Assembly (NCBI GenBank): GCA_025558075.1
Contig: JAHLKF010000014.1
Coordinates: forward strand, 310,001-374,000
DNA length: 64,000 nucleotides
Direction of reading: 5' to 3'
Source of the DNA: Gaertneriomyces semiglobifer
Taxonomy: Eukaryota; Chytridiomycota; Chytridiomycetes; Spizellomycetales; Spizellomycetaceae
The notes beneath the pieces were generated by a model, which was not told the origin of the DNA, searched no databases, and saw only the letters and a program-made list of their open reading frames with translations. The position numbers and the translations under genes were made by a program. Below are positions 1 to 64,000 of this stretch, piece by piece (position 1 is the first letter of the stretch; every line of letters begins with the position of its first letter).

Positions 1-49
1 AGGCGGACAGATCAATGACGGCTTCAAGGACCTCAGGTGCATTTCGATT

Positions 50-3000
50 ATGGCGTCGCCGGACCCGCTGATCTCTGTCCGTCTTCTTTCACTCGATCAT
101 TACCTTGCAACCCCGACGGAGTACGATATCCCCCTCACTCAATTCGCACCTCCAAACGCCGGAAGGTTAACGTCTGTCCTCAAAGTTCCGGTGATTAGGG
201 TCTTCGGCGTGACAGAGACCGGCCAGAAATGTTGTCTCCATGTGCACGACTGCTATCCTTACATTTTTGTAGAGTATAACGGAGCGCCAGAGGATGATGG
301 TAATGTCGGGTGCGCCCTCCAAAGTGCGGGACCACAGGAGAAACAAGCGGACTAAGCTGATTCATTGCTCTTTTCAGTGAACGCATATTGTTATCACCTG
401 GGAACATCCATCAACCACGCCCTCTCACTGTCCACCAAGGGCGACCCAAATACAAGACCCTCTCAAATAGCTTCTGTCACGCTCACCAAGGGAATTCCAT
501 TTTATGGCTTCCACGCCTCCTATCGCCCCTTTCTCAAGATCTCCTTTGTCAACCCGCACACTGTGCAAAGAGCCGTCACGCTTCTGCAAAACGGCGCCAT
601 CATGGGACGGAAGTACAAGGTATACGAAGCCCATCTCCCGTATCTTCACCAATGGATGCTGGATTATGATATTTACGGATGTGAAGGAATAATGTGTAGA
701 GGAGGGTTGTTCCGGATGCCCGTGTTAGACGTACCGCATGTTGTTCCGTCTGTTTATACGGAAAGCTCTATACCTCCAATGTTCCATTGGCCAAACGACA
801 TCCGTGCCCCACCGCGGCAGTCCTATTGTGAACTGGAACTTGACGTATGGGCTCGTGATATCATGAACCGGAGTCGCATCAAAGAACGGGCGCGTAAGCC
901 ACTTATCAGCACTCTTCCGGATGACCAGGGTGGGATGGTAATCCATGTGCCGAGCCTGGCGAGTATATGGGAAGACGAACGCGCCCGGCGCACCAAAAAC
1001 AGTGGCGGGAGTGTTACTGTGGGGGACGCAAACGGTGGTGTTGAACGAGTAGAAACTCTTCCATGGCGGAATGAGGCCAAGTTGCGAGAGCAATTAATGG
1101 ATGCTGTCAAAACCAAGCTGGGCGCTAGTGTGCCTACATTTACTGTACCAACTTGGGAAGATGACAGCATTCCAACCGCCTTTCAATCTGTGCAAGCATA
1201 CGATCCCGATGAGGATGTACAAGAAGAGTATGTTCCTTCACAAAAGCCACCCTCACAAACGTCTGTTGACTGGTCGCAATATTTTGGGACGATTGATCCT
1301 CATGTAGATATGGAGCGTGTAGAGGTAGTGATGTCGCAGGGGGAGAAAGAAATGGTGGATGTTTTGGCTGGATTGGCAAATGAAAACGAAAGTGAAGTGG
1401 GAGATGATGTTGAAATACCTTACGACACTAGTAGTGAGTACGGAGATGTTGATTCTGTGTTTGGCGATCTGAGGTCACCAGAATCGGCGGCATTCGGCAC
1501 TCCACGCAGCGGAAGAAGCGGACCGCTCTCCACGACATTGAGTGGCCGCGGACCATTTCTTCAGTCGCCTTTATCCAGAACTCCACCCAACCGAAACTCG
1601 CGGACTGCAGTATTTCCCGTTGATTCACCGATGGACATGGACGAAAATGCGGAGACGGAGCTGGAGTCCTCACCGACTTTGCGCTTTTCAGATAGAAATC
1701 GAGTAACAGCAGCAATGCTACACAGCCACATTCATCAGCCTCTTCCTTTTGATGATGCATACAAAAGCGACGATGATGAGTCCTTACCACCTTCACCCAC
1801 GAAACCTAGACCTGGCTCACAAAAGCTGCCACAGCTTGACGGAGCCTGGGATAGTCAGACTTCTGATACCGTATCACACGTGAGCGAAACCAGCAGTGAA
1901 CACGAATACGAAAGTAAGAACAACCTTTTTCTGAGTAGTGAAGGCGATCCAGATTCATCACCACCACGCAAGCTGAGTGGACGACGGGCGAAGAGCATCC
2001 CTGTTTTTTCGGATGAGGATGACGAGTCGGAAGAGCTTTCAGCGAGTGATCGTAGCATCTTGGGAAAGCGGAAGAGATTGGTGTTTAGTCATGTGGAAGT
2101 TCCGCGAAAACGGACGGTTGTTTCACGAAGTGGTTCGGTGCTTGCTGCTGAGAGTGCCTCCGTGGTAGTGCGAACGCGGACTGATCTTGCGGCCGGAGAT
2201 CAGTGCTGTTACAATGAATTATCGTCACGTACATACGATGGAGCAGAAATGAGCAAGTCATTTTGTGAGCGCCAAGATACCCCTATACCCATGGATCAAG
2301 TCGACTCTGAAGAGCGCGATTTGCCGTACGTTCGTCGAGCAAAAGACCACAAAGTAAACGTAGATGAGGACTTGATCACTTTAATGCAAGATTCATACAG
2401 GAATAAATTTGTCGATGATGCAATTGATGATGAGTTCGATTTTCTGTGCACCCCCGGAATAACGGAAGCGCCTGCGGATGTTGAACCGTCGAACCGTTCT
2501 CCTGTGAGGCTTATACTTTCTCCTGTCCGGGGCACAGAGACAGGGAACCCTCTCTCTGCTCTAAGTGAGCACTTTGATGCTGAACCTGATACCCAACACT
2601 CCCAGAATGCCATCGTATCTCCTGAGAGACACCACTTCACGGCGTCAATACAGACAATGTGGTCCCCATCTACCCCGATTCATCCACGAAAGGTATTTTT
2701 TGAATCTCCGCCGGTCGTGGGTACCCCAAGTAGGGCGTTGTTTCACCGGCAGCAGGACCAACGAGACATTGAGGAGATCAGGTTACTGGGCGCATTGGCT
2801 GAGGCGGAGCTCGATGAGGGCGTTTTCTCGGATGAAACTGCGACACACGAAGCTGATATTGAAAGGAGTGTGGATGTAATGGAACAGGACGGATGTTTGC
2901 CCGGTCCTAACAAGGAGATTGAGTTATTGCATCGCCCGATGGACGATGCGTCATATTTGCCCGAGGAATTTCTTAGCGAGCGTGAGGTAGCGGCCGTATT

Positions 3001-6000
3001 GCAGCAGGATATTGACCTTTTAACGTCCTCGCAGAATGAGTATTGGACGTGTGACGAGGGAGAGGCGCGTTCTTCGCCGCCGCTGCAACAAGACCAGGAG
3101 CTTGCATCGGATGACTGTGATATATCTCCGTTGATAGCGTCGATGACCGAACGTTCAACCCCTGTGGAAGACAACCTTTTAGTAGGTTTTTCACAACGGA
3201 ACGCACGGAACAGGCAGGAACAGCAAATGGCCAGGAATGAAATGAATACGTTTGTTTCGCCGACGCATTCGGTGGATGAAGATGCGAATGAACTTGAACT
3301 TACCGGTGTTTTCGCCGAGGTATTCGCAAAACAAGCCTCGGTTGCCCCTGATATCCCTGATGCAAACTCTAGCTTGAAAGATTTAATGGAGGAAGATGGG
3401 GAAAGTAGTCAATCTGGGAACTGTCATACCCTTCCTTCACCATCGACCATTGGTGACAACCTACAAAACGAGCCACTGTGTCGTGTGTTCCAGCCGCTCG
3501 AACCACCCCCGTCCTACAGCGATTTATTGGAAAGTGATATTCCGAATGTCGTCTATCGCGAGCCATACTACAGCAATCCCAAGGACGTCCCCAACCACCC
3601 AATCTCGTACGCGGGTCGTGAATTCCGATTTGTTCCTGAGGACGTCAAGCGACTGAAAGAGTTTAATACCGCCGTTCGCGGAAAGTTGGGGAAATACAGT
3701 CTTCATGTTATGAAGAACCAAGTCAGAACTTGGACGAGGGCAGAAGACCCACCGTCGGTACAAGAAGCGGTAGAGTGGGTGGCTAAACACCCCCCGGGAT
3801 CGAATCTGAATCCACGTCATGGCCGTGATATGGACATGGCAGACGAAGCCATTCTTCGTAAAGACGTTGGCGCATCACAATTAGACGGGCCGACCCCACC
3901 AAACACATACGGATTCAAGTTCAGCCAGATAAATACTGATATGGTCAGTTACCAAAAAACGTACATGTGCTTGATGAGTCTAGAGATCCACGCATCTACT
4001 CGGGACGATCTCTTGCCGGATCCAGCCAAAGACCCTGTACATTGCATTGTGTACTGTATGCAATGCCAAGACGAGCAGCTGTGGAAATCGCAGGGACATC
4101 GGCCGGGGTATTATGTCGGTATCATCGCCGTACAGGACCAACTTCCGCTGGATAAATGTGCAATAAGAGGATATCCCATCGATTACGTTTCCGACGAGAA
4201 AGGTCTATTGGAACGTCTCGTTCAAAAGGTGCGCGCGTGGGATCCGGACATTCTACTGGGATATGAAATTCACAACGCTTCTTGGGGGTACCTCATCGAA
4301 CGTGCTGAGCATGGCTACCGAATTGATCTGTGTAAGGAACTTTCACGGGTGATGCCAGACTATGCTAAAACGCGTTTCGGAGATGAAGACGACGAGTGGG
4401 GTTCTCGCAAGCAATCCTACATTCACACTACTGGAAGAATCTTTTTGAACGTCTGGCGGTTGATGCGTGCAGAAATGGATTTGACATCATATACTATTGA
4501 GAATATGGTATATCATGTGCTTCACCGGCGCGTACCCCACTACACGGTGCAGACGCTGATGAATTGGTATAAAACGTCGGCGCGGTCTCGGTGGCGGACG
4601 GTCAAATACTATATTGATCGAGTGCAATGGTCGCTCTCGCTACTCGACGACATGGACATCATCAGTCGCACATGCGAATTCGCGCGTGTTTTTGGTGTGG
4701 ATTTTTATTCAGTGATAACAAGAGGATCGCAGTTCAAAGTCGAAGCTATCATGTCACGGATTGTCAAGCCGGAGAACTTTATGATGGTTTCGCCCAGTAG
4801 ACGCGACGTTGCTCAGCAGAGAGCGTGCGAGTGTCTGCCGCTCGTGATGGAGCCCATTTCAAGGCTCTACACTAGTCCCGTCATCGTGTTGGATTTTCAA
4901 TCGTTGTATCCAAGTGTCATGATTGCGTACAATTACTGGTACGGAGTTGTATGCAACCCACCGCCTTGCACATGTGTAACTCTTCCTCTGCAGCTACTCT
5001 ACGTGCCTCGGGCGTGTCCAATCGGTGGGAGAAAAGCACCAATTGGGTGTGCTTGACGATTACGAGGTTTCAGCCGACTTTGTGCAAGAATTTAAAGATC
5101 ATCTGAACAGTAAGTTAAACCTGTGGTGCATCTCATAGCGCACTGTACAAGAGCTTACAATTATACTCTGAAGTCTCCCCAAATGGTTTAGCCTTTGTGA
5201 AACCACATATTCGCGAAGGGGTACTCCGCCGAATGTTGACTGAGCTCCTCGACACTCGCGTGATGGTCAAACAGTCCATGAAACTCTACAAGACTGACCG
5301 GTCCTTACTTCGGATCCTCGACGCACGACAGTTAGGGTTAAAGTTCCTTGCGAATGTTACATATGGATACACGGGTGCCAGTTTTTCTGGTCGCATGCCG
5401 TGTGTGGATATCGCCGATGCAATTGTTCAAACAGGGCGGGCGACGCTGGAGCGTGCGATTGATTTAATTGAAAGCACGGACAAGTGGGGCGCAAAGGTCG
5501 TGTATGGGGATACGGACTCGTTGTTTGTATCACTGGAAGGCAGGAGTAAGGATGATGCGTTCCGCATCGCCAAAGAAATTGTGCAAGAAGTGTCGAAGCG
5601 TGAACCGGCGCCTGTACTACTGAAGTTTGAAAAAGTGTACCACCCTTGTGTATTACTGGCGAAGAAACGATATGTGGGATTCAAGTACGAGAATCCAACG
5701 GATACCGAACCCGAATTTGACGCGAAAGGAATTGAAACCGTTCGACGAGATGGGTGTCCCGCCGTGCGCAAGATTATGGAGGCCGCACTAAAAATCTTGT
5801 TCCGAACGACAGATCTTTCACTGGTGAAGAAGTATCTCGTTCAACAATGGAGAAAGATTCTTGAAGGGCATGCGAATCTTAAGGATTTCATTATTGCCAA
5901 GGAAGTGAAGTTGGGCACGTACAGTGCGCGAGGCCCACCACCACCGGGTGCAGTGGTTGCGATGAAACAAATCGAGAAGGATCCACGAGCAGCTCCACAG

Positions 6001-6729
6001 TATGGGGAGCGTGTACCCTACGTTGTCGTCTATCGGGAACCAGGCGCAAGATTGGTGGACTCTGCGGTTGGCGTGGAAGATCACGTTGTGAAAGGGTGAG
6101 CCGCTGCTTACTCACGACTTCATTCGGCTAAATGCAGCAGCTAAACATTACTGGTTTGAAAAATGTAGGAAAGGCCGCTTACACGCAATATATTACATCA
6201 CCAAAATGATTATACCCGCGTTGAGCCGAATTTTCAGCTTGGTGGGAGCCGGTAAGTCCAATTAAACACAGAAACCGTCCGTCGCTGTCATTTTCTCACT
6301 CGTCTTTGTTGTCGAATAGATCTCAAGAGTTGGTTCCACGAGATGCCACGCATTCGCGAGTATAAACCTGATATCAGTAAAGATCCACGCAACAAGGGAA
6401 AGGGCCCTGCACTGGACTACTTTTATGCAAAAAAGAAATGCGCTATTTGTGGGGTGGAGGTATCGCCTCCTCCGCTGATGGGTTTCAAACAAGTCCAGCT
6501 CCCTGAGGATGACATCCCACTATGCAACTCTCATGCTGGCAACCTTGACCAGACACGCTTTGACCTAGCCTATCTTACTCGCAAGACGGAGAGCAAGAAG
6601 CGAGCTGTTTGGGAAGTCTGTCGGAGTTGTGTGGGTGGGGATATAGAGGCGGCGGCCTCGTGTATTGAGAAAGAGTGCGAGGTGTTTTATGAGAGGTGGA
6701 AGGTTGGGGGAGACAAGTGGTCGTGGTAA
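50..6729 (+). CDS. REV3: DNA polymerase zeta catalytic subunit (REV3)
   Basis: Family B translesion polymerase, catalytic subunit of Pol zeta, acting in the nucleus to extend from mispaired or damaged primer ends. Six exons fit: 50-299, 378-4938, 4994-5109, 5192-6095, 6169-6251 and 6320-6729, giving 2,107 residues. Seen: an N-terminal family-B domain (to about residue 230), a long acidic/serine-rich middle (about 230-1180), then a conserved polymerase core. Polymerase motif A reads DFQSLYPSVMIAYNY (about 1588), the second core block reads LKFLANVTYGYTGASF, and motif C reads YGDTDSLFV (about 1747). Splicing of 4939-4993 restores YCYSTCLGR, a strongly conserved string. The C terminus has CysA (CAIC...LCNSH; the fourth ligand is His, not the usual Cys) and CysB (CRSC...CIEKEC), the latter being the 4Fe-4S site that binds Pol31/Pol32-type subunits in known REV3. 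Start ATG is the first in the window; no upstream exon can be excluded. Confidence 0.95.
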
Positions 6730-7164
6730 TGGGTTTGTAAAAGTTAATTTATATTTTTGTGGAGAGTCGATGTGTACATAGATGAGATGATAATACCAAT
6801 CCAGCTGCGTTGATGGCAATCTTGTCCGTCAACGGAGCGTGTGTTTCTGGTGTGTCTTTTAACAGACCATCATTATTCGTAGGTAGTGTGTTCTGCTTCA
6901 CAATTTCTTATCATCGTGCTCGAGAGCAGACGACCAAAAAGTCATTTTTCTTTCTCCACGAGTCCATGATCCTTAACCAAAGGAACTGCCAACCAAAGCC
7001 CATCATTGTTGCCGAATTCGCACGGTTCGTGCCCTCTGCACTGCATTTTTCGAGCAGGAGCACTACCAAATGGCATCGAAACAGCCGGGCCCCTGCCTCG
7101 CTTTCGCTGCGGGTTCACCGAAGCACCTCTATTTTGATTCGGGTCCTTTGATGAACGTGCCTGA
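6730..7164. other. Intergenic, start of gene-poor block
   Basis: Downstream flank of REV3. It begins with an AT-rich stretch that could serve as the REV3 3' UTR. I see no gene, RNA or clear repeat; a 113-codon open frame here has no recognisable features. Confidence 0.5.
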
Positions 7165-8400
7165 GTGATCTTAAACGTGCGACTTGTGAGAAAATGTCGT
7201 TATCCGTGGCCGGGTGATGTGACGTGGTGAAGCATCGTACGTTAGATGTGATTTGCAGCAAGAGTGCTGTAGCGGGCACGAGTTGTGAGAAGATGTCCTT
7301 ATTCCTGACCGGGTGGTTTAATGTGGTTGCGGTCGTGGTCATAGTGATCTTGGGCGTGCGATTTGTGAGAAGGTTCTTATTCGCTGACAGGGTAACTCGT
7401 GGTGATGGCGATAGTGCTCCTGAAGGTACGACTTGATGAGAAGGTTGTTATCCGTGGCAGGGTGATTCACAGTCGCAGAAATAATACTGCTCATGAGGGT
7501 GCGATTTGTGAGAAAATGTTGTTATTGGAGGCCGGATGATGTGAAGTGGTGGAGCATTGGAAGTTCAATGTGATTGCGGTCGTGGTCATAGTGTTGCGTG
7601 CGATGCGTTAAAGAATGTTGTTCATCGTGCGAGGGTGATGTGAAGTGGTGGAGCATTGGAAGTTCGATGTGATTTGCGGTCCTGGTCATGATGTTGCCTC
7701 GAACAGGCAAGTGCCGGCGTGAGGTTGCAGTGTTCTCATCCGTGAAAGGCTGACTCGCGGTCGTGGTGATAGTGCTCCCGAGCGTACAATTTGATGAGAA
7801 GGTTGTCATCCGTGACAGGCTGCACGGTCGTGGCGATGGTGGTCTCGACCAGGAGGTTTAGTGAGAAAGTGTTCGAGTGTGATGCAAGGTTGCGGTGGTG
7901 GTAAGAGTGCTCTTGAGCGGGCGATTTTGTGTAATCTTTGGCGTCATTTGCTGTTGTGATGGTAGTGTCCGTGAGCGCGAGATGCAGTTACAAGGGGGGT
8001 TGTTATTTGCGAACGGGGACATTGGCTCAGTGGTGGTGCGTCGTAAGTTTGATGTGATTTGCGGTCAAGGTAGTACTGTTATAGTGCGGGCGATTTGCGA
8101 GAAGGTGACAGTGCTCCTAAGCGCGTGACGTAGTGCAAAAGTTGTTGTCATTTTCGACAGTGTCTTTTGCAGTCGTGGAAATAGTCGCTCTTGAGCGTGC
8201 GATTTGTTGAGAAAGTTGTTACCCTTGACATAGTAACTCGTGATCGTGGTGATAGTGCTCTTCAGCGTGCAATTTTGGGAGAAGGTTGTGATTATCCGCG
8301 GCCGGGTGGCCTTGGGGTCGTGGTGACAGTGTCCTCGCGTGTGATTTGGTGAGAAGGCTGTTGTTATTCATGCGAGTGTAGTAATGTACAGGATAGGGCA
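7165..8400. repeat. Degenerate GT-rich minisatellite, about 70-90 bp unit
   Basis: A core like GTGCGATTTGTGAGAA followed by GTTGTTATCCGTG and a GGCCGGGTGATGTG-like tail recurs near 7178, 7265, 7356, 7424, 7497, 7596, 7785, 7915, 8090, 8197, 8262 and 8335. Spacing is mostly 70-98 bp, with longer gaps where copies have decayed. A second shared block (ATAGTGCTC plus TGAGCGTGC) precedes each core. Strand composition is skewed to G and T on the plus strand. No coding potential is conserved across units, so this reads as old tandem amplification rather than a gene. Confidence 0.75.
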
Positions 8401-10415
8401 TCCTAAGTTTGTTCGTGGGTGTACCGTTCTCATCATCAGTGCGAGTGAGAGGTGATTCGTGGTGCTCTTGAACTGAGTTGCTCAAGAACATTACCATGTT
8501 CATAAAGAAGATCGTGTTCTTTTCGGTAAACGAAAAGATTCCCGCCAAGGTTATAGTCGCAAATTACTTCGTACTCCGCGCGAAACAGGACAAGCCCTTT
8601 GTTTGATTGTTGTGAGGCGGTCGTATTTGGTTAGCCGAGCAGGCAGGTCACCTCAGACACGAAATACCGCCGGGGACAAGCACGATCTCCTGAATGTTCT
8701 TCCACCCGTCTAATAAGCGATGGGTACTCTTGCTAATCACCGCTATTGCGAAAGCTGATCTGTCTCACTGCCTGTGTTCGTCGTATACTGCCGCAATGAG
8801 GGTTTGGAGTTTGTATCGAGAAATAGGGGTTGGCCCGGACATTCCTTCTGACTTGTCTGTCCTTTCCGTGTCCGTTTCGGTTTTGAAGCCACCGTGGGTA
8901 CTGGCAGGACTTGACAATCCGAGCTCCGTTATTCTTCCAGCGTCGCCCAACGATGGTCGAGTTGTCTGAATGAGATGGCAAATTTCCAATAGTGAAGCGG
9001 TTGACCATCAGGTATCACTGGCATATGTTGAGAGAGTGTATAGCTTGATTCCAATGGTTCTTGATGGGTTACTGATGTTCCCGTAAATGACCCTCCCGCC
9101 TTGGCTGTCAAGCAGCGAATGATCATCTTCCAACTGATCGCTCTCGGGTTTTCCCACGGAAGGAGTTTGGCTACGCACCACACAGATCAGTTTTCTTTCA
9201 TTGGCGTTATTACTTGTCCCTTGCTCCTCTTCAATATGGAACATGCAGGGTCCTCGTAAGAGATGGCTTGAGTCGTAAAGTTGGTGCCGCCGAGTGGTCC
9301 TATTCACAATGGTCGAGAACGCATAGCCGTAACCAGATGCTTTCTGCGTCCATTTCTAAACAGGACCCAAACTGCAGCGCTTTTGACGTTGCTTGAGGTC
9401 CCGGAGGACTCTTGGGGTGGATTTGTATTGGCGGGAATAGTACACGTACAGCAGTAAAAGGGTAGAGCGGTACTCGCAACGAGTTGCATTATGCATTGAG
9501 ACACTGAGGGACACTATTGCCACACGGCCTACAGTATACAACGCCGAGAGGTTGGCAATTTTGGCCAACTCTACAGCACTGGAAATGAGTCCTGCCTCCC
9601 GTTCGCAACGTACGTTGGACGGGCATTGCCATACGGGCCTTGCTAAGTGCTTGACAAGCTGTATTGTGGGAGGAGGTGACTTACTAAATGGCTTTGGTTA
9701 AACCCTTTGCGCGATGCATACGACGGCGTTCAATAATGTGCAGGGTCACCAGCTGCCCACAAAGGTTCTCGTCGTGCCTTGAAAGCGCCTTGCCGGCTAT
9801 AAAAGCAGCCATGGTTTTGCACATTCATTGATTACTTATTTCTTCCTTATTTTAGAGGGGTTCCATTCGTGTTTGTTTCTACCTTGATTGTGGAGGCAGG
9901 CAGGCAGCCAGTCCCGCCCACACTCCAATACCATGCCCCGTGAAGAGAAACGGAAAGAGAGTTGCGCTCGAGGTGCGCCTTTTATAGGCATGTCACCTAC
10001 TGTGCCTCTGGTCTCCAACACCTGATTGCTTACGCTTGAATACATTCTTATTCACCGTCATGGCCTCGTTCAGGAAGGCGTGAGTGCATGTGCATCATGC
10101 CATCAAGATCAATCCACCCGAAAGCGTTCTGTGCATGTGCACATGCAGTTGCCAAACGGGAAACTCGCATGGTCCGCGCGACGCGTTCGAACCAGTCGCA
10201 ATTAACGCAACCGGCCCATGTCGAGATCGAATCCATGCAGGAGCACCGTCAAGCGTCTATGACAGCAGCAGTGGGCCTTCAGGAAGATGACAAGCAAACC
10301 ACCTCGTCCATACACACAATGCCGAGTATGGGATCGGGCTGTGGCACATGAACAGATTTTGTTCAGAGGCACGACTGTTGGTTTCACTACGTTGAATGCA
10401 TGAACAGTATGAGGA
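8401..10415. other. Gene-free spacer with one TATA-like site
   Basis: About 2 kb without a supportable gene. Short open frames of 60-99 codons on both strands overlap one another and have no motif, signal peptide or plausible splice continuation. A good TATA match sits at 9797 (listed separately). The stretch 10080-10170 is rich in TGCATGTGCA-like alternating purine-pyrimidine sequence. Confidence 0.5.
9797..9805 (+). promoter_or_regulatory. TATA-like element in the gene-free block
   Basis: CTATAAAAG matches a TATA consensus well and lies in moderately GC-rich DNA, but no downstream gene can be assigned within several kilobases. It may drive a non-coding transcript or be a remnant of a mobile element. 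Confidence 0.25.
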
Positions 10416-10568
10416 GCCGTAAGAGTTCATCAAAAAAATAACAAAAGTACCGAGCCCAGGGCATCCATCATTGCAAAGTGCACCTCCCCGGGATCGAACT
10501 TGCGTTCCCGGCCTTACAGCGCTCAAGATGCCCAGGTCTAGACCACTCGGCTATGGCGGCGTCTTGTT
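10416..10568 (-). repeat. Left arm of 153-bp inverted repeat
   Basis: The reverse complement matches 11911-12063 over 153 bases with only two mismatches, both in the tRNA-like acceptor region. Weaker similarity continues inward for about 40 more bases toward 10610. The arm contains the whole tRNA-like transcription unit described separately. The sharp outer boundary (similarity ends just before 10416) suggests a discrete mobile or duplicated element. Confidence 0.85.
10432..10560 (-). ncRNA. tRNA-derived Pol III element (copy 1)
   Basis: Read on the minus strand, it has an A box TAGCCGAGTGG (10553-10543), a B box GTTCGATCCC (10499-10490) 54 bases downstream, and a run of seven T (10438-10432), i.e. 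a complete type-2 Pol III promoter plus terminator. The 5' end GCCGCC and the 3' GGAGGTG pair poorly, the anticodon arm does not fold cleanly, and about 50 bases separate the tRNA-like part from the terminator. This looks like a tRNA-derived SINE-like unit or a class II (Leu/Ser-like) tRNA pseudogene, not a normal tRNA. A segment near the 3' end can pair with the D-arm/anticodon region (GATGCCC with GGGCATC). Confidence 0.6.
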
Positions 10569-10610
10569 CTACATAGGAAAACGTTGGCAAGATTACCCTT
10601 ACGCGTCGTA

Positions 10611-11866
10611 ACCCGGCCATGCAGCGAGGTGTCAACGAACCTATCACTTCACATTTGAATAAATAACTACTACCAACCCAGCTTGAACAAACGAGCGATG
10701 GGTTTTAGAGCGAGTCTGAGATTACCTAAGTTAATGGAAAGGGTTAGCCGGTTGTTCACTTCCATTGTGTCTGCCAACAGCACAGAATGATTGCCTCCTT
10801 TCATTGAAACGAAGTGAGGCTGGCTCACGAAATAGATGCCTTACCAGCGGCTACTAAGATGGTTAAGTTAGTCGCACTGTTGTCCTTGAGACCGGCACGC
10901 CATGTTCATCTCTACGTCGTCCTCGAAACCGTAGCATCAGCTGTTCTTACAGGCCTGCAACAGAGGTAGAAAGGAGTCTTGTGCGATGGTTTGAACCTAA
11001 CTAAGAGAGGATTGGATTCATCGTCCTGTTTGTTTACAAGATGCGCTTTTCCAGATTTCTTCTCTTTCAGGTTTCCAGCAAACAACGTACTTCCAAAGCG
11101 AATGAAGGTTGAGATGCTAATATGGCTGACAACTTATACACTGGCAAAGGAAACAAACTAATGTTACATCTTTGCTCGAGCTCAATGCCAAAACGACCCT
11201 TGCATCGGCGCAACTGATGCGGATAGGAGGACAGCACACCCGGGCTGATAGGTGTTCATACCGTTCGTACACTTTTATGGCGCTAACCCTACATGTACAC
11301 GCCTTCTGCGACCCAATACGCCAGTCTGTTAATGCTGTGATGTGATCGAACATAGTGTGATGCTCTGCGCGGTGCTGGCTTCATCGGACTGGTCGACGTA
11401 CGTTTGTGAAGCTGAACTTAAAGTGAACCTTACGCCATGCATAAATACAACTCCCAACCCCGACGAGAATGGAGCAAAATTTGGAAATGCTACCTGCGAA
11501 CACGGGAGCGGCCGTTTACATCCTATTCACTTATAGCGAGTTCGTACTCGTGCCCGTGTGAAGGCTAGTAGCATTCCCCAGGAAAGTTCAGGTCCCTGCA
11601 GTGACCCTACCTCTCCCTATTTGGTGGCAGGACAGTGAGATATTTAAGGACAACGATCAGATCTGCATCGGACCTCCAAAGTCACGCGAAAATCACGGGA
11701 GGTGCTTACCTCATATTATTAGCTGCTATTAGCGGGCATTGCGGGCGATGGGCCCATTGTCCTCTGTTTCTTTGCTCTGCTACGCTCTTGTCGATTCAAC
11801 GTGTGATCGTGATTGCGTAAGTGTGAAAATGGCCTTCGCATGGCACGCCGCGACACGTTTGTTCCA
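10611..11866. other. Spacer between the two inverted tRNA-like elements
   Basis: About 1.3 kb with no convincing gene. Short open frames (60-78 codons) show no recognisable motif. No terminal inverted repeat, transposase motif or poly-A was found, so I cannot say that the spacer and its flanking arms form one mobile element. Confidence 0.45.
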
Positions 11867-11910
11867 ATGCCCTGCGACGAAGGGTAATCTTGCGAATGTT
11901 TCCTATGCAC

Positions 11911-12063
11911 AACAAGACTCCTCCATAGCCGAGTGGTCTAGACCTGGGCATCTTGAGCGCTGTAAGGCCGGGAACGCAAGTTCGATCCCGGGGAGGTGCA
12001 CTTTGCAATGATGGATGCCCTGGGCTCGGTACTTTTGTTATTTTTTTGATGAACTCTTACGGC
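11911..12063 (+). repeat. Right arm of 153-bp inverted repeat
   Basis: Partner of the arm at 10416-10568 in opposite orientation. Similarity fades gradually inward (11870-11910, AGGGTAATCTTGC shared) and stops abruptly outward after 12063. Both copies would be transcribed outward, away from the spacer. Confidence 0.85.
11917..12047 (+). ncRNA. tRNA-derived Pol III element (copy 2)
   Basis: A box TAGCCGAGTGG at 11926, B box GTTCGATCCC at 11980, T7 terminator at 12041-12047: the same arrangement and spacing as copy 1. Here the 5' CTCCTCC pairs with the 3' GGAGGTG with a single mismatch, a better acceptor stem than in copy 1, so this may be closer to the parental sequence. The T-arm loop is longer than the canonical seven bases and no standard anticodon can be assigned with confidence. 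Confidence 0.6.
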
Positions 12064-14439
12064 CGACTTCTTATATTGTTGCTCTTATGAGCTGTGCTTC
12101 TTTACTTTTGCTCCGTTATTGAAAGTGGGTTATCGGTTAGAATATGCGCCATGCTCTTGCGTTACGATGCTTTCTTTTGTGAGTGGGCAGTGTCAGACCA
12201 AATAGGAGGACAGGAAAGAAAGATTGATATTGAATTAGGACGGCGAGCGCCTGGTGAAGACAAACCCGGTTCACAAGGACGAGAACCTTATGCGACATCG
12301 GAGCATGCACCAAAGCTTCCACTTTCAATCGGACCAACAGGAACTCGCATATTGAGGCCACAGGAGGGAGCAGGTGCAACGTTGCAGCGGGACCTCGCAC
12401 ATACCTCACACAGTGGGCCTACTATTACACGACAACGACAAGGAAGATTCCAACTCAAATGGGAATACCACTCGAAATCTGATCTGAACTAGTGGCCGCG
12501 AATTGACCGGTACATTAGATGCAGGCTACAAGACCGGCAAAGCTCTCCACAACAACAAAGGCATCGCAATGGGTTTCTGGTACGCCGTTTCCGGAGTTAC
12601 TGAGTGTCAGACAACACCAGGTGCCTCAGACGACGACACTCAATCGCATGCGTGATTGCTCAACAGATCTCCTTTCGGTGCCGTCGCCAGGAAGAGGAAG
12701 TGTTAGAGCAAATGGCGGCTCGGTCACAGATGGCGGTAATACGCCTTACAGCGTACCTCAACAACAGCGTGGCGACTTGAATATGGATAAAGGTTCTCAT
12801 GAAAAGCGACAGTGAACGTTTACGACGCAATGCCTCATAAGTTGATCCGGGAGTCAGGAATTTCATTGAAGCTGTGGAATTGTACACAAGACTTCAACGC
12901 TACCGACTTCAAAGCAACGACTGGACAACGCTGTGCCTGGAAAGAACCTTTCAACACATTCGTGAGCCAGCGTTAACAAGTTAACCGGGATGAATCGTCA
13001 AATGCAGAGAGTAAATGCATGGAGTTGCTGCTGGCGGCAAATGGCGATGGGCTTGAAAAGAAGGCCTACCCACAACAGAAGTCAAGCGTCTTCTAATGAA
13101 CTCGAGGAAGGCACACTAGCGAAATATCAGATAAATCAGTTGACACTGTGCAGAATCTTCTGAGGTTTCAAGACATGAGATGCACGAGATTGTAATGATG
13201 CATAGGCGCAATACAGGTGTATACGTGTCCAAGTGGGTTGCCAGGCATGGGAAAGTTAGAGCAAAGTGGGCGACAACAGCCCAAACTGTCCATCATCGCT
13301 TGACACACCCAGTTGTAATAGTTCGCAAAGCATGCCCCAAGCTTTGCTTCCATCAAGATGCTTGATTGTACATGTTGGTCATAGGTAGGGTCGTCTGGTA
13401 ACTTGAGGTCGAGATCAAATAAGCTCACTGCCTCGAAGGGCTCGATACCTAATCGTCCTGCACACTATTCGGCAGTAATTCTCATAGAATGGGTAAGCAA
13501 TACAATTTCGTAAAACAACCGACTTCACTTCCACGTCTACGCACTCTTTCCGGCTGCGGAATCCAGAAAGGTAAATCAATATGAAGAATCATGCGTGCTC
13601 CTACCTCGTCTCGTACAGATCCAGGTGCAGCGACGGATGCACGCTACTGAACGGGGAACAAACACTTGGAATCGGGGCTACCCGGCCCAGAGCTCACGAG
13701 GAAACGAACCGACGACAGTTCAGTTCGAGGCGCCGCGAGTTAGCGACACAGATATTCTAACCCAAACATCCGCCGATGGAGTACGAAGCTGTCACCGGGG
13801 GTAGGATACCTTTTGTTTGTTGCCAGCGTCTCCATCGAGCATTTGCCAGAATTGCCAAAAGCTTGCCGTCCAAAACCTGCGGTGTGCTGAAAGGCAAATT
13901 AATGTGGAGAATCATGATCGGAAACGACATGCCCTGCCTACCGAGCCCAGTACACATACAGAACAATGTGCAGAGATTGATTAACGTCAAGTCTACGTCC
14001 GTTCTCATTACATGCGTGCTCCTACCTGGTTCAGTACATAATAATGGATGCGTGTTTCGTGTCTGAAAGCCCGTGTGAAAATCGCCTCGTGTGAACGGGT
14101 TTACGCGACTGTGCCGCCAGCTGCATGACTGTGCCAGGTGCTAAATTACACTAGTCGGATGGCTGTTGAGGGAAGACTTGGCCGCGAACGAGAGCATTTC
14201 CTTTAATAAGAGTTGTTGGTTCATGCCTCTCAGAGCTTTATTTGGCTGTTAGAATGGAGGTTAGCAAGGTCATTGATGGGTGAGTCGCTTTTGAGAGCTG
14301 CTGCTGGTCAGAAAAAAACAAACTTTGCCCGAATGTTAATACAGCAACTGTAAAGTTGAAATCGACTAGTACTGGCAGTGGACAACAAGCACTTGGCAGT
14401 GGATCTGGTTTGAACCATCGCTGCCATTGCCGAGGTCGA
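12064..14439. other. Gene-free stretch
   Basis: About 2.4 kb. The longest open frame (132 codons near 12.1-12.5 kb) begins with GTG, is low in hydrophobic residues and resembles no family I know. A loose direct similarity exists between 13565-13640 and 13885-14060 (GAGAATCATG and GCGTGCTCCTACCT are shared), suggesting old duplication. No RNA genes seen. Confidence 0.45.
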
Positions 14440-15075
14440 CGGAATGCCTGGAAAACGCGTGACGCGGCATGGTCCGATCTTCCCGGTGGGAAGAAGGAGG
14501 ACAGCATGGCAGGGTAGCATCGATGCGTATTCACCCGAGGAATCACAAGCCGATGCCAACGTGAATGAGATAGGCCGTGGTATGACGAGCACAGCAGGGA
14601 CTATACCGATCCGGTATGTCGTCACCTCAACGAGTCCGTCATGGACCGTTCGGAAGAAGGCCCAGAACGCGCCGCGGCATGGTCAGCAATCATCGACTGG
14701 ATTTGGAACCTGAATGGCGTGATAAGATGGGCCTTCGTAGTACGAAGAGAGGGAGCTGGATCTGGAGCACCTGGTCAAAGACCCAGAAACGCGTCGCGAC
14801 ATGGCCAGCAATCTACCGGCGACTCGGATGCTACTATACAGATCCAGTATGTAAGCAGCTCAACACGTCATGAGCCGATGAGAATAGAGCTGGATCTGGA
14901 TCTGGAGCACTTGGTTAATGGTTCAGCACGCGCCGAGGCATTGGCCAGCAACTAACTCCTGACGAGGACCTACGTAGTACCACCAGGGGGAATAGCAGAT
15001 GGTATTAAACAGACCCAGGGTGCGATTACAATAGAGCCACCGTTAATATAACGCGGCATGGTAGGTTCACCTTGA
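14440..15075. repeat. Degenerate tandem repeat, about 120-140 bp
   Basis: A core of ACGCGCCGCGGCATGGTC type recurs near 14453, 14671, 14790, 14925 and 15051, often preceded by GAGCTGGATCTGGAGCAC and followed by CAGCAA. The copies are strongly diverged and indels are common. It is not an evident coding repeat. Confidence 0.55.
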
Positions 15076-15198
15076 TCGGAACCTGATTGCGCAATCAAAG
15101 GCAACCGACCTTCCGGAAGGTTCTTCGATCCCGAATCGCTCCTCGTTTTGGGGTCAAACGGATGCCATCGAATGCCCCCCGGGGCCCTCACTTCTCGA

Positions 15199-15207
15199 AT
15201 ATAAAAA
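15199..15207 (+). promoter_or_regulatory. TATA-like element before CAA-rich tract
   Basis: ATATAAAAA followed by a pyrimidine-rich stretch (CTCCCCCTCCCTC) about 20-35 bases downstream resembles a core promoter with a CT-rich start region. What follows is a CAA/CTC-rich low-complexity tract rather than a gene, so this may be the promoter of a non-coding or retroelement-derived transcript. Confidence 0.3.
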
Positions 15208-15257
15208 GGGGAGGTCGCAACGCTCCCCCTCCCTCGCTCCCCATTATATCACTCCTA

Positions 15258-15520
15258 CCACCTTCAACAAACAACAGCTTCTCGACAACAACGATCTTCA
15301 ATACATCTCGACCTCCTCAACAAACAACAACATCTCGACAACAACAATCTTACCTCTTCACCAAACAACAACATCTCGACAACAACGCTCTTCAAGATCA
15401 ATGCATCTCGATTTCCTCAACACAGTACCTCCTCAACAACAACAACACTTCTCAACAAACAACAACACTTCTCAACACAACGCTACTTCTTCAACACCAC
15501 ACCGCCGGCGAGCAGAGGTA
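15258..15520. repeat. CAACAA/CTCAACAAACAACAAC low-complexity tract
   Basis: Imperfect tandem units of roughly 30 bases built from CTCAACAAACAACAA and CATCTCGACAACAA. Open frames through it are Ser/Thr/Gln/Asn-rich purely because of the repeat. The same motifs recur at 15940-16040. Confidence 0.75.
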
Positions 15521-15620
15521 CTTCGTGGTGAGCTCTACTCTGGTAGTCGTGTGATTCTTGTTATTGTTGGTGAGCGTTTGATTTTGAGCAACGGGCACCC
15601 TTGACTGACTTTTTCCGAAG

Positions 15621-15838
15621 AGAGGCGTGGGGCGATCGCAAGCTTACTCGTTCTAAACGGCGGGGAGGGTGCAAATCCCAGCACAGTGACCGTTACACTC
15701 GGTAGCCATCATTGATGGACAGCAACAGAGGCGTGGGGCGATCGCAAGCTTACTCGTTCTAAACGGCGGGGAGGGTGCAAATCCCAGCACAGTGACCGTG
15801 ATACTCGGTAGCCATCATTGAATTGATGAACAGCGGCG
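15621..15838. repeat. 106-bp tandem duplication with tRNA-like features
   Basis: AGAGGCGTGGGGCGATCGCA starts at 15621 and again at 15727; the two 106-base copies are almost identical apart from a base change and a small insertion near the end. Each contains GGGTGCAAATCCC, a near match to a T-arm/B box, and GTTCTAAAC, which resembles an anticodon loop. The surrounding 15555-15620 block (GTTGGTGAGCGTTTGATTTTGAGCA) is repeated at 15862-15930, so the duplication sits inside a larger repeat of about 300 bp. Confidence 0.75.
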
Positions 15839-16079
15839 GCATGTGAACCTACCTTTGCTTTCTTTGTTGGTGAGTTTTTGATCTTGAGCATAGTGCAATC
15901 TCGACTGGCCTAACCCCAAGTCTTCAATACATGTCGAGCTCCTGAACGGACAACAACCGACAACAACCACACTCTTCCATACATGTCGACCCCCTCCACA
16001 AACAACAACAATCTTCAATACATATCGACCTCCTCAACGATCAACAACCACTCACAACCCTCCTTAAGGGCATCTTAGC

Positions 16080-16212
16080 TGCAACCCTCAACGAACAACA
16101 ACCCTCAACAAGCAGCAATCCTCAACGAACAACAACCCTCAACGAACAACAACCCTCAACGAACAACAACCCTCAACAAGCAACAACCCTCAACAAGCAA
16201 CAACCCTCAACA
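16080..16212. repeat. 17-bp minisatellite (CCCTCAACGAACAACAA)
   Basis: Eight to nine nearly perfect head-to-tail copies, with CGAACAACAA and CAAGCAACAA variants. It is the most regular tandem array in the window and therefore probably the youngest. Confidence 0.85.
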
Positions 16213-16317
16213 ACGGTGGGCAACGCAACAGAGGCAGCAATGGAGCTTTTGCCCTCGAAGTGTGCGATTCTTGACTAACTTATTCGCAAGCTAACTTCTT
16301 TAAATGACACGCACCCG

Positions 16318-16972
16318 GCCAAGCTGACAACTCCGGAAGCGGACATACATTGAGGATGATGTTAAACATACTTAGCGGAGGTACATTGAGGAGAATGACA
16401 ACATGGAGAGGAGGAACATGCTTAGCGGAAGTACATTGAGGAGGGTGATAACAATCGAGACGAGAAACATACTTAGCGGACGTGCATGAATATGTGGATA
16501 TGAGAGGACATATACTGAAGCGGACTAATAAAGCAAGAGATGCCGAAGAGAACGAGACGATGAGCATGGAGAGGCTGGAGAGGATGCGAATATGATTGGA
16601 CACATACTGAAGCGGGCAAATAAAAGAAGATATGTTGAAAAGAACAATGAGTATGGGGCAAGTGGACTCATTATGAACGCACATTCAGGAGGAGGATGCA
16701 GATATGAGTGGACATCGCTGAAGCGGACGCGACGATGAGCATGGGGGCAAGTGGACTCATGGTGAGCGTACATTGAGGAGGAGGATGCAGATATGAGTGG
16801 ACATACCCTGAAGCGGACGAGAACGTTGAGCATGGGAGAAAGTGGACTCATGGTGAGCGTACATTAAGGAGGAGGATGGACTCATGGTGAGCGTACATTA
16901 AGGAGGAAATGCTGAAGAGAACGTGGAGCATGGGAGAAAGTGGACTCATGGTGAGCGTACATTAAGGAGGAT
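16318..16972. repeat. Satellite family A, first block
   Basis: Tandem units of roughly 50-110 bp assembled from GGACGTACATTGAGGAGGATG, GATATGAGTGGACATA, CTGAAGCGGAC and GCATGGGGCAAGTGGACTCA modules. Module order varies between units. The minus strand reads as Ser/Pro/His-rich open frames that are artefacts of the repeat. Confidence 0.8.
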
Positions 16973-17679
16973 ACCGGGCTGCCAGCAAGACACTTGAAGA
17001 AATCTTTCGTCCGAAAAGGGTATGTACGGGCCAAGCTGCTACCTCCGCAACGAAAGCGATAGAACCCTCGAACCGCGAGGTTTGCCTACGATTACTCTCC
17101 GGGCTGCCATCAAGACACGAAGGTATCTACCGGTTGAATTTCTCACGTAGCCGACCAAACTGCTAATCCCGTAACGGATGCGATAAACTCTCTAGAGAGC
17201 TTGTGAAAGTTGCTGAAGATACCTTGACGATTTCAACTCAACTATCACCTGTCTAATGCGACTTGTTATGTTCGCCGATGAATTGCTGCGAACGCCGCCT
17301 ACGAGCATTTCCCGGGTTGCCATCAAGACATTTACTTCAGGAAACCAAATCTTTCATCCGAAGAACGTACGTACCAGTTGAATTTCAAACGTACCAGGTC
17401 AAGGTGCTAACTCCGTAAACGGATGCGATAGAACTCTATCGATAGTATGTGAGAGCTGCTGAAGATCATCCCGCGAACTCGACTACCACCAGTCCAATGC
17501 GATTGAAAACTGCGAGCCTTGCCTACGATCATGGTCCGGGTTGCCATCAAATCTTTCGTCCGGAGGTAGCTGCATCTCGACGATTTCAACTCAGCTACCA
17601 CCTCTCCAATGCGACTGGTTATATTTGCAGATGCGATTGACAAATGCTAACCTTGCCTTCGACATTGTGCGGGCTGCCA
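16973..17679. repeat. Satellite family B, first block
   Basis: Units of about 200-230 bp beginning CCGGGCTGCCATCAAGACA, followed by AAATCTTTCGTCCGAA, a GGTTGAATTTC block, GCTAACTCCGTAACGGATGC and GATTTCAACTCAACTA. Starts are near 16976, 17102, 17315 and 17540. Confidence 0.75.
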
Positions 17680-18395
17680 CTAAGTAAACATACTTTGCGG
17701 ACGTACATTGAGGAGGATGATAACATGGAGAGGACGTGCTAGCGGACATACAATGAGGAGGACGATAGTATGAAGAGGATTGAGGACGAGGATGGATATA
17801 GAGAGGATGTGGATACGAGTGGACACATACTGAAGCGGACCAATAAAAGGAGATACGCTGAAGAGAACAAAGAGCAGCATGGGGCAAGTGGACTCATGGT
17901 GAAGGTACATCGAGGAGGATGCACATGGAGAGGATGCAGGTATGAGTGGACATACACTGAAGAGGAGAAACATACTTATCGGACGCCCATTGAGGAGGAT
18001 GATACATTGAGGAGGATAATAGCATGGAGAAGACGTACTAGCGGACGTACATTGAGGAGGATGATAACATGGAGAGGAGGATGATAGGACGTACTAGCGG
18101 ACGTGCAACTGAGCGGACGTACATTGAGGAGAAGGACGAATATGTAAATATGAGGGGACATGTACTGAAGCGGACTAATTAAAGAAGAGGTGCAGAAGAG
18201 AACATTGAGCATGGGCTGAAGAAAACGATGAGCATGGGGCAAGCGGACTCATCGATCAATGTATATTGAGGAGGAGGATGCACATAGAGAGGATGCAGGT
18301 ATGAGTTTGAGTAGACAAATACTGAAGCTGAAGCGGACGACAATGATGAGCATGGTGGCAAGTGGACTCATGGACGACGTACATCGAGGAGGATA
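17680..18395. repeat. Satellite family A, second block
   Basis: Same modules as the first family A block. Its junction into the following B block (GAGGATACCGGGCTGCCA and the next 50 bases) is almost identical to the first A-B junction near 16970, showing that A+B was duplicated together as a unit of about 1.4 kb. Confidence 0.8.
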
Positions 18396-19130
18396 CCGGG
18401 CTGCCATCAAGACAGTTGAAGAAATCTTTCGTCCGAAAAGGGTATGTACCGGTTGAATTTCTTACGTAGCCGACCAAACTGCTAACCCTGTGACGGAAGC
18501 AAGACAACTCTAGCTTGTGAAAGTTGCTGAAGAATACCTTGACGATTTCAGCTCAACTATCACCTGTCCAGTGCAACTTGTTATTTTCGCCGATGGAACT
18601 ACAGCGAACGTCGCCTGCGATCATTGTCCGTCGTGCCATCAACACACTTAAGGAATCAAAATCGTTTGTCCGACGTAGATAACTGCCGGTTGGATTTCGC
18701 ACGTACCCACTCAAACTGCTAACTCCGTAACGCATGTGATCGAACTTTTACTTGTGAAAGTTGCTGAAGAATATCCCGACAATTTCAACTCGACTACCAA
18801 CTCTCCAGTACGAGCACTATCCGGGTTGTCATCAACACACTTGAGGAAAGGAAATCTTTCGTCCGAAGAAGTAAGTGTCAGTTGAGGTTCGCTGAAGAAT
18901 ACCTCGCGATTTCACCTCAACTGACACCTGTCCAATGCCACTTGTTAGCTTCACAGATGCGATTGAAAACCACCGACCTCGCCTACGATCATTGTCCGGG
19001 GTGCCATCAACGCACTTGAGGAAATCGAAGAAATCTTTCGTCTTCGAAATCTTTCGTCTGAAGAAGATAACTGCCGGTTGGATTTCGCACGTACCCGATC
19101 AAACTGCCTACGTCGTAACGGAAGTGATAG
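18396..19130. repeat. Satellite family B, second block
   Basis: Family B units starting near 18398, 18635, 18827 and 18999, with shorter spacing (about 170-240 bp) than the first block. The array ends in unrelated sequence at about 19130. Confidence 0.75.
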
Positions 19131-19399
19131 GGCTTCCACAGAGGTCTTGCGAACCAAGAAGGAAGGGCCTTGATGAAATGCTCGACGGTTGGAAAAATGT
19201 TGGATCTTGTTTCGTACTGATACAGATCAGCATCAGCGTCCACTTAACGATTCTCCCAAATCCACTGGGTCCATCTCATACGTTCATCGTCCGCTTCAAT
19301 GAGCTCCGCAATCTCGAAATCGCCTGTTCCGTGAGTGAGATGGCACAACACCGAAGCACACAATCCACCATCTCCTACCGAACCGACGTGGGAAAAAGG

Positions 19400-21015
19400 C
19401 CGGACAGTCATCGCACACAACCTAGAGAAGGGTTTTGTTTTACCCTTGGGGTGGTAGTAGGTGCCGAGTTGTCATATTACGGTGTTAGTGCATGTTACTG
19501 ACACTCATTACAGAATCAGGAATTTGTTTACACTACAGTGGATGGTGGGCGAGGAGGTTTCAAACTGATAGACTTCATGAGGTCATAGGTCGCCGATGAT
19601 GCGTATAACATATCGGGGTCCGCAGGGATGATAAGAGTTTGTGGTTGTCTTGCGGAGGTAGCGAGCGAAAGCCTAACTGCCAACTTACTTTTAAGAGTGG
19701 AATGATTATGGATGCCTTGAAAACATGGGACGAGTCGACGACCAGATAAAGCACAAGGGCTACAGAATTGAGGTCTCCGAAGTGGCCCACGCTATTGAGA
19801 GCTGCCACATCGTCGAGGCTGCGTGTGTGACCATCCAGCGAAACGCTCGTCGGGTTCGTGAAGTCGCAAACGGTGAAGGTGCAAGAGTGGAAACCGTTGC
19901 CCATACAACCACCCCCACGCACACGCATCGACATGGGACAACGGCCCATTAGTCATCGCACATAAACCTAGAGAAAGGTATTGTTTTAAGCTTGGCGTGG
20001 TAGTAGGTACGACGATGACTAGGTGCTACGACATCGTAGTAGGTTGTTGTTGTTTGCCAGCTGACTTTTAGGCGCGAATGGAAACCGTTGAAGGTGGGCG
20101 TTATTTGTCTCCGTTTATATGTAGAGTATGTGTGATGGATTGTGGGGAAAGCAAGGCGAAAACGTGGGTTGGACGAGTTTCGTGCTGGGAAACCTCGTGG
20201 GTCTCCGACAACGAAGGGACGACAAGAGAAGTTTTGTTGTTGTTTTTGATTTGTGAATGTAACGCGAGAAAGACCTAACTGCCACCCTTTAAGAGCGAGT
20301 GGAAAACCGTTGAAGGTAGGGGTTATGTGCCTCCATTTATATATTGAGAATGTGATGCTTTGTGGGAAAACCGAAGTGAAAATACAGCTGGGGTGTCTCG
20401 CGTTGTGGGTGGGTGGTTGTGCGGGTTGAGACGGTCATGAGAACACGTTTTTTATTGGATCGATGGAGCGGAAACGTGGGTTGGAGGAGATTTCATAGAC
20501 AGACCTCGTAGGTCTACGACAATGGATGTAACATATCCAGGCCCTTCGAGAAGACAAGAGAAGTCGGTTGTTATTTGTTAGTGTTGCGAGAGAAAGCCTA
20601 ACTGCCAACTGACTTCTAAGAGCGAGTGGAAAAAGGTTGAAGGTAGGGGTTATTTGTCTCCATTTATATGTAGAGAATGTGATGGTTTGTGGGGAGAGCC
20701 AAAGAGAAAATGCTGATGCTGGTGCTGTGTGGGTGGGTGGTTACGTGGGTTGAGACGGTCACAAAGACAGAATTGGGTTTTTTTTTTGCGCACACCTTTT
20801 TTTTGGATTGGAGAGAAAACGCGGGTTGGAAAAGGTTTCATAATGACAGACCTCGTAGGGCTACGACGATGGGTATAAAATATCGAGGCCCTCAGGGAAG
20901 ACAAGAGAAGTTGGTTGTTGTTTGTGAAGGTAGCGAAAGAAAGCCTAACTGCCAACTGACGGTTAATTTTAAGAGTGAAGTGGGAACCGAAGATAAGTGG
21001 GTTTTTTTGCGATAG
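19400..21015. repeat. Repeat family C, about 330 bp unit
   Basis: Shared blocks include AGAAAGCCTAACTGCCAAC (near 19668, 20272, 20598, 20943), CATTTATATGTAGAG with GTGATG, GACCTCGTAGGTCTACGAC and GACAAGAGAAGTTGGTTGTT. Two copies of TCATCGCACAYAACCTAGAG (near 19408 and 19953) flank a 0.5-kb stretch that contains an adenylation-domain relic. Confidence 0.75.
19696..19860 (+). pseudogene. Relic of an adenylate-forming (NRPS-like) domain, motif A8
   Basis: The plus-strand frame beginning NDYGCLENMGRVDDQIK and continuing HKGYRIEVSEVAHAIE matches core motif A8 of adenylation domains (consensus GRxDxQVKIRGxRIELGEIE), found in NRPS, aminoadipate reductase and related enzymes. About 45 residues are recognisable, then similarity stops. 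No AMP-binding core motifs A3-A5, carrier domain or start codon lie nearby. It is embedded in repeat family C, so it is most simply a gene fragment captured or left behind by the repeat. Confidence 0.6.
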
Positions 21016-22731
21016 GATTTGATGGATAGAAAAGGTGAGTTGCAAACCCCCAAACGAGCGAGCGAAGAACAATTCAGGGAAACCCCTCAGCGACACCGAC
21101 ACACCGGTGTCACCGTCCGCGCATGCATTTTCTTTTTTTTTCTGGTTGCGTGAAAGAGCGCCGCCGTGATGTGGAGAGCGGGCATTTATCGAGAAGATAA
21201 ATCCCTTTTCACACATTTTTCTTTGAATGCACGACTTACGTGCACGTAAAAAGGCTACTTAATGAACTCTCTCTTTATCGGGTGGTTACAAAGAAAAGTG
21301 ACAATGATGACAAGACATACAGAAAATCACCAAACACTGGAATTTTTCCACCAAGTACACACGAACTGTATATCATCGTACCATAACTAACTATGAACAG
21401 TACACAATAACCCAACCAAATAACACAAAGACAGAGGGAAAGTAGTCCCCCCGCCAGTATATCTAACAAAACAAAAAAAAAAACCGAACGAAATAATGTT
21501 CCAAACTGTCCGCCATATCTATCATAACCGATCATGAAAAAATAAGCCGAAAAAAAAACGGCCATTCGCAAAAGAAAATGTCAACAAGGTATAAAAAAGA
21601 TGAATCGCCGTAAACCAATATAACGCGGTCCCCCTCATTCCGTCGAAAAAACCGTCCACAGAAAAAACTTTAAGTCTTTCAACTCGCCGTTCCGAAAATG
21701 CGTTGAAGTCCATGAAATGTGTTCATTCTCCTCGCCCTCTTGAAACTCCACATAATCTAATCGTTTGAGTTTTTGTGGAGGGAGGAGAAACATATCACAA
21801 GATTTTTTGTTGTTTGTGAGTCGCTCACACACACACACCACACACACACACACACGTTTTGGTCGCCAATTCCTTTCACCGTCCCAGTCCCGCCCACATT
21901 CGTTTGTTCTCTCTCCTTTCAGTCACACACACACTCGCTCGTTGTCTCAGGTAGATATTTCTATCATCCCTCGATCAGTCGCACATACACGCCCTTTTCC
22001 TTCCTTCCTTCCGCCACTATGAGATCCTCCATCGTTGAATCTGTTCCCCTCCCACACACACACACTCGCCAAACTCGTTCCGGAAATGGGAAACATCATC
22101 TATCCCAGCGTAGTCACCATCATTCCAAACAATCGATATCCAAGCCTCCCCCCTACGTTGATGGTCACATGAAAGTCGTGTAACCTGTAGTTGGAGGGGA
22201 GCACGTTTGCGTTTTCTGTAGGTGTTGGTCAACATAAGGGTTGATGATTGTTTCCATATCCGGGTTTCCACATCCCACTACCACCATCACTTCCACACAC
22301 ATCCCACGACCACTACATCCCGACCACCAGCGTCCCCGTTTTGCATAGGTTGTTCCACTGAATTGCGCGCACAAAAAGAAAGCGCGTGTGTGTCGACACA
22401 CTCCACAAAAAAAATCTTGTTTCCAAAGGCAATTAAAGATCCATCGTTAAAAATGCGAGCTCAAATAAAAAACTTGTTGGTGTTGGTTCCACGTTTCGGA
22501 GTTTTGTTCAGAATGGGGTTTTTCGTTTTGCAAATTGGTAATAGCGTTCATCCGACAAAAATGCCGCCTCCCCGTGAAAAAAGAGAAAGAAGGGTTGAGA
22601 CCAGAAAAGAAAAAAAAATGTTGTAAGAAAGAAAATGATAACTGTCCCGTCCCGAGTCAAAAAAAGACGCCCAGAAACGATTTCGTGGCGTTTCTCATAT
22701 GCTTTTGATTGCGTTGTGTTGTTGCGTTTGT
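21016..22731. other. AT-rich and CA-rich flank upstream of satellites
   Basis: No supportable gene. It holds A/T homopolymer runs (21120-21140, 21470-21485, 22600-22620), CA microsatellites near 21825-21855, 21925 and 22055, and part of the 3' UTR of the zinc-finger gene. Hydrophobic open frames on the minus strand around 21.3-21.7 kb result from AT richness. Confidence 0.5.
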
Positions 22732-24791
22732 TTAGACCCCTTCAACGAGCGTATCCATATCCTCGACCATGATCGAATTTTCGGTTTCGTTTTCGTTGTC
22801 GGTTTCGCTTTCGGCAGCGGGTTGAGCGCGGCCTTTGCATCGCCCGGCTTTGACGTGCCGATGGAGGGCGTCGAGACGTGTGACTGAATGTTGCGAAAAC
22901 GTAACAAGTGAGTTTTTTTTAACCCAATGCGCGTGAATGATGAGAGAGTCTTACATAGGACACCGCATTCTTCACATTCAAACTTTTTAAAGTTCTCTAG
23001 GTGGGTGGTAGAGTGCCGCTTGAGGTCATGCTTTCTCATAAATCTATATCAAACGAAAAAACAAGGAGAAAGCGGGGGGTTAGAGCTGGCTGCAATGAAA
23101 ACAACAAGTCGATTGTGTAATATGCATTGGTGTTACTCACCCCCTTCCACACACTTCGCACTCAAAGAACCTACGTCCTTCCTCGTGCACCTTCAAATGG
23201 TTCCTCAAATTCCAAAGCTTCTTGAACAGCTTTCCACATTTGCATTTGAACGAGTTATGTTCGGTTTTGGGTTCACGAGGACGAAGACGACGGATACGCG
23301 ACTTTTGCACTTGGTTGTTGTGGGTGGGAGAGTCGCTGGACTCGCTGGTGTTTTCGGTGTGACTCGAGTATTCGTCCACAAAGAGATAGACGGTTTGGGT
23401 ATCTGAACAGCAGGGGATGGTGTCGGTTGGAGAAGCAGTCGGGGGAGGGGTTAGGCAACTGCTACTGTCAGAGGAGAGATTGGGGTTCATGGTGCATGCC
23501 ACGTCGATGGGCGCGGCGATGGGTGAGGTGAATGGTGTAGTTGCTACAGGCGCGGGTGAAGTCATAGTCGTAACCATATCGGTAACTTTGTCGCTCGCAA
23601 TGTTTGAAGCACCGCTGTCACCGGAAAGGGGGTCCAATGCGTCAGTGTTCAAATTCATGGTTTCGGCGGCAAGATCGGCCATCCAGTCGAGGTCGTCATC
23701 CAGCCCCGTGGTTTCCATTGTGGGTGTGCCCAAGGAAAGCAGCGAAAAATCGAGCTCGGACTCGCCAAAGGAGGAAACCGTCGATATAGAGGATGTGCTA
23801 CGATGACGATGGTGTTGTAATCCTGGCCCGTCGTTCATGGACGAAGGCACGATCGCTGGAGATGCGAGGACAGATGTACCAGGAATTTCGACAGAGGGTA
23901 GAAACTCCCTATGGTGGTTGGCGCCGGTGTCCCGGAAATGCTTCTTGGCGGTAGCACTGGGATCCGTCACGTTATCAAACGCCGATCCTAACTCGGTAGC
24001 AGGAGTGGTAGGGCCTACAGTCGGAAAGACAGAGTCACCACGTGTAGAGTAGTTCAAGCCGCTATTGCCCAGTCCGCTGATTCCGTCGCTGTAGTCAGCG
24101 TTGATCAACGAAGGAATCTCGCCGGGCGACAGGTGAGGAGAGGCCGTGAAGAAAGGCTCAGATAAAAGCATAGCAGAGCTCGCTTGTGTTTCGTTCCTGA
24201 AAGCATCGGTTACGTCGATACTGTCGTTGGATACGTAATGGCGAAGCTGCTGATAACCAGAGTTCCAGAAAGTGTCCTGATCTGCGCAATGATACTGCAT
24301 GGGAAACCCGCTATTGTCAAAGATGGGAATGATTTGACTCGATGCTTCTGGATTTTCATAGTAGTGCGACGCGATAGCATGGTTCTCCATGGGATGATTG
24401 GCGATCAGGTTCTGTTGCTGCTGTTGAAACATGCCTTCGGAACCGTCGTTCTGAAGCTCTGGAGCTGCAAGCCACTGGTGAACCGCAGCTTCGTCTTCTA
24501 TTAACGGCGCTTGCAACTAATTTAGATCCAGAAACAGTTAGCAACGCATAACGATGTGAGGTGAGATTGAGATGGTACCTTTTCGGCAAGGGCAGCATCC
24601 AAGACCCATTGATTCAACAGGGTGGGATCATCCTGCTGAACAGGCACACCAGCTCCTGGCAACTGGAGTGCGCTGGTGGCATGATCGCCATGAGAATGAA
24701 GGACGAGCCTCCTGTAGGGCATGTTGTAGGACGAGTGAAAGTACCCTTCCATCTCGTCCCTCTCTTCTTGTTGCGTAGGCACAATGTTCAT
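22732..24791 (-). CDS. C2H2 zinc-finger transcription factor
   Basis: Putative sequence-specific nuclear transcription factor of 609 residues in four exons: 24791-24579, 24516-23141, 23043-22955 and 22883-22732. The N-terminal two thirds is Ser/Thr/Pro-rich with acidic patches, typical of an activation region. Three zinc fingers lie at the C terminus. Finger 1 (FKCKCGKLFKKLWNLRNHLK) has an unusual C-x-C spacing. Finger 2 runs CEVCGRGFMRKHDLKRH and is split by intron 2. Finger 3 runs CEECGVLFTRLDALHRH and ends in a GRC, so its last ligand may be Cys. Intron 3 (22954-22884) cuts finger 3 and is required to restore its RLDALHRH helix. An acidic tail (MVEDMDTLVEGV) ends the protein. The start at 24791 is inferred; the frame is open upstream to 24965. 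Confidence 0.85.
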
Positions 24792-26214
24792 CGAATGACA
24801 GAGTCGAGATCGATATATGGTTTTCTTTTTTGGATTGGATTTCCGTTTCACTATAGAATTAGCGTAGATCGAGATGGATCTGCATACGGCGAGTTTGCTT
24901 CCTGGAGGAAGGGAAGGAGGTACTGTTTCTCTTATTGAGATGTAGGATGCAGCTTTTCTGTCCACTGTCGAAATGGAAGCGGGTTAGCGTTTTTCGACAG
25001 AAGAGATCCGACAGTAACATGATCATTGAATGCTCCGCCCGCAAAAAAAGCTCGACAGTGGTGAACGCAGTAACGCACCAAGAATAAGCTGACATCCAGG
25101 CTACTAGAACACTTACCGAGCAGGGGTATATTATGGAATATGCTGCGAAGCAAGAAGCAATAACGGGATGATGACAATCGTGAGAGTCTTGATCGTTTAA
25201 ATTTACTCACAGCAGCAAACTCTGTACTGTTGCGCTGGAAACGAGCTTGCTTCCGTGCCTACTAGTAGCTGTGGGAAATGCTTGTTATGCCTGGATGCTG
25301 TGCGTTTGTGTATGTATGAATTTACAAGGTGTGCCCACGGTGTGTGCCGTGCAGGAATCGCGGGACGGAGCTCCAGCCGCACTCAAAAAAAAAGTAGTGT
25401 GCACCGCTCTCTCTTCTTCTGACAGATGACCTCTAGGTCTCGGGCTCTCGGTCTCGCGGGCTCTTGATGACCTCTCTCAAGATCAAGCTCACCGCATCCA
25501 CACACACACCAACAATTCCCAAGCAGCAGATGCGGTCGACAAGCAACTTTTTGTTTGTTCTTTCGCGACTCGGCCGTCACGTTTCCACTAATTATCACTC
25601 ATACAACGCTCCTCCGACCGGCGACCGCCCCGATCTGTCCCATTGCGTAACAACAGTCCACTGTTGCATGCAAGAGGGACATTCTCGCTCGTAGATCTCG
25701 AGTCGTAGTTCAATTCACACTCATTCCAGTACCCATCCAGATCCAGGAAGGATAGGATCTGGACATGGGATCCTATGCATACATGCAATGCGCATACTGG
25801 GATACCCCCCCTCCCCACACACACACACACACACACATGCACAAGCCTTGTCTCTGCCCGCCCTCTTCCTTTTCTAAACCCCCCCAATGCAAAAGACCCG
25901 CTATCTCGCATATGAACTGAACTTAAATTTGCGAAAAGCGCACACCAAAGTTGGTGCGACGTGCGTGCGCGTACGCGTTTCCCTCCGAAAACTCCGCCGT
26001 TCAGTGTTAGGGCTCAGGGTCACCGTGCCGCATGATTTATCGGTCAACCACATGACTTGGCGCGTGGGCTCATGTGAGAGCAATGCTTACGTCAGCTGAT
26101 TACGCAGCAGAGCCGAAGAAGCCGCGAGCGTGAAATTGTCGCACTTTTGTCTGAAACTTGACCAAAATTAAAACACATTTTCTCACTGGTGTATGAAGCT
26201 CAACTGTTCACACA
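24792..26214. other. Divergent intergenic region
   Basis: About 1.4 kb between the zinc-finger gene (leftward) and the F-box gene (rightward), so it should hold both promoters. It contains CA repeats near 25498 and 25818-25840 and a GC-rich stretch near 25960. No further gene is visible. Confidence 0.5.
25818..25840. repeat. (CA)n microsatellite
   Basis: Roughly eleven CA dinucleotides preceded by a C-rich run. A simple microsatellite in the divergent promoter region. Confidence 0.9.
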
Positions 26215-27689
26215 ATGGCGCCAGAGGCTGGAGTAGAGGATGATTTGGAAGAGTTCCGTACGAAATGGAAACAGGAGTTGCAGGACCGTGAGCGGCGCGC
26301 GAAAGTCGCAGCGGGAGCTGTCTCGAAGCGTCAGCAGCAGCAGCAGCAGCAACAGCCACCGCGCATAGACGATTCTGCTCTTCAAAGGGCCCAACCGTCA
26401 TCTGCGGAACAAATACCCATTGCATCGGCCGCAAGAGCATATACCAGTGCATCTTTTCACGAGGTGGCCGATCCTCTTGAAGCTTTCGAAAATGACGCGG
26501 TTGAAAGTGTGCATCAAACCGAGGATAAACACACGCGTGCGGACAGGCTGTACGAAGAGGGGGCGCGATACGAGAGAATCGGATTGATTGCTTCGGCCAT
26601 TGCAGCCTACAGAGCGGCACACAGATTGGATCCTACGGTGGATGTGAGGATGCGCGATAAGGAGCGAAGTCGCCTGCGCGATCTGGAAAAACAAAAGTCG
26701 TCGACCGATACTCTATCAGCAGAGCAAATGCTTTCAAAACTGAGTATTGTGGAAACTCGCGTGTCAGCGACCAAGGTGTCTGGTGCTGCGTCAGATGTGG
26801 TGAAAGAAGACCTGCCGCCGTTACTCGCACTGCCCTCCGAGCTTTTGCTGCAGATCCTCCTCACAACCGTTGTCAACCATGGACTTCATATGATTGCTCG
26901 GTTGGTCTTGCTCTCCAACCGCACACGCGATCTCGTATCATCTCCGGCGTTCTATCGCCTTTTGTGTCATCAACTCTTCATGCCGCGCCCACCGCATATT
27001 TCCCTTACCGACCAAGTTGGTGCACTATATGGTGGTTCATGGTTAAAGGGCCTCCAACTCACACCGCGAATTCGCTTCGACGGTGTGTACATAAGTCACG
27101 TCACGTATCTCCGACCAGTTTACGCCGAAACCTATTACACACCCACTCATTGCATCACATACTTCCGATATTTAGTTTTTACACCACGACATACGGTGTA
27201 TATGTTGACAACTACACAGGAGCCTGCGCTGGCGATCAAGTATCTGCTGCCATTTTCGCGTGGACTTAAGCCTGATGAGAAACCGGTTTTGGTGAAAGGG
27301 CTGATGCAAGGCATCTATTCACCCATCAGTGAGACAGGACTGGTGGACATGCAGTTTAAAGCGTGGGATAGGCCGGGTCTTCGCGCTCGAATTAGCGTCG
27401 AGATTTCCAACCGAAAGCCTGGAAGATGGGACAGAGTCAAATGGGGTAAGTTTTGAGTGCTCGTTTCAGAGATCCACGCCTTTTATTCATTGGATTCATG
27501 CCAAAGTCGAGTATTATCAACTCAGAGACAGCGACCCGCAATATAGATCTGATATCCCGCTGCATACCCTACGAAATTTCCATTTCTCGGTGAGTGACTG
27601 CTCTAACCTATCTATGCAATTATGTTTTGTTGGTTTGCTTACTCCTTGCACTCCAGCATGTGCGATCCTACCCACAGCGGCTTCTGTAA
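26215..27689 (+). CDS. FBXO9/Hrt3-like F-box protein
   Basis: Likely substrate adaptor of an SCF ubiquitin ligase, 448 residues in three exons (26215-27445, 27507-27589, 27657-27689). Seen: a charged N terminus with an eight-glutamine run, a TPR-like helical repeat (YEEGARYERIGLIASAIAAY, about residues 108-127), an F-box beginning PPLLALPSELLLQILL (about 202), then the conserved C-terminal region with YISHVTYLRPVYAE and a final FHFSHVRSYP, which is diagnostic of FBXO9/Hrt3 (family ends in an FxFSrVrSY-like string). That string is only read when the last two introns are removed. In yeast and animals the family acts in nutrient signalling and TTT/TOR complex turnover; that role here is inferred only. 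Confidence 0.88.
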
Positions 27690-27894
27690 CCCACCATATA
27701 TGTCCTCGATAGAGATTAGTGACGGTTTGGGCTCAATAGCTGCAATGCACATAACACTTTTGGAAGCACGCGAAATATGAAACGGCATAGGTTGTGTTGG
27801 TAGTTCTCTAGACTTTACAGAGTATATATACAACGGCGACTAACTCTGACTTAGTGTTCATTAAATCAATGCACAATACATCCTATTTTGGCAA

Positions 27895-30800
27895 TTACAT
27901 TGTTATCCTTTCCAAGGCAACCACAATCTGCTCTATAGTAGGTCTTTCGTTTGGGTCCTCACTGATACACCTTTTAACGATTTCCGCAAGTTCACTTCTA
28001 ATGCCTGACTGTGCGGCGGGCGCTTCCGAGGTAAGCACTTCGTCAAAAGGATATCGTTCTCCTTCGCACACTTTCCACATCACGGCAGCGTCGTCCAAAC
28101 CCTCCCACGGGATGCGTCGCGTTAAACATTGCCAAAGCACGACACCAAGGGCGTACACATCCGCAGTGGGGTGTATCAGTGCCTGTTCGGACGCGAAACA
28201 CTCTGGCGCGGCAAAGCGTGCAACCAGGTACGATCTATCCACTGGAAGGTCCATTGCGTTCGCTGCACTGAAATCGGTCAGACGCGCGCGCCAGGTGGTT
28301 CGTGGTGGGGGTGCTTGGAACGGTAACAACGATTGACGCAGCGATACGTGCGATGTGTTCTTTAACCGTTCCAAGAGGATGGATCGAGGTCGAATGCGCA
28401 AGTGGACGTGGTTCAACGAGTGGATGGCGGCGAGTCCACGTGCGACGTCCAGAATGATGGATTGCACTCGGGCTTCGGGCATGTCGAAGCGCTTGTTGCC
28501 GAGGATGTAGTCCAGATCACCTTCATAGAGATCTGTAACGATCACACGAGGGATGGTGCAATATCCAACGATTCGAGCAATGCTGTCTTGAGTGGAGAGG
28601 GCTGCCATTAATGTGACTTGTCGTATGAAGGCTGTTGCGGTGGAAGTATCATCCTGACAACCCGGTCGCCGCCATACGTGCTCAATGGCGACCCGTCGTG
28701 GCATGAAACCCTGGTCTTTGGCGAGGGTACCCGCGTATATCCGCTTTTCGAGGTTATCGCTAGGAAGCGGATCGCCCATTTTGAGGTCGGTGTTGTAGTT
28801 GAGTTGGAGTCGGGCGGGAAGAATGTTGAAGTCCGCTTCTGTTGTAACTGGTGCGGTTGATGAGGATGCCTCTGCTAAACGCGCCACATTAGGATTCGCA
28901 GTGAGAAAATGATAACGCGGCGATCCATGTGTCACTCACCATTCCCTGGGTGGCGCTCTTGAACTGGTCTGAACCTCGATAATCGCGTGGTAGCTGTTCC
29001 CGGAGCTGTGGAGAACCGTATCATGTCGGCTTCACTTCGTGGACGAGCCACTGAGAAACGTATGAGGTCTTCCTCAATCGCCTCTTCTATATTAGGAAGA
29101 TGATCGTGATTTTCGAGATCGATCGAATGTTTTGTTTCATTGAACATATCCCGCGCGGACTGTGACTTTATTGCGCTGATCGGAGGGGAGTGAGACACTT
29201 CGAGGTCCTTCCCGGCTGACCCTACCAGATTCGCAGCACTATTACCCGCAGTAGTAGCTTGCGATTCCCCTGCAAACCGTTTTCCGAACATGGACAACGG
29301 TCGTTTTATCATCGCCGAAAAGCGCTGTCCACGCAACCCACTTCCCATACCACCCTCTAGCACATCACCCAACGCCCCGATCTGTCCAGACTTGCCCAGT
29401 GCGTCCACACGGTGAGCCGCCATCGCGGTTTCCCATTTGTCCAAATGCTGGTCAGTTTGTCTGAACCGCTTGTCCTTGTTATAGTTTCGCACGCAGAACA
29501 GAAGCGCGACGGATCCGATCACGAGTACGATGGCGATGATGCCTGGTACGTACCAGTGCTTTTTCACCCATGCACCCGGGCTGAGGCGGACCGTGCCTTG
29601 TGGGAGTCCGTTGACGTCGTCCTCGTCGACGATGGTGGTGGTGGTTGGTTCGGAAGTGGGAGTGGTTTCGCTGAGGTCGTCGCCGCCGCCGGCTATTGGC
29701 GGTGGGGTAGCCTCGCTTGATGTGGTTGACGAAGGCTCGCTCGATGTGGTTGAGGAAGGCTCGCTCGATGTGGTTGAGGAAGGCTCGCTCAATGTGGCTG
29801 GGGAAGGCGTTACCGAAATGAGCACGGTAGACACTACTTGACAGATACCAATGTCGCAAGTTGGTGCGGAGAGCGGCGTTTGGGTGATTGTAACGGGCGG
29901 TTGGCTGATTGTCACCGGCTCTGGAGTCACTGTGACGGTATCCGGGATCACTGTGACCGGATCTGGCGTTACCGTCACCGGTTCTGGAGTTATCGTAACC
30001 GTATCCGGACTCACTGTTACCGGTTCTGGGGTCACCGTCACCGGTTCTGGAGTTACTGTGACCGTGTCCGGGCTCACTGTTACCGGTTCTGGAGTCACTG
30101 TAACCGTATCCGGACTCATCGTCACCGGTTCTGGAGTTATCGTAACCGTGTCCGGACTCACTGTTACCGGTTCTGGGGTTATCGTAACCGTATCCGGACT
30201 CACTGTTACTGGTTCTGGAGTTATCGTAACCGTATCCGGACTCACTGTTACTGGTTCTGGAGTCACTGTGACCGTATCCGGACTCACTGTCACTGGATCT
30301 GGAATCACCGTAACTGGATCAGGAGTTACTGTCACTGGAATCGGAATCACCGTCACTGGATCCGGAATCACTGTCACCGGGTCTTGCGTGATGGTCGAGA
30401 TGGCTGCATAACCTGGTCAGAGATAGAGCACGACGAATAAAGATCATCCATGTGGTCCACTTACTGAATGGAACGCATGCTCCCAGCTCATTACGGTATT
30501 CACCCGCAAGGCATACTTCGACACATTGCGATCTCCACAGTATTTTTCCGGTTACGCATGTCAAGCATTTAGTAGAGTCCATACATTGTGTGCATCCAGC
30601 GGGACAAGCTGCAAGAAAGCACGATAAGCAAAGACCTCGTTAGATCAGCCTCGATGACCGGACTCACTTTGACAGATTCCGTTGGCGTCGCGTCCGTATC
30701 CTCCGGGACAGGCTACCAAACATTGATTGTTGTACAGCACGTAAGGACTGCGGCATTTAGTACACATATCATTGCCGAGACCGTCACATTCCGCGCACGC

Positions 30801-33800
30801 TGGATGACATGCTATATCCAGAAAGGCCTCAAGCTCAAGAAGAGTTCACGAGACGGAGTAGTCAACGTACCTTCGCACCGTTGGGGATTCGTCGGTGTAA
30901 AATAAGGCATTTTGATCAATACGCTACCGGCGTTGCATAGTGGGGCGCCCTTGAAAAGCCTCGCTGAACAGGATGCCGCACTTAAATAATTCAACGGGTC
31001 GCAACTGTTGCAGCCCTCCGTGGACGCATCACCGGGGGCGGCGCAGGTGGCACAAGTCCAATGGCAGGCTATAAACAAGGTTTCGTTAGCATATTCAATG
31101 TACATAACGGGCATCATCACGCAACGCACAGGAAAATCCGGTCCAGGGATACTGCTTTTCCGGGACGATCTGCTGATGGTATTTGCTCGCAACTTCCTGG
31201 GCGATACGATCCGCTTCTGGGCGGTTATCAAGGCCAAGATTAATGAAACCAGGTGGTACAGCTTGCGGCACACATTTTCCATTCACCAGATTGTTGCCCG
31301 GAAAGCATTGGATGCATTCCAAATCTGCTTTTTGATCAGTATGTTTCATCATTGGATTGGGGTTGGCACTGGTTCGCGGATATTTGTTGGGATCGTCCCA
31401 GAGGCCTTTACTTGGCGGGGTATAACCTGTGGCTGGATCCCAAATTTGTAGCTCCAACGGACCAAATCTTTGGGTCATCGTCTGCGCCGTGAGGTTGCAA
31501 ATCTGATGGAAGGTAAAATCCTTGTCGAAGCTGTAAACGCCTTTCTGGCATCTGTAGAGGTATGGTTCACCCCACCCCGACCATCCACCTCGCGCTATCG
31601 TCTCATATGCGGGTCCGGCGCGCTGATCAGGTTGCAGAAAGTTTGGAACATTGTTTACCAGCCCCTGGTATCCATATTGCGGGTAAAGTTCGCCGAGATG
31701 AGTCGCGTTGGACCGGCCCAAGAAAGCCAAGTTACCCCGAAGCGAAGGGTTGGCAGCGATCTCCGGATCCGTAATATATGTGCTCTTGGTCCGACACCGG
31801 TGACAGCCCTTTGGACACGCTGTAACGACAGCAGTTCAATTTTTGAAACAAAACGTATCAAAATAAGCATACATGACATTAGTACTCACCGTCACACATG
31901 CCCTTTTGTATGCTATACCAGTTGAACCAATTACCCTTCTGGGCATCATAGTCCAGAACACCGCGTGCCGGAAGATTGAAAACGCCACTTGGCGTAATTT
32001 TGTCAGTGCTCTGCCATGCTTTGAACTGCTTGACCGTTTGGCCATAAAAGTTATGGCACTCTAAGCTCCCACGGTCCCAAAGGTAAAACGCGTCCACATA
32101 GGTGGGTTCTGGGTAACTGACAACAGATGGTGTCCAGTACGCCTGAATGCGGTTCCGCCAGTCGACCGTCGTACCACCAACTGTGAGGTATGCTTTTCCC
32201 TCGGCGCTATCGGGATACGGCACTTCTCTCAAGTACCACTTTGCAGGAACCCACCGCGCCCAGGGCAGACGAGCTCCAGCTGAACCAGGAGGGCCCATGG
32301 AATTGTTAACGGGGGCCGATTCTGGTAGAGCAGGTTCATTCCATCGCGGCCAGATACTCTTCGCGGCGGAATCGCCCCATTGTTCATACATTTCCGGGTT
32401 GGTGAAGCCCCGGTCAATGTCAAGGCAATGTGTTTCCGAAAGACATTCAGTGCAAGTTAAATTGAAAGTTGATAAGGTTTCGGAGGGCTTCGGGCCTTGA
32501 TTGTAGTCCTTCATGTGCTCAGCGGCCAGTTCGTTGGTCCAACTTCCGAAATAGGCGCCAAGGTCCCTATAATGCATTTCGACCTGCCGATTGAAAGGCT
32601 GACATCCTAACAAGCGAGATATTTGTGGTCAGACTACCATTGAGCGTCCGATTGTTGCAAGAACAGCAATCCGCACTTTTACACTCAACGTCGTTCCAAA
32701 ACCATCCCTTAGAGCAAAAGGATGTGCCGTCTGGCTTCGTTTTCGGAATGCAGACAAGTTGATTCTCGAGTGGGTTTGCGGGGTCATTAACCAACTTTGT
32801 TCCTGGGAGACATGTTTTGCAGTAACCGGTGGTGTCATAACATTCAATACAGCCTTTCCAGCACCCTTCATAACTCAATGTGAGTATATTCGGAGCAAAT
32901 GCCGGACTCAAAGAGCTTGCCACTCACGAACACAGTCGCCATCTTTGTCTTTATAAAAGCCCGGCGCACACACACTGCACGGTGTTCCCGATGCTGGCGA
33001 CGTCCAACCAAAATGGCATTGGCATCTTTTGATTGCGGTGTTGCAAATGCCGTTGAAGCCGCAGCCACCCACACAGCCAATCTCTAAAGCGTAACTATCA
33101 GTCATTCCAATTACTCAACATTAAACAAGAGCCGTTCCAGCAGGAACCCACGTTCATGTAATACACCATTTGCACCAGTAGCTACAGCGTTGTTGAGTCT
33201 GAAATTTTGCCTCTTCACGCTACACCGGCCGTCGGGACCGGGGGTATAAGCCGGACCACACAAGCATTTACCGTCACCCTTAACCCCTCCCCGGCAAGCA
33301 CCTGAACGCAGCAAGTAGCCTCCATTCGCTTCCGTGGTAACCTTTTGAGCTTCAAAATCGGGGTACGCAGGATCAGATGGGTAAACAATAGGACCGCAGT
33401 CCGGGCATTCGTACTGGCATCTGGACCCGTAATAACCGGGTTTGCAATCACAGGGTTTCGTTGAGGAATTAAAGTTCGGCCCAGGGCACTCAGGTTGATC
33501 ATGGTAGACTGTCAAACAAAACACCCATAAGCGATCATAAGCGGAGTATGCCAGAAGTAATGACTTACTAGTAGGTTTGCTTGGGTATAGAGTCCACGAG
33601 GTCATTATATTAAGTCCAATATTTTCTAGCGACGGCGTATCGTAGTAAAGGGCGGCCAACGGGCTGCCATTACGCCCACGTCCTTGGTAAATTAGTGCTT
33701 GCCATCCATTGCGAATTTTGATTGACCCAAGAAATGTATTGCCATTATCGTCGGATATGTATAAGCCTTCGTCGTACAGCTTCACAGCAATGCCGGAGTA

Positions 33801-34036
33801 ATTTGGCTCTGTGTAGACAGTGACGTTGACATCGACGTCGACCACTGTTGTAAGAGCTGGCACTGCGTGAGATAAGGACTAGCGCTCGAAATTCATAGGA
33901 CCTCACCACTTTGTCCGCTAGTCCCTGGCACACGTAGGAGAACAAGAAGAATTGCAAGAAATACCCAAGCGATTCGCTTTCCTGCAACGCTTGTTCGCCA
34001 GCTACCGGGTGGCCGATCTTTCTGGTTCATGAGCAT
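27895..34036 (-). CDS. Receptor-like transmembrane pseudokinase
   Basis: Large single-pass membrane protein, 1,823 residues. Exons: 34036-33907, 33862-33569, 33508-33152, 33083-32928, 32865-32677, 32606-31890, 31819-31130, 31068-30871, 30811-30668, 30608-30465, 30412-28940, 28874-27895; all joins keep frame. In order: N-terminal hydrophobic signal (AWVFLAILLVLLRVPG); a beta/gamma-crystallin-like segment (VTVYTEPNYSGIAVKLYDEG); EGF-like and furin-like cysteine-rich modules (CDCKPGYYGSRC, GCVGGCGFNGIC, CWKGCIECYDTTGYC, CPAGCTQC); a Pro/Thr stalk of VTVTPEP repeats; one membrane helix (PGIIAIVLVIGSVALLFCV, about residue 1290); a Ser-rich juxtamembrane region; a C-terminal kinase fold. The kinase lacks a Gly loop, has VAIE for VAIK, HLRIRPRSIL for HRDxKPxNIL and DFS for DFG, while the APE-like AAPE and ADVYALGVVLW are kept. 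It should be catalytically dead. Ligand and partners are unknown. The acceptor at 32866 and the donor at 32676 are the least certain joins. Confidence 0.85.
29900..30390 (-). repeat. 42-bp coding minisatellite (VTVTPEPVTVSPDT stalk)
   Basis: About a dozen copies of a 14-residue unit, VTVTPEPVTVSPDT and close variants, encoded by 42-bp repeats inside the receptor gene. The unit lets the plus strand stay open in other frames too, giving spurious long antisense frames. In fungi and other eukaryotes such Pro/Thr stalks are usually O-glycosylated and hold the ectodomain away from the membrane or through the wall. Confidence 0.9.
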
Positions 34037-34999
34037 ATGACATCCAGAGTGTTTACAACTTCTCAAATGACACGACAGCTTCGCGCACTGATGTTCACTG
34101 ATGCGAGCGTATTAGGTGCTGTGTCCGAAGCCAAGAAACTAATGCCCCCGCTTTTAAGGCTCAGGTCAGACAGAAGATGAACCCTTCTCATGGGGCGTCA
34201 TTTGCTGGTCACTCCATCGTCAAATGGCCTTTCATCTCCAAGGGAATCGGTAAGCCCCTACACACTATCCTTTCTCCAGTTTCTTGAAGCACATGAAGGA
34301 CATCATCCGCCCTGTCCGTGGGCACGAGAATGGTAACCGATCCTCTTGGTCGGAAGACGTGGATGCATGTATTTCATTTCAATCTATTAGAAAGTTGTAA
34401 AGATAGGCTCAAGCAACCCCTTGTTGAAATCAGTCAATCCGGTGTGTATAACACTCCTCCCGTGGTCATCTCCCAACATTGCGCAGGCGGTATCAATATG
34501 AAAAAGGTAAATGCATGAACTCTCAACGATTTCTTTTGGATATCATCTTCTCGGTCCATCGCACCCGTCTTTTAAGGGTTCCGACAAAAATTCATCAAGA
34601 CTGGAAATGAGTATCCCAACTTCTCCCGGTACTTGATAATGCTAGTTTTGATGAATGCGGCCTTTGAGGGCGAAGACCAAAAGGAAGTCTTCGACCGTTC
34701 CACATCCTTGAGGTGAACGAACGGCTGCCCTTGATGCTCCTTGTCGTCGCTGAAATGAATGACCCGTTCAGAGATGCGTCTTGCCACGTAGCATCGGAGT
34801 TTACGTAAGCAATATAGTAAGCGCCTGAAGCTTTACCAATAACAAAAGTTAACAGGGGAATTTCCCACTGCTTTTGCCACCCGACGACGGCGGCGACGTT
34901 GTCGTTCTGACCTCAAACTTGAACCTTCGCAGCACAAGATCAAGGCCTGCACGGCGGTATAGGCTTGGAAAGCAGGCTCACAGTCAAAGAACAAGAGGG
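34037..34999. other. Intergenic with coding-like patches, plus strand
   Basis: Between the receptor (leftward) and the coiled-coil gene (rightward). Several plus-strand patches look translated: MNPSHGASFAGHSIVKWPF from 34176, FLKHMKDIIRPVRG from about 34282, a frame through 34395-34510 reading PPVVISQHCAGGINMKK before a GTAAAT donor-like site, and FRQKFIKTGNEYPNFSRY then LIMLVLMNAAFEGEDQ up to 34717. They may be exons of one small gene or a decayed gene; I could not find a set of joins that keeps the frame. Product not recognised. Confidence 0.3.
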
Positions 35000-35808
35000 A
35001 TGGCACCACGAAAGCGTGAGATGATGAATCTGTCATTCGCCCCGGTCGAGATGGTTCAGTCCTCGCAGGGTTCCGATGGCGACTTGGGTCCGTCCCCCAG
35101 CTCTCCAGAGACGCACTCAAAGTAGGTACTTTAAAAGACCTTTTTTCTCTCCTGGGCTCTTCAAATAATGGATGCGTACGTGACAGCGACGACATGGCAG
35201 AGATTCTCATGGCAATCAAAAGTGACTAAATCCCACTTTCTCACCAATTGGAGCACCAACTAATTGCTGAACTCAATGCAAAAAGGTCGCATGTCAAAAA
35301 AAGCGTCGGATCGTGAGAAAAAGTTGAAAAGAGAGTGTGAGCGTATATGCAAAATGATCGAGACAATGGTGCAGGAACACGTCGCAAACCAAGATGCCGC
35401 CGTGTATGCAAGAGTGCTTGAATAATCACATGTCGCAACAGGACACTTACTTCGAGCATAGTCAGGAACTCGTAGACGGATATCAAAGCAAAGTAGACGA
35501 GATCAGTGAGGAGCGTGCAGGGATCATTGCCAAAGTGAGGATCGAGATCGATAGATTCAACGTAAGTGGCTCGCCTGGTATAATATTAACATAACGCCTG
35601 ACCGGTTACGCAGGAGTTTCAGATGATACACCTCCAAAAAACCCTGCAAAGCGTCTCACAGCAGAAAGCAGTTTCCCACAAACTGTTAGGGGAGCTCACG
35701 CATGTCTATTCCCCTTTTACAGAAACGCTCGCGAGGAGCGGAACTGTAAGCGACAACGAAGGAGACCAGACGCCATGTACGAGTATTGTAGGGCGGTCCA
35801 AGAAATAG
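35000..35808 (+). CDS. Small coiled-coil protein
   Basis: Predicted 184-residue protein in five exons: 35000-35121, 35187-35221, 35286-35368, 35442-35561 and 35614-35808. The N terminus is basic then Ser/Pro-rich (APRKREMMN, SPSSPETHSN). From about residue 45 it is almost wholly helical and charged (SKKASDREKKLKRECERICK, SQELVDGYQSKVDEISEERA, FQMIHLQKTLQSVSQQKAV), consistent with one long coiled coil. Helix layout is loosely reminiscent of the Cor1/SYCP3 family of meiotic axis proteins, but similarity is too weak to name it. The donor GTGCAG at 35369 is non-consensus; that join is chosen because it restores one continuous heptad-rich frame. An in-frame ATG at least 42 codons upstream is possible if the frame starts near 34874. 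Confidence 0.6.
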
Positions 35809-35994
35809 CGTGGCCGCTGATAAGGTAGTAGGCATCAGGTAGATACAAACTAGATAGCGTGCAGCATGATCCCGCAGAATCCAACTCCTCAATATCAATT
35901 ATTCACCCAGTAGATGCGCTATCCTAAATGCCCTACATTCAAGGTTCGAACTCTTATACTCTACTCTACGCCTTTCGCCCCATACATAGATCTA

Positions 35995-36810
35995 CTATAA
36001 CAGTGGCGGCAGCCCCACTTGTCTCTTCCACTCTGTCATTGACGCCCCAACGAACATGCTGTCCTTCGCATGTCGGGTTCGAATGGCGTACCTACTTTGA
36101 ATCACCTTACCCTCTCGTTTATGTGGAAGAAGTTTGACTCGATCTGGCAGATCAGGAAGGGTGGATGGCTGTGGCAAAATAAACGTGGTCGGGTCTTTCA
36201 CATTGTCGGGAAGTGGTTCTTCCGGGGGTGGAAGACTGATTTTGAGGGGTGATGAATAAGGGACAGCGGGGATTTGGCGTGGAAGAGCAGTTGGTGGACG
36301 TCTCTTTTCTGATGATGTTTTGACGGTGGGTTGGCTTGGTGGTCGTTGTTGCTCGCTGCTCAACGCTTGATTGTATGGTTCTGTGGGTGCGATTTTATCG
36401 TTTGATGTGTATGCGGTTACAGGTCTCGTAGCCGGCTCCGACGGCGGAAATAACGGCGTTATAGGTCTTGTGCCAGGCAGAGTCACGGCAACTACCTGCC
36501 CTTCAATATGTACTGTTCTGCCTTTTGGTTTTCGTCGTCGCTTCCGATCTTGTGTGGTACTGGAAGGAGTTCTGCGCGAGCCTCGTTGAAATGCATCGAC
36601 AAGAAAGTATGGAACAGGAGGTGCAGGCGTACACTCCCAGGGTCGCAGGTCCCAAGATCCTACATCTGCGTATATGTACGAATCGTCACGGCAGTTTCGC
36701 CTGCCCTGGACATATCCTTCTGCCGGACCTGCCGAGCACAACGAAGATGCAGACGTCGATGACGACGATGTATCGGACGACAACCCTATCGCACTGTCAG
36801 TTCTGGTCAT
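35995..36810 (-). CDS. Proline/serine-rich hypothetical protein
   Basis: Single-exon frame of 271 residues starting with a true ATG. Not recognised. It opens with a Ser-rich run (GLSSDTSSSSTSASSLCSAG), has a basic patch (QDRKRRRKPKGRTVH, about residue 87) that could be a nuclear localisation signal, a long Pro-rich middle (PPSEPATRPVTAY, SLPPPEEPLPDNVK), and a compact C terminus (SMFVGASMTEWKRQVGLPPL). No membrane segment or signal peptide. The C-terminal 60 residues look least like low-complexity and may be the functional part. It ends close to the coiled-coil gene (convergent). Confidence 0.6.
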   Translation of the reverse strand: MTRTDSAIGLSSDTSSSSTSASSLCSAGPAEGYVQGRRNCRDDSYIYADVGSWDLRPWECTPAPPVPYFLVDAFQRGSRRTPSSTTQDRKRRRKPKGRTVHIEGQVVAVTLPGTRPITPLFPPSEPATRPVTAYTSNDKIAPTEPYNQALSSEQQRPPSQPTVKTSSEKRRPPTALPRQIPAVPYSSPLKISLPPPEEPLPDNVKDPTTFILPQPSTLPDLPDRVKLLPHKREGKVIQSRYAIRTRHAKDSMFVGASMTEWKRQVGLPPLL

Positions 36811-37254
36811 CTCTTTAGTAGGAAGGCGAAGAATTCCATTCTCTGAATACTATTTGTCCCAAAACGTCTTGGAACTTGGGAAGCAGCCAGCGCGGCGTGG
36901 TTGTGCTTACGTAATAAAACTCCGGACACGCGCCCGTAAACAAGGCAGTTCTGCTGTGTGCGGTAGTTCGAGAAACGCTGAACGGAGAATAAGCTAAAAT
37001 TATGTTATTGTGCAAGTAGGGGGCGCTGGGAGGTGACGCAATTGTCGACGGCTATGTTGCCCGAGGACGTGAGTGGAATGCTGGAGCATTATATAATCCA
37101 GGTGCGACGAAACGTAGAATAGCAGGTTAGCGAGGAAATGGAAGTGATAGGTATTTGGTAGATAGTCCTAGAAGAAAACGACAGCATTCCGTAGAGATTT
37201 GGGGGCCGGAATTCGTCATTGCTCTCTTGCTGACCTCATTCAAAGATAGCACTA
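36811..37254. other. Divergent promoter region
   Basis: About 440 bp between two divergently transcribed genes. No RNA gene or strong repeat seen; a weak TATA-like TTATATAA sits at 37089. Confidence 0.4.
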
Positions 37255-38152
37255 ATGAGTGAAACAAGTTCTACGATTTCTTCCAGCACTGAAAGTTTAT
37301 CTTGGACCTCATCCACTTCCGAAACCTACGAGCCAGAAGGTGAAGAGTCTCAGGAACAGCGTAAATGCCAAAGATCTCCGCTCCTGTCCCTTCCTCCAGA
37401 GATTCTCACACACCTCTTCCAACACCTTTCGCCTTCCGCACTTCTGACACTCTCTTCCGCCTCACATTACCTCTACACGCTTTGCTCCCAACCAGCTCTT
37501 TGGAAACGGTTGTGCCGGCTGAACGGCATCCGAGATTTGAAATACATTCTTCCCGTCTCTGACTGTGATCCAGACGATGACACGAAGAGCGAGAGAGGAG
37601 AAGTGGATTGGAAACGGAGTTGGTGCGAGTGGCGAAGGCGGCGACGTGCATGTGGAAAGGCGCGTATGGAAGACGAGAATTCAAGTGTGAACCCAACATC
37701 ATGGGATGACCCGGGTGACGGGCTAGGGCGAGCCAGACGCCTTTGTGAACAGTGCAAATTCGAGAGAGAAAGCTGGGGTTGGTGCTTTGGATTAGCAGAG
37801 AACATCCGTAAGTGCCAAACACACATGGAAGTCATTTGTTCTTTGCTGTTTGTTCTGATGCCGCTTTCGGGTAGCACAAAACGTTGATATCTCACAAACC
37901 TTTACACATCGTGCACTCCCGTACATCACTACTCCCACTTCGTCACTGCAACACACGCTCACAACCGGCTGCCAACTTGCCGCTATGTTTCGGAGCTTTG
38001 TACGCAATGTGAATGTCAACATGAACGTCTTGAGAAATGGTAATAATAATGAAGGACATCCGGTGATGGGCCTTTTGGATTTGGGAAGAGCGCGAGTTGT
38101 AGAAATGGATTTAGATCTGGAGGGACTCGTGGGTGGTGGATTCGGGGCTTGA
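37255..38152 (+). CDS. F-box protein
   Basis: 276-residue protein in two exons (37255-37807, 37875-38152). An acidic, Ser/Thr-rich N terminus (about 40 residues) leads into a clear F-box: SPLLSLPPEILTHLFQHLSP then LLTLSSASHYLYTLCSQPAL and WKRLC, about residues 42-88. The rest holds a Trp/Arg-rich segment (WKRSWCEWRRRRRACGKARM), a pair of cysteines in LCEQCKFE, and an Asn-rich tail (NVNVNMNVLRNGNNN). It is probably an SCF adaptor with an unknown substrate-binding region. Removing the 67-bp intron extends the protein 90 residues beyond the first frame's stop. It overlaps no neighbour; the downstream gene is convergent. Confidence 0.8.
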
Positions 38153-38275
38153 AATGATGCGTTCCACAAAAGTACGAGCGGTCTCAGAAAGGTCGAATGT
38201 AATAGAGAAAAACTTGCCAGACACATTACTCTACATACATAACCTGCAAACAACAAGGGTTCTGCTCAGCTGCTG

Positions 38276-38773
38276 CTATTTAGACCTTCTTCCTATAATG
38301 CTCTTCCCTTTATTTCTCTCACGGCGTCCATTCGCCTTCTCCCACTCAACATCCTCACGCCACGCCGCCTGCGCTTCCTCTACACTCCAGTCGTACATCC
38401 TCATATAACACCAAGCCTCGTCGCTCTCACACTTGACCAGTACCTGAAACCTCTTTACCAGTCTCTTTCTCTCTTGTTCGGGAGACTCAATTGGTGAATG
38501 TGATACATCTGCAAACGGGATGAAGAGTGTTGACCGTGAGTACGGAGTGTCGGTGAAATGGAGGTTGTTGTGGGAGAGGATCAGGTCGAGGGGTACCGAA
38601 TAACGAATGGAGAGGCCGACAAGGGTATCTGTGGGAAGAACGTGGTGGATGGTTCCAGAAGGTAAAAGCTTGTCCTTTTGTTTGAGAGAAGCTGAACGAG
38701 ACGGTGGTTCCTCATAGGGAGGAGGATCAGCTAGAGGTTCTGTTTGTTTATAAGGAGGCGGCTGTCCGTTCAT
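38276..38773 (-). CDS. Intracellular LysM protein with PPxY motifs
   Basis: 165-residue soluble protein. The first true ATG is at 38773 (the frame continues upstream but lacks an ATG). Two PPPY motifs lie at the N terminus (GQPPPYKQ and DPPPYEEP), typical ligands for WW domains of Nedd4/Rsp5 ubiquitin ligases. A LysM domain follows (HHVLPTDTLVGLSIRYSVPL and DLILSHNNL, about residues 41-85). The C terminus has a conserved-looking helical element, SDEAWCYMRMYDWSVEEAQA, resembling the UBA-like tail seen in fungal intracellular LysM proteins. No signal peptide, so unlike secreted chitin-binding LysM effectors. In this setting LysM is likely a protein-interaction module; that is inference. Confidence 0.75.
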   Translation of the reverse strand: MNGQPPPYKQTEPLADPPPYEEPPSRSASLKQKDKLLPSGTIHHVLPTDTLVGLSIRYSVPLDLILSHNNLHFTDTPYSRSTLFIPFADVSHSPIESPEQERKRLVKRFQVLVKCESDEAWCYMRMYDWSVEEAQAAWREDVEWEKANGRRERNKGKSIIGRRSK

Positions 38774-39135
38774 CTTCTTAAACTGTCTGCAAGGCCTGTG
38801 CAACGTCTCTGGAGACCAACAAGACAACGGTACGATCAGAACCTACCCCACAAACCAAATCGCAAGCTAACTTCTGCTACTGCCCAGGAAAAGGACGTCC
38901 TTCACGCGTTTGTCATTCTCCCGACCGCTTACCTAATGCGCGTAATGCCAGTGCCACCACCAGTCGACACTACACGATCGAGATTCAAAGCATCAAGCAC
39001 CGCATAAAGTGAACAGTCGTATGTTATTTGCACACGTAACCGAATCAGATATGCCCATCCGCCGTGATAAATACATGGAATGCCCGTCACCGATCAAAAT
39101 CGGAGCTGACCCTCCTTTACATCAATTATATAACC
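38774..39135. other. Intergenic, nothing recognised
   Basis: About 360 bp between two minus-strand genes. A short TATA-like TTATATAA occurs at 39126-39133 next to the uL3m stop codon. No gene seen. Confidence 0.4.
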
Positions 39136-40353
39136 TTATCCCTCTCTTTCCCTTTTCTGCCTTGAAAATGGATCCCGCACTCCATCTACTGGTGGAGGCA
39201 CCAGTAACTCCCTCGGCAAAGCATCTACCCTTCCCAAGAATGTCGGGAACGGTACTTCACTTCCAACTGGAAAAGTGCGCTTTTTCCATCCCTTCTTCGT
39301 ACTGTCCCACATGCGGACGAATCGGCCTTCTGTGCCAGGAACAGCGCCTTTTACATACACGAGGTTTTCCTTAGTATCAACTTTGATGACTCGAAGGTTT
39401 TGGACGGTAGTCGTTTCGTTTCCGAGTTTACCCGGCATCTTTTTACCTTTCCAAACACGGCCCGGATCTTGGCAGTTACCCGCTGATCCCAGAGATCTGT
39501 GAGCGAGTGAAACACCGTGTGACGCAGGCTGGCCGTGGAAATTCCACCGTTTCATAACACCTGCAAACCCTTTTGCCGTAGATTTCGCTTGGATGTCAAT
39601 AAATTGACCGGGGAGAAAGTGTGGAGCGACGAGCTTTGTTCCTATAGTGCATGACAGGTTATTTTTGTGATCCCAGGTATGCGAGAAAAAATCTACGTAG
39701 ACATCCGTACCAGGCCGCAAGCAAGCATCCGGAGTCACCCTGAATTCAGTCACTTTGCGCTTGGGAGTCACCGTCCACCTTCTAAAATGGAATAATTGCG
39801 GTTTCTTCACTCTGTGAAGTCTGGGATGGTTAACGGCTCCCACTTCCACCATGTATGAGCCGCATCCAGAGTGGTATCGCGTGCGAATAACCTCGCAATC
39901 CACAATCTAATGATCGACAAGGACTAAATAAGTATAATTCCCGGATAGAATATGTTGGTTCTTAAATTGTACCTGAATGACAGTCACAGGGGTCAAAACT
40001 CCCCACTCATCCCAAATGGCCGTCATTCCCTTTTTTAAACCCACAAGGCCCGTTCGTCTACTTTTTCCATATTCAAAAGTCGGTTTGCTAAGGGACGGGT
40101 CGGAAGACGGGTAGATAGCGGGTGGTGCAGGATTGAGGTGGGGCAAGTATGGTCGGTTAAGCAGTTGTGCTGTCGATGATGGGATAGATGAAGGAAGGTC
40201 TGTTGGTTGCGTCGGTGCAATTTGAGCTCCAATGATTCTTCCGGCACGCAGTGTCCTTGAACCGCCGATTTGAAGTCTTGCAAATCGGGAAGCGAGGGCG
40301 CTCGGCGACGACGCCACCGCTGCAGCCTGTGTTATCCTCCTTCGTGTCAGCAT
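39136..40353 (-). CDS. Mitochondrial large ribosomal subunit protein uL3m
   Basis: 383-residue mitochondrial ribosomal protein L3 (yeast Mrpl9 class), in two exons (40353-39973, 39906-39136). The N terminus is basic and Ser/Ala-rich without acids (MLTRRRITQAAAVASSPSAL), a good matrix-targeting sequence. The L3 fold begins TGLVGLKKGMTAIWDEWGV and continues VTVIQIVDCEV across the splice. The signature GFAGVMKRWNF then GQPASHGVSLAHRSLGSAG is the peptidyl-transferase-proximal loop shared by all uL3 proteins, followed by GKKMPGKLGNE. The intron 39972-39907 has a GTACAA donor and a TTAG acceptor. Head to head with another mitochondrial ribosomal gene about 200 bp away, which suggests a shared bidirectional promoter. 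Confidence 0.93.
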
Positions 40354-40560
40354 CCCTGCGTTTCTTGCGCCTATCGTCGTCGTTCGTCGTTTGAGATCTC
40401 AAGTTTTCATGGCCAAAATCTGGTCTGTCTAGTTGCCATGGTATACTAACTAACGTGACTGTGCCGCGCTCCGCATGGAACGCTCACCGCGGATCTTGCA
40501 CTTCATGCAGGCCTTGTTTTTGGAATATTTGGTCAACGAGAAGGAAGCCATTGCGACGAC
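40354..40560. promoter_or_regulatory. Bidirectional promoter of two mitoribosomal genes
   Basis: 207 bp separating the start codons of uL3m (minus) and the L51/S25-domain protein (plus). The arrangement implies a shared control region. I see no individual factor site I can name. Confidence 0.35.
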
Positions 40561-41081
40561 ATGCTGATCAAGGCCTTTTCTGTGCGTTCGCTGGAGCGGA
40601 ATCTCTCCGTTGGGAGCGGGAGCAACTTGCCGCTCCCCTTTCTCAAGAAGGTCTCTGTTGTTTTTGGGAAGGATACCTGTCCTGCAAAGCCCGCATTAAG
40701 GTAAATATCGCAATTCCGTCTAGTTGCTGTCTTCAATTCCCGCACAAGAAATGCGTTTCTCATCTTGGGTTATTTTTCAAGTTCGTTTTACGTTAATGAG
40801 CTCCCAAGAATCTATCACTCCAACCCGCATATTACCTTCACGACGGCACCACAAGAAGCAGATATTTGCACCATATCATTGACGCTAGGTATGGTATCGT
40901 TGCTTTAGTTGAGGAACGTCCGTGCACGTATGTGAATTGTCTAATTCCGTGTAATGCAGCGAATGACAAGACAGCTTCGATTGACCTCCGAGAATGCGCG
41001 AGTGCGGCAAACATGTTTCGGCGAATAATAAGCGAGATTAATGAAGCGACGGGTGAAGGAGCCAAAAAGGCAGACGCATAA
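40561..41081 (+). CDS. Mitochondrial ribosomal protein, L51/S25/CI-B8 domain
   Basis: A 122-residue protein hidden in three small exons (40561-40700, 40782-40888, 40960-41081). Joined, it reads a short basic leader, then LPLPFLKKVSVVFGKDT, FYVNELPRIYHSNPHITFTT, ADICTISLTLANDKTASIDL and RRIISEINEA. This order (beta strand, ELPRI-x-NP, beta strand, short turn, helix) is the thioredoxin-like L51/S25/CI-B8 fold; LPRI followed by an NP is typical of Mrp49 (mL61) and mS25. I cannot tell which of these two it is. The two introns (81 and 71 bp) use GTAAAT/AAG and GTATGG/CAG sites. Single-frame scanning misses this gene because no exon alone exceeds 50 codons. Confidence 0.7.
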
Positions 41082-41279
41082 TGTGGAAATACTGATTAGG
41101 GCAAGCCAAGAGGGACTTGTAGTAAAGGAATAGAACAGTTCGACGAGATGGTAGTGGGCGTGATGCGGATCTCAACATTGTACATAATCTGAATCAACTA
41201 GTGCGATTTATATGAGGATGATAGATTCTTCAAAAGTGATAGAATAAATAACATGCATGCATGAATGCCGACCGACCAC

Positions 41280-42331
41280 TTAGTTTTCTTCCACCGGCTG
41301 CCACAGGCTCCCCAACTGATTCAAAAACTGCAATTCCCCACGTTCAAAGTCCCAATCCCTGCCTGCCAACCATGAGAGAGCGGATAACCTGTACTCCGAA
41401 ATATCGTTGAGGTCACGGATCGCGTGGTCGTCAAGGTTGCGGTACGCTACGCCATCTACCCCAAAGTCCTTCTCAACAGCCTCATCGATGAGTCCATCTG
41501 CTAACGCTCGCTCGCTGGCTTGTTGCAAAGCGGTGTCAAGATTGGCCATGACCGTGCGCAGGCCACTGGGTATTTTGCTGCATAATTCGTCCACATTAAT
41601 GACTGTCGAACCCAACGGTCATTCACAGATTGTACGCACCTTTTCGCGGTCTTCACTTCCTCGCTGTCACCTTTGAGATTCTCTTTTAAATCCAGTACGA
41701 CCTGGGCTTTGGCCCTCCAATACCATGCCTCCGCTCGGTTGACCGCCTCTCTCAACTCTTCCTCACTCACTCGATGATGCTCTTTCGCACCTTCCCCATT
41801 CGTGAAATACTCGATAAAGTCTGTCACTGTATGCGGGAAAGCAGGAACAATCGCCGTTGCCTGAAACAAAAGTTCGCGCGGAAACATAGTGTGGTATCGC
41901 GGAATGCCATCGACGATCTTGAGCGACCACAACAAGATGCCCAGACTCTCCCATCGTGGAAAGAGGGTAGTCAATTCAGAAGACCAACTTCCAAGTGGTT
42001 TTGACATGATTTGAGCCTCGCTGGCTGTAAAAGATCGGTCGATCTTGGACTGAGATACGGCTTCGGTCAGCGCATTGAAACCTTGAGCGATGCGTTCGGT
42101 CTGTTCTTGGGATTGTTGAGCCTCAAGATTCCCGAGACCTTTCTGAGCGGCTTCAATTCCCCAACGAGTTAATACAAGTTGGAGACATGCAATGCGACGG
42201 GCCGTTTCCGCAGGCGAACGCTTGAGAAGCGATGGAGTAGATGCAATTGTTGCAAACTTGCGACCTTGCGGGAACAGTGCAGTAGCTATCGAGGGCCTCC
42301 AATGGAGATGTAGCCGGCGAGAAAACGACAT
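41280..42331 (-). CDS. DUF4272-like protein, probably mitochondrial
   Basis: 329 residues in two exons (42331-41640, 41577-41280). N terminus MSFSRRLHLHWRPSIATAL with many Arg and no acidic residue looks like a mitochondrial presequence. The middle, SLKIVDGIPRYHTMFPRELL, followed by EEELREAVNRAEAWYWRAKA, is like the DUF4272 family, whose members have an alpha-helical core with the AExWxWR-type string and no assigned biochemical activity. After the intron the frame continues SKIPSGLRTVMANLDTALQQ and ends with an acidic WDFERGELQFL. The 62-bp intron uses a GTGCGT donor. An ATG 16 codons upstream (42379) is in frame but would place a poor presequence first. Confidence 0.65.
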
Positions 42332-42606
42332 ATTAGTGGTCGGTGAAATGTGAAGTCGTATGTATCGTTCAAGAATCAAGTGTGAGATTCAGGAAAATGC
42401 CCAGAGATGTCTCACGCGCTTATCGAATACAAGATGTAACGACCATCATCACGCATACTCTCCAATGATCGTGAAGCCACAGTGAGCATCCTGGCGCAGA
42501 ATAGTGGAATCATGGCGGCATCATTTTAAGAAAACGTTTGTTGATTTTATTAGCATCTCGTTGTGATATCTTTCTATATTGCTAGCCATTTACAGACAAG
42601 AGACAA

Positions 42607-43469
42607 CTAAAAAGTCAGCAGGCTCATAACGCCTTTCTTGACGCTCTCAAACTCTTTTCCGTTCTTCTCGGTCTTTTCCATCAGCTTCTTGAACCCATTG
42701 ATTTCTTTTTCAATATTTTGGTACAGTTCAACGTTTTGTTGAAGATGTTGGGCTTGGAGTGCGGAGAGAGACGAGAGGAAGGTGCGGTGGTGCTTGGCAA
42801 GCGAATGGGTAAGTTGTGATAATTGTGTAAGGTGAGGCGCAAGCGACGTCTACAATTTGGGGAGAATACGCATTTAGATCAGTTCTGCGATTCAATTCAA
42901 GAATCACAGACGCCCCAGCAGGTCGTAGTCACATCCCTTCGCCATATCTTGACATGGCCGGCTCTTTCCCACTCAGTACAACGCAAATTATCATCATCGT
43001 GGGATCCAGTCCATGATTGCCCCTCTGCTCCATCGTATCCATTTACAGCAAAGTCATTACCTTTTGCCTCTCCCAACCGGTTCTCAGCCTTTTCCTCGCC
43101 TCTGCCATATCGTTTTCCGTTTCTTCTAATGATCTTTTTGTCTGTTCGATCATGACATCGACTTCTTGATCTGCCTGCATGTAACTCTCACACGTCTCCG
43201 TTGCCTCCTGCAGACGAGCACTGTATAGCGCTTCAACGGAGCGAGTGTGTTGAGAGAAGAGGTGAGAATGGGCGGCGGAAAGTGATGCGAGAATTGGAGT
43301 GCTGTCGACGGGCGACGACTTGCCAGTCTTTGCATTTGTTCGGTCTACGTGAAAGCATCAGATGTGTCTAATGTCCGAGGGCTGTTTGGGTGATGTACGT
43401 ACCATTGATGCTGATGGACGGAGGGAGATTCTTGTACGCGCGGTATGGGGTTGAGCGGTCTGCCGGCAT
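42607..43469 (-). CDS. Coiled-coil protein, unnamed family
   Basis: 197 residues in three exons (43469-43403, 43344-43061, 42849-42607). Joined exons read MPADRSTPYRAYKNLPPSI, then a helical region: STPILASLSAAHSHLFSQHT, ETCESYMQADQEVDVMIEQT, SLEETENDMAEARKRLR, and after a 211-bp intron LAPHLTQLSQLTHSLAKHHR and ELYQNIEKEINGFKKLMEKT. Nearly all of it is predicted amphipathic helix with heptads. It resembles small vesicle-tethering or BLOC-1-type helical subunits in size and layout, but I cannot assign it. The last exon has no ATG and is easily missed. Intron 2 is the longest in the compact part of the window. Confidence 0.65.
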
Positions 43470-44182
43470 TCTTTCCCTTCTGCGGTCGACAATGCCGTTG
43501 CAGATTTCGAGCGTACATGTACATGAATGAAGACGGTTCCTGGTGAGGTTGAGGACAAAAGGTCTTTACGACGCTGTGGTCGCGCGCGTGGCAAACCCAG
43601 TGGGAAAATGTTACAGTAGTTCTTCGCACTTCAGCCAGTCAACGTTGCATGAGACTGTGTTAATTATAATTATTAGTGCTCGTCATTCCAATTGCATGGT
43701 GCAGCCATCCGAACCCGAGTGCCTCAATTCAGTTGATTCAAGCCTTGCACGTCAACATAACTCATCTTGAGGACGTCAAGCATATTCGCCTGCTGGTCGG
43801 TACCACGCCTAGTCCTGCAACTCTCCCCACAAAGATGCTAACAGCGCCTTCAAATTCAGCTCCTATATAGTCATTGCACTGGACTTTGGCCTGTCCTTGA
43901 CGACCTACTTTACAATTTTGCTGCTCTTTTTCGATGTACTGGATCTGGAGGTGCCCTTTGATGTCTGCCTCAACGCATGTTACACTCCGCGGAGATGACT
44001 GTTAATCTACCGCTTTTGGAAACACGCGTCATCGCGTCGTCCGAACGCGTTGCGACTGTCATCGCTTTTATTCCAAGTGCGAAAACCTGAAGCAGCAGGT
44101 TGCCGACAGTAACGTTCGTTGATCCATCAATCAATCCTGCAGAAACCTCATCCACGGTCTATCACAAGTTTCTAAGCAAAGG
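43470..44182. other. Divergent intergenic region
   Basis: About 710 bp between two divergent genes. No RNA gene or repeat recognised. Short frames here have no support. Confidence 0.4.
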
Positions 44183-45439
44183 ATGAACAACCCGTCTTCA
44201 CTAGGTCTGACGACCCTCGTCCTCGCAATTGCCGTCGTGTATACCCTACATTGCTACGCTGCAAATTCTCGAAAGCAGCGGCGACAGAGTATCGAAACCT
44301 CGGCATGTAGTGCTGGTGGTGCTGGTAACGTTGACAGTAAAGCTCGAGTGAGCGTTGGGTCCTTACGAAGTCGTGATGGGTGGAAACATGAGAACAGAAG
44401 GATCGAGATTGAAATGGAACCCGTGGACGCAGTTAGTATAACACCGGACAAAGATGCATTGAACATTGCAAACGATACGGGAATCAGGAATTTAGGAAGT
44501 GCTGTTGAAACTGCGCCGCAAGATACTGTCATGTGTCAAACGGACATGGATCAATGTACGGAGACGAGACAATCACCAGCAGAAAATACCGCATGCTCGA
44601 AGCATGATGACGAACATAAGCACGTTGCATTGGCCTTGCCCCTTCACTCCGAGTTTAGAAATTTATCCAATGGAATGGATGCCGCGGAACCGATAGCCCG
44701 GGCGGTAGAAAACGACGAGGCAGGATCTTCATGTATCGCAGGGAATATCCTGACCATAGACACAGCGAAAGATAACTGCCACACTGAAGAGACTCGTACT
44801 GTGGTTCCCACGCAAGATGAACGTGCGGAGAACCCGCGAAACTCTCGACCGAGCTCGCCTACCACATCGGAGGCGGACGTAATTTCGGTCGCTCAATCGG
44901 ACTCACCAGTAGAGCGCGATGAACACCTCCGCCCTTCTACCTCGCCCCAGTTACATACCCAGCAATCAAAGCCCAAACAGAGTTATGCAATTCCAAAACC
45001 ACCGGCCATCCCGCTTCCCACCCTCGTACGACAGCCCACCGAGAAGTCTAAAGCCACACTCTCAGCCCTCTCCGCATTAGAAGACCACCGCCACCGTCTC
45101 AGCTCTCTTCCTACCGTTCCTACCGATCTCCCCGTGGCATCTGATCTCGGGCTAGCAGACTTGAGAAAGCTCGAGCAGCTGGAAATGGAACGAGAAAAGA
45201 AGTTCAAATGCAGAGAGACGGAGGATGAGGAAACTGGTAGAGCGGTTGATTTGGAAAAGTTTGAGGTGCTGGAAAAGGAGAGGATGGAGAAGAGGCGGAC
45301 GAGGGTCAACGAAGGACTGTTAGGTGAAGGCTTGGTTAGCACTGGAACAGAAAGTGGGAAAGTGAGGAGATTGAGTGGGTTTTTTGATTTGGGAAAAGCA
45401 GTATCGTTTACGGACGGAATGGAGGAACCAGGGCGGTGA
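44183..45439 (+). CDS. Single-pass membrane protein with long Ser/Glu-rich tail
   Basis: 418 residues, single exon. One hydrophobic segment close to the N terminus (SLGLTTLVLAIAVVYTLHCY, residues 5-24) followed at once by basic residues (SRKQRRQS) predicts a type III/signal-anchor protein with its bulk in the cytosol. The tail is low complexity: Ser/Thr/Glu/Asp-rich to about 270, a Pro block (AIPKPPAIPLPTLVRQP), then a charged helical region (LADLRKLEQLEMEREKKFKC and LEKFEVLEKERMEKRRTR) that may form a coiled coil, ending in a short LSGFFDLGKAVSFTDGM. Not recognised as a known family. Confidence 0.6.
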   Translation: MNNPSSLGLTTLVLAIAVVYTLHCYAANSRKQRRQSIETSACSAGGAGNVDSKARVSVGSLRSRDGWKHENRRIEIEMEPVDAVSITPDKDALNIANDTGIRNLGSAVETAPQDTVMCQTDMDQCTETRQSPAENTACSKHDDEHKHVALALPLHSEFRNLSNGMDAAEPIARAVENDEAGSSCIAGNILTIDTAKDNCHTEETRTVVPTQDERAENPRNSRPSSPTTSEADVISVAQSDSPVERDEHLRPSTSPQLHTQQSKPKQSYAIPKPPAIPLPTLVRQPTEKSKATLSALSALEDHRHRLSSLPTVPTDLPVASDLGLADLRKLEQLEMEREKKFKCRETEDEETGRAVDLEKFEVLEKERMEKRRTRVNEGLLGEGLVSTGTESGKVRRLSGFFDLGKAVSFTDGMEEPGR

Positions 45440-46592
45440 TGTGTCGGGTAACTCCAAGGCGCAAGACTTTAATAGGAAGTTGAGCTAATTACTAGTGATG
45501 CCGTCGTGCATATATATACCTTGGACGATGACTTTATGTACTTTGCTGACCGTGGGCCATCAATATACCACCCATGCGACGTTTTTTGTGGTGAATATTG
45601 CTTTATCTCCCTTTTTCAAAGTTCGCGGTACATCTGCACAGTACATTATCGATGAACCGCCATTAACTGGTGTAGCCATTCGGTCTGACTGATCGACTAC
45701 GGCACCTTCCTCCGCTCCTGAGGCCTGATATATAAAGGGGCGGCCGAAGTCCTGGTTGATCATCCCGTCAGCTCCCAAGTACTGTTGCAGGTTGTCGGAT
45801 AGACCGCCGCCCACAATGACAAGTGGCTCTCGATTCCATCGTGCAGCGTTGACACTGATGCAAAGCGAGGATCTTTGATACGACGGCGGAACTGCAGAAT
45901 GTCAGTCAGTGCAGGTTCAGAATCAATGAGGATGTGGGCGGAGAAGACAAGTGCAGGTCCCAATCGTCCGAGGCCCTTTTCCGCCCACATCCCCATTGAT
46001 TCGACAGTACGAAGATTTCACGAGAATCCCAGTGCCAACCCCGGCACGAAAAGGTTCAGGCATTCCTGCCTTCCTCCGATCCAGTGGTCAAGGCGCAGAT
46101 TTGCAGCCCTCAACTGTGGTTGATGAATGTTTGTAATAATCAATAGCATATATATGCCGACGAATACTAGCTGTTATGACCACTTAAGCTAATTGTTGGT
46201 TGTAACAGGTAACAGGCACTCGAGATATGTCCTGTCGCTGAGCTGTTACATAAGCCAAACATAAGCGTATTTGTGAACACCTTTTCCGTGAAGTGCGACA
46301 TTCTCGCACATTTTTGGTTTCTGATGGCTTTTCTTGTGTGGATTTCTCCTTGAATAACGTTAACGGCAAGAATATTCCTGCGTGCAACTGCTACGACGCT
46401 CACTTGCTTTGCTTGGTAGCCAGAGATTTAGCAAAACGGGCTATTTACCCCACATTTACCCCACCCACATCAGAGTGGTTGTTCTTGTTGACACTTGTAA
46501 TCGACGGACTGCAAAGAGAAGAATCGAATTCATCTCCAATCCTGGAAGCAGAATATTGCCAAGACGTGCGAACCCCTTGCCAACCGGTAGGC
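45440..46592. other. Intergenic with a decayed coding-like stretch (minus)
   Basis: About 1.15 kb. On the minus strand 45996-45560 two frames read like one protein joined by a shift or short intron: MGMWAEKGLGRLGPALVFSA, ILQFRRRIKDPRFASVSTL, then REPLVIVGGGLSDN and GADGMINQDFGRPFIYQASG. I do not recognise it. It overlaps a strong inverted repeat (45920-46002). It could be the end of an unannotated gene or a relic. Confidence 0.3.
45920..46002. repeat. Inverted repeat, 26-bp arms, 31-base loop
   Basis: Left arm 45920-45945 and right arm 45977-46002 are complementary at 24 of 26 positions. A transcript of either strand could form a long stable hairpin. It lies in a gap between genes and is much longer than expected by chance. 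Confidence 0.85.
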
Positions 46593-47150
46593 ATGCCACC
46601 CTCACATTCACAGCCGTCGAGCGACGGTGGGCCGAAGGAAGTGCCTGCGCGGATAAATAGCAGCTTGCCAGCACCAACTTCTACAGAAGAGTCTCCAGCA
46701 GTAGATTCATTGCCAACAGGGCCAGAATCGGCATGCCGAAATGTACTGGAGACACGAATACCCATTCCAGAAGCACCGCCATTACTACCAGACTCGACCG
46801 CGCCAACGGCGCCAATGTCAGCAGCTTCAGCAACCGAACGCACACCATTGATCGCACTCCCTACATACCCCTCTGTCACACTCTACATGGATGACCCTCC
46901 GCCTTACACCCAGGCCTCTCCTAATTACTCCTACTCTACCTGCGAACCGTACTGTTCCAGCAGCTCTGCCCAACTCGTATCAGACACCAGCTCAAGTCGC
47001 ACGCCGAGTGATGCCGGAGAGATTGAGCTTGTAGAGTCAACTTACTCTATATCGGCGTTGTTTTTGATGTTGATTTGTATGGCGGTGGTGCTTGCAACGA
47101 TACCTGATTGGGTGGGCGGAGAGGAAGAGGTGGGAGCAGAGTGGTGGTAG
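46593..47150 (+). CDS. Tail-anchored protein with PPPY motif
   Basis: First in-frame ATG is at 46593, giving 185 residues; the frame is open upstream to 46293 without an ATG, so an earlier exon is possible. Content is Ser/Pro/Thr-rich, with a PPPY motif in MDDPPPYTQAS (a WW-domain ligand) and a C-terminal hydrophobic helix (YSISALFLMLICMAVVLATI) followed by a short acidic tail. This fits a C-tail-anchored membrane protein whose cytosolic part recruits a Nedd4/Rsp5 ligase, analogous to Bsd2/Ear1-type adaptors. The function is inferred from these motifs only. Confidence 0.5.
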   Translation: MPPSHSQPSSDGGPKEVPARINSSLPAPTSTEESPAVDSLPTGPESACRNVLETRIPIPEAPPLLPDSTAPTAPMSAASATERTPLIALPTYPSVTLYMDDPPPYTQASPNYSYSTCEPYCSSSSAQLVSDTSSSRTPSDAGEIELVESTYSISALFLMLICMAVVLATIPDWVGGEEEVGAEWW

Positions 47151-47393
47151 AGTATTTGGTGTATTCCTCTGCATGATTGAGTGATGGTGGTTGTAGATAA
47201 GTTGGTTTCATGGCGGCATCAAAAGCGTCACAGGTCTTATGGTTTTAGGAGCATTGATTATGAACTCTGTAACTTTGTATATATTCAGACAATACCACAT
47301 AAACGTAGCATCACTTTCTAATGAGATTACCGACAATGAAAATGTAAAATGGTATGTTCTAGTCTATGCAATTTCTAATCTCTTGAGTCTATT

Positions 47394-49142
47394 CTATACC
47401 ACAAATCCACACACCGACGCCAGCCCAACGGCCACCGCCCAAGCAACAGGGTTCCTGAGAGTCGAACCACCATTCACAAGTGTCGCCCCCACCTCTTGCA
47501 TTTCTGCACTCACAGTCTGCTTGTTCTTGTTCCTCCAATAGACATAAGGGTTGGAAGCTTCAAACTGTGGATCAGAAGGCGGGAGGCGTGATGGCGGAAT
47601 CTGACTATACGTCCGGCTCTGATCCTTGGAAATGTCACCTGCAGAGAGCGCGTAGATGGGCAAATCGTTCGCGCCCTTTGGTTTATCAGATCCGCCTTTC
47701 GAGACGAAACCGGCTGGGAGGGTGATAACTTCAATCCCCGACGCATCGATAATCAGTGGCAAGTCTACATCTACAACCGTTGGTTGTGGGGCGGGAATTG
47801 GGAAGGGGACATCGTTAGGGTTGATTTTAACTGTGGGGGTTGCCGGTGCAGTGGGCGAAGGGGCAGCCGGGATCGAGAATGGGATGTCATTCGGGTTCGG
47901 GTTTGCCGGTCTTGTCGGCGCGGGCGGGTTGGCTGGGATTATTGTGAACGGGATGTCATTTGGGTTTGGTGGCGGCGTGGTTGAAGGAGGAGGCACTGGC
48001 GGCACGTCAGACGGAGAAGGGAAAGGAGGCAAGTTGGGAGGTCTTTCTGTGACTGTAGGTTGAGGTGGAGGTGGCGGCTGTTCGGTGACTGGTGGTTGCG
48101 GAGGTGTAGGCGGTTGCTCGATGACTGTCGGACGAGGTGGAGGCGGCTGTTCGGTGACTGGTGGTTGGGGAGGTGTAGGCGGTTGCTCGATAACCGTCGG
48201 ACGAGGTGGAGCCGGTTGCTCGGTGACCGGTGGCAGAGGAGGAACGGGTAGGATAGTCACCGAGGGTTGTGGGTCTTCAGTGACCGTTGCCTGCGGTGGC
48301 TCCGTGGTTGTTGTTCGAGGCGGCCCGGGCAACGTAGGAAAGGCAACTGATGGGAACCCAATCACGCGCGAAGTGGTGGCTACCCGCGGTGCTTCTGTTT
48401 CGCTTTGACTGGTCGCGCTTGAGCTGATAGAAACAGGAACCTCCGAGGTCGCTGTCGGTCCCACACTTGTGGTTAGATCATTGTCATTCACCGTTGCGCT
48501 GGTGGAGGGAACCACATCTGTGGTAGGTTTCGCAGAAGATGCCGGTACTGTGGTCGTTTCCGGTACTTCATCGGCGGGGATAGTCCCGCTCACGGTTGAC
48601 GTAGGCTTGACTTCACTCGCCGTACGCTCCGTTGCAGACGCCGATACCGAGCTCGGCTCCCCATTCTGTTCCGCCGGCACCGTCGCACTGGCGGTCGAGG
48701 AAGCTTCAACTCTAGTCGTTGTCAGCTCCGCGGAAGAGACTGGCGCCGTACTCGGCTCTGCCGTCTCTTCGGCTATCACCGTAACTTTCACCGTCGAAGA
48801 TGCTTCAACTGCCACTGTGGATGTCACCACAACGGTGCTCCTAGTAGCCTCATCCCCTCGAACCGCACTTGTGCGTGTAGGGATGCGCTCTTCTGCACTT
48901 GTAGCTTGAACAGCAGTGGGCTCCACGATTTTACTGGTTGCCCTTGGGATGTCTTCAGCGACGGCAGTCTCCCTCTCTGTACTGGTAGCCTCTCCTCTCA
49001 CGACATCCCCAGCGGCGCTGCCGACAACTTCTACATCGGTAACGTTTCGTACAGCTAGGGTGCGTCCAAAACCGGTAGGTATGGTTTGTACAGACCCAGT
49101 CATCGCAACCAGTGCGATGAGAAGAGTACTAGCAAACTTCAT
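47394..49142 (-). CDS. Secreted mucin-like protein with GPI-anchor signal
   Basis: 582 residues, single exon. N-terminal signal peptide MKFASTLLIALVAMTGSVQT. The body is Thr/Ser/Val/Glu-rich (about 60-270), then Pro-rich with repeats: PPVTEQPPPPRPTVIEQPPT occurs twice, and NPNDIPF (or NPNDVPF) three times. A short ordered-looking block (VDVDLPLIIDASGIEVITLP) follows. The C terminus has a small-residue site then a hydrophobic tail (NPVAWAVAVGLASVCGFVV) as in GPI-anchored proteins. Most likely an O-glycosylated cell-wall or surface protein. No catalytic domain is seen. Repeat number is likely to vary between strains. Confidence 0.75.
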   Translation of the reverse strand: MKFASTLLIALVAMTGSVQTIPTGFGRTLAVRNVTDVEVVGSAAGDVVRGEATSTERETAVAEDIPRATSKIVEPTAVQATSAEERIPTRTSAVRGDEATRSTVVVTSTVAVEASSTVKVTVIAEETAEPSTAPVSSAELTTTRVEASSTASATVPAEQNGEPSSVSASATERTASEVKPTSTVSGTIPADEVPETTTVPASSAKPTTDVVPSTSATVNDNDLTTSVGPTATSEVPVSISSSATSQSETEAPRVATTSRVIGFPSVAFPTLPGPPRTTTTEPPQATVTEDPQPSVTILPVPPLPPVTEQPAPPRPTVIEQPPTPPQPPVTEQPPPPRPTVIEQPPTPPQPPVTEQPPPPPQPTVTERPPNLPPFPSPSDVPPVPPPSTTPPPNPNDIPFTIIPANPPAPTRPANPNPNDIPFSIPAAPSPTAPATPTVKINPNDVPFPIPAPQPTVVDVDLPLIIDASGIEVITLPAGFVSKGGSDKPKGANDLPIYALSAGDISKDQSRTYSQIPPSRLPPSDPQFEASNPYVYWRNKNKQTVSAEMQEVGATLVNGGSTLRNPVAWAVAVGLASVCGFVV

Positions 49143-49820
49143 CCTGGCTATTCTACCTCTATTATTTACACAATCTATATACTAATACTCCATCCGTCTT
49201 TATGAGTGCTGTTGTTTCATTCGTTCAAGAGGTATCGAGTTACCTTCACCAACCTGTCCAGTATATATACCCGGTGCAGTGGCACCACAACTCAACGAAA
49301 AGAAACCGGCCATTGGTTCAGCAGAACAAAACCTTGTACGCTTGTACACCTGCTCCGTTACGGTTTGCGAGTGGACAAAACCTACAGCATACACACTCCA
49401 CAAGAAGTACTAGAATGGCACCCTCACTGTGACCAGAGCCGCAGGCGTCCATCCACCACCAAAATTCCCTCATCCACCGACTAGAAAATGGGAGGGGGAG
49501 TCCCGCGAAACGCGTCGCACGGAGCGGAGTAGTTTACATAATCACCGCTACGCGTCGCGCCGAGTTATTCTTGAGCGGATCGTCCGCTTGTAATACCCCT
49601 CTTTCCCTTTAAATGGAAAAAAAGCTAAAACGCTTGCGGACAACGTGACGGACGGCCGTCGGTTTCTTACGGGCGTCGAAAAGCCAAATGGGTGCGATCT
49701 TGCAAGTATAAATGAGGCAGGGTGGCGATCGGCCTTCCTGAAATCATTGAACATTCACAACGGAACTAAGAAGTAGCATTCGGATATCACGCCTTTCAAC
49801 GCGTGTTACAGCCAGCAATC
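49143..49820. other. Divergent intergenic region
   Basis: About 680 bp between the mucin-like gene (leftward) and a small gene (rightward). It contains a TATA match (listed) and a GC-rich pair of ACGCGTCGC elements near 49510 and 49550. Confidence 0.4.
49706..49714 (+). promoter_or_regulatory. TATA-like element before the 153-residue gene
   Basis: GTATAAATG lies about 110 bases upstream of the ATG at 49821, a usual distance for a fungal TATA promoter. Confidence 0.4.
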
Positions 49821-50282
49821 ATGTCTGAAACTACACTCGTGCCTGTACAGATTGTCAGCAACACTTGGTTCACCATCACACACCCATCTAACGCATCTGA
49901 CGCGAAAGCTGCTACTTGCCCAACCGTCAGTCTTACTTCCACCAACTTTCCACACTACACTTACCTCCTTGGCCACCCGCTTTTCCCAACCCTTCGTCCC
50001 CACATCTACGATCTCCTCGCCAAACTCCAGGCGCCTGACTCTGCGGTTGTGAAGATCGGCGTTGGAAAGAGTGTGCCCAGCGATGCAACCGCGTTACTGA
50101 GAGTAAGAAGTAAGGCACGAAAAGAGAAAGAAGCCGAGTTCGGAGCTAGGGCGATTAGAAAGTGCCTAGTGGATGGCGCTTGGAAAATGAGGGAAGGAAG
50201 CGTTATTGATGAGGAGCCCAACAAGAGCCAGACGAAAGGAAAGGGATGGAAGACGAGTTGGTGGGTTTATGCTAGGTGGTAA
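49821..50282 (+). CDS. Hypothetical protein, 153 residues
   Basis: Single exon from the first true ATG (the frame upstream starts only with GTG). Not recognised. The first half has a hydrophobic/aromatic pattern (LVPVQIVSNTWFTITHP and NFPHYTYLLGHPLFPTLRPH), the second half is basic and helical (LRVRSKARKEKEAEFGARAI), ending KGWKTSWWVYARW. No signal peptide or membrane segment. A TATA element in the usual position supports expression. Confidence 0.5.
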   Translation: MSETTLVPVQIVSNTWFTITHPSNASDAKAATCPTVSLTSTNFPHYTYLLGHPLFPTLRPHIYDLLAKLQAPDSAVVKIGVGKSVPSDATALLRVRSKARKEKEAEFGARAIRKCLVDGAWKMREGSVIDEEPNKSQTKGKGWKTSWWVYARW

Positions 50283-50807
50283 GATGCGCGACGAGTGGGA
50301 AACGTATATAGTATGTAGATAGTGTAACTAGTTCGTTTGTTCATATATGATGTACATATTTTTTTGGCGTTAATGCATTCATACGTGGGATCCATAACTT
50401 TCGGAAGGGCGCCCGTCGGCCATGGTACAACCTGTCTTAGCAGATGATCGCCACGTTTGGCACAGGGAATACACGTTACTTCCTGGTCGTGGAATAGCCG
50501 TCCCGTCTAACCCCCGCCGTGGGTTTTGTTAACGACGGTGAGAACGCGATGAGTTTTCCCAAACGCGATTTGACACTGATCAGTTGCAAGTGAAAAGGTT
50601 GCGTTGACCGAGGACCCCGCAACGGAGGCTTCACTAATAAGCACTGGTATACGATGAGATGTTAAAAGCTATGGAAGGATGGAGTAGTGCATGCTATAAG
50701 AAAGCGCCAGACTATCCACCTGCCCAACTACAGTCCCGAGGTCTCAACGGTTATAGCTGACAAATTGAACCTATCGAGCCAATAACCACTATAGCCGACA
50801 TCAAACA
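50283..50807. other. Intergenic, promoter of the ML-domain gene
   Basis: About 525 bp with no gene. A weak TATA-like GCTATAAGA at 50693 lies some 115 bases before the ML gene start. A palindromic-looking AACGGCGGGGGTTAGACGGG area near 50510 is GC-rich. Confidence 0.35.
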
Positions 50808-51444
50808 ATGGCCACAAAGCTGGTGTGCTTTCTATTCGCTGTGACGCTGCTTGTAACGCCTAGTCTTGCAAGGCCTGCTCCGCAAAGTGAGGCAGAACCC
50901 ATTGGACCTTGTACTAGCTGTCCCAGCGTTCCAGTCGGCCAGTTCGTTACCTGCCCAAATGTTTCTCGCGGGAGCATCGACGTGACTAGCATCAGTCTCT
51001 CACCCATCCCTTTGAGAAGAGGCCAAAACGCGACCCTTTCGGTGTCTGGTAACCTTACCCAGTCTGTGATTCAAGTTGCGAATGCAAGTATCGACATCAC
51101 CCGCGGAGTTTTTACGTCCACGAACACAGTGAATCTCTGCGATGCTCTGAGCGGGGTATGTGCCTTTGAACTGAGGATCTGAGGCTGGTTCCTACTGACA
51201 AGCTTAACGTCACTTAGGCTGGTATCAACTGTCCTCTCCCTCCTGGAGCGGGTAGCGCTTCCATTGTTTGGCCAGTCCCACTGGTTCTTCCGCCGGTACA
51301 TCATTGTCACTGAAAAACTCTTTACTACTATTCGAAATTAACCATTGCACTCATTCGCAGGGCGAGTACAACGTTCGAATCCGCGGCACCAACGGCAACA
51401 ACAGTCCTTTGACATGTGTTCGAGCGGTGATTCCGGTTCAGTAG
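50808..51444 (+). CDS. Secreted ML-domain (NPC2-like) lipid-binding protein
   Basis: 169 residues in three exons (50808-51155, 51218-51295, 51361-51444). Signal peptide MATKLVCFLFAVTLLVTPSL. The mature part shows the ML/NPC2 immunoglobulin-like fold: paired cysteines, SIDVTSISLSPIPLRRGQNA, LSVSGNLTQSVIQVANASI, NLCDAL followed after splicing by GAGINCPLPPGAG, a conserved ML signature, and a last strand GEYNVRIRGTNGNN. Family members bind sterols or phospholipids (NPC2, Npc2p, phosphatidylglycerol transfer protein). Length and cysteine pattern are normal for the family. It is likely a vacuolar or secreted lipid carrier. Confidence 0.88.
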
Positions 51445-52102
51445 GGACAAGGCTTAGTGGAGTCCCGGTGCTGGATGTACGGTGATTAGGCACATACGCG
51501 AGAGTTAGTGTACCGATGATGGTGGCGCTATTAATAGGCAGTGTAGTATGCTGGCGCTGTTAAGGTAACAGAATGAATAATACTTGTCCAAACATTAGAT
51601 GGCTGTCAATATTTTCCCATCGCGCGGAGTCATTCGGGATTATGAGTCACAGTTGAAAATGAAACTCATCTCCGCGCGAGGCAAATATGTGTGGCAAGAT
51701 GAGACAAACACTCGGATATAAATAGAGGGGAGGCCTCGCCATCCCCCCGGCAGAAGCACAGCATTGGAAAGAATGGCGGCAGCGTAGATAGATAGATCAG
51801 AGCCGAGTGTATCTCCCACCCACCCACACACACTTGCGGGATTTCTTCTGTGTATATGCCTTTCCTCGCGCTAGCACACCGAATAAGGTCCGCCTGGCCG
51901 ACCGGGCAGGCATTTCCGTGTCCAAAACGGAGCAGCTGGCAAACAAAGAGCAATGGCAACATAGGCAAAGCAGCAACGCCAGCAGCAGACAATTAGAGGA
52001 AGGGTAAGACGGAATTGTTCCTGTATCCTCAAATCGAATGCACGTTAGTACTGTCTGCCAGCCTCGTACCATGATGTTGAGTGCCTGATCTGGTTCGTAG
52101 AA
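51445..52102. other. Intergenic with strong TATA
   Basis: About 650 bp after the ML gene with no gene seen. A very good TATA box lies at 51717, but the sacsin-like ATG is 750 bases further on, so this may drive an upstream exon, a non-coding RNA or the small frame at 52103. Confidence 0.4.
51717..51725 (+). promoter_or_regulatory. TATA box
   Basis: TATAAATAG is a near-perfect TATA sequence followed by purine-rich DNA. The likely target is whatever starts between 51745 and 52110. Confidence 0.4.
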
Positions 52103-52426
52103 ATGGAGCTAGCCATCACCTTTCATGACGGCAACCCTGCTGATACTGCAACCCGCTGTCAATGGTCGACCCTCATTGATTCACGTGGGAAAACAGAGGT
52201 TCAGCTGTCAGTTCTCCAACGCGCGTGGAATTCAATTGCTCGGCAAATGTCAATGTGCGAAGCTCACACAAAGCCATCATGGGCGTCAACGGCTATGCTG
52301 GCTTCGGCGGTCATGATTCACCTGGACGAAACGGGAACGGGTGAATCGGGTGAGGTAGTAAAAAGAGCCTGCTTCCGGTGTAAACCTCCATTGGTGCTTA
52401 AACGGCAGATCCAGACTACCAATTGA
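52103..52426 (+). CDS. Doubtful small frame upstream of sacsin-like gene
   Basis: 107 codons from a true ATG, 50 bases before the sacsin-like start. No motif recognised; composition is not obviously coding. It lies downstream of a good TATA box, so it might be an upstream open frame or a short gene. Low confidence. Confidence 0.2.
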   Translation: MELAITFHDGNPADTATRCQWSTLIDSRGKTEVQLSVLQRAWNSIARQMSMCEAHTKPSWASTAMLASAVMIHLDETGTGESGEVVKRACFRCKPPLVLKRQIQTTN

Positions 52427-52476
52427 CAGTTGAGCGCCAGTAGATTGACTGTTGAAGCTTTTATTTTGTTGGAAAC

Positions 52477-55400
52477 ATGCCGGGAAACCTCGCCGCCAGG
52501 GGCCGCCCATTTGAACCCAAAGAACGAAAGACCAAGGTGAAGGAAGTGTATCGACATCTGCGCGCTTGGTGCATTGTTTAACTGTTATACCCTTTGCAGC
52601 GTATCGCTTCCATTCTGAATGATTACTTAGAGGGACCCGTAATCTTGAGGGAGCTAATCCAGAACGCTGAAGATGCTGGCGCCACTGAGGTGTTCTTCGT
52701 GCTAGACGTCCGCTCCCAGCCAAGGGAGAAGCTCATCTCTCCCGGATTGAGAAAATTTGCTGGCCCGGCACTGCTTGCCGGGAATAACGCGGTAGGATGC
52801 TGTTGCAGTTATGACATCTTCAATCTCTAACATCATAGAGTAGGTCTTCAATGAGGACGACTATAAAAGTCTCAGCAACATTGGTGATTCTGTTAAAAAG
52901 GAAGATATCACCAAGACGGGCAAATTTGGCGTTGGCTTCCTATCCGTGTATCATTGGGTACGTGGTTACTTTTCAGAATTGATCATTACCATATAAGTGA
53001 CCATTTGTGCAGACGGACTCGCCTTGCTTTATATCGGGAAACAGCTTTGTCATTTTAGAGCCGCACGGAAGATCGGACACTTTGGACGGCCGCGAAGGCA
53101 TGCTGTAAGTTTGTAGCCGTTAATCGTAATCTTACTTCGATATACCCACCACCTGTTTTGCAGGTTTGATTTCGCCGACTTACGCCGCCATTATAATGAC
53201 CAGTTAGCCCCGTTCAGTGCATTCCACAAAGATTTCACGCAGCCTTACAACGGCACGCTCTTTCGATTCCCATTACGAACGAAGAAGCATGCCTCAGAAT
53301 CGGAGATTAAATGTCACCCGACCCATCCCCAACACATTTTAAACGACGTATTACCTGCTCTGTTCCACGACTCGGTGGATTGCCTTCTTTTCCAACGGAA
53401 CGTGGAAACCATTCGGTTCTTCAGACATGATGATGGAATGTCAGCACCAACGTTACTATACGAGACACGTATCTCAAACATGGATACGGTCCAAGCAGAA
53501 CGTTGCAGGCTTGCGCGTTACGTTAAAACGTTAGCAGATGCGCCAGGCCTAGGGTTTACGACGTCAATTCCGTACGAGATAAAGCGCTCCCATTTTTCTG
53601 GTAGTGAGAAAGTTGGTGTAATGACATCTACGTGGTTGGTTCAACATGTCATCAAAAGCCGCTCTCGTGCTGAGCAAATTGTTCGAGAGTTCGACATCCG
53701 AGCGAACGAGGCAAAATTGGTTCCTTGGGGCGGCATTGCCGTCTGCATCGACCGCGGGTGTGACTATAAGCAAAGCTACGATGGCAAGCTATTTTGCTTT
53801 CTTCCTTTATCTGCGACCATTGATCAGCCTGCCCATATGCACGGATTCTTTGCTCTGCCTTCATCGAGGCGCGAATCTCTCTCTGGGGATGGTATGATTG
53901 GAGTCAGCCATGGCTTGGTTCAGTGGAATCAATATCTTTTGGATGAAGTAATTGCCAAAGCTTACGCCCAATTGATTTGTGCGGCAGCCAATACTCAAGG
54001 AATACTTGCAGGGGAACACTGGCCTAGAGCAAGCAAAGTGCTGGACAACCGAGACATGTTGGCCTCAGTGCGGCTACTATTATCTCACCTCACGAGTCAC
54101 TGATTGCAATTCAGGTCCCGTGCATTAGAAATGAGGCTTTTATGGCGTTGGAAGATTTGGGACCCATAATTGTCACAAATGCGAATATCAAGTTTATCCG
54201 GATCACTCCTAGCGAGTGTCCAGCCGTGGGAATTCCGATTCTAGATGGGAATGCGTATTTCTTACAGTGCGTTATTCCGTATCTCAACGGCACCGCTCCC
54301 GCTGCAGAGCTGGAGTTGTTGAATGTGTTCTTATCCAAGCCTGAGGTAAGCTGCTGCTTGCCTAATACTGCAATAGCCTGTAATCAAATTGCTTTCTTTT
54401 GATAGCATTATACAAACAAAAGCTTGTGCATGCAATTGGCTAAAGCAAAGTTTGTACCCACTAATGACCATTACGGGTGCATTGAAAGTTTATTTGCTCC
54501 AAACCATGCTCTACGAGGAATATATGAAGGAGAGGCCGTCTTTCCCATCGGTTCTTATGCAGACAAGAGTGTAATCGACGGCTTGATACGAATTGGCCTC
54601 AAGAATCAGCTAACTTGGAACGATGTTATGGAGAGACTATCGTATCTCAACAGTGCTACATGGAGCAAGGCGGTACACTCCAAAGCAACTGCCCTGGCAA
54701 ATTACTTGGACATGCATTTGGAACAAATTCTTATTACTGACGAATCGCGTTGCTCGGAAATGGAAAAGGTATTGCGGGTTGCGAGATGGTTCCCTGAACA
54801 CACCGGTGAAGGATTATGTAGTCCGCGAAGTGCAAGGCCACTTGAAGATGCATACTTGGTCGGCCTCGTTGCCCCCATCGCATGCGACGTAGGCACTGCC
54901 CTCAAGCGTCGCCTCGGCTGGAATAATCCAGCCTCGCTTCAACTTTTGATAGCGCAACTGGCGAAGCTCTTGAAGAATCGACCTCTCGACTTTTTACCTA
55001 TTTCTCAGATTTACGCGTACATATCTTCACATTTGGGCAAACAAGGCTACGAACATGAGACCGTCATCAAAGAATTTTGGGAGAATGCGCTGATTGTGGC
55101 AGATGAAGACATGCCAGTTGTTGTTTCAGCAGAACGTGTTTCTCGTTTCCCTGGACCAGTTCAGCTGAAACCGGATTACTATCCTCTCCCGAAGATTTTG
55201 AGTGGAGACCGCTATCAAACACTTTTCAAGTGCATTCTGAGGGAGAAGTGTGGTTGTGCCGAGATGTTAACAATTTTGGAGCGCTTTCCTGGCCGTAAGA
55301 AAAAGGCGACGGTTGCAGAAATCCGACAGGTTATCAACATTGTGAAGTATCTTGCCCAGAATCACCCGGACACTGGTCCACAATGGCTACTTCCGACGAC

Positions 55401-58400
55401 AACCAACGACTTCGTGAATGTGAGCGAGATCCATTACGATGATGCTGGTCGAGGGTTCTCGCGCACGGGTGTGAGGGATAAATACAAAATTGCGCATCAC
55501 CTTGTTCCGGAAGAGCTAGCACGTACGCTTCATCTCCAATTGCTTTCAAAGGCTTTATTGTTAGAAGGAATCACAAAATGGACGCCTTTTGAGCAAGGCG
55601 AGTCGTTAACTGCTAGGTAAGGGTCAAGTTGACTTGTTCGCTGACACTGCGAGAGAATATTCGACTTACTTCGACCTGTAAGAATCCAAAATGTTCTAGA
55701 AGATTACGACGAGCAGAGTATCTGCTACGAAATGATTGCCAACGCAGATGGTGAGTTGAGTCGCGTGTTGAAAGTCAGATCTGATCTGACCTCTTGGTCG
55801 GACAATCTTCAGACTGTGGCACCGCTCGGAAGGTGACGTTCATTATGGATTCAAGGACTCACCTACCGAAAACGTCTCTGCTCTCAAAACACTTGGGGGA
55901 TTGGCAGGGGGAAGCGCTCTGGGTCTATAACGATGGAAATTTTACAGATCAAGATTTTAATTCCCTGCTGAACTTGGGAGTGAGTAGTAAGAAAGGCAAC
56001 GGCTCCATTGGGCGCTATGGGTTGGGTGAGTCATGCGTATTTTCTCGCAGGTTACACACGCTAATACTCTCACCAGGCTTCAACTCGGCTTACTCTTTAA
56101 CGGATGTTCCCATGATAATCTCCAACGACACTTTTTGTATGTTGGATCCAAACAAATTGTATGGCCCTGATGAAAACGAGGGAGGAGTGAAATTGGAAGG
56201 GCTGTCAAAATCCGAGATCTTGAAGGCATTTTCTTCTCAATTTGAGGTCTTCGAGGACTTGATCCCCAATTTTTCGGTAGCTCGACCATCCCAAGGGACT
56301 TTGTTCCGGTTTCCTCTGCGGTCGACAGGAAAGCTGGTCGCACAAAGTCAGATAGGCACGCACATAACGGAGATGTCCTCGATCAGGACGATGCTTCATC
56401 ACCTCAAGAGTGTCTCGCACAGGTGCGTTGGGCATTGTTTTGCTATTATTTTGTAATTTTGCGAAGGTAATCTCTGTTGTCAGTATCTTCTCATTCATGC
56501 AACGGATTGAAGTTATTCAAGTCGTGGAGGTCTCCGGTGTTTATACCCGTGGCTGTAGAGTGCCCGACCGGGTAACTCTTTGGACAGCAGAGGTCACCAA
56601 TGTGACCACTAGTCTTCGTCAAGAGAGGAGCTATTTAGCCCAAGCTGCACTACATTTCAATAGTGGCACTGTTGAACTAATGAATTGCCAACGAGAAATA
56701 TTTGACTTGAACGTTTCCATCGTGGAAAAAGGAAGGCAGCCTCTGGAGAGAAGCACTATTGTTTGTACAGGCATTGACCCTGACTTGATAACCGACGCCA
56801 ATGAGGATATGCAGGCCTTTGTGAGAAGTTGTGGTTTGATTCCAACTGGAGGAGTTGCCGTAACGTTGCCGGATGCGAAATTCTCCCCAGAAAGGGAACA
56901 ACCGGGTCTCTATTCATTCCTTCCTTTACCAGTGACCACCCAAGGGATTCCACCAAGGACGGCTTTGGTACGTGCCAGGGCGTTCTGTTAAACCTTCTGC
57001 TGCTGACATTTTCCTTAAGAATGGCATGTTCGCTCTTACGAGTGACCGCATGACTTTATGGTTACGTGAGAACCAGAACTTAACTATTGCCAACGAGCAG
57101 CGCAAGGTTCAGTGGAATGAGCTTATACTTGGCAGGCTGCTACCATCATTGCACGCGCATTTATTGGAGCATATCGCCGAGCGCATGTTTTTCTCCGGTC
57201 ATAGAGCGATCTTTTCGACCGGCGCGTTTTATGAGCTCATGGGAGTTATTACCGACTCGACCTTGTCATGGATTACGCAATACATGATTGCCCTTACCAA
57301 AGCCTTGTATCTCAAGAGAGTGTTATTTTCACCAGGAATACCAGTGGGAAAAATTAAGAAACAGCTCATTGCTCCATCAAACGGTGAGCTCATGGAATGT
57401 ACCCTTGCAGAAGACGAACAAAAAGTGCTGTGCATTCTCCTTGACAGCTACGGCAACGAAGGCCATGCGCCAGTTTCATTACCATCAGCGGTGTTCAAAA
57501 ACTTTGAGCAAACATGCGAGGTGATCAAAGTATCGCCAGAGTACATCAGCACCTTGGTGTCGGAGCGCAATGGAGTTGTCGACGCCGTTGCAAGGGGTTC
57601 TCAGACGCTCTCGCAAACCATGACGAGAACCATCGTGCCTATCATCAACTTTATGACGCGGGAACCAAGCTGCCGGCATCTGTTAAACCTTGCGATTTTT
57701 CCGATCGCGGATGGAAGCGTCCAATCACTGGCAGGTGAAGTCAAGTACGTCGTTCGAAGAAAAGTGGCCGACACGCGATGGGATGGGCGAAATGATTCAG
57801 TGTCTGAAGATGAACTTGATGTCCACTCCATTGCGGCTTTGAAATTGCACGCTGCTGGGATTTGCAAAGTGTTATACCCTTACTCAAGACCGTTGCTAAA
57901 TACTTTGGATCAGCTAGTTGCGACAAAAACGCTGCCTATTGAACATCCGCCGTCAGCTGTCATTGGAAAACTTCTGCGTACACATCCACATGTCACACAA
58001 CGTTACGCCTGGACATTTTGGGATGTGATAGGTATGAGTAAATAAATGGTATATGTGTTCGGCAACAGTGTGCTAACGAACAATTAGTGGCGCCTGGAGC
58101 AAACCCTGAAGACTTCCTTGGCGTACCAATCATTCCACTCTACAATGGGACACTGGCACCCTTTCTATCTGTTGAAGTTCTGGAACATCCGCTTACGGAA
58201 AGCGCGAAGTTTTTGCAAATAATGGAAAAGTTACACTTCACCTATGTCATCGACTTGGAGTTCCAAAGAACAATTGCTCAACATCCACAATATTATGAAT
58301 TTGTCCGTCCTTTCACGGCGCAGAATTTTCTGCAAGCGTTGGGTCGCTCTAACACCAGCGTGGAAGAGTTCCAGACATTGGACCATGTCGAGCTCGCACT

Positions 58401-60526
58401 CGTCCACGCTTTCGTCACTAACTCAACCTATATTTCTGCGGACGATGCGGACATTCAACGCTCGCTTAATAGTTTGCCGATTTGGACAGTACATGGGCAA
58501 GAAGAACGGCTAACGTTGCCTTGTATTCGACGCTGCCATACGGCGTACCATGGATTCCCGGAACAGGAAAATGGAAGTATCTGCGGAATGCCAATGACGA
58601 CATCTGGATTGAGCGTTTCGGGAAGTCGGGCAGGCAATCCGTAGCAACGTATCTTCGCGACCACGTACTTCCAGGTCTTCAACGGCGCTTAAATGATGGA
58701 ACGATTACTAACCAAGAATGGCGACAGTTAGTTTGTGCAACTCTCCAGAGTGACATCTCAAGGGAGTTGGATCGAACTTGCGTGGCTAATGAGCTTCAAA
58801 TACCAACGGCGTCTCATGATACTCATCGAGCACCTCCCAATAGGCTGTACCACCCGAATGTGTCCTTTTGCGCTTCCATTCTTCCGCCGGACCGTTTCCC
58901 AGCGACATGGCTGAGGTTGCATCATCCTGTTTTTGTGAGACTTGGGTTGCGCTGTCAAGTAGATGCGCAGGCATTCATGGAATGTGCTGACTATATCCAT
59001 TCCAATTGTTGGGACCCCGGGGAGGTTGTGACTGAGCACGCAAGAATTCTCTTGGATTACTTATGTCGTAACTACGCCGCATTGCGGTTGTCAACGGAGC
59101 AATGGAACTCGGTTATGGGGCTCAAGATTGTACCGACTCAACAAGGCTTTACCTATCCATGCACCATCAACACCTACAAGGCTCCTTTACTGGGAACATT
59201 GGCCACGACGCGAGCACCTAGGTTCAAATTGATTGTGTGGACTCAGGCGCCGGTGTATAACGATACGGCCAGGATCCCATCGGATGAATTCTGGCAAACA
59301 TGCATGTCTATAACTGGTGTCCCACGCCAGGATACCCCGACCGTTCAGGAAGTTGCATCCCACTTGCGAAACATAATGGAGAACGCTGGCACGTTTCATA
59401 ACACTGAAGCTGGTTCTGAAAATCTCAGTCTTATAGCGCATTCAATCTACGACTGGTTGGATAAGGCCTTAGCTAATGCTCCGGATGGGAACGCGCAAGA
59501 GACGATACGGAACCTTCTTGAGGGCACCACGTCCGTATTTCTGGGCGAAAACTGCACGCCATGGATCAGCGCGACACAATTATACTTCGGGTTGGCGGAA
59601 GACTTGTCAGCAAATGTCCGTGCAGTCCCAGAGTCGCTTGCTACGTATGAGACGTTACTCAAAGTGCTTGGCGCTAAGGACACGTACGTATCGCAGGCTT
59701 CTTTCGTTCAGTGTGATTGCTCAACTGATCTATCATCAGCTATGAGGGTGTAGAGTTAACTGTTCCAGCATGGCAGCACCAAGGGAAACTCTTCGGCATA
59801 GAGTGTTGGAGGATGCTGCATGACGCCGACGGAACTTTAGGGGTCGGTGCGGCAGATTACCAGATCAAAGTAAGTATCAATCTAGATCTACCACAAAATG
59901 GCACTCACATATCTCTCCAGATTGGCGACACGGTGATTCCCGCACACAAAATTGTCCTCGGCAGCCATTGCTCACATTTCCAGACAACGTTCGGCTCAAG
60001 GTGGAAAGAAGCCACAGAAAACGTTCACCGTATCGATGACATTTCTCCGCAGCTGATGAGAATTTGGCTGCGGTACATTTATCTAGGAGAGTTAGTCCTC
60101 AGTACGGATGAGAAACTTGTGAATCAGGTCCCGGGGCAAACCCTGGACGTGAGCGATGCGACTACTGATCAAGAGCGTAGTAGTTTGGCTATTGAGCTCA
60201 TGCATTTATGCCATCGTTATCAACTGAATGATCAACGGTTGCTATCCAGCTGCGAAAGGTAAAGTGGGAATTGGCGATGCACTACTTCTATTGAATGTTA
60301 ATCATGGCGACCACAAAGGTTTCTGGTATCTTGCTGCCATGTTGATAATGCCATGGAGCTTTACAATCACGCGCAAGAATGTAGAGCATCGCAGCTTGAA
60401 GCGTTTTGCGCATCCTACATGAAGAAACGTCCCGAAGCGATACGGGCGGTGCAAGACAAACGATCAGATGACACGAAAAATGTTGATATATGCAAGCTCG
60501 AGGCAGTTTTAGGGCAGGCAGATTGA
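52477..60526 (+). CDS. Sacsin-like protein with C-terminal BTB/BACK
   Basis: About 2,400 residues in 16 exons: 52477-52536, 52600-52791, 52844-52957, 53013-53104, 53164-54067, 54115-54345, 54406-55616, 55683-55750, 55813-56025, 56077-56422, 56484-56967, 57020-58031, 58088-59683, 59740-59869, 59921-60258, 60319-60526. Two sacsin repeat regions with Hsp90-type ATPase folds are seen. The first opens FEPKERKTKRIASILNDYLE, with N-box ELIQNAEDAGAT and glycine motif GKFGVGFLSVYH. The second opens RIQNVLEDYDEQSICYEMIA, then NADDCGTA and GRYGLGFNSAYS. The C terminus is a BTB/POZ domain (IGDTVIPAHKIVLGSHCSHF; WLRYIYLGEL) plus a BACK-like helical tail (NAMELYNHAQECRASQLEAF). Human sacsin is a large chaperone-like protein; BTB domains bind Cullin-3. 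Together these suggest a chaperone-linked ubiquitin adaptor. The exon at 58088-59683 needs a one-base frameshift near 58.5 kb: the coding total is one base short of a multiple of three. Confidence 0.85.
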
Positions 60527-60743
60527 GGGTCATGTCTATTGCCATCTACTAGTCTATCCGTAGTTGCATCGTACATATGCAGGTCGGATGTACATATTAC
60601 AATTGAATGCACTGCCTATTGGTTTCCCATTTGACACCATTACGTTATTGATATTCCCGTCACGTGACATACACGGTTGGACTTCGCGCAGGTTTTGACC
60701 TTTGGAACACTTTACATTTTCGATTTCGACTGCGAGGAGGAGC

Positions 60744-62533
60744 ATGATGGACGAGGTCGCTATTGAAGAAAACGTTGTGGACGACGATTGCGGCTCTGCA
60801 GGCTGCCATCCGCATCGTAACGGCCGTCTTCCACCGGAGCTCTTATCAAAGATTTTTCGTCTTTGCAGTCCCCTTCCAAGTGATGAGAACCCATCATCGT
60901 GTAATAGGGACTTGACGAATATTGCACTCGCCTGTCGATCGTGGTACTTTCCTGCCGTCTCTGAGTTATGGCGGGCACCCCGTTTTGCGAGCATCAACGA
61001 ATTTGTGATGTTTGTGAAACGTTGTTGGGAGGTTTCAAACCACCTACGACATGGGACCAACGCGACTGGTCAAGGCGACGACGGACCGGCCGGATGGTAT
61101 GGAATCAAGAGCCTACGAAGCTTTACCGTAACCCAAGAAACGATGTTTCTGTTGAATGCATTCATACTAGACCGTCACATTTCAATGATCGCTGATGCGC
61201 AACCGACTTTGCGCCACTTGACCCTGCATTCCTGTCGTTCTATTTCCGATGCATCTTTGCTTCAACTCGTTAGTGCTAGTCGTTGTACTCTCCGTACGTT
61301 GGATCTCAGCCATTCTCGCGTATCGGACTTGTGTGTGCAACTCGTTCTTGGGTTTTGCGAAGGATTGAAAGAGATTAGGTTATCCGGAGTGGGGAAGCTC
61401 AGTGATGATACTGTTGCGATGATACCAGATGTGGAAGTACTACATATCAACAAATGCCCCAAAGTTGGAGAGGTGGGCCTTATGACGTTTTTGGCTGGAA
61501 GCAAGAGGTTGAGAGAGCTGAGATTTGGGAAGTGCGATAAAATCACTAGAACTGGTAAAGGATACATGGATATCTTGATGCTAGCACCGACAGTTGGCTC
61601 ATTGAACATTTGGTCGCTTAGGCTTGCGGAATATCTTGACGAAAGCCGTCGCACGGAATCCGAATTTGACAACGCTGGAATTCAGTATCGCTGCTGGCCC
61701 CAGTGTACGTAAGCATGGTGCATTCAGAGGCACATATAATCAAGTCCTCATTAACGCTCTCTTTCGAATTGCAGGATTCGCGAATATCCTGGACCTCATT
61801 TCCGACTTATCTCATGGCAAACATTACGAGTTTACATGTTCACAATCCTGACAACATCCCGCTCAATATCCTTCATCCCAAACCTAACAAGTTAACCCAG
61901 CTCTCCCTACACACCGGTGTCGTAGACACGACGTCGTTGCAAGAGTTTCTATCAAGGTGTCATAACCTCAGTGCCCTCTGTCTTACCACGTTACACGGTG
62001 TTACCAATGTTCTTCTGCAACATATTCCACAGTGCCCATTCGCCTCCTCACTCCAAATACTCGACATTTCCGGCTGTCGACAAATATCCGACGCCGGCAT
62101 AGCCCATTTAGGCGGGTTCGAGATTTCGCAACCCACGCAAACACTGACACTCCCAACCATCCAATGGTCCACACCGTTCCATCTCCCTCTCCCCACTATG
62201 ACGACTCGATTGGAAACCATTATCGTTACGACACCGCTGCCGCTACCATCCCTCGCCACGCTACATACAACCCACGTGCCGCGTCTCAAATGGTCTACGC
62301 TTGTCAAGTTTGTTCAAGTGTATATTGAACCTCACGGCGTGTTATCCGAATTAGCCATTTCGTCCGAGGTGGTGGATGGATTTGTGTCGCCTGGTGAGGA
62401 AGAGGATGAGCAGATGCTATTTAGAAGTTTTTTGCCGGAAGTCGTCGGTGTGGATGGTGTCGATCGGGATGGCGATATGAAGGCCGTGGAGATTTTCAGG
62501 GGCAAAAGGCTACGCAGACTTGCTGGAGCATGA
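60744..62533 (+). CDS. F-box/leucine-rich-repeat protein
   Basis: 550 residues in three exons (60744-61554, 61622-61704, 61775-62533). F-box near the N terminus (NGRLPPELLSKIFRLCSPLP, then NIALACRSWYFPAVSELW). AMN1/Fbl-type cysteine-containing LRRs follow: LRHLTLHSCRSISDASLLQL, LRTLDLSHSRVSDLCVQLVL, LKEIRLSGVGKLSDDTVAMI, VEVLHINKCPKVGEVGLMTF, LRELRFGKCDKITRTGLRNI (completed only by splicing 61555-61621) and LQILDISGCRQISDAGIAHL. Probable SCF substrate adaptor of the Grr1/FBXL class. The annotated start is the first ATG; the frame upstream begins only with TTG. It starts 218 bases after the sacsin-like gene on the same strand. Confidence 0.87.
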
Positions 62534-63063
62534 ATGGTACTGTACTCCTATCGCTGGGAGATATGGAGGATCCATTTTGGCTTGCTCGTTTTATCGGTGT
62601 ACATATTTTGGTTGTGTGAGCGTACATATACTGAAGCTACCCCGAGTTAAAATCCCATATTTAAATACAAACATCTGAATATCTGCTCCGGAGGCACCAT
62701 CGCTACTCATCGTCACATAACAGAGGTTAGGATGGGTTGGGCAATTGGAGCATTCTTGCTGGATTTTCAATGTATTCTGCTTGCGTAACCGCCTATGGGG
62801 GTTGGCCAGTAAGCAGCTTTGAAAAGCAGATCATATGGTTTTGAAAGCATGAAGGGTACGAAAGTACCGCAGGATGCTCGCCTTTTATATTTCCGCTCAT
62901 GAATTTACGCGGAAGTTTGTGGAAAAGTGTGGAAGCTACGCGTTCAAGTTATGGAAAATCAGAAGATAAATTCAAGCGATGAAGCACTTTCTTTGTGATT
63001 TCGATACATTCCAAAATTACAATCCGGGTCGCAAACAGTCCCAATCTCATCCCAAAAGATCCT
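62534..63063. other. Convergent intergenic region
   Basis: About 530 bp between the stop codons of the F-box/LRR gene and the M13 peptidase. It must contain both 3' ends. No gene or repeat seen. Confidence 0.45.
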
Positions 63064-64000
63064 CACCAGATCAAGCATTTATCCTTAGGATTCATCTTGC
63101 TTCCAACGGGACATTTATATGCCTTGGCAAATTCCTGAGAATTGCTGACACTCCCGATCACTCTGTAGCGGTTCGGCGAATGCGGATCGGTCCTTACCCT
63201 TCTCAGTGCCAATTCAGGTCGCATATTACTGCACCACACCTGCGCAAACGAGACGAAAAAGATCTGATCCCGCGTCATATCACCGAACCCCGGAAGAAGC
63301 GGGTTACGGTGCCCGCCGCCCGGAGAAGAGAAGTCATAATGGAAAGCTTCATATGCGCGTGAAAGGCCACCGTTGTCAGCGAGGTTTTCCCCGAGTGTCA
63401 GGGTCCTGGTGCAGGGAAGAAAATAGGCGATTAATCTTTGACCAACATAACTGTGGGCTGTGAGGTGGACTTACCCATCAACGTGAACTTCCTTTCCGTC
63501 AGGACCTCGGACGGTATAACCACCGTACTGTTCAACAAAACACTTGGTTCGTTTGGTAAACTCCACCAAAGTTTTGTTTGTCCACCAATCTTCCAAGCGG
63601 CCTTTGGAGTCGTATTGTCTTCCCATATTATCAAACGCATGAGTAAGTTCATGTCCCACAACGACTCCAATTGCTCCGTAGTTCAGATACGATGGGTGCA
63701 CCATGCCGTAGAACGGCGGTTGAAGGATTCCAGCAGGGAAAGCAATTTCATTCATAGCAGGGTTGTAGTAGGCGTTGACGGTAGGTGGTGTCATTCCCCA
63801 TTCCGAGCGGTCAACAGGACGAAGAATATCAAGGAGGTTCTCGGTAATGTGCCACTTCCGCAAAGTGACGACGTTATCAAAAAAGGCCTCAGGATTTACC
63901 TGGGCGTCATGGTACTTCTTGGCTAGCTCTTTGGGTTTCATCACAATATCTGCATACCCAATCTTCTGCACCAAAGAATGTACCTTTTCAACAGCCTTCT
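63064..64000 (-). CDS. M13 family zinc metallopeptidase, C-terminal part
   Basis: Neprilysin/endothelin-converting-enzyme-like peptidase, cut by the window edge; 3' exons 64000-63475 and 63405-63064 give about 289 residues. Seen in order: NAYYNPAMNEIAFPAGILQP (family NxYY and substrate-binding region), the zinc motif VVVGHELTHAFDNMGRQYD (HExxH), TLTLGENLADNGGLSRAYEA (the ENxAD third zinc ligand motif, read only after splicing), DMTRDQIFFVSFAQVWCSNM, and the terminal CLIW, matching the CxxW end of M13 enzymes. All catalytic residues visible here are intact. M13 enzymes are usually type II membrane ectoenzymes cleaving small peptides; the N-terminal anchor lies beyond the window. They are common in animals and bacteria and patchy in fungi. 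Confidence 0.93.

What the first reader, a model, noticed from the sequence alone, without database searches (positions are those of the whole stretch)
27895..34036. Fungal receptor-like pseudokinase with crystallin/EGF-type ectodomain
A signal peptide, a long cysteine-rich ectodomain, a Pro/Thr stalk, one membrane helix and a cytoplasmic kinase fold make a metazoan- or plant-style receptor kinase layout. Fungi are generally described as lacking such receptors. Sequence shows the layout directly; a role in sensing is inference. I know of no described fungal family with this exact order of modules. This is my best candidate for an undescribed system.
Basis: partly seen in the sequence, partly recalled or inferred. 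Interest (0 to 1): 0.9.

Follow-up and report, generated by a model that had tools for sequence, protein, structure and literature searches.

The report
Fungal cell-surface receptor-like pseudokinase
A fungus related to soil chytrids carries a gene that reads as an animal-style cell-surface receptor: a cysteine-rich outside part, a long stalk, one membrane helix and a kinase-shaped inside part that has lost its catalytic residues.

Summary
The layout holds. On the minus strand, 34036 to 27895, 12 exons join into one open frame of 1,820 or 1,823 aa: signal-peptide-like start, crystallin-like domain, Cys-rich modules, Pro/Thr-rich repeat stalk, one membrane helix, about 200 juxtamembrane residues, kinase-like domain. 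The kinase match is strong (PF07714, 1.4e-23). All 11 introns are phase 1; in other kinase genes of this genome 1 of 7 confidently placed introns was.

Five close relatives of the kinase part were found, all in Spizellomycetales chytrids, 54-58% identical. In 6 of 6 the HRD Asp is Arg and DFG is DFS. A juxtamembrane motif, [DN][LM][IM]RFS, occurs two or three times per protein.

Weak points: the ectodomain is seen only here. The five relatives are annotated at 418-540 aa without it, and that search could not return proteins above about 572 aa. Truncated models are likely, not proven. No expression data; both AlphaFold models were low-confidence; crystallin and furin-like calls are weak; EGF rests on pattern alone.

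Best reading: a non-catalytic surface receptor, a layout reported absent from fungi.

The parts
33907..34036 (-). exon 1: start codon and signal-peptide-like segment
   Evidence: ATG at 34036, one hydrophobic segment (2.02), phase 1 donor; no signal-peptide program run
33569..33862 (-). exon 2: betagamma-crystallin-like domain (about residues 57-138)
   Evidence: best PDB row clostrillin E 0.002, best 7 of 10 rows betagamma-crystallins; against: no Crystall match; AlphaFold model low-confidence
33152..33508 (-). exon 3: Cys-rich segment, EGF-like only by pattern
   Evidence: no significant family
32928..33083 (-). exon 4: Cys module, laminin-EGF-like by pattern
   Evidence: EGF_laminin E 2.4 only; fails the codon-usage test
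32677..32865 (-). exon 5: Cys module; its acceptor (AAG) is uncertain
   Evidence: fails the codon-usage test
31890..32606 (-). exon 6: large ectodomain segment of no known family
   Evidence: no Pfam match
31130..31819 (-). exon 7: Cys module with a large insert of no known family
30871..31068 (-). exon 8: furin-like Cys module
   Evidence: both weak
30668..30811 (-). exon 9: furin-like Cys module
   Evidence: (E 0.0095, under the cut-off); fails the codon-usage test
30465..30608 (-). exon 10: furin-like Cys module
   Evidence: both weak; fails the codon-usage test
28940..30412 (-). exon 11: Pro/Thr-rich repeat stalk, membrane helix, juxtamembrane segment; first base 30412 or 30403
29910..30384 (-). 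tandem repeat that codes the stalk, period 42 nt, 11.3 copies, 81% matches
29490..29549 (-). membrane helix
   Evidence: the stretch is shared with P0005
29010..29075 (-). two copies of the juxtamembrane motif (EEDLIRFS, EADMIRFS)
   Evidence: for the window; two or three copies in each of five relatives
27895..28874 (-). exon 12: kinase-like domain; VAIK Lys position is Glu (codon 28683-28681), HRD is HLR (from 28404), DFG is DFS (from 28275)

Best explanation
One gene encodes a type I membrane protein that works as a receptor without catalysis. Shown by sequence: the order of modules, a single helix, a kinase-like domain nearest to TKL and TK kinases whose HRD Asp and DFG Gly are replaced in all six members seen, and a repeated juxtamembrane motif. 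Inferred: the crystallin-like and furin-like head binds a ligand or a wall or surface glycan; the roughly 285-residue Pro/Thr-rich stalk holds the head away from the membrane, perhaps across the wall; binding or pull clusters or reorients the protein; the pseudokinase and the LIRFS repeats serve as a docking platform for an active kinase or an endocytic adaptor. It would work like HER3-type or plant receptor pseudokinases inside the cell and like the yeast Wsc sensors outside it.
For: One open frame over 12 exons, 11 of 11 introns phase 1, against 1 of 7 confident introns in other kinase genes, or 2 of 15 if weak placements are counted. Kinase family match; best PDB sequences are MLT/ZAK, TAK1, ILK, CTR1 and receptor TKs. 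HRD Asp replaced by Arg in 6 of 6, DFS in 6 of 6. A review says that many pseudokinases have turned HRD into HGX, X often basic (PMC4718504, passages); here HGR in 5 of 6, HLR in the window. Helix and juxtamembrane part shared with P0005, 34% over 198 residues. The five relatives are 73-94% identical to one another in the domain, so the dead domain seems to be kept by selection. By eye, more positive charge on the cytoplasmic side of the helix.
Against: No relative with the ectodomain was returned, and the five found lack it. No transcript data. AlphaFold of the kinase exon reached mean pLDDT 43 (6 sequences) and of the crystallin exon 44 (one sequence); no fold comparison ran. Four short exons fail the codon-usage test. 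The ectodomain scanned whole gives no Pfam family, and Crystall finds nothing. No ligand, partner or localisation evidence.
Confidence: 0.6

Rival explanations
1. Two genes or two transcripts: a secreted Cys-rich protein (exons 1-10) and a separate membrane-anchored or soluble pseudokinase (exons 11-12), as the deposited models of the relatives would suggest.
For: The five relatives are annotated at 418-540 aa and start just before the helix (P0005) or after it. No longer chytrid relative was returned for lengths 1,003-3,190 or about 793-2,522.
Against: Exon 11 carries stalk, helix and juxtamembrane part in one frame; in-frame stop at 30419, first in-frame ATG at 30119 in mid-repeat. Introns 10 and 11 are GT-AG with good donors and keep phase 1. 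P0005, P0006 and P0007 start at three different points of one conserved stretch and align from their residues 5, 2 and 1, as expected of truncated models; P0003 and P0004 align only from residues 18 and 34. could return only proteins of about 180-572 aa, so short models were favoured.
Confidence: 0.2
2. The protein is a mechanical cell-wall sensor of the Wsc/Mid2 kind whose stalk is the sensing spring; the kinase-like domain is only a folded cytoplasmic tail that docks a Rho exchange factor.
For: Cys-rich head, Thr/Pro-rich stalk and one helix parallel Wsc1 (PMC2885430, passages). The stalk is 69% P, T, S and V.
Against: Pfam finds no WSC domain here; the genome has one WSC match elsewhere (C6). 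Wsc tails are not kinase-like (recalled).
Confidence: 0.2
3. The domain is an active, atypical receptor kinase despite the lost motifs.
For: One plant pseudokinase, ILK1, is reported active (PMC9403797, start of abstract in the listing). Five of 6 members keep the VAIK Lys and the alpha-C Glu, and 6 of 6 keep the DFG Asp.
Against: HRD Asp is Arg in 6 of 6; by eye on the alignment none of the 6 keeps a GxGxxG glycine loop; the window's own member has Glu for the VAIK Lys and Gln for the alpha-C Glu as well.
Confidence: 0.08

Closest known systems
Entamoeba histolytica transmembrane kinases (EhTMK, families A-F)
   Same: Signal peptide, ectodomain with CXXC-rich repeats, one helix, cytosolic tyrosine-kinase-like domain (PMC2880585, passages).
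   Different: About 90 genes there, single copy here; the passages name Asn-rich and Cys-rich regions, no crystallin head or repeat stalk; one legend there shows a kinase assay, while this protein lacks the HRD Asp. Sequence relation was not tested.
Receptor pseudokinases of animals (HER3/ErbB3) and plants
   Same: Single-pass receptor with a catalytically altered kinase domain (PMC4718504, passages).
   Different: Different ectodomain, fungal host; no tree was built to place the domain.
Fungal Wsc/Mid2 cell-wall sensors
   Same: Cys-rich head, Ser/Thr- or Pro/Thr-rich stalk, one helix (PMC2885430, passages).
   Different: No WSC domain; long ectodomain; kinase-like cytoplasmic part.
Fungal-specific FslK kinases related to tyrosine kinases
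   Same: Fungal TK/TKL-like kinases, a few in chytrids (6 of 241, PMC3937382, passages).
   Different: The word transmembrane does not occur in that paper's main text; whether this family falls in FslK was not tested.

Membership tests
Protein kinase fold | Match to a kinase family model over its cut-off | tested here: met
   PF07714 84 bits against 23.1; PF00069 81 bits against 31.7
Protein kinase fold | Confident predicted structure that matches solved kinases | tested here: inconclusive
   mean pLDDT 43; fold comparison never accepted
Active protein kinase | VAIK Lys, HRD Asp, DFG Asp, glycine loop | tested here: not met
   Glu for VAIK Lys, HLR for HRD; DFG Asp kept as DFS; glycine loop not seen by eye
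Pseudokinase | At least one of VAIK Lys, HRD Asp, DFG Asp missing | tested here: met
   HRD Asp missing in 6 of 6; definition from PMC4718504 passages
Receptor kinase layout | Signal peptide, ectodomain, one helix and kinase-like domain in one frame | tested here: met
   Gene model; signal peptide by hydropathy only
Receptor kinase layout | One transcript joins ectodomain and kinase-like domain | not testable with these tools
   No RNA data
Betagamma-crystallin superfamily | Two Greek-key motifs; family match | tested here: inconclusive
   No Crystall match; PDB sequence matches, best E 0.002; AlphaFold pLDDT 44
Furin-like Cys-rich domain | Match over the Pfam cut-off | tested here: not met
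   22.5 bits against 28, E 1.3e-4 for exons 8-10; none for the whole ectodomain
EGF domain | Family match to an EGF model | tested here: not met
   EGF_laminin E 2.4 only; none in PDB
Wsc cell-wall sensor | WSC domain (PF01822) | tested here: not met
   No match in this protein; one elsewhere in the genome
Receptor tyrosine kinase (metazoan TK clade) | Kinase domain inside the TK clade | not tested
   No tree built; best PDB sequences are TKL and TK kinases

The most novel reading that the evidence does not exclude
A conserved family of receptor pseudokinases exists in Spizellomycetales chytrids, overlooked because public gene models stop at the repeat stalk. It would be the first clearly described receptor-kinase layout in fungi, put together from symmetric phase 1-1 exon modules as animal extracellular proteins were, with a repeated LIRFS docking motif as its output.
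Probability: 0.5. Interest if true: 0.8.

Novelty: new variant of a known kind. Interest (0 to 1): 0.66.

Why it matters
A study of 72 genomes found no receptor-kinase architecture in fungi and named hybrid histidine kinases as the only similar group (PMC6733946, passages). A true receptor pseudokinase in chytrids, which have wall-less motile cells, would make it testable whether such signalling was lost or re-invented in fungi. Spizellomyces punctatus, in the same order, can be transformed (PMC7213984, passages).

Tried and rejected
Paralogs: own-genome searches with the kinase exon, the ectodomain and the juxtamembrane part found no second copy; the kinase exon gave 15 matches, itself and 14 others at 21-35% identity, best E 6.4e-5.

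Other receptor-type kinases in the genome: 34 kinase loci (this gene and 33 others, a part of the 150 or more exon-level matches) were scanned by hydropathy. Of the 33 others, one (L005) has a segment in frame just upstream of its match, not followed up and perhaps intron; 11 have a hydrophobic stretch in some frame within about 1.5 kb upstream, not followed up. Introns were not modelled, so this scan does not show that the layout is unique here. The locus part ignored strand and is void; its result for the window protein stands.

Motif elsewhere: a degenerate DNA pattern for [DE]LIRFS gave 9 matches, one of them this gene, against 10 for the reversed control, so it says nothing.

Structure: kinase exon with 6 sequences, pLDDT 43; crystallin exon alone, pLDDT 44; too weak to use.

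Intron-phase control: 25 introns tried in 20 loci; 7 placed with confidence (phase 0: 3, phase 1: 1, phase 2: 3), 8 more only weakly (phase 1 in 1 of 8), 10 not at all. Many lie near one kinase position, so they are not independent.

A clathrin-box or 14-3-3 reading of LIRFS was considered from memory and not tested.

Papers: eight searches were answered, each listing 6 to 20 papers, mostly out of many more. I saw no described chytrid receptor kinase or pseudokinase in them. Two things against 'first': PMC5168858 (passages), on gut-fungus membrane proteins, mentions receptor tyrosine kinases when it explains its enzyme class, without saying whether gut fungi have them; PMC8778642 (passages) reports MLKL-family homologs, a pseudokinase family, in Glomeromycotina. 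The library holds open papers only.

Full report
What is there. The interval 34036-27895, minus strand, holds one gene model of 12 exons. Every intron lies in phase 1. In 20 regions of the same genome with split kinase hits I tried to place 25 introns; 7 could be placed with confidence, 3 in phase 0, 1 in phase 1, 3 in phase 2; of 8 weaker placements 1 was phase 1; 10 failed. So phase 1 does not look like the habit of this genome. Several exons are single Cys modules with phase 1 at both ends, the sign of exon shuffling known from animal extracellular proteins (recalled). Codon usage supports 8 of 12 exons; the short Cys-rich exons 4, 5, 9 and 10 fail.

Outside the cell. Exon 1 holds a signal-peptide-like start (hydropathy only). 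Residues of about 57-138 resemble a betagamma-crystallin: the best PDB sequence rows are clostrillin and other betagamma-crystallins, best E 0.002. Against it, the Pfam model Crystall does not find it, either in the exon or in six frames of the genome. Cys-rich segments follow to about residue 1006. Exons 8-10 match Furin-like_2 at E 1.3e-4, under the cut-off, and their 12 PDB rows are all EGF receptor or R-spondins, E 0.01-0.86; the ectodomain scanned whole gave no family at E up to 5. EGF domains are not supported beyond pattern. Exons 6 and 7 carry large segments of no known family. A stalk of 285 residues, 69% P, T, S and V, is coded by a 42-nt tandem repeat, 11.3 copies. The helix is at about 1292-1311. 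There are 8 N-glycosylation sequons before the helix.

Inside the cell. A juxtamembrane segment of about 200 residues leads to the kinase-like domain of exon 12. PF07714 matches at 1.4e-23; the best PDB sequences are MLT/ZAK, TAK1, ILK and CTR1, followed by receptor tyrosine kinases. The protein database returned 19 rows. Five are close: Powellomyces hirtus, Geranomyces michiganensis, G. variabilis, Fimicolochytrium jonesii and Spizellomyces sp. 'palustris', E 1.1e-112 to 1.8e-84. P. hirtus, G. variabilis, F. jonesii and the genus Spizellomyces (looked up through S. punctatus) are in order Spizellomycetales. The other 14 rows come from bacteria or unnamed sources, E 1.1e-6 to 9.8e-4. Identity of the five to the window is 54-58% over the exon, 55.5-58.5% in the domain. 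In 6 of 6 the HRD Asp is Arg and DFG is DFS; five keep the VAIK Lys and the alpha-C Glu, the window has Glu and Gln there. By eye no member keeps a GxGxxG loop. APE can be read in 5 of 6; P0007 lacks that stretch and looks like a faulty model. HRD turned to HGX, X often basic, is described as a change that many pseudokinases share (PMC4718504, passages). The domain is therefore a pseudokinase by sequence, and its conservation suggests that it is used.

The motif [DN][LM][IM]RFS occurs three times in P0003 and P0004, twice in P0005, P0006 and P0007 and twice in the window. Its role is unknown; a phospho-switchable docking site is my guess.

One protein or two. None of the five relatives has the ectodomain (418-540 aa), but that search could return only proteins of about 180-572 aa. 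The search with residues 1-1090 (lengths 1,003-3,190) returned 2 proteins that share a Cys-rich repeat (PF15913) and list no kinase domain; neither source names an organism. The search with the membrane and cytoplasmic part (lengths about 793-2,522) returned 6 kinases, E 2.5e-7 to 6.1e-4, none from a named fungus. In both, only about 8,000 candidates were scored; proteins of 573-792 aa or above these ranges were never reachable. No Spizellomyces punctatus protein was returned. Against a split: stalk, helix and juxtamembrane part share exon 11 in one frame, with a stop just before the acceptor and no start codon until mid-repeat. P0005 shares helix and juxtamembrane part, 34% over 198 residues from its residue 5 on (E 1e-30 in a set of 5 sequences); P0007 and P0006 begin at later points of the same stretch and align from residues 1 and 2; P0003 and P0004 align from 18 and 34. 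Starts at different places of one conserved stretch look like truncated gene models, perhaps cut at the repeat stalk. This is inference; the upstream DNA of the relatives was not available.

Copy number and context. Single copy: no paralog of the ectodomain (E up to 1) or of the juxtamembrane part (E up to 10), and only distant kinases. The genome has at least 159 PF00069 matches, counted by exon. A hydropathy scan of 34 kinase loci is too coarse to say whether other membrane kinases exist. Furin-like_2 hits only this gene, E 0.0095, under its cut-off.

What is known. Kiss et al. (PMC6733946, passages) found no receptor-kinase architecture in fungi; the word Spizellomyces does not occur in its main text. 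Entamoeba TMKs (PMC2880585, passages) have the nearest layout that I saw. Wsc1 (PMC2885430, passages) is the nearest fungal surface sensor. In PMC3937382 and PMC2838846 (passages), on fungal TK- and TKL-like kinases, the word transmembrane does not occur in the main text. In the listings of eight paper searches I saw no description of this family; PMC5168858 (passages) mentions receptor tyrosine kinases in a study of gut fungi without saying that they have them.

Verdict. The gene is unusual and its kinase-dead receptor layout is well supported by sequence; its function is open, and the ectodomain is so far known from this genome alone. New variant of a known kind (receptor pseudokinase), in a kingdom where the layout was reported absent. 

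Noticed in passing
26197-27456 (+): F-box-type protein: FBO_C at 9.6e-13, F-box and TPR matches under their cut-offs; its tail faces the tail of the receptor gene.
   Followed up: partly
53117-59753 (+): Several long open frames in a row; the first matches the sacsin domain (PF25794, 2.5e-13), two others that were scanned match nothing. Perhaps one large sacsin-like gene.
   Followed up: partly
47394-49181 (-): 595-aa open frame with a signal-like start, Ser/Thr/Pro-rich middle and hydrophobic end, like a GPI-anchored wall protein (by eye).
   Followed up: no
356-6099 (+): Two long frames that read like the catalytic subunit of DNA polymerase zeta (by eye).
   Followed up: no
39136-39906 (-): Exon of ribosomal protein L3 (PF00297, 2e-20).
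   Followed up: partly
L011 and L013 (G000:C25:38130-41702; G000:C17:70634-74008): Long kinase-like frames without an HRD-type motif, among 7 of 33 other loci that lack it; possible further pseudokinases, though introns could explain it.
   Followed up: no
L080 (G000:C6:843909-844139): The only WSC-domain match of the genome (1.2e-6).
   Followed up: no
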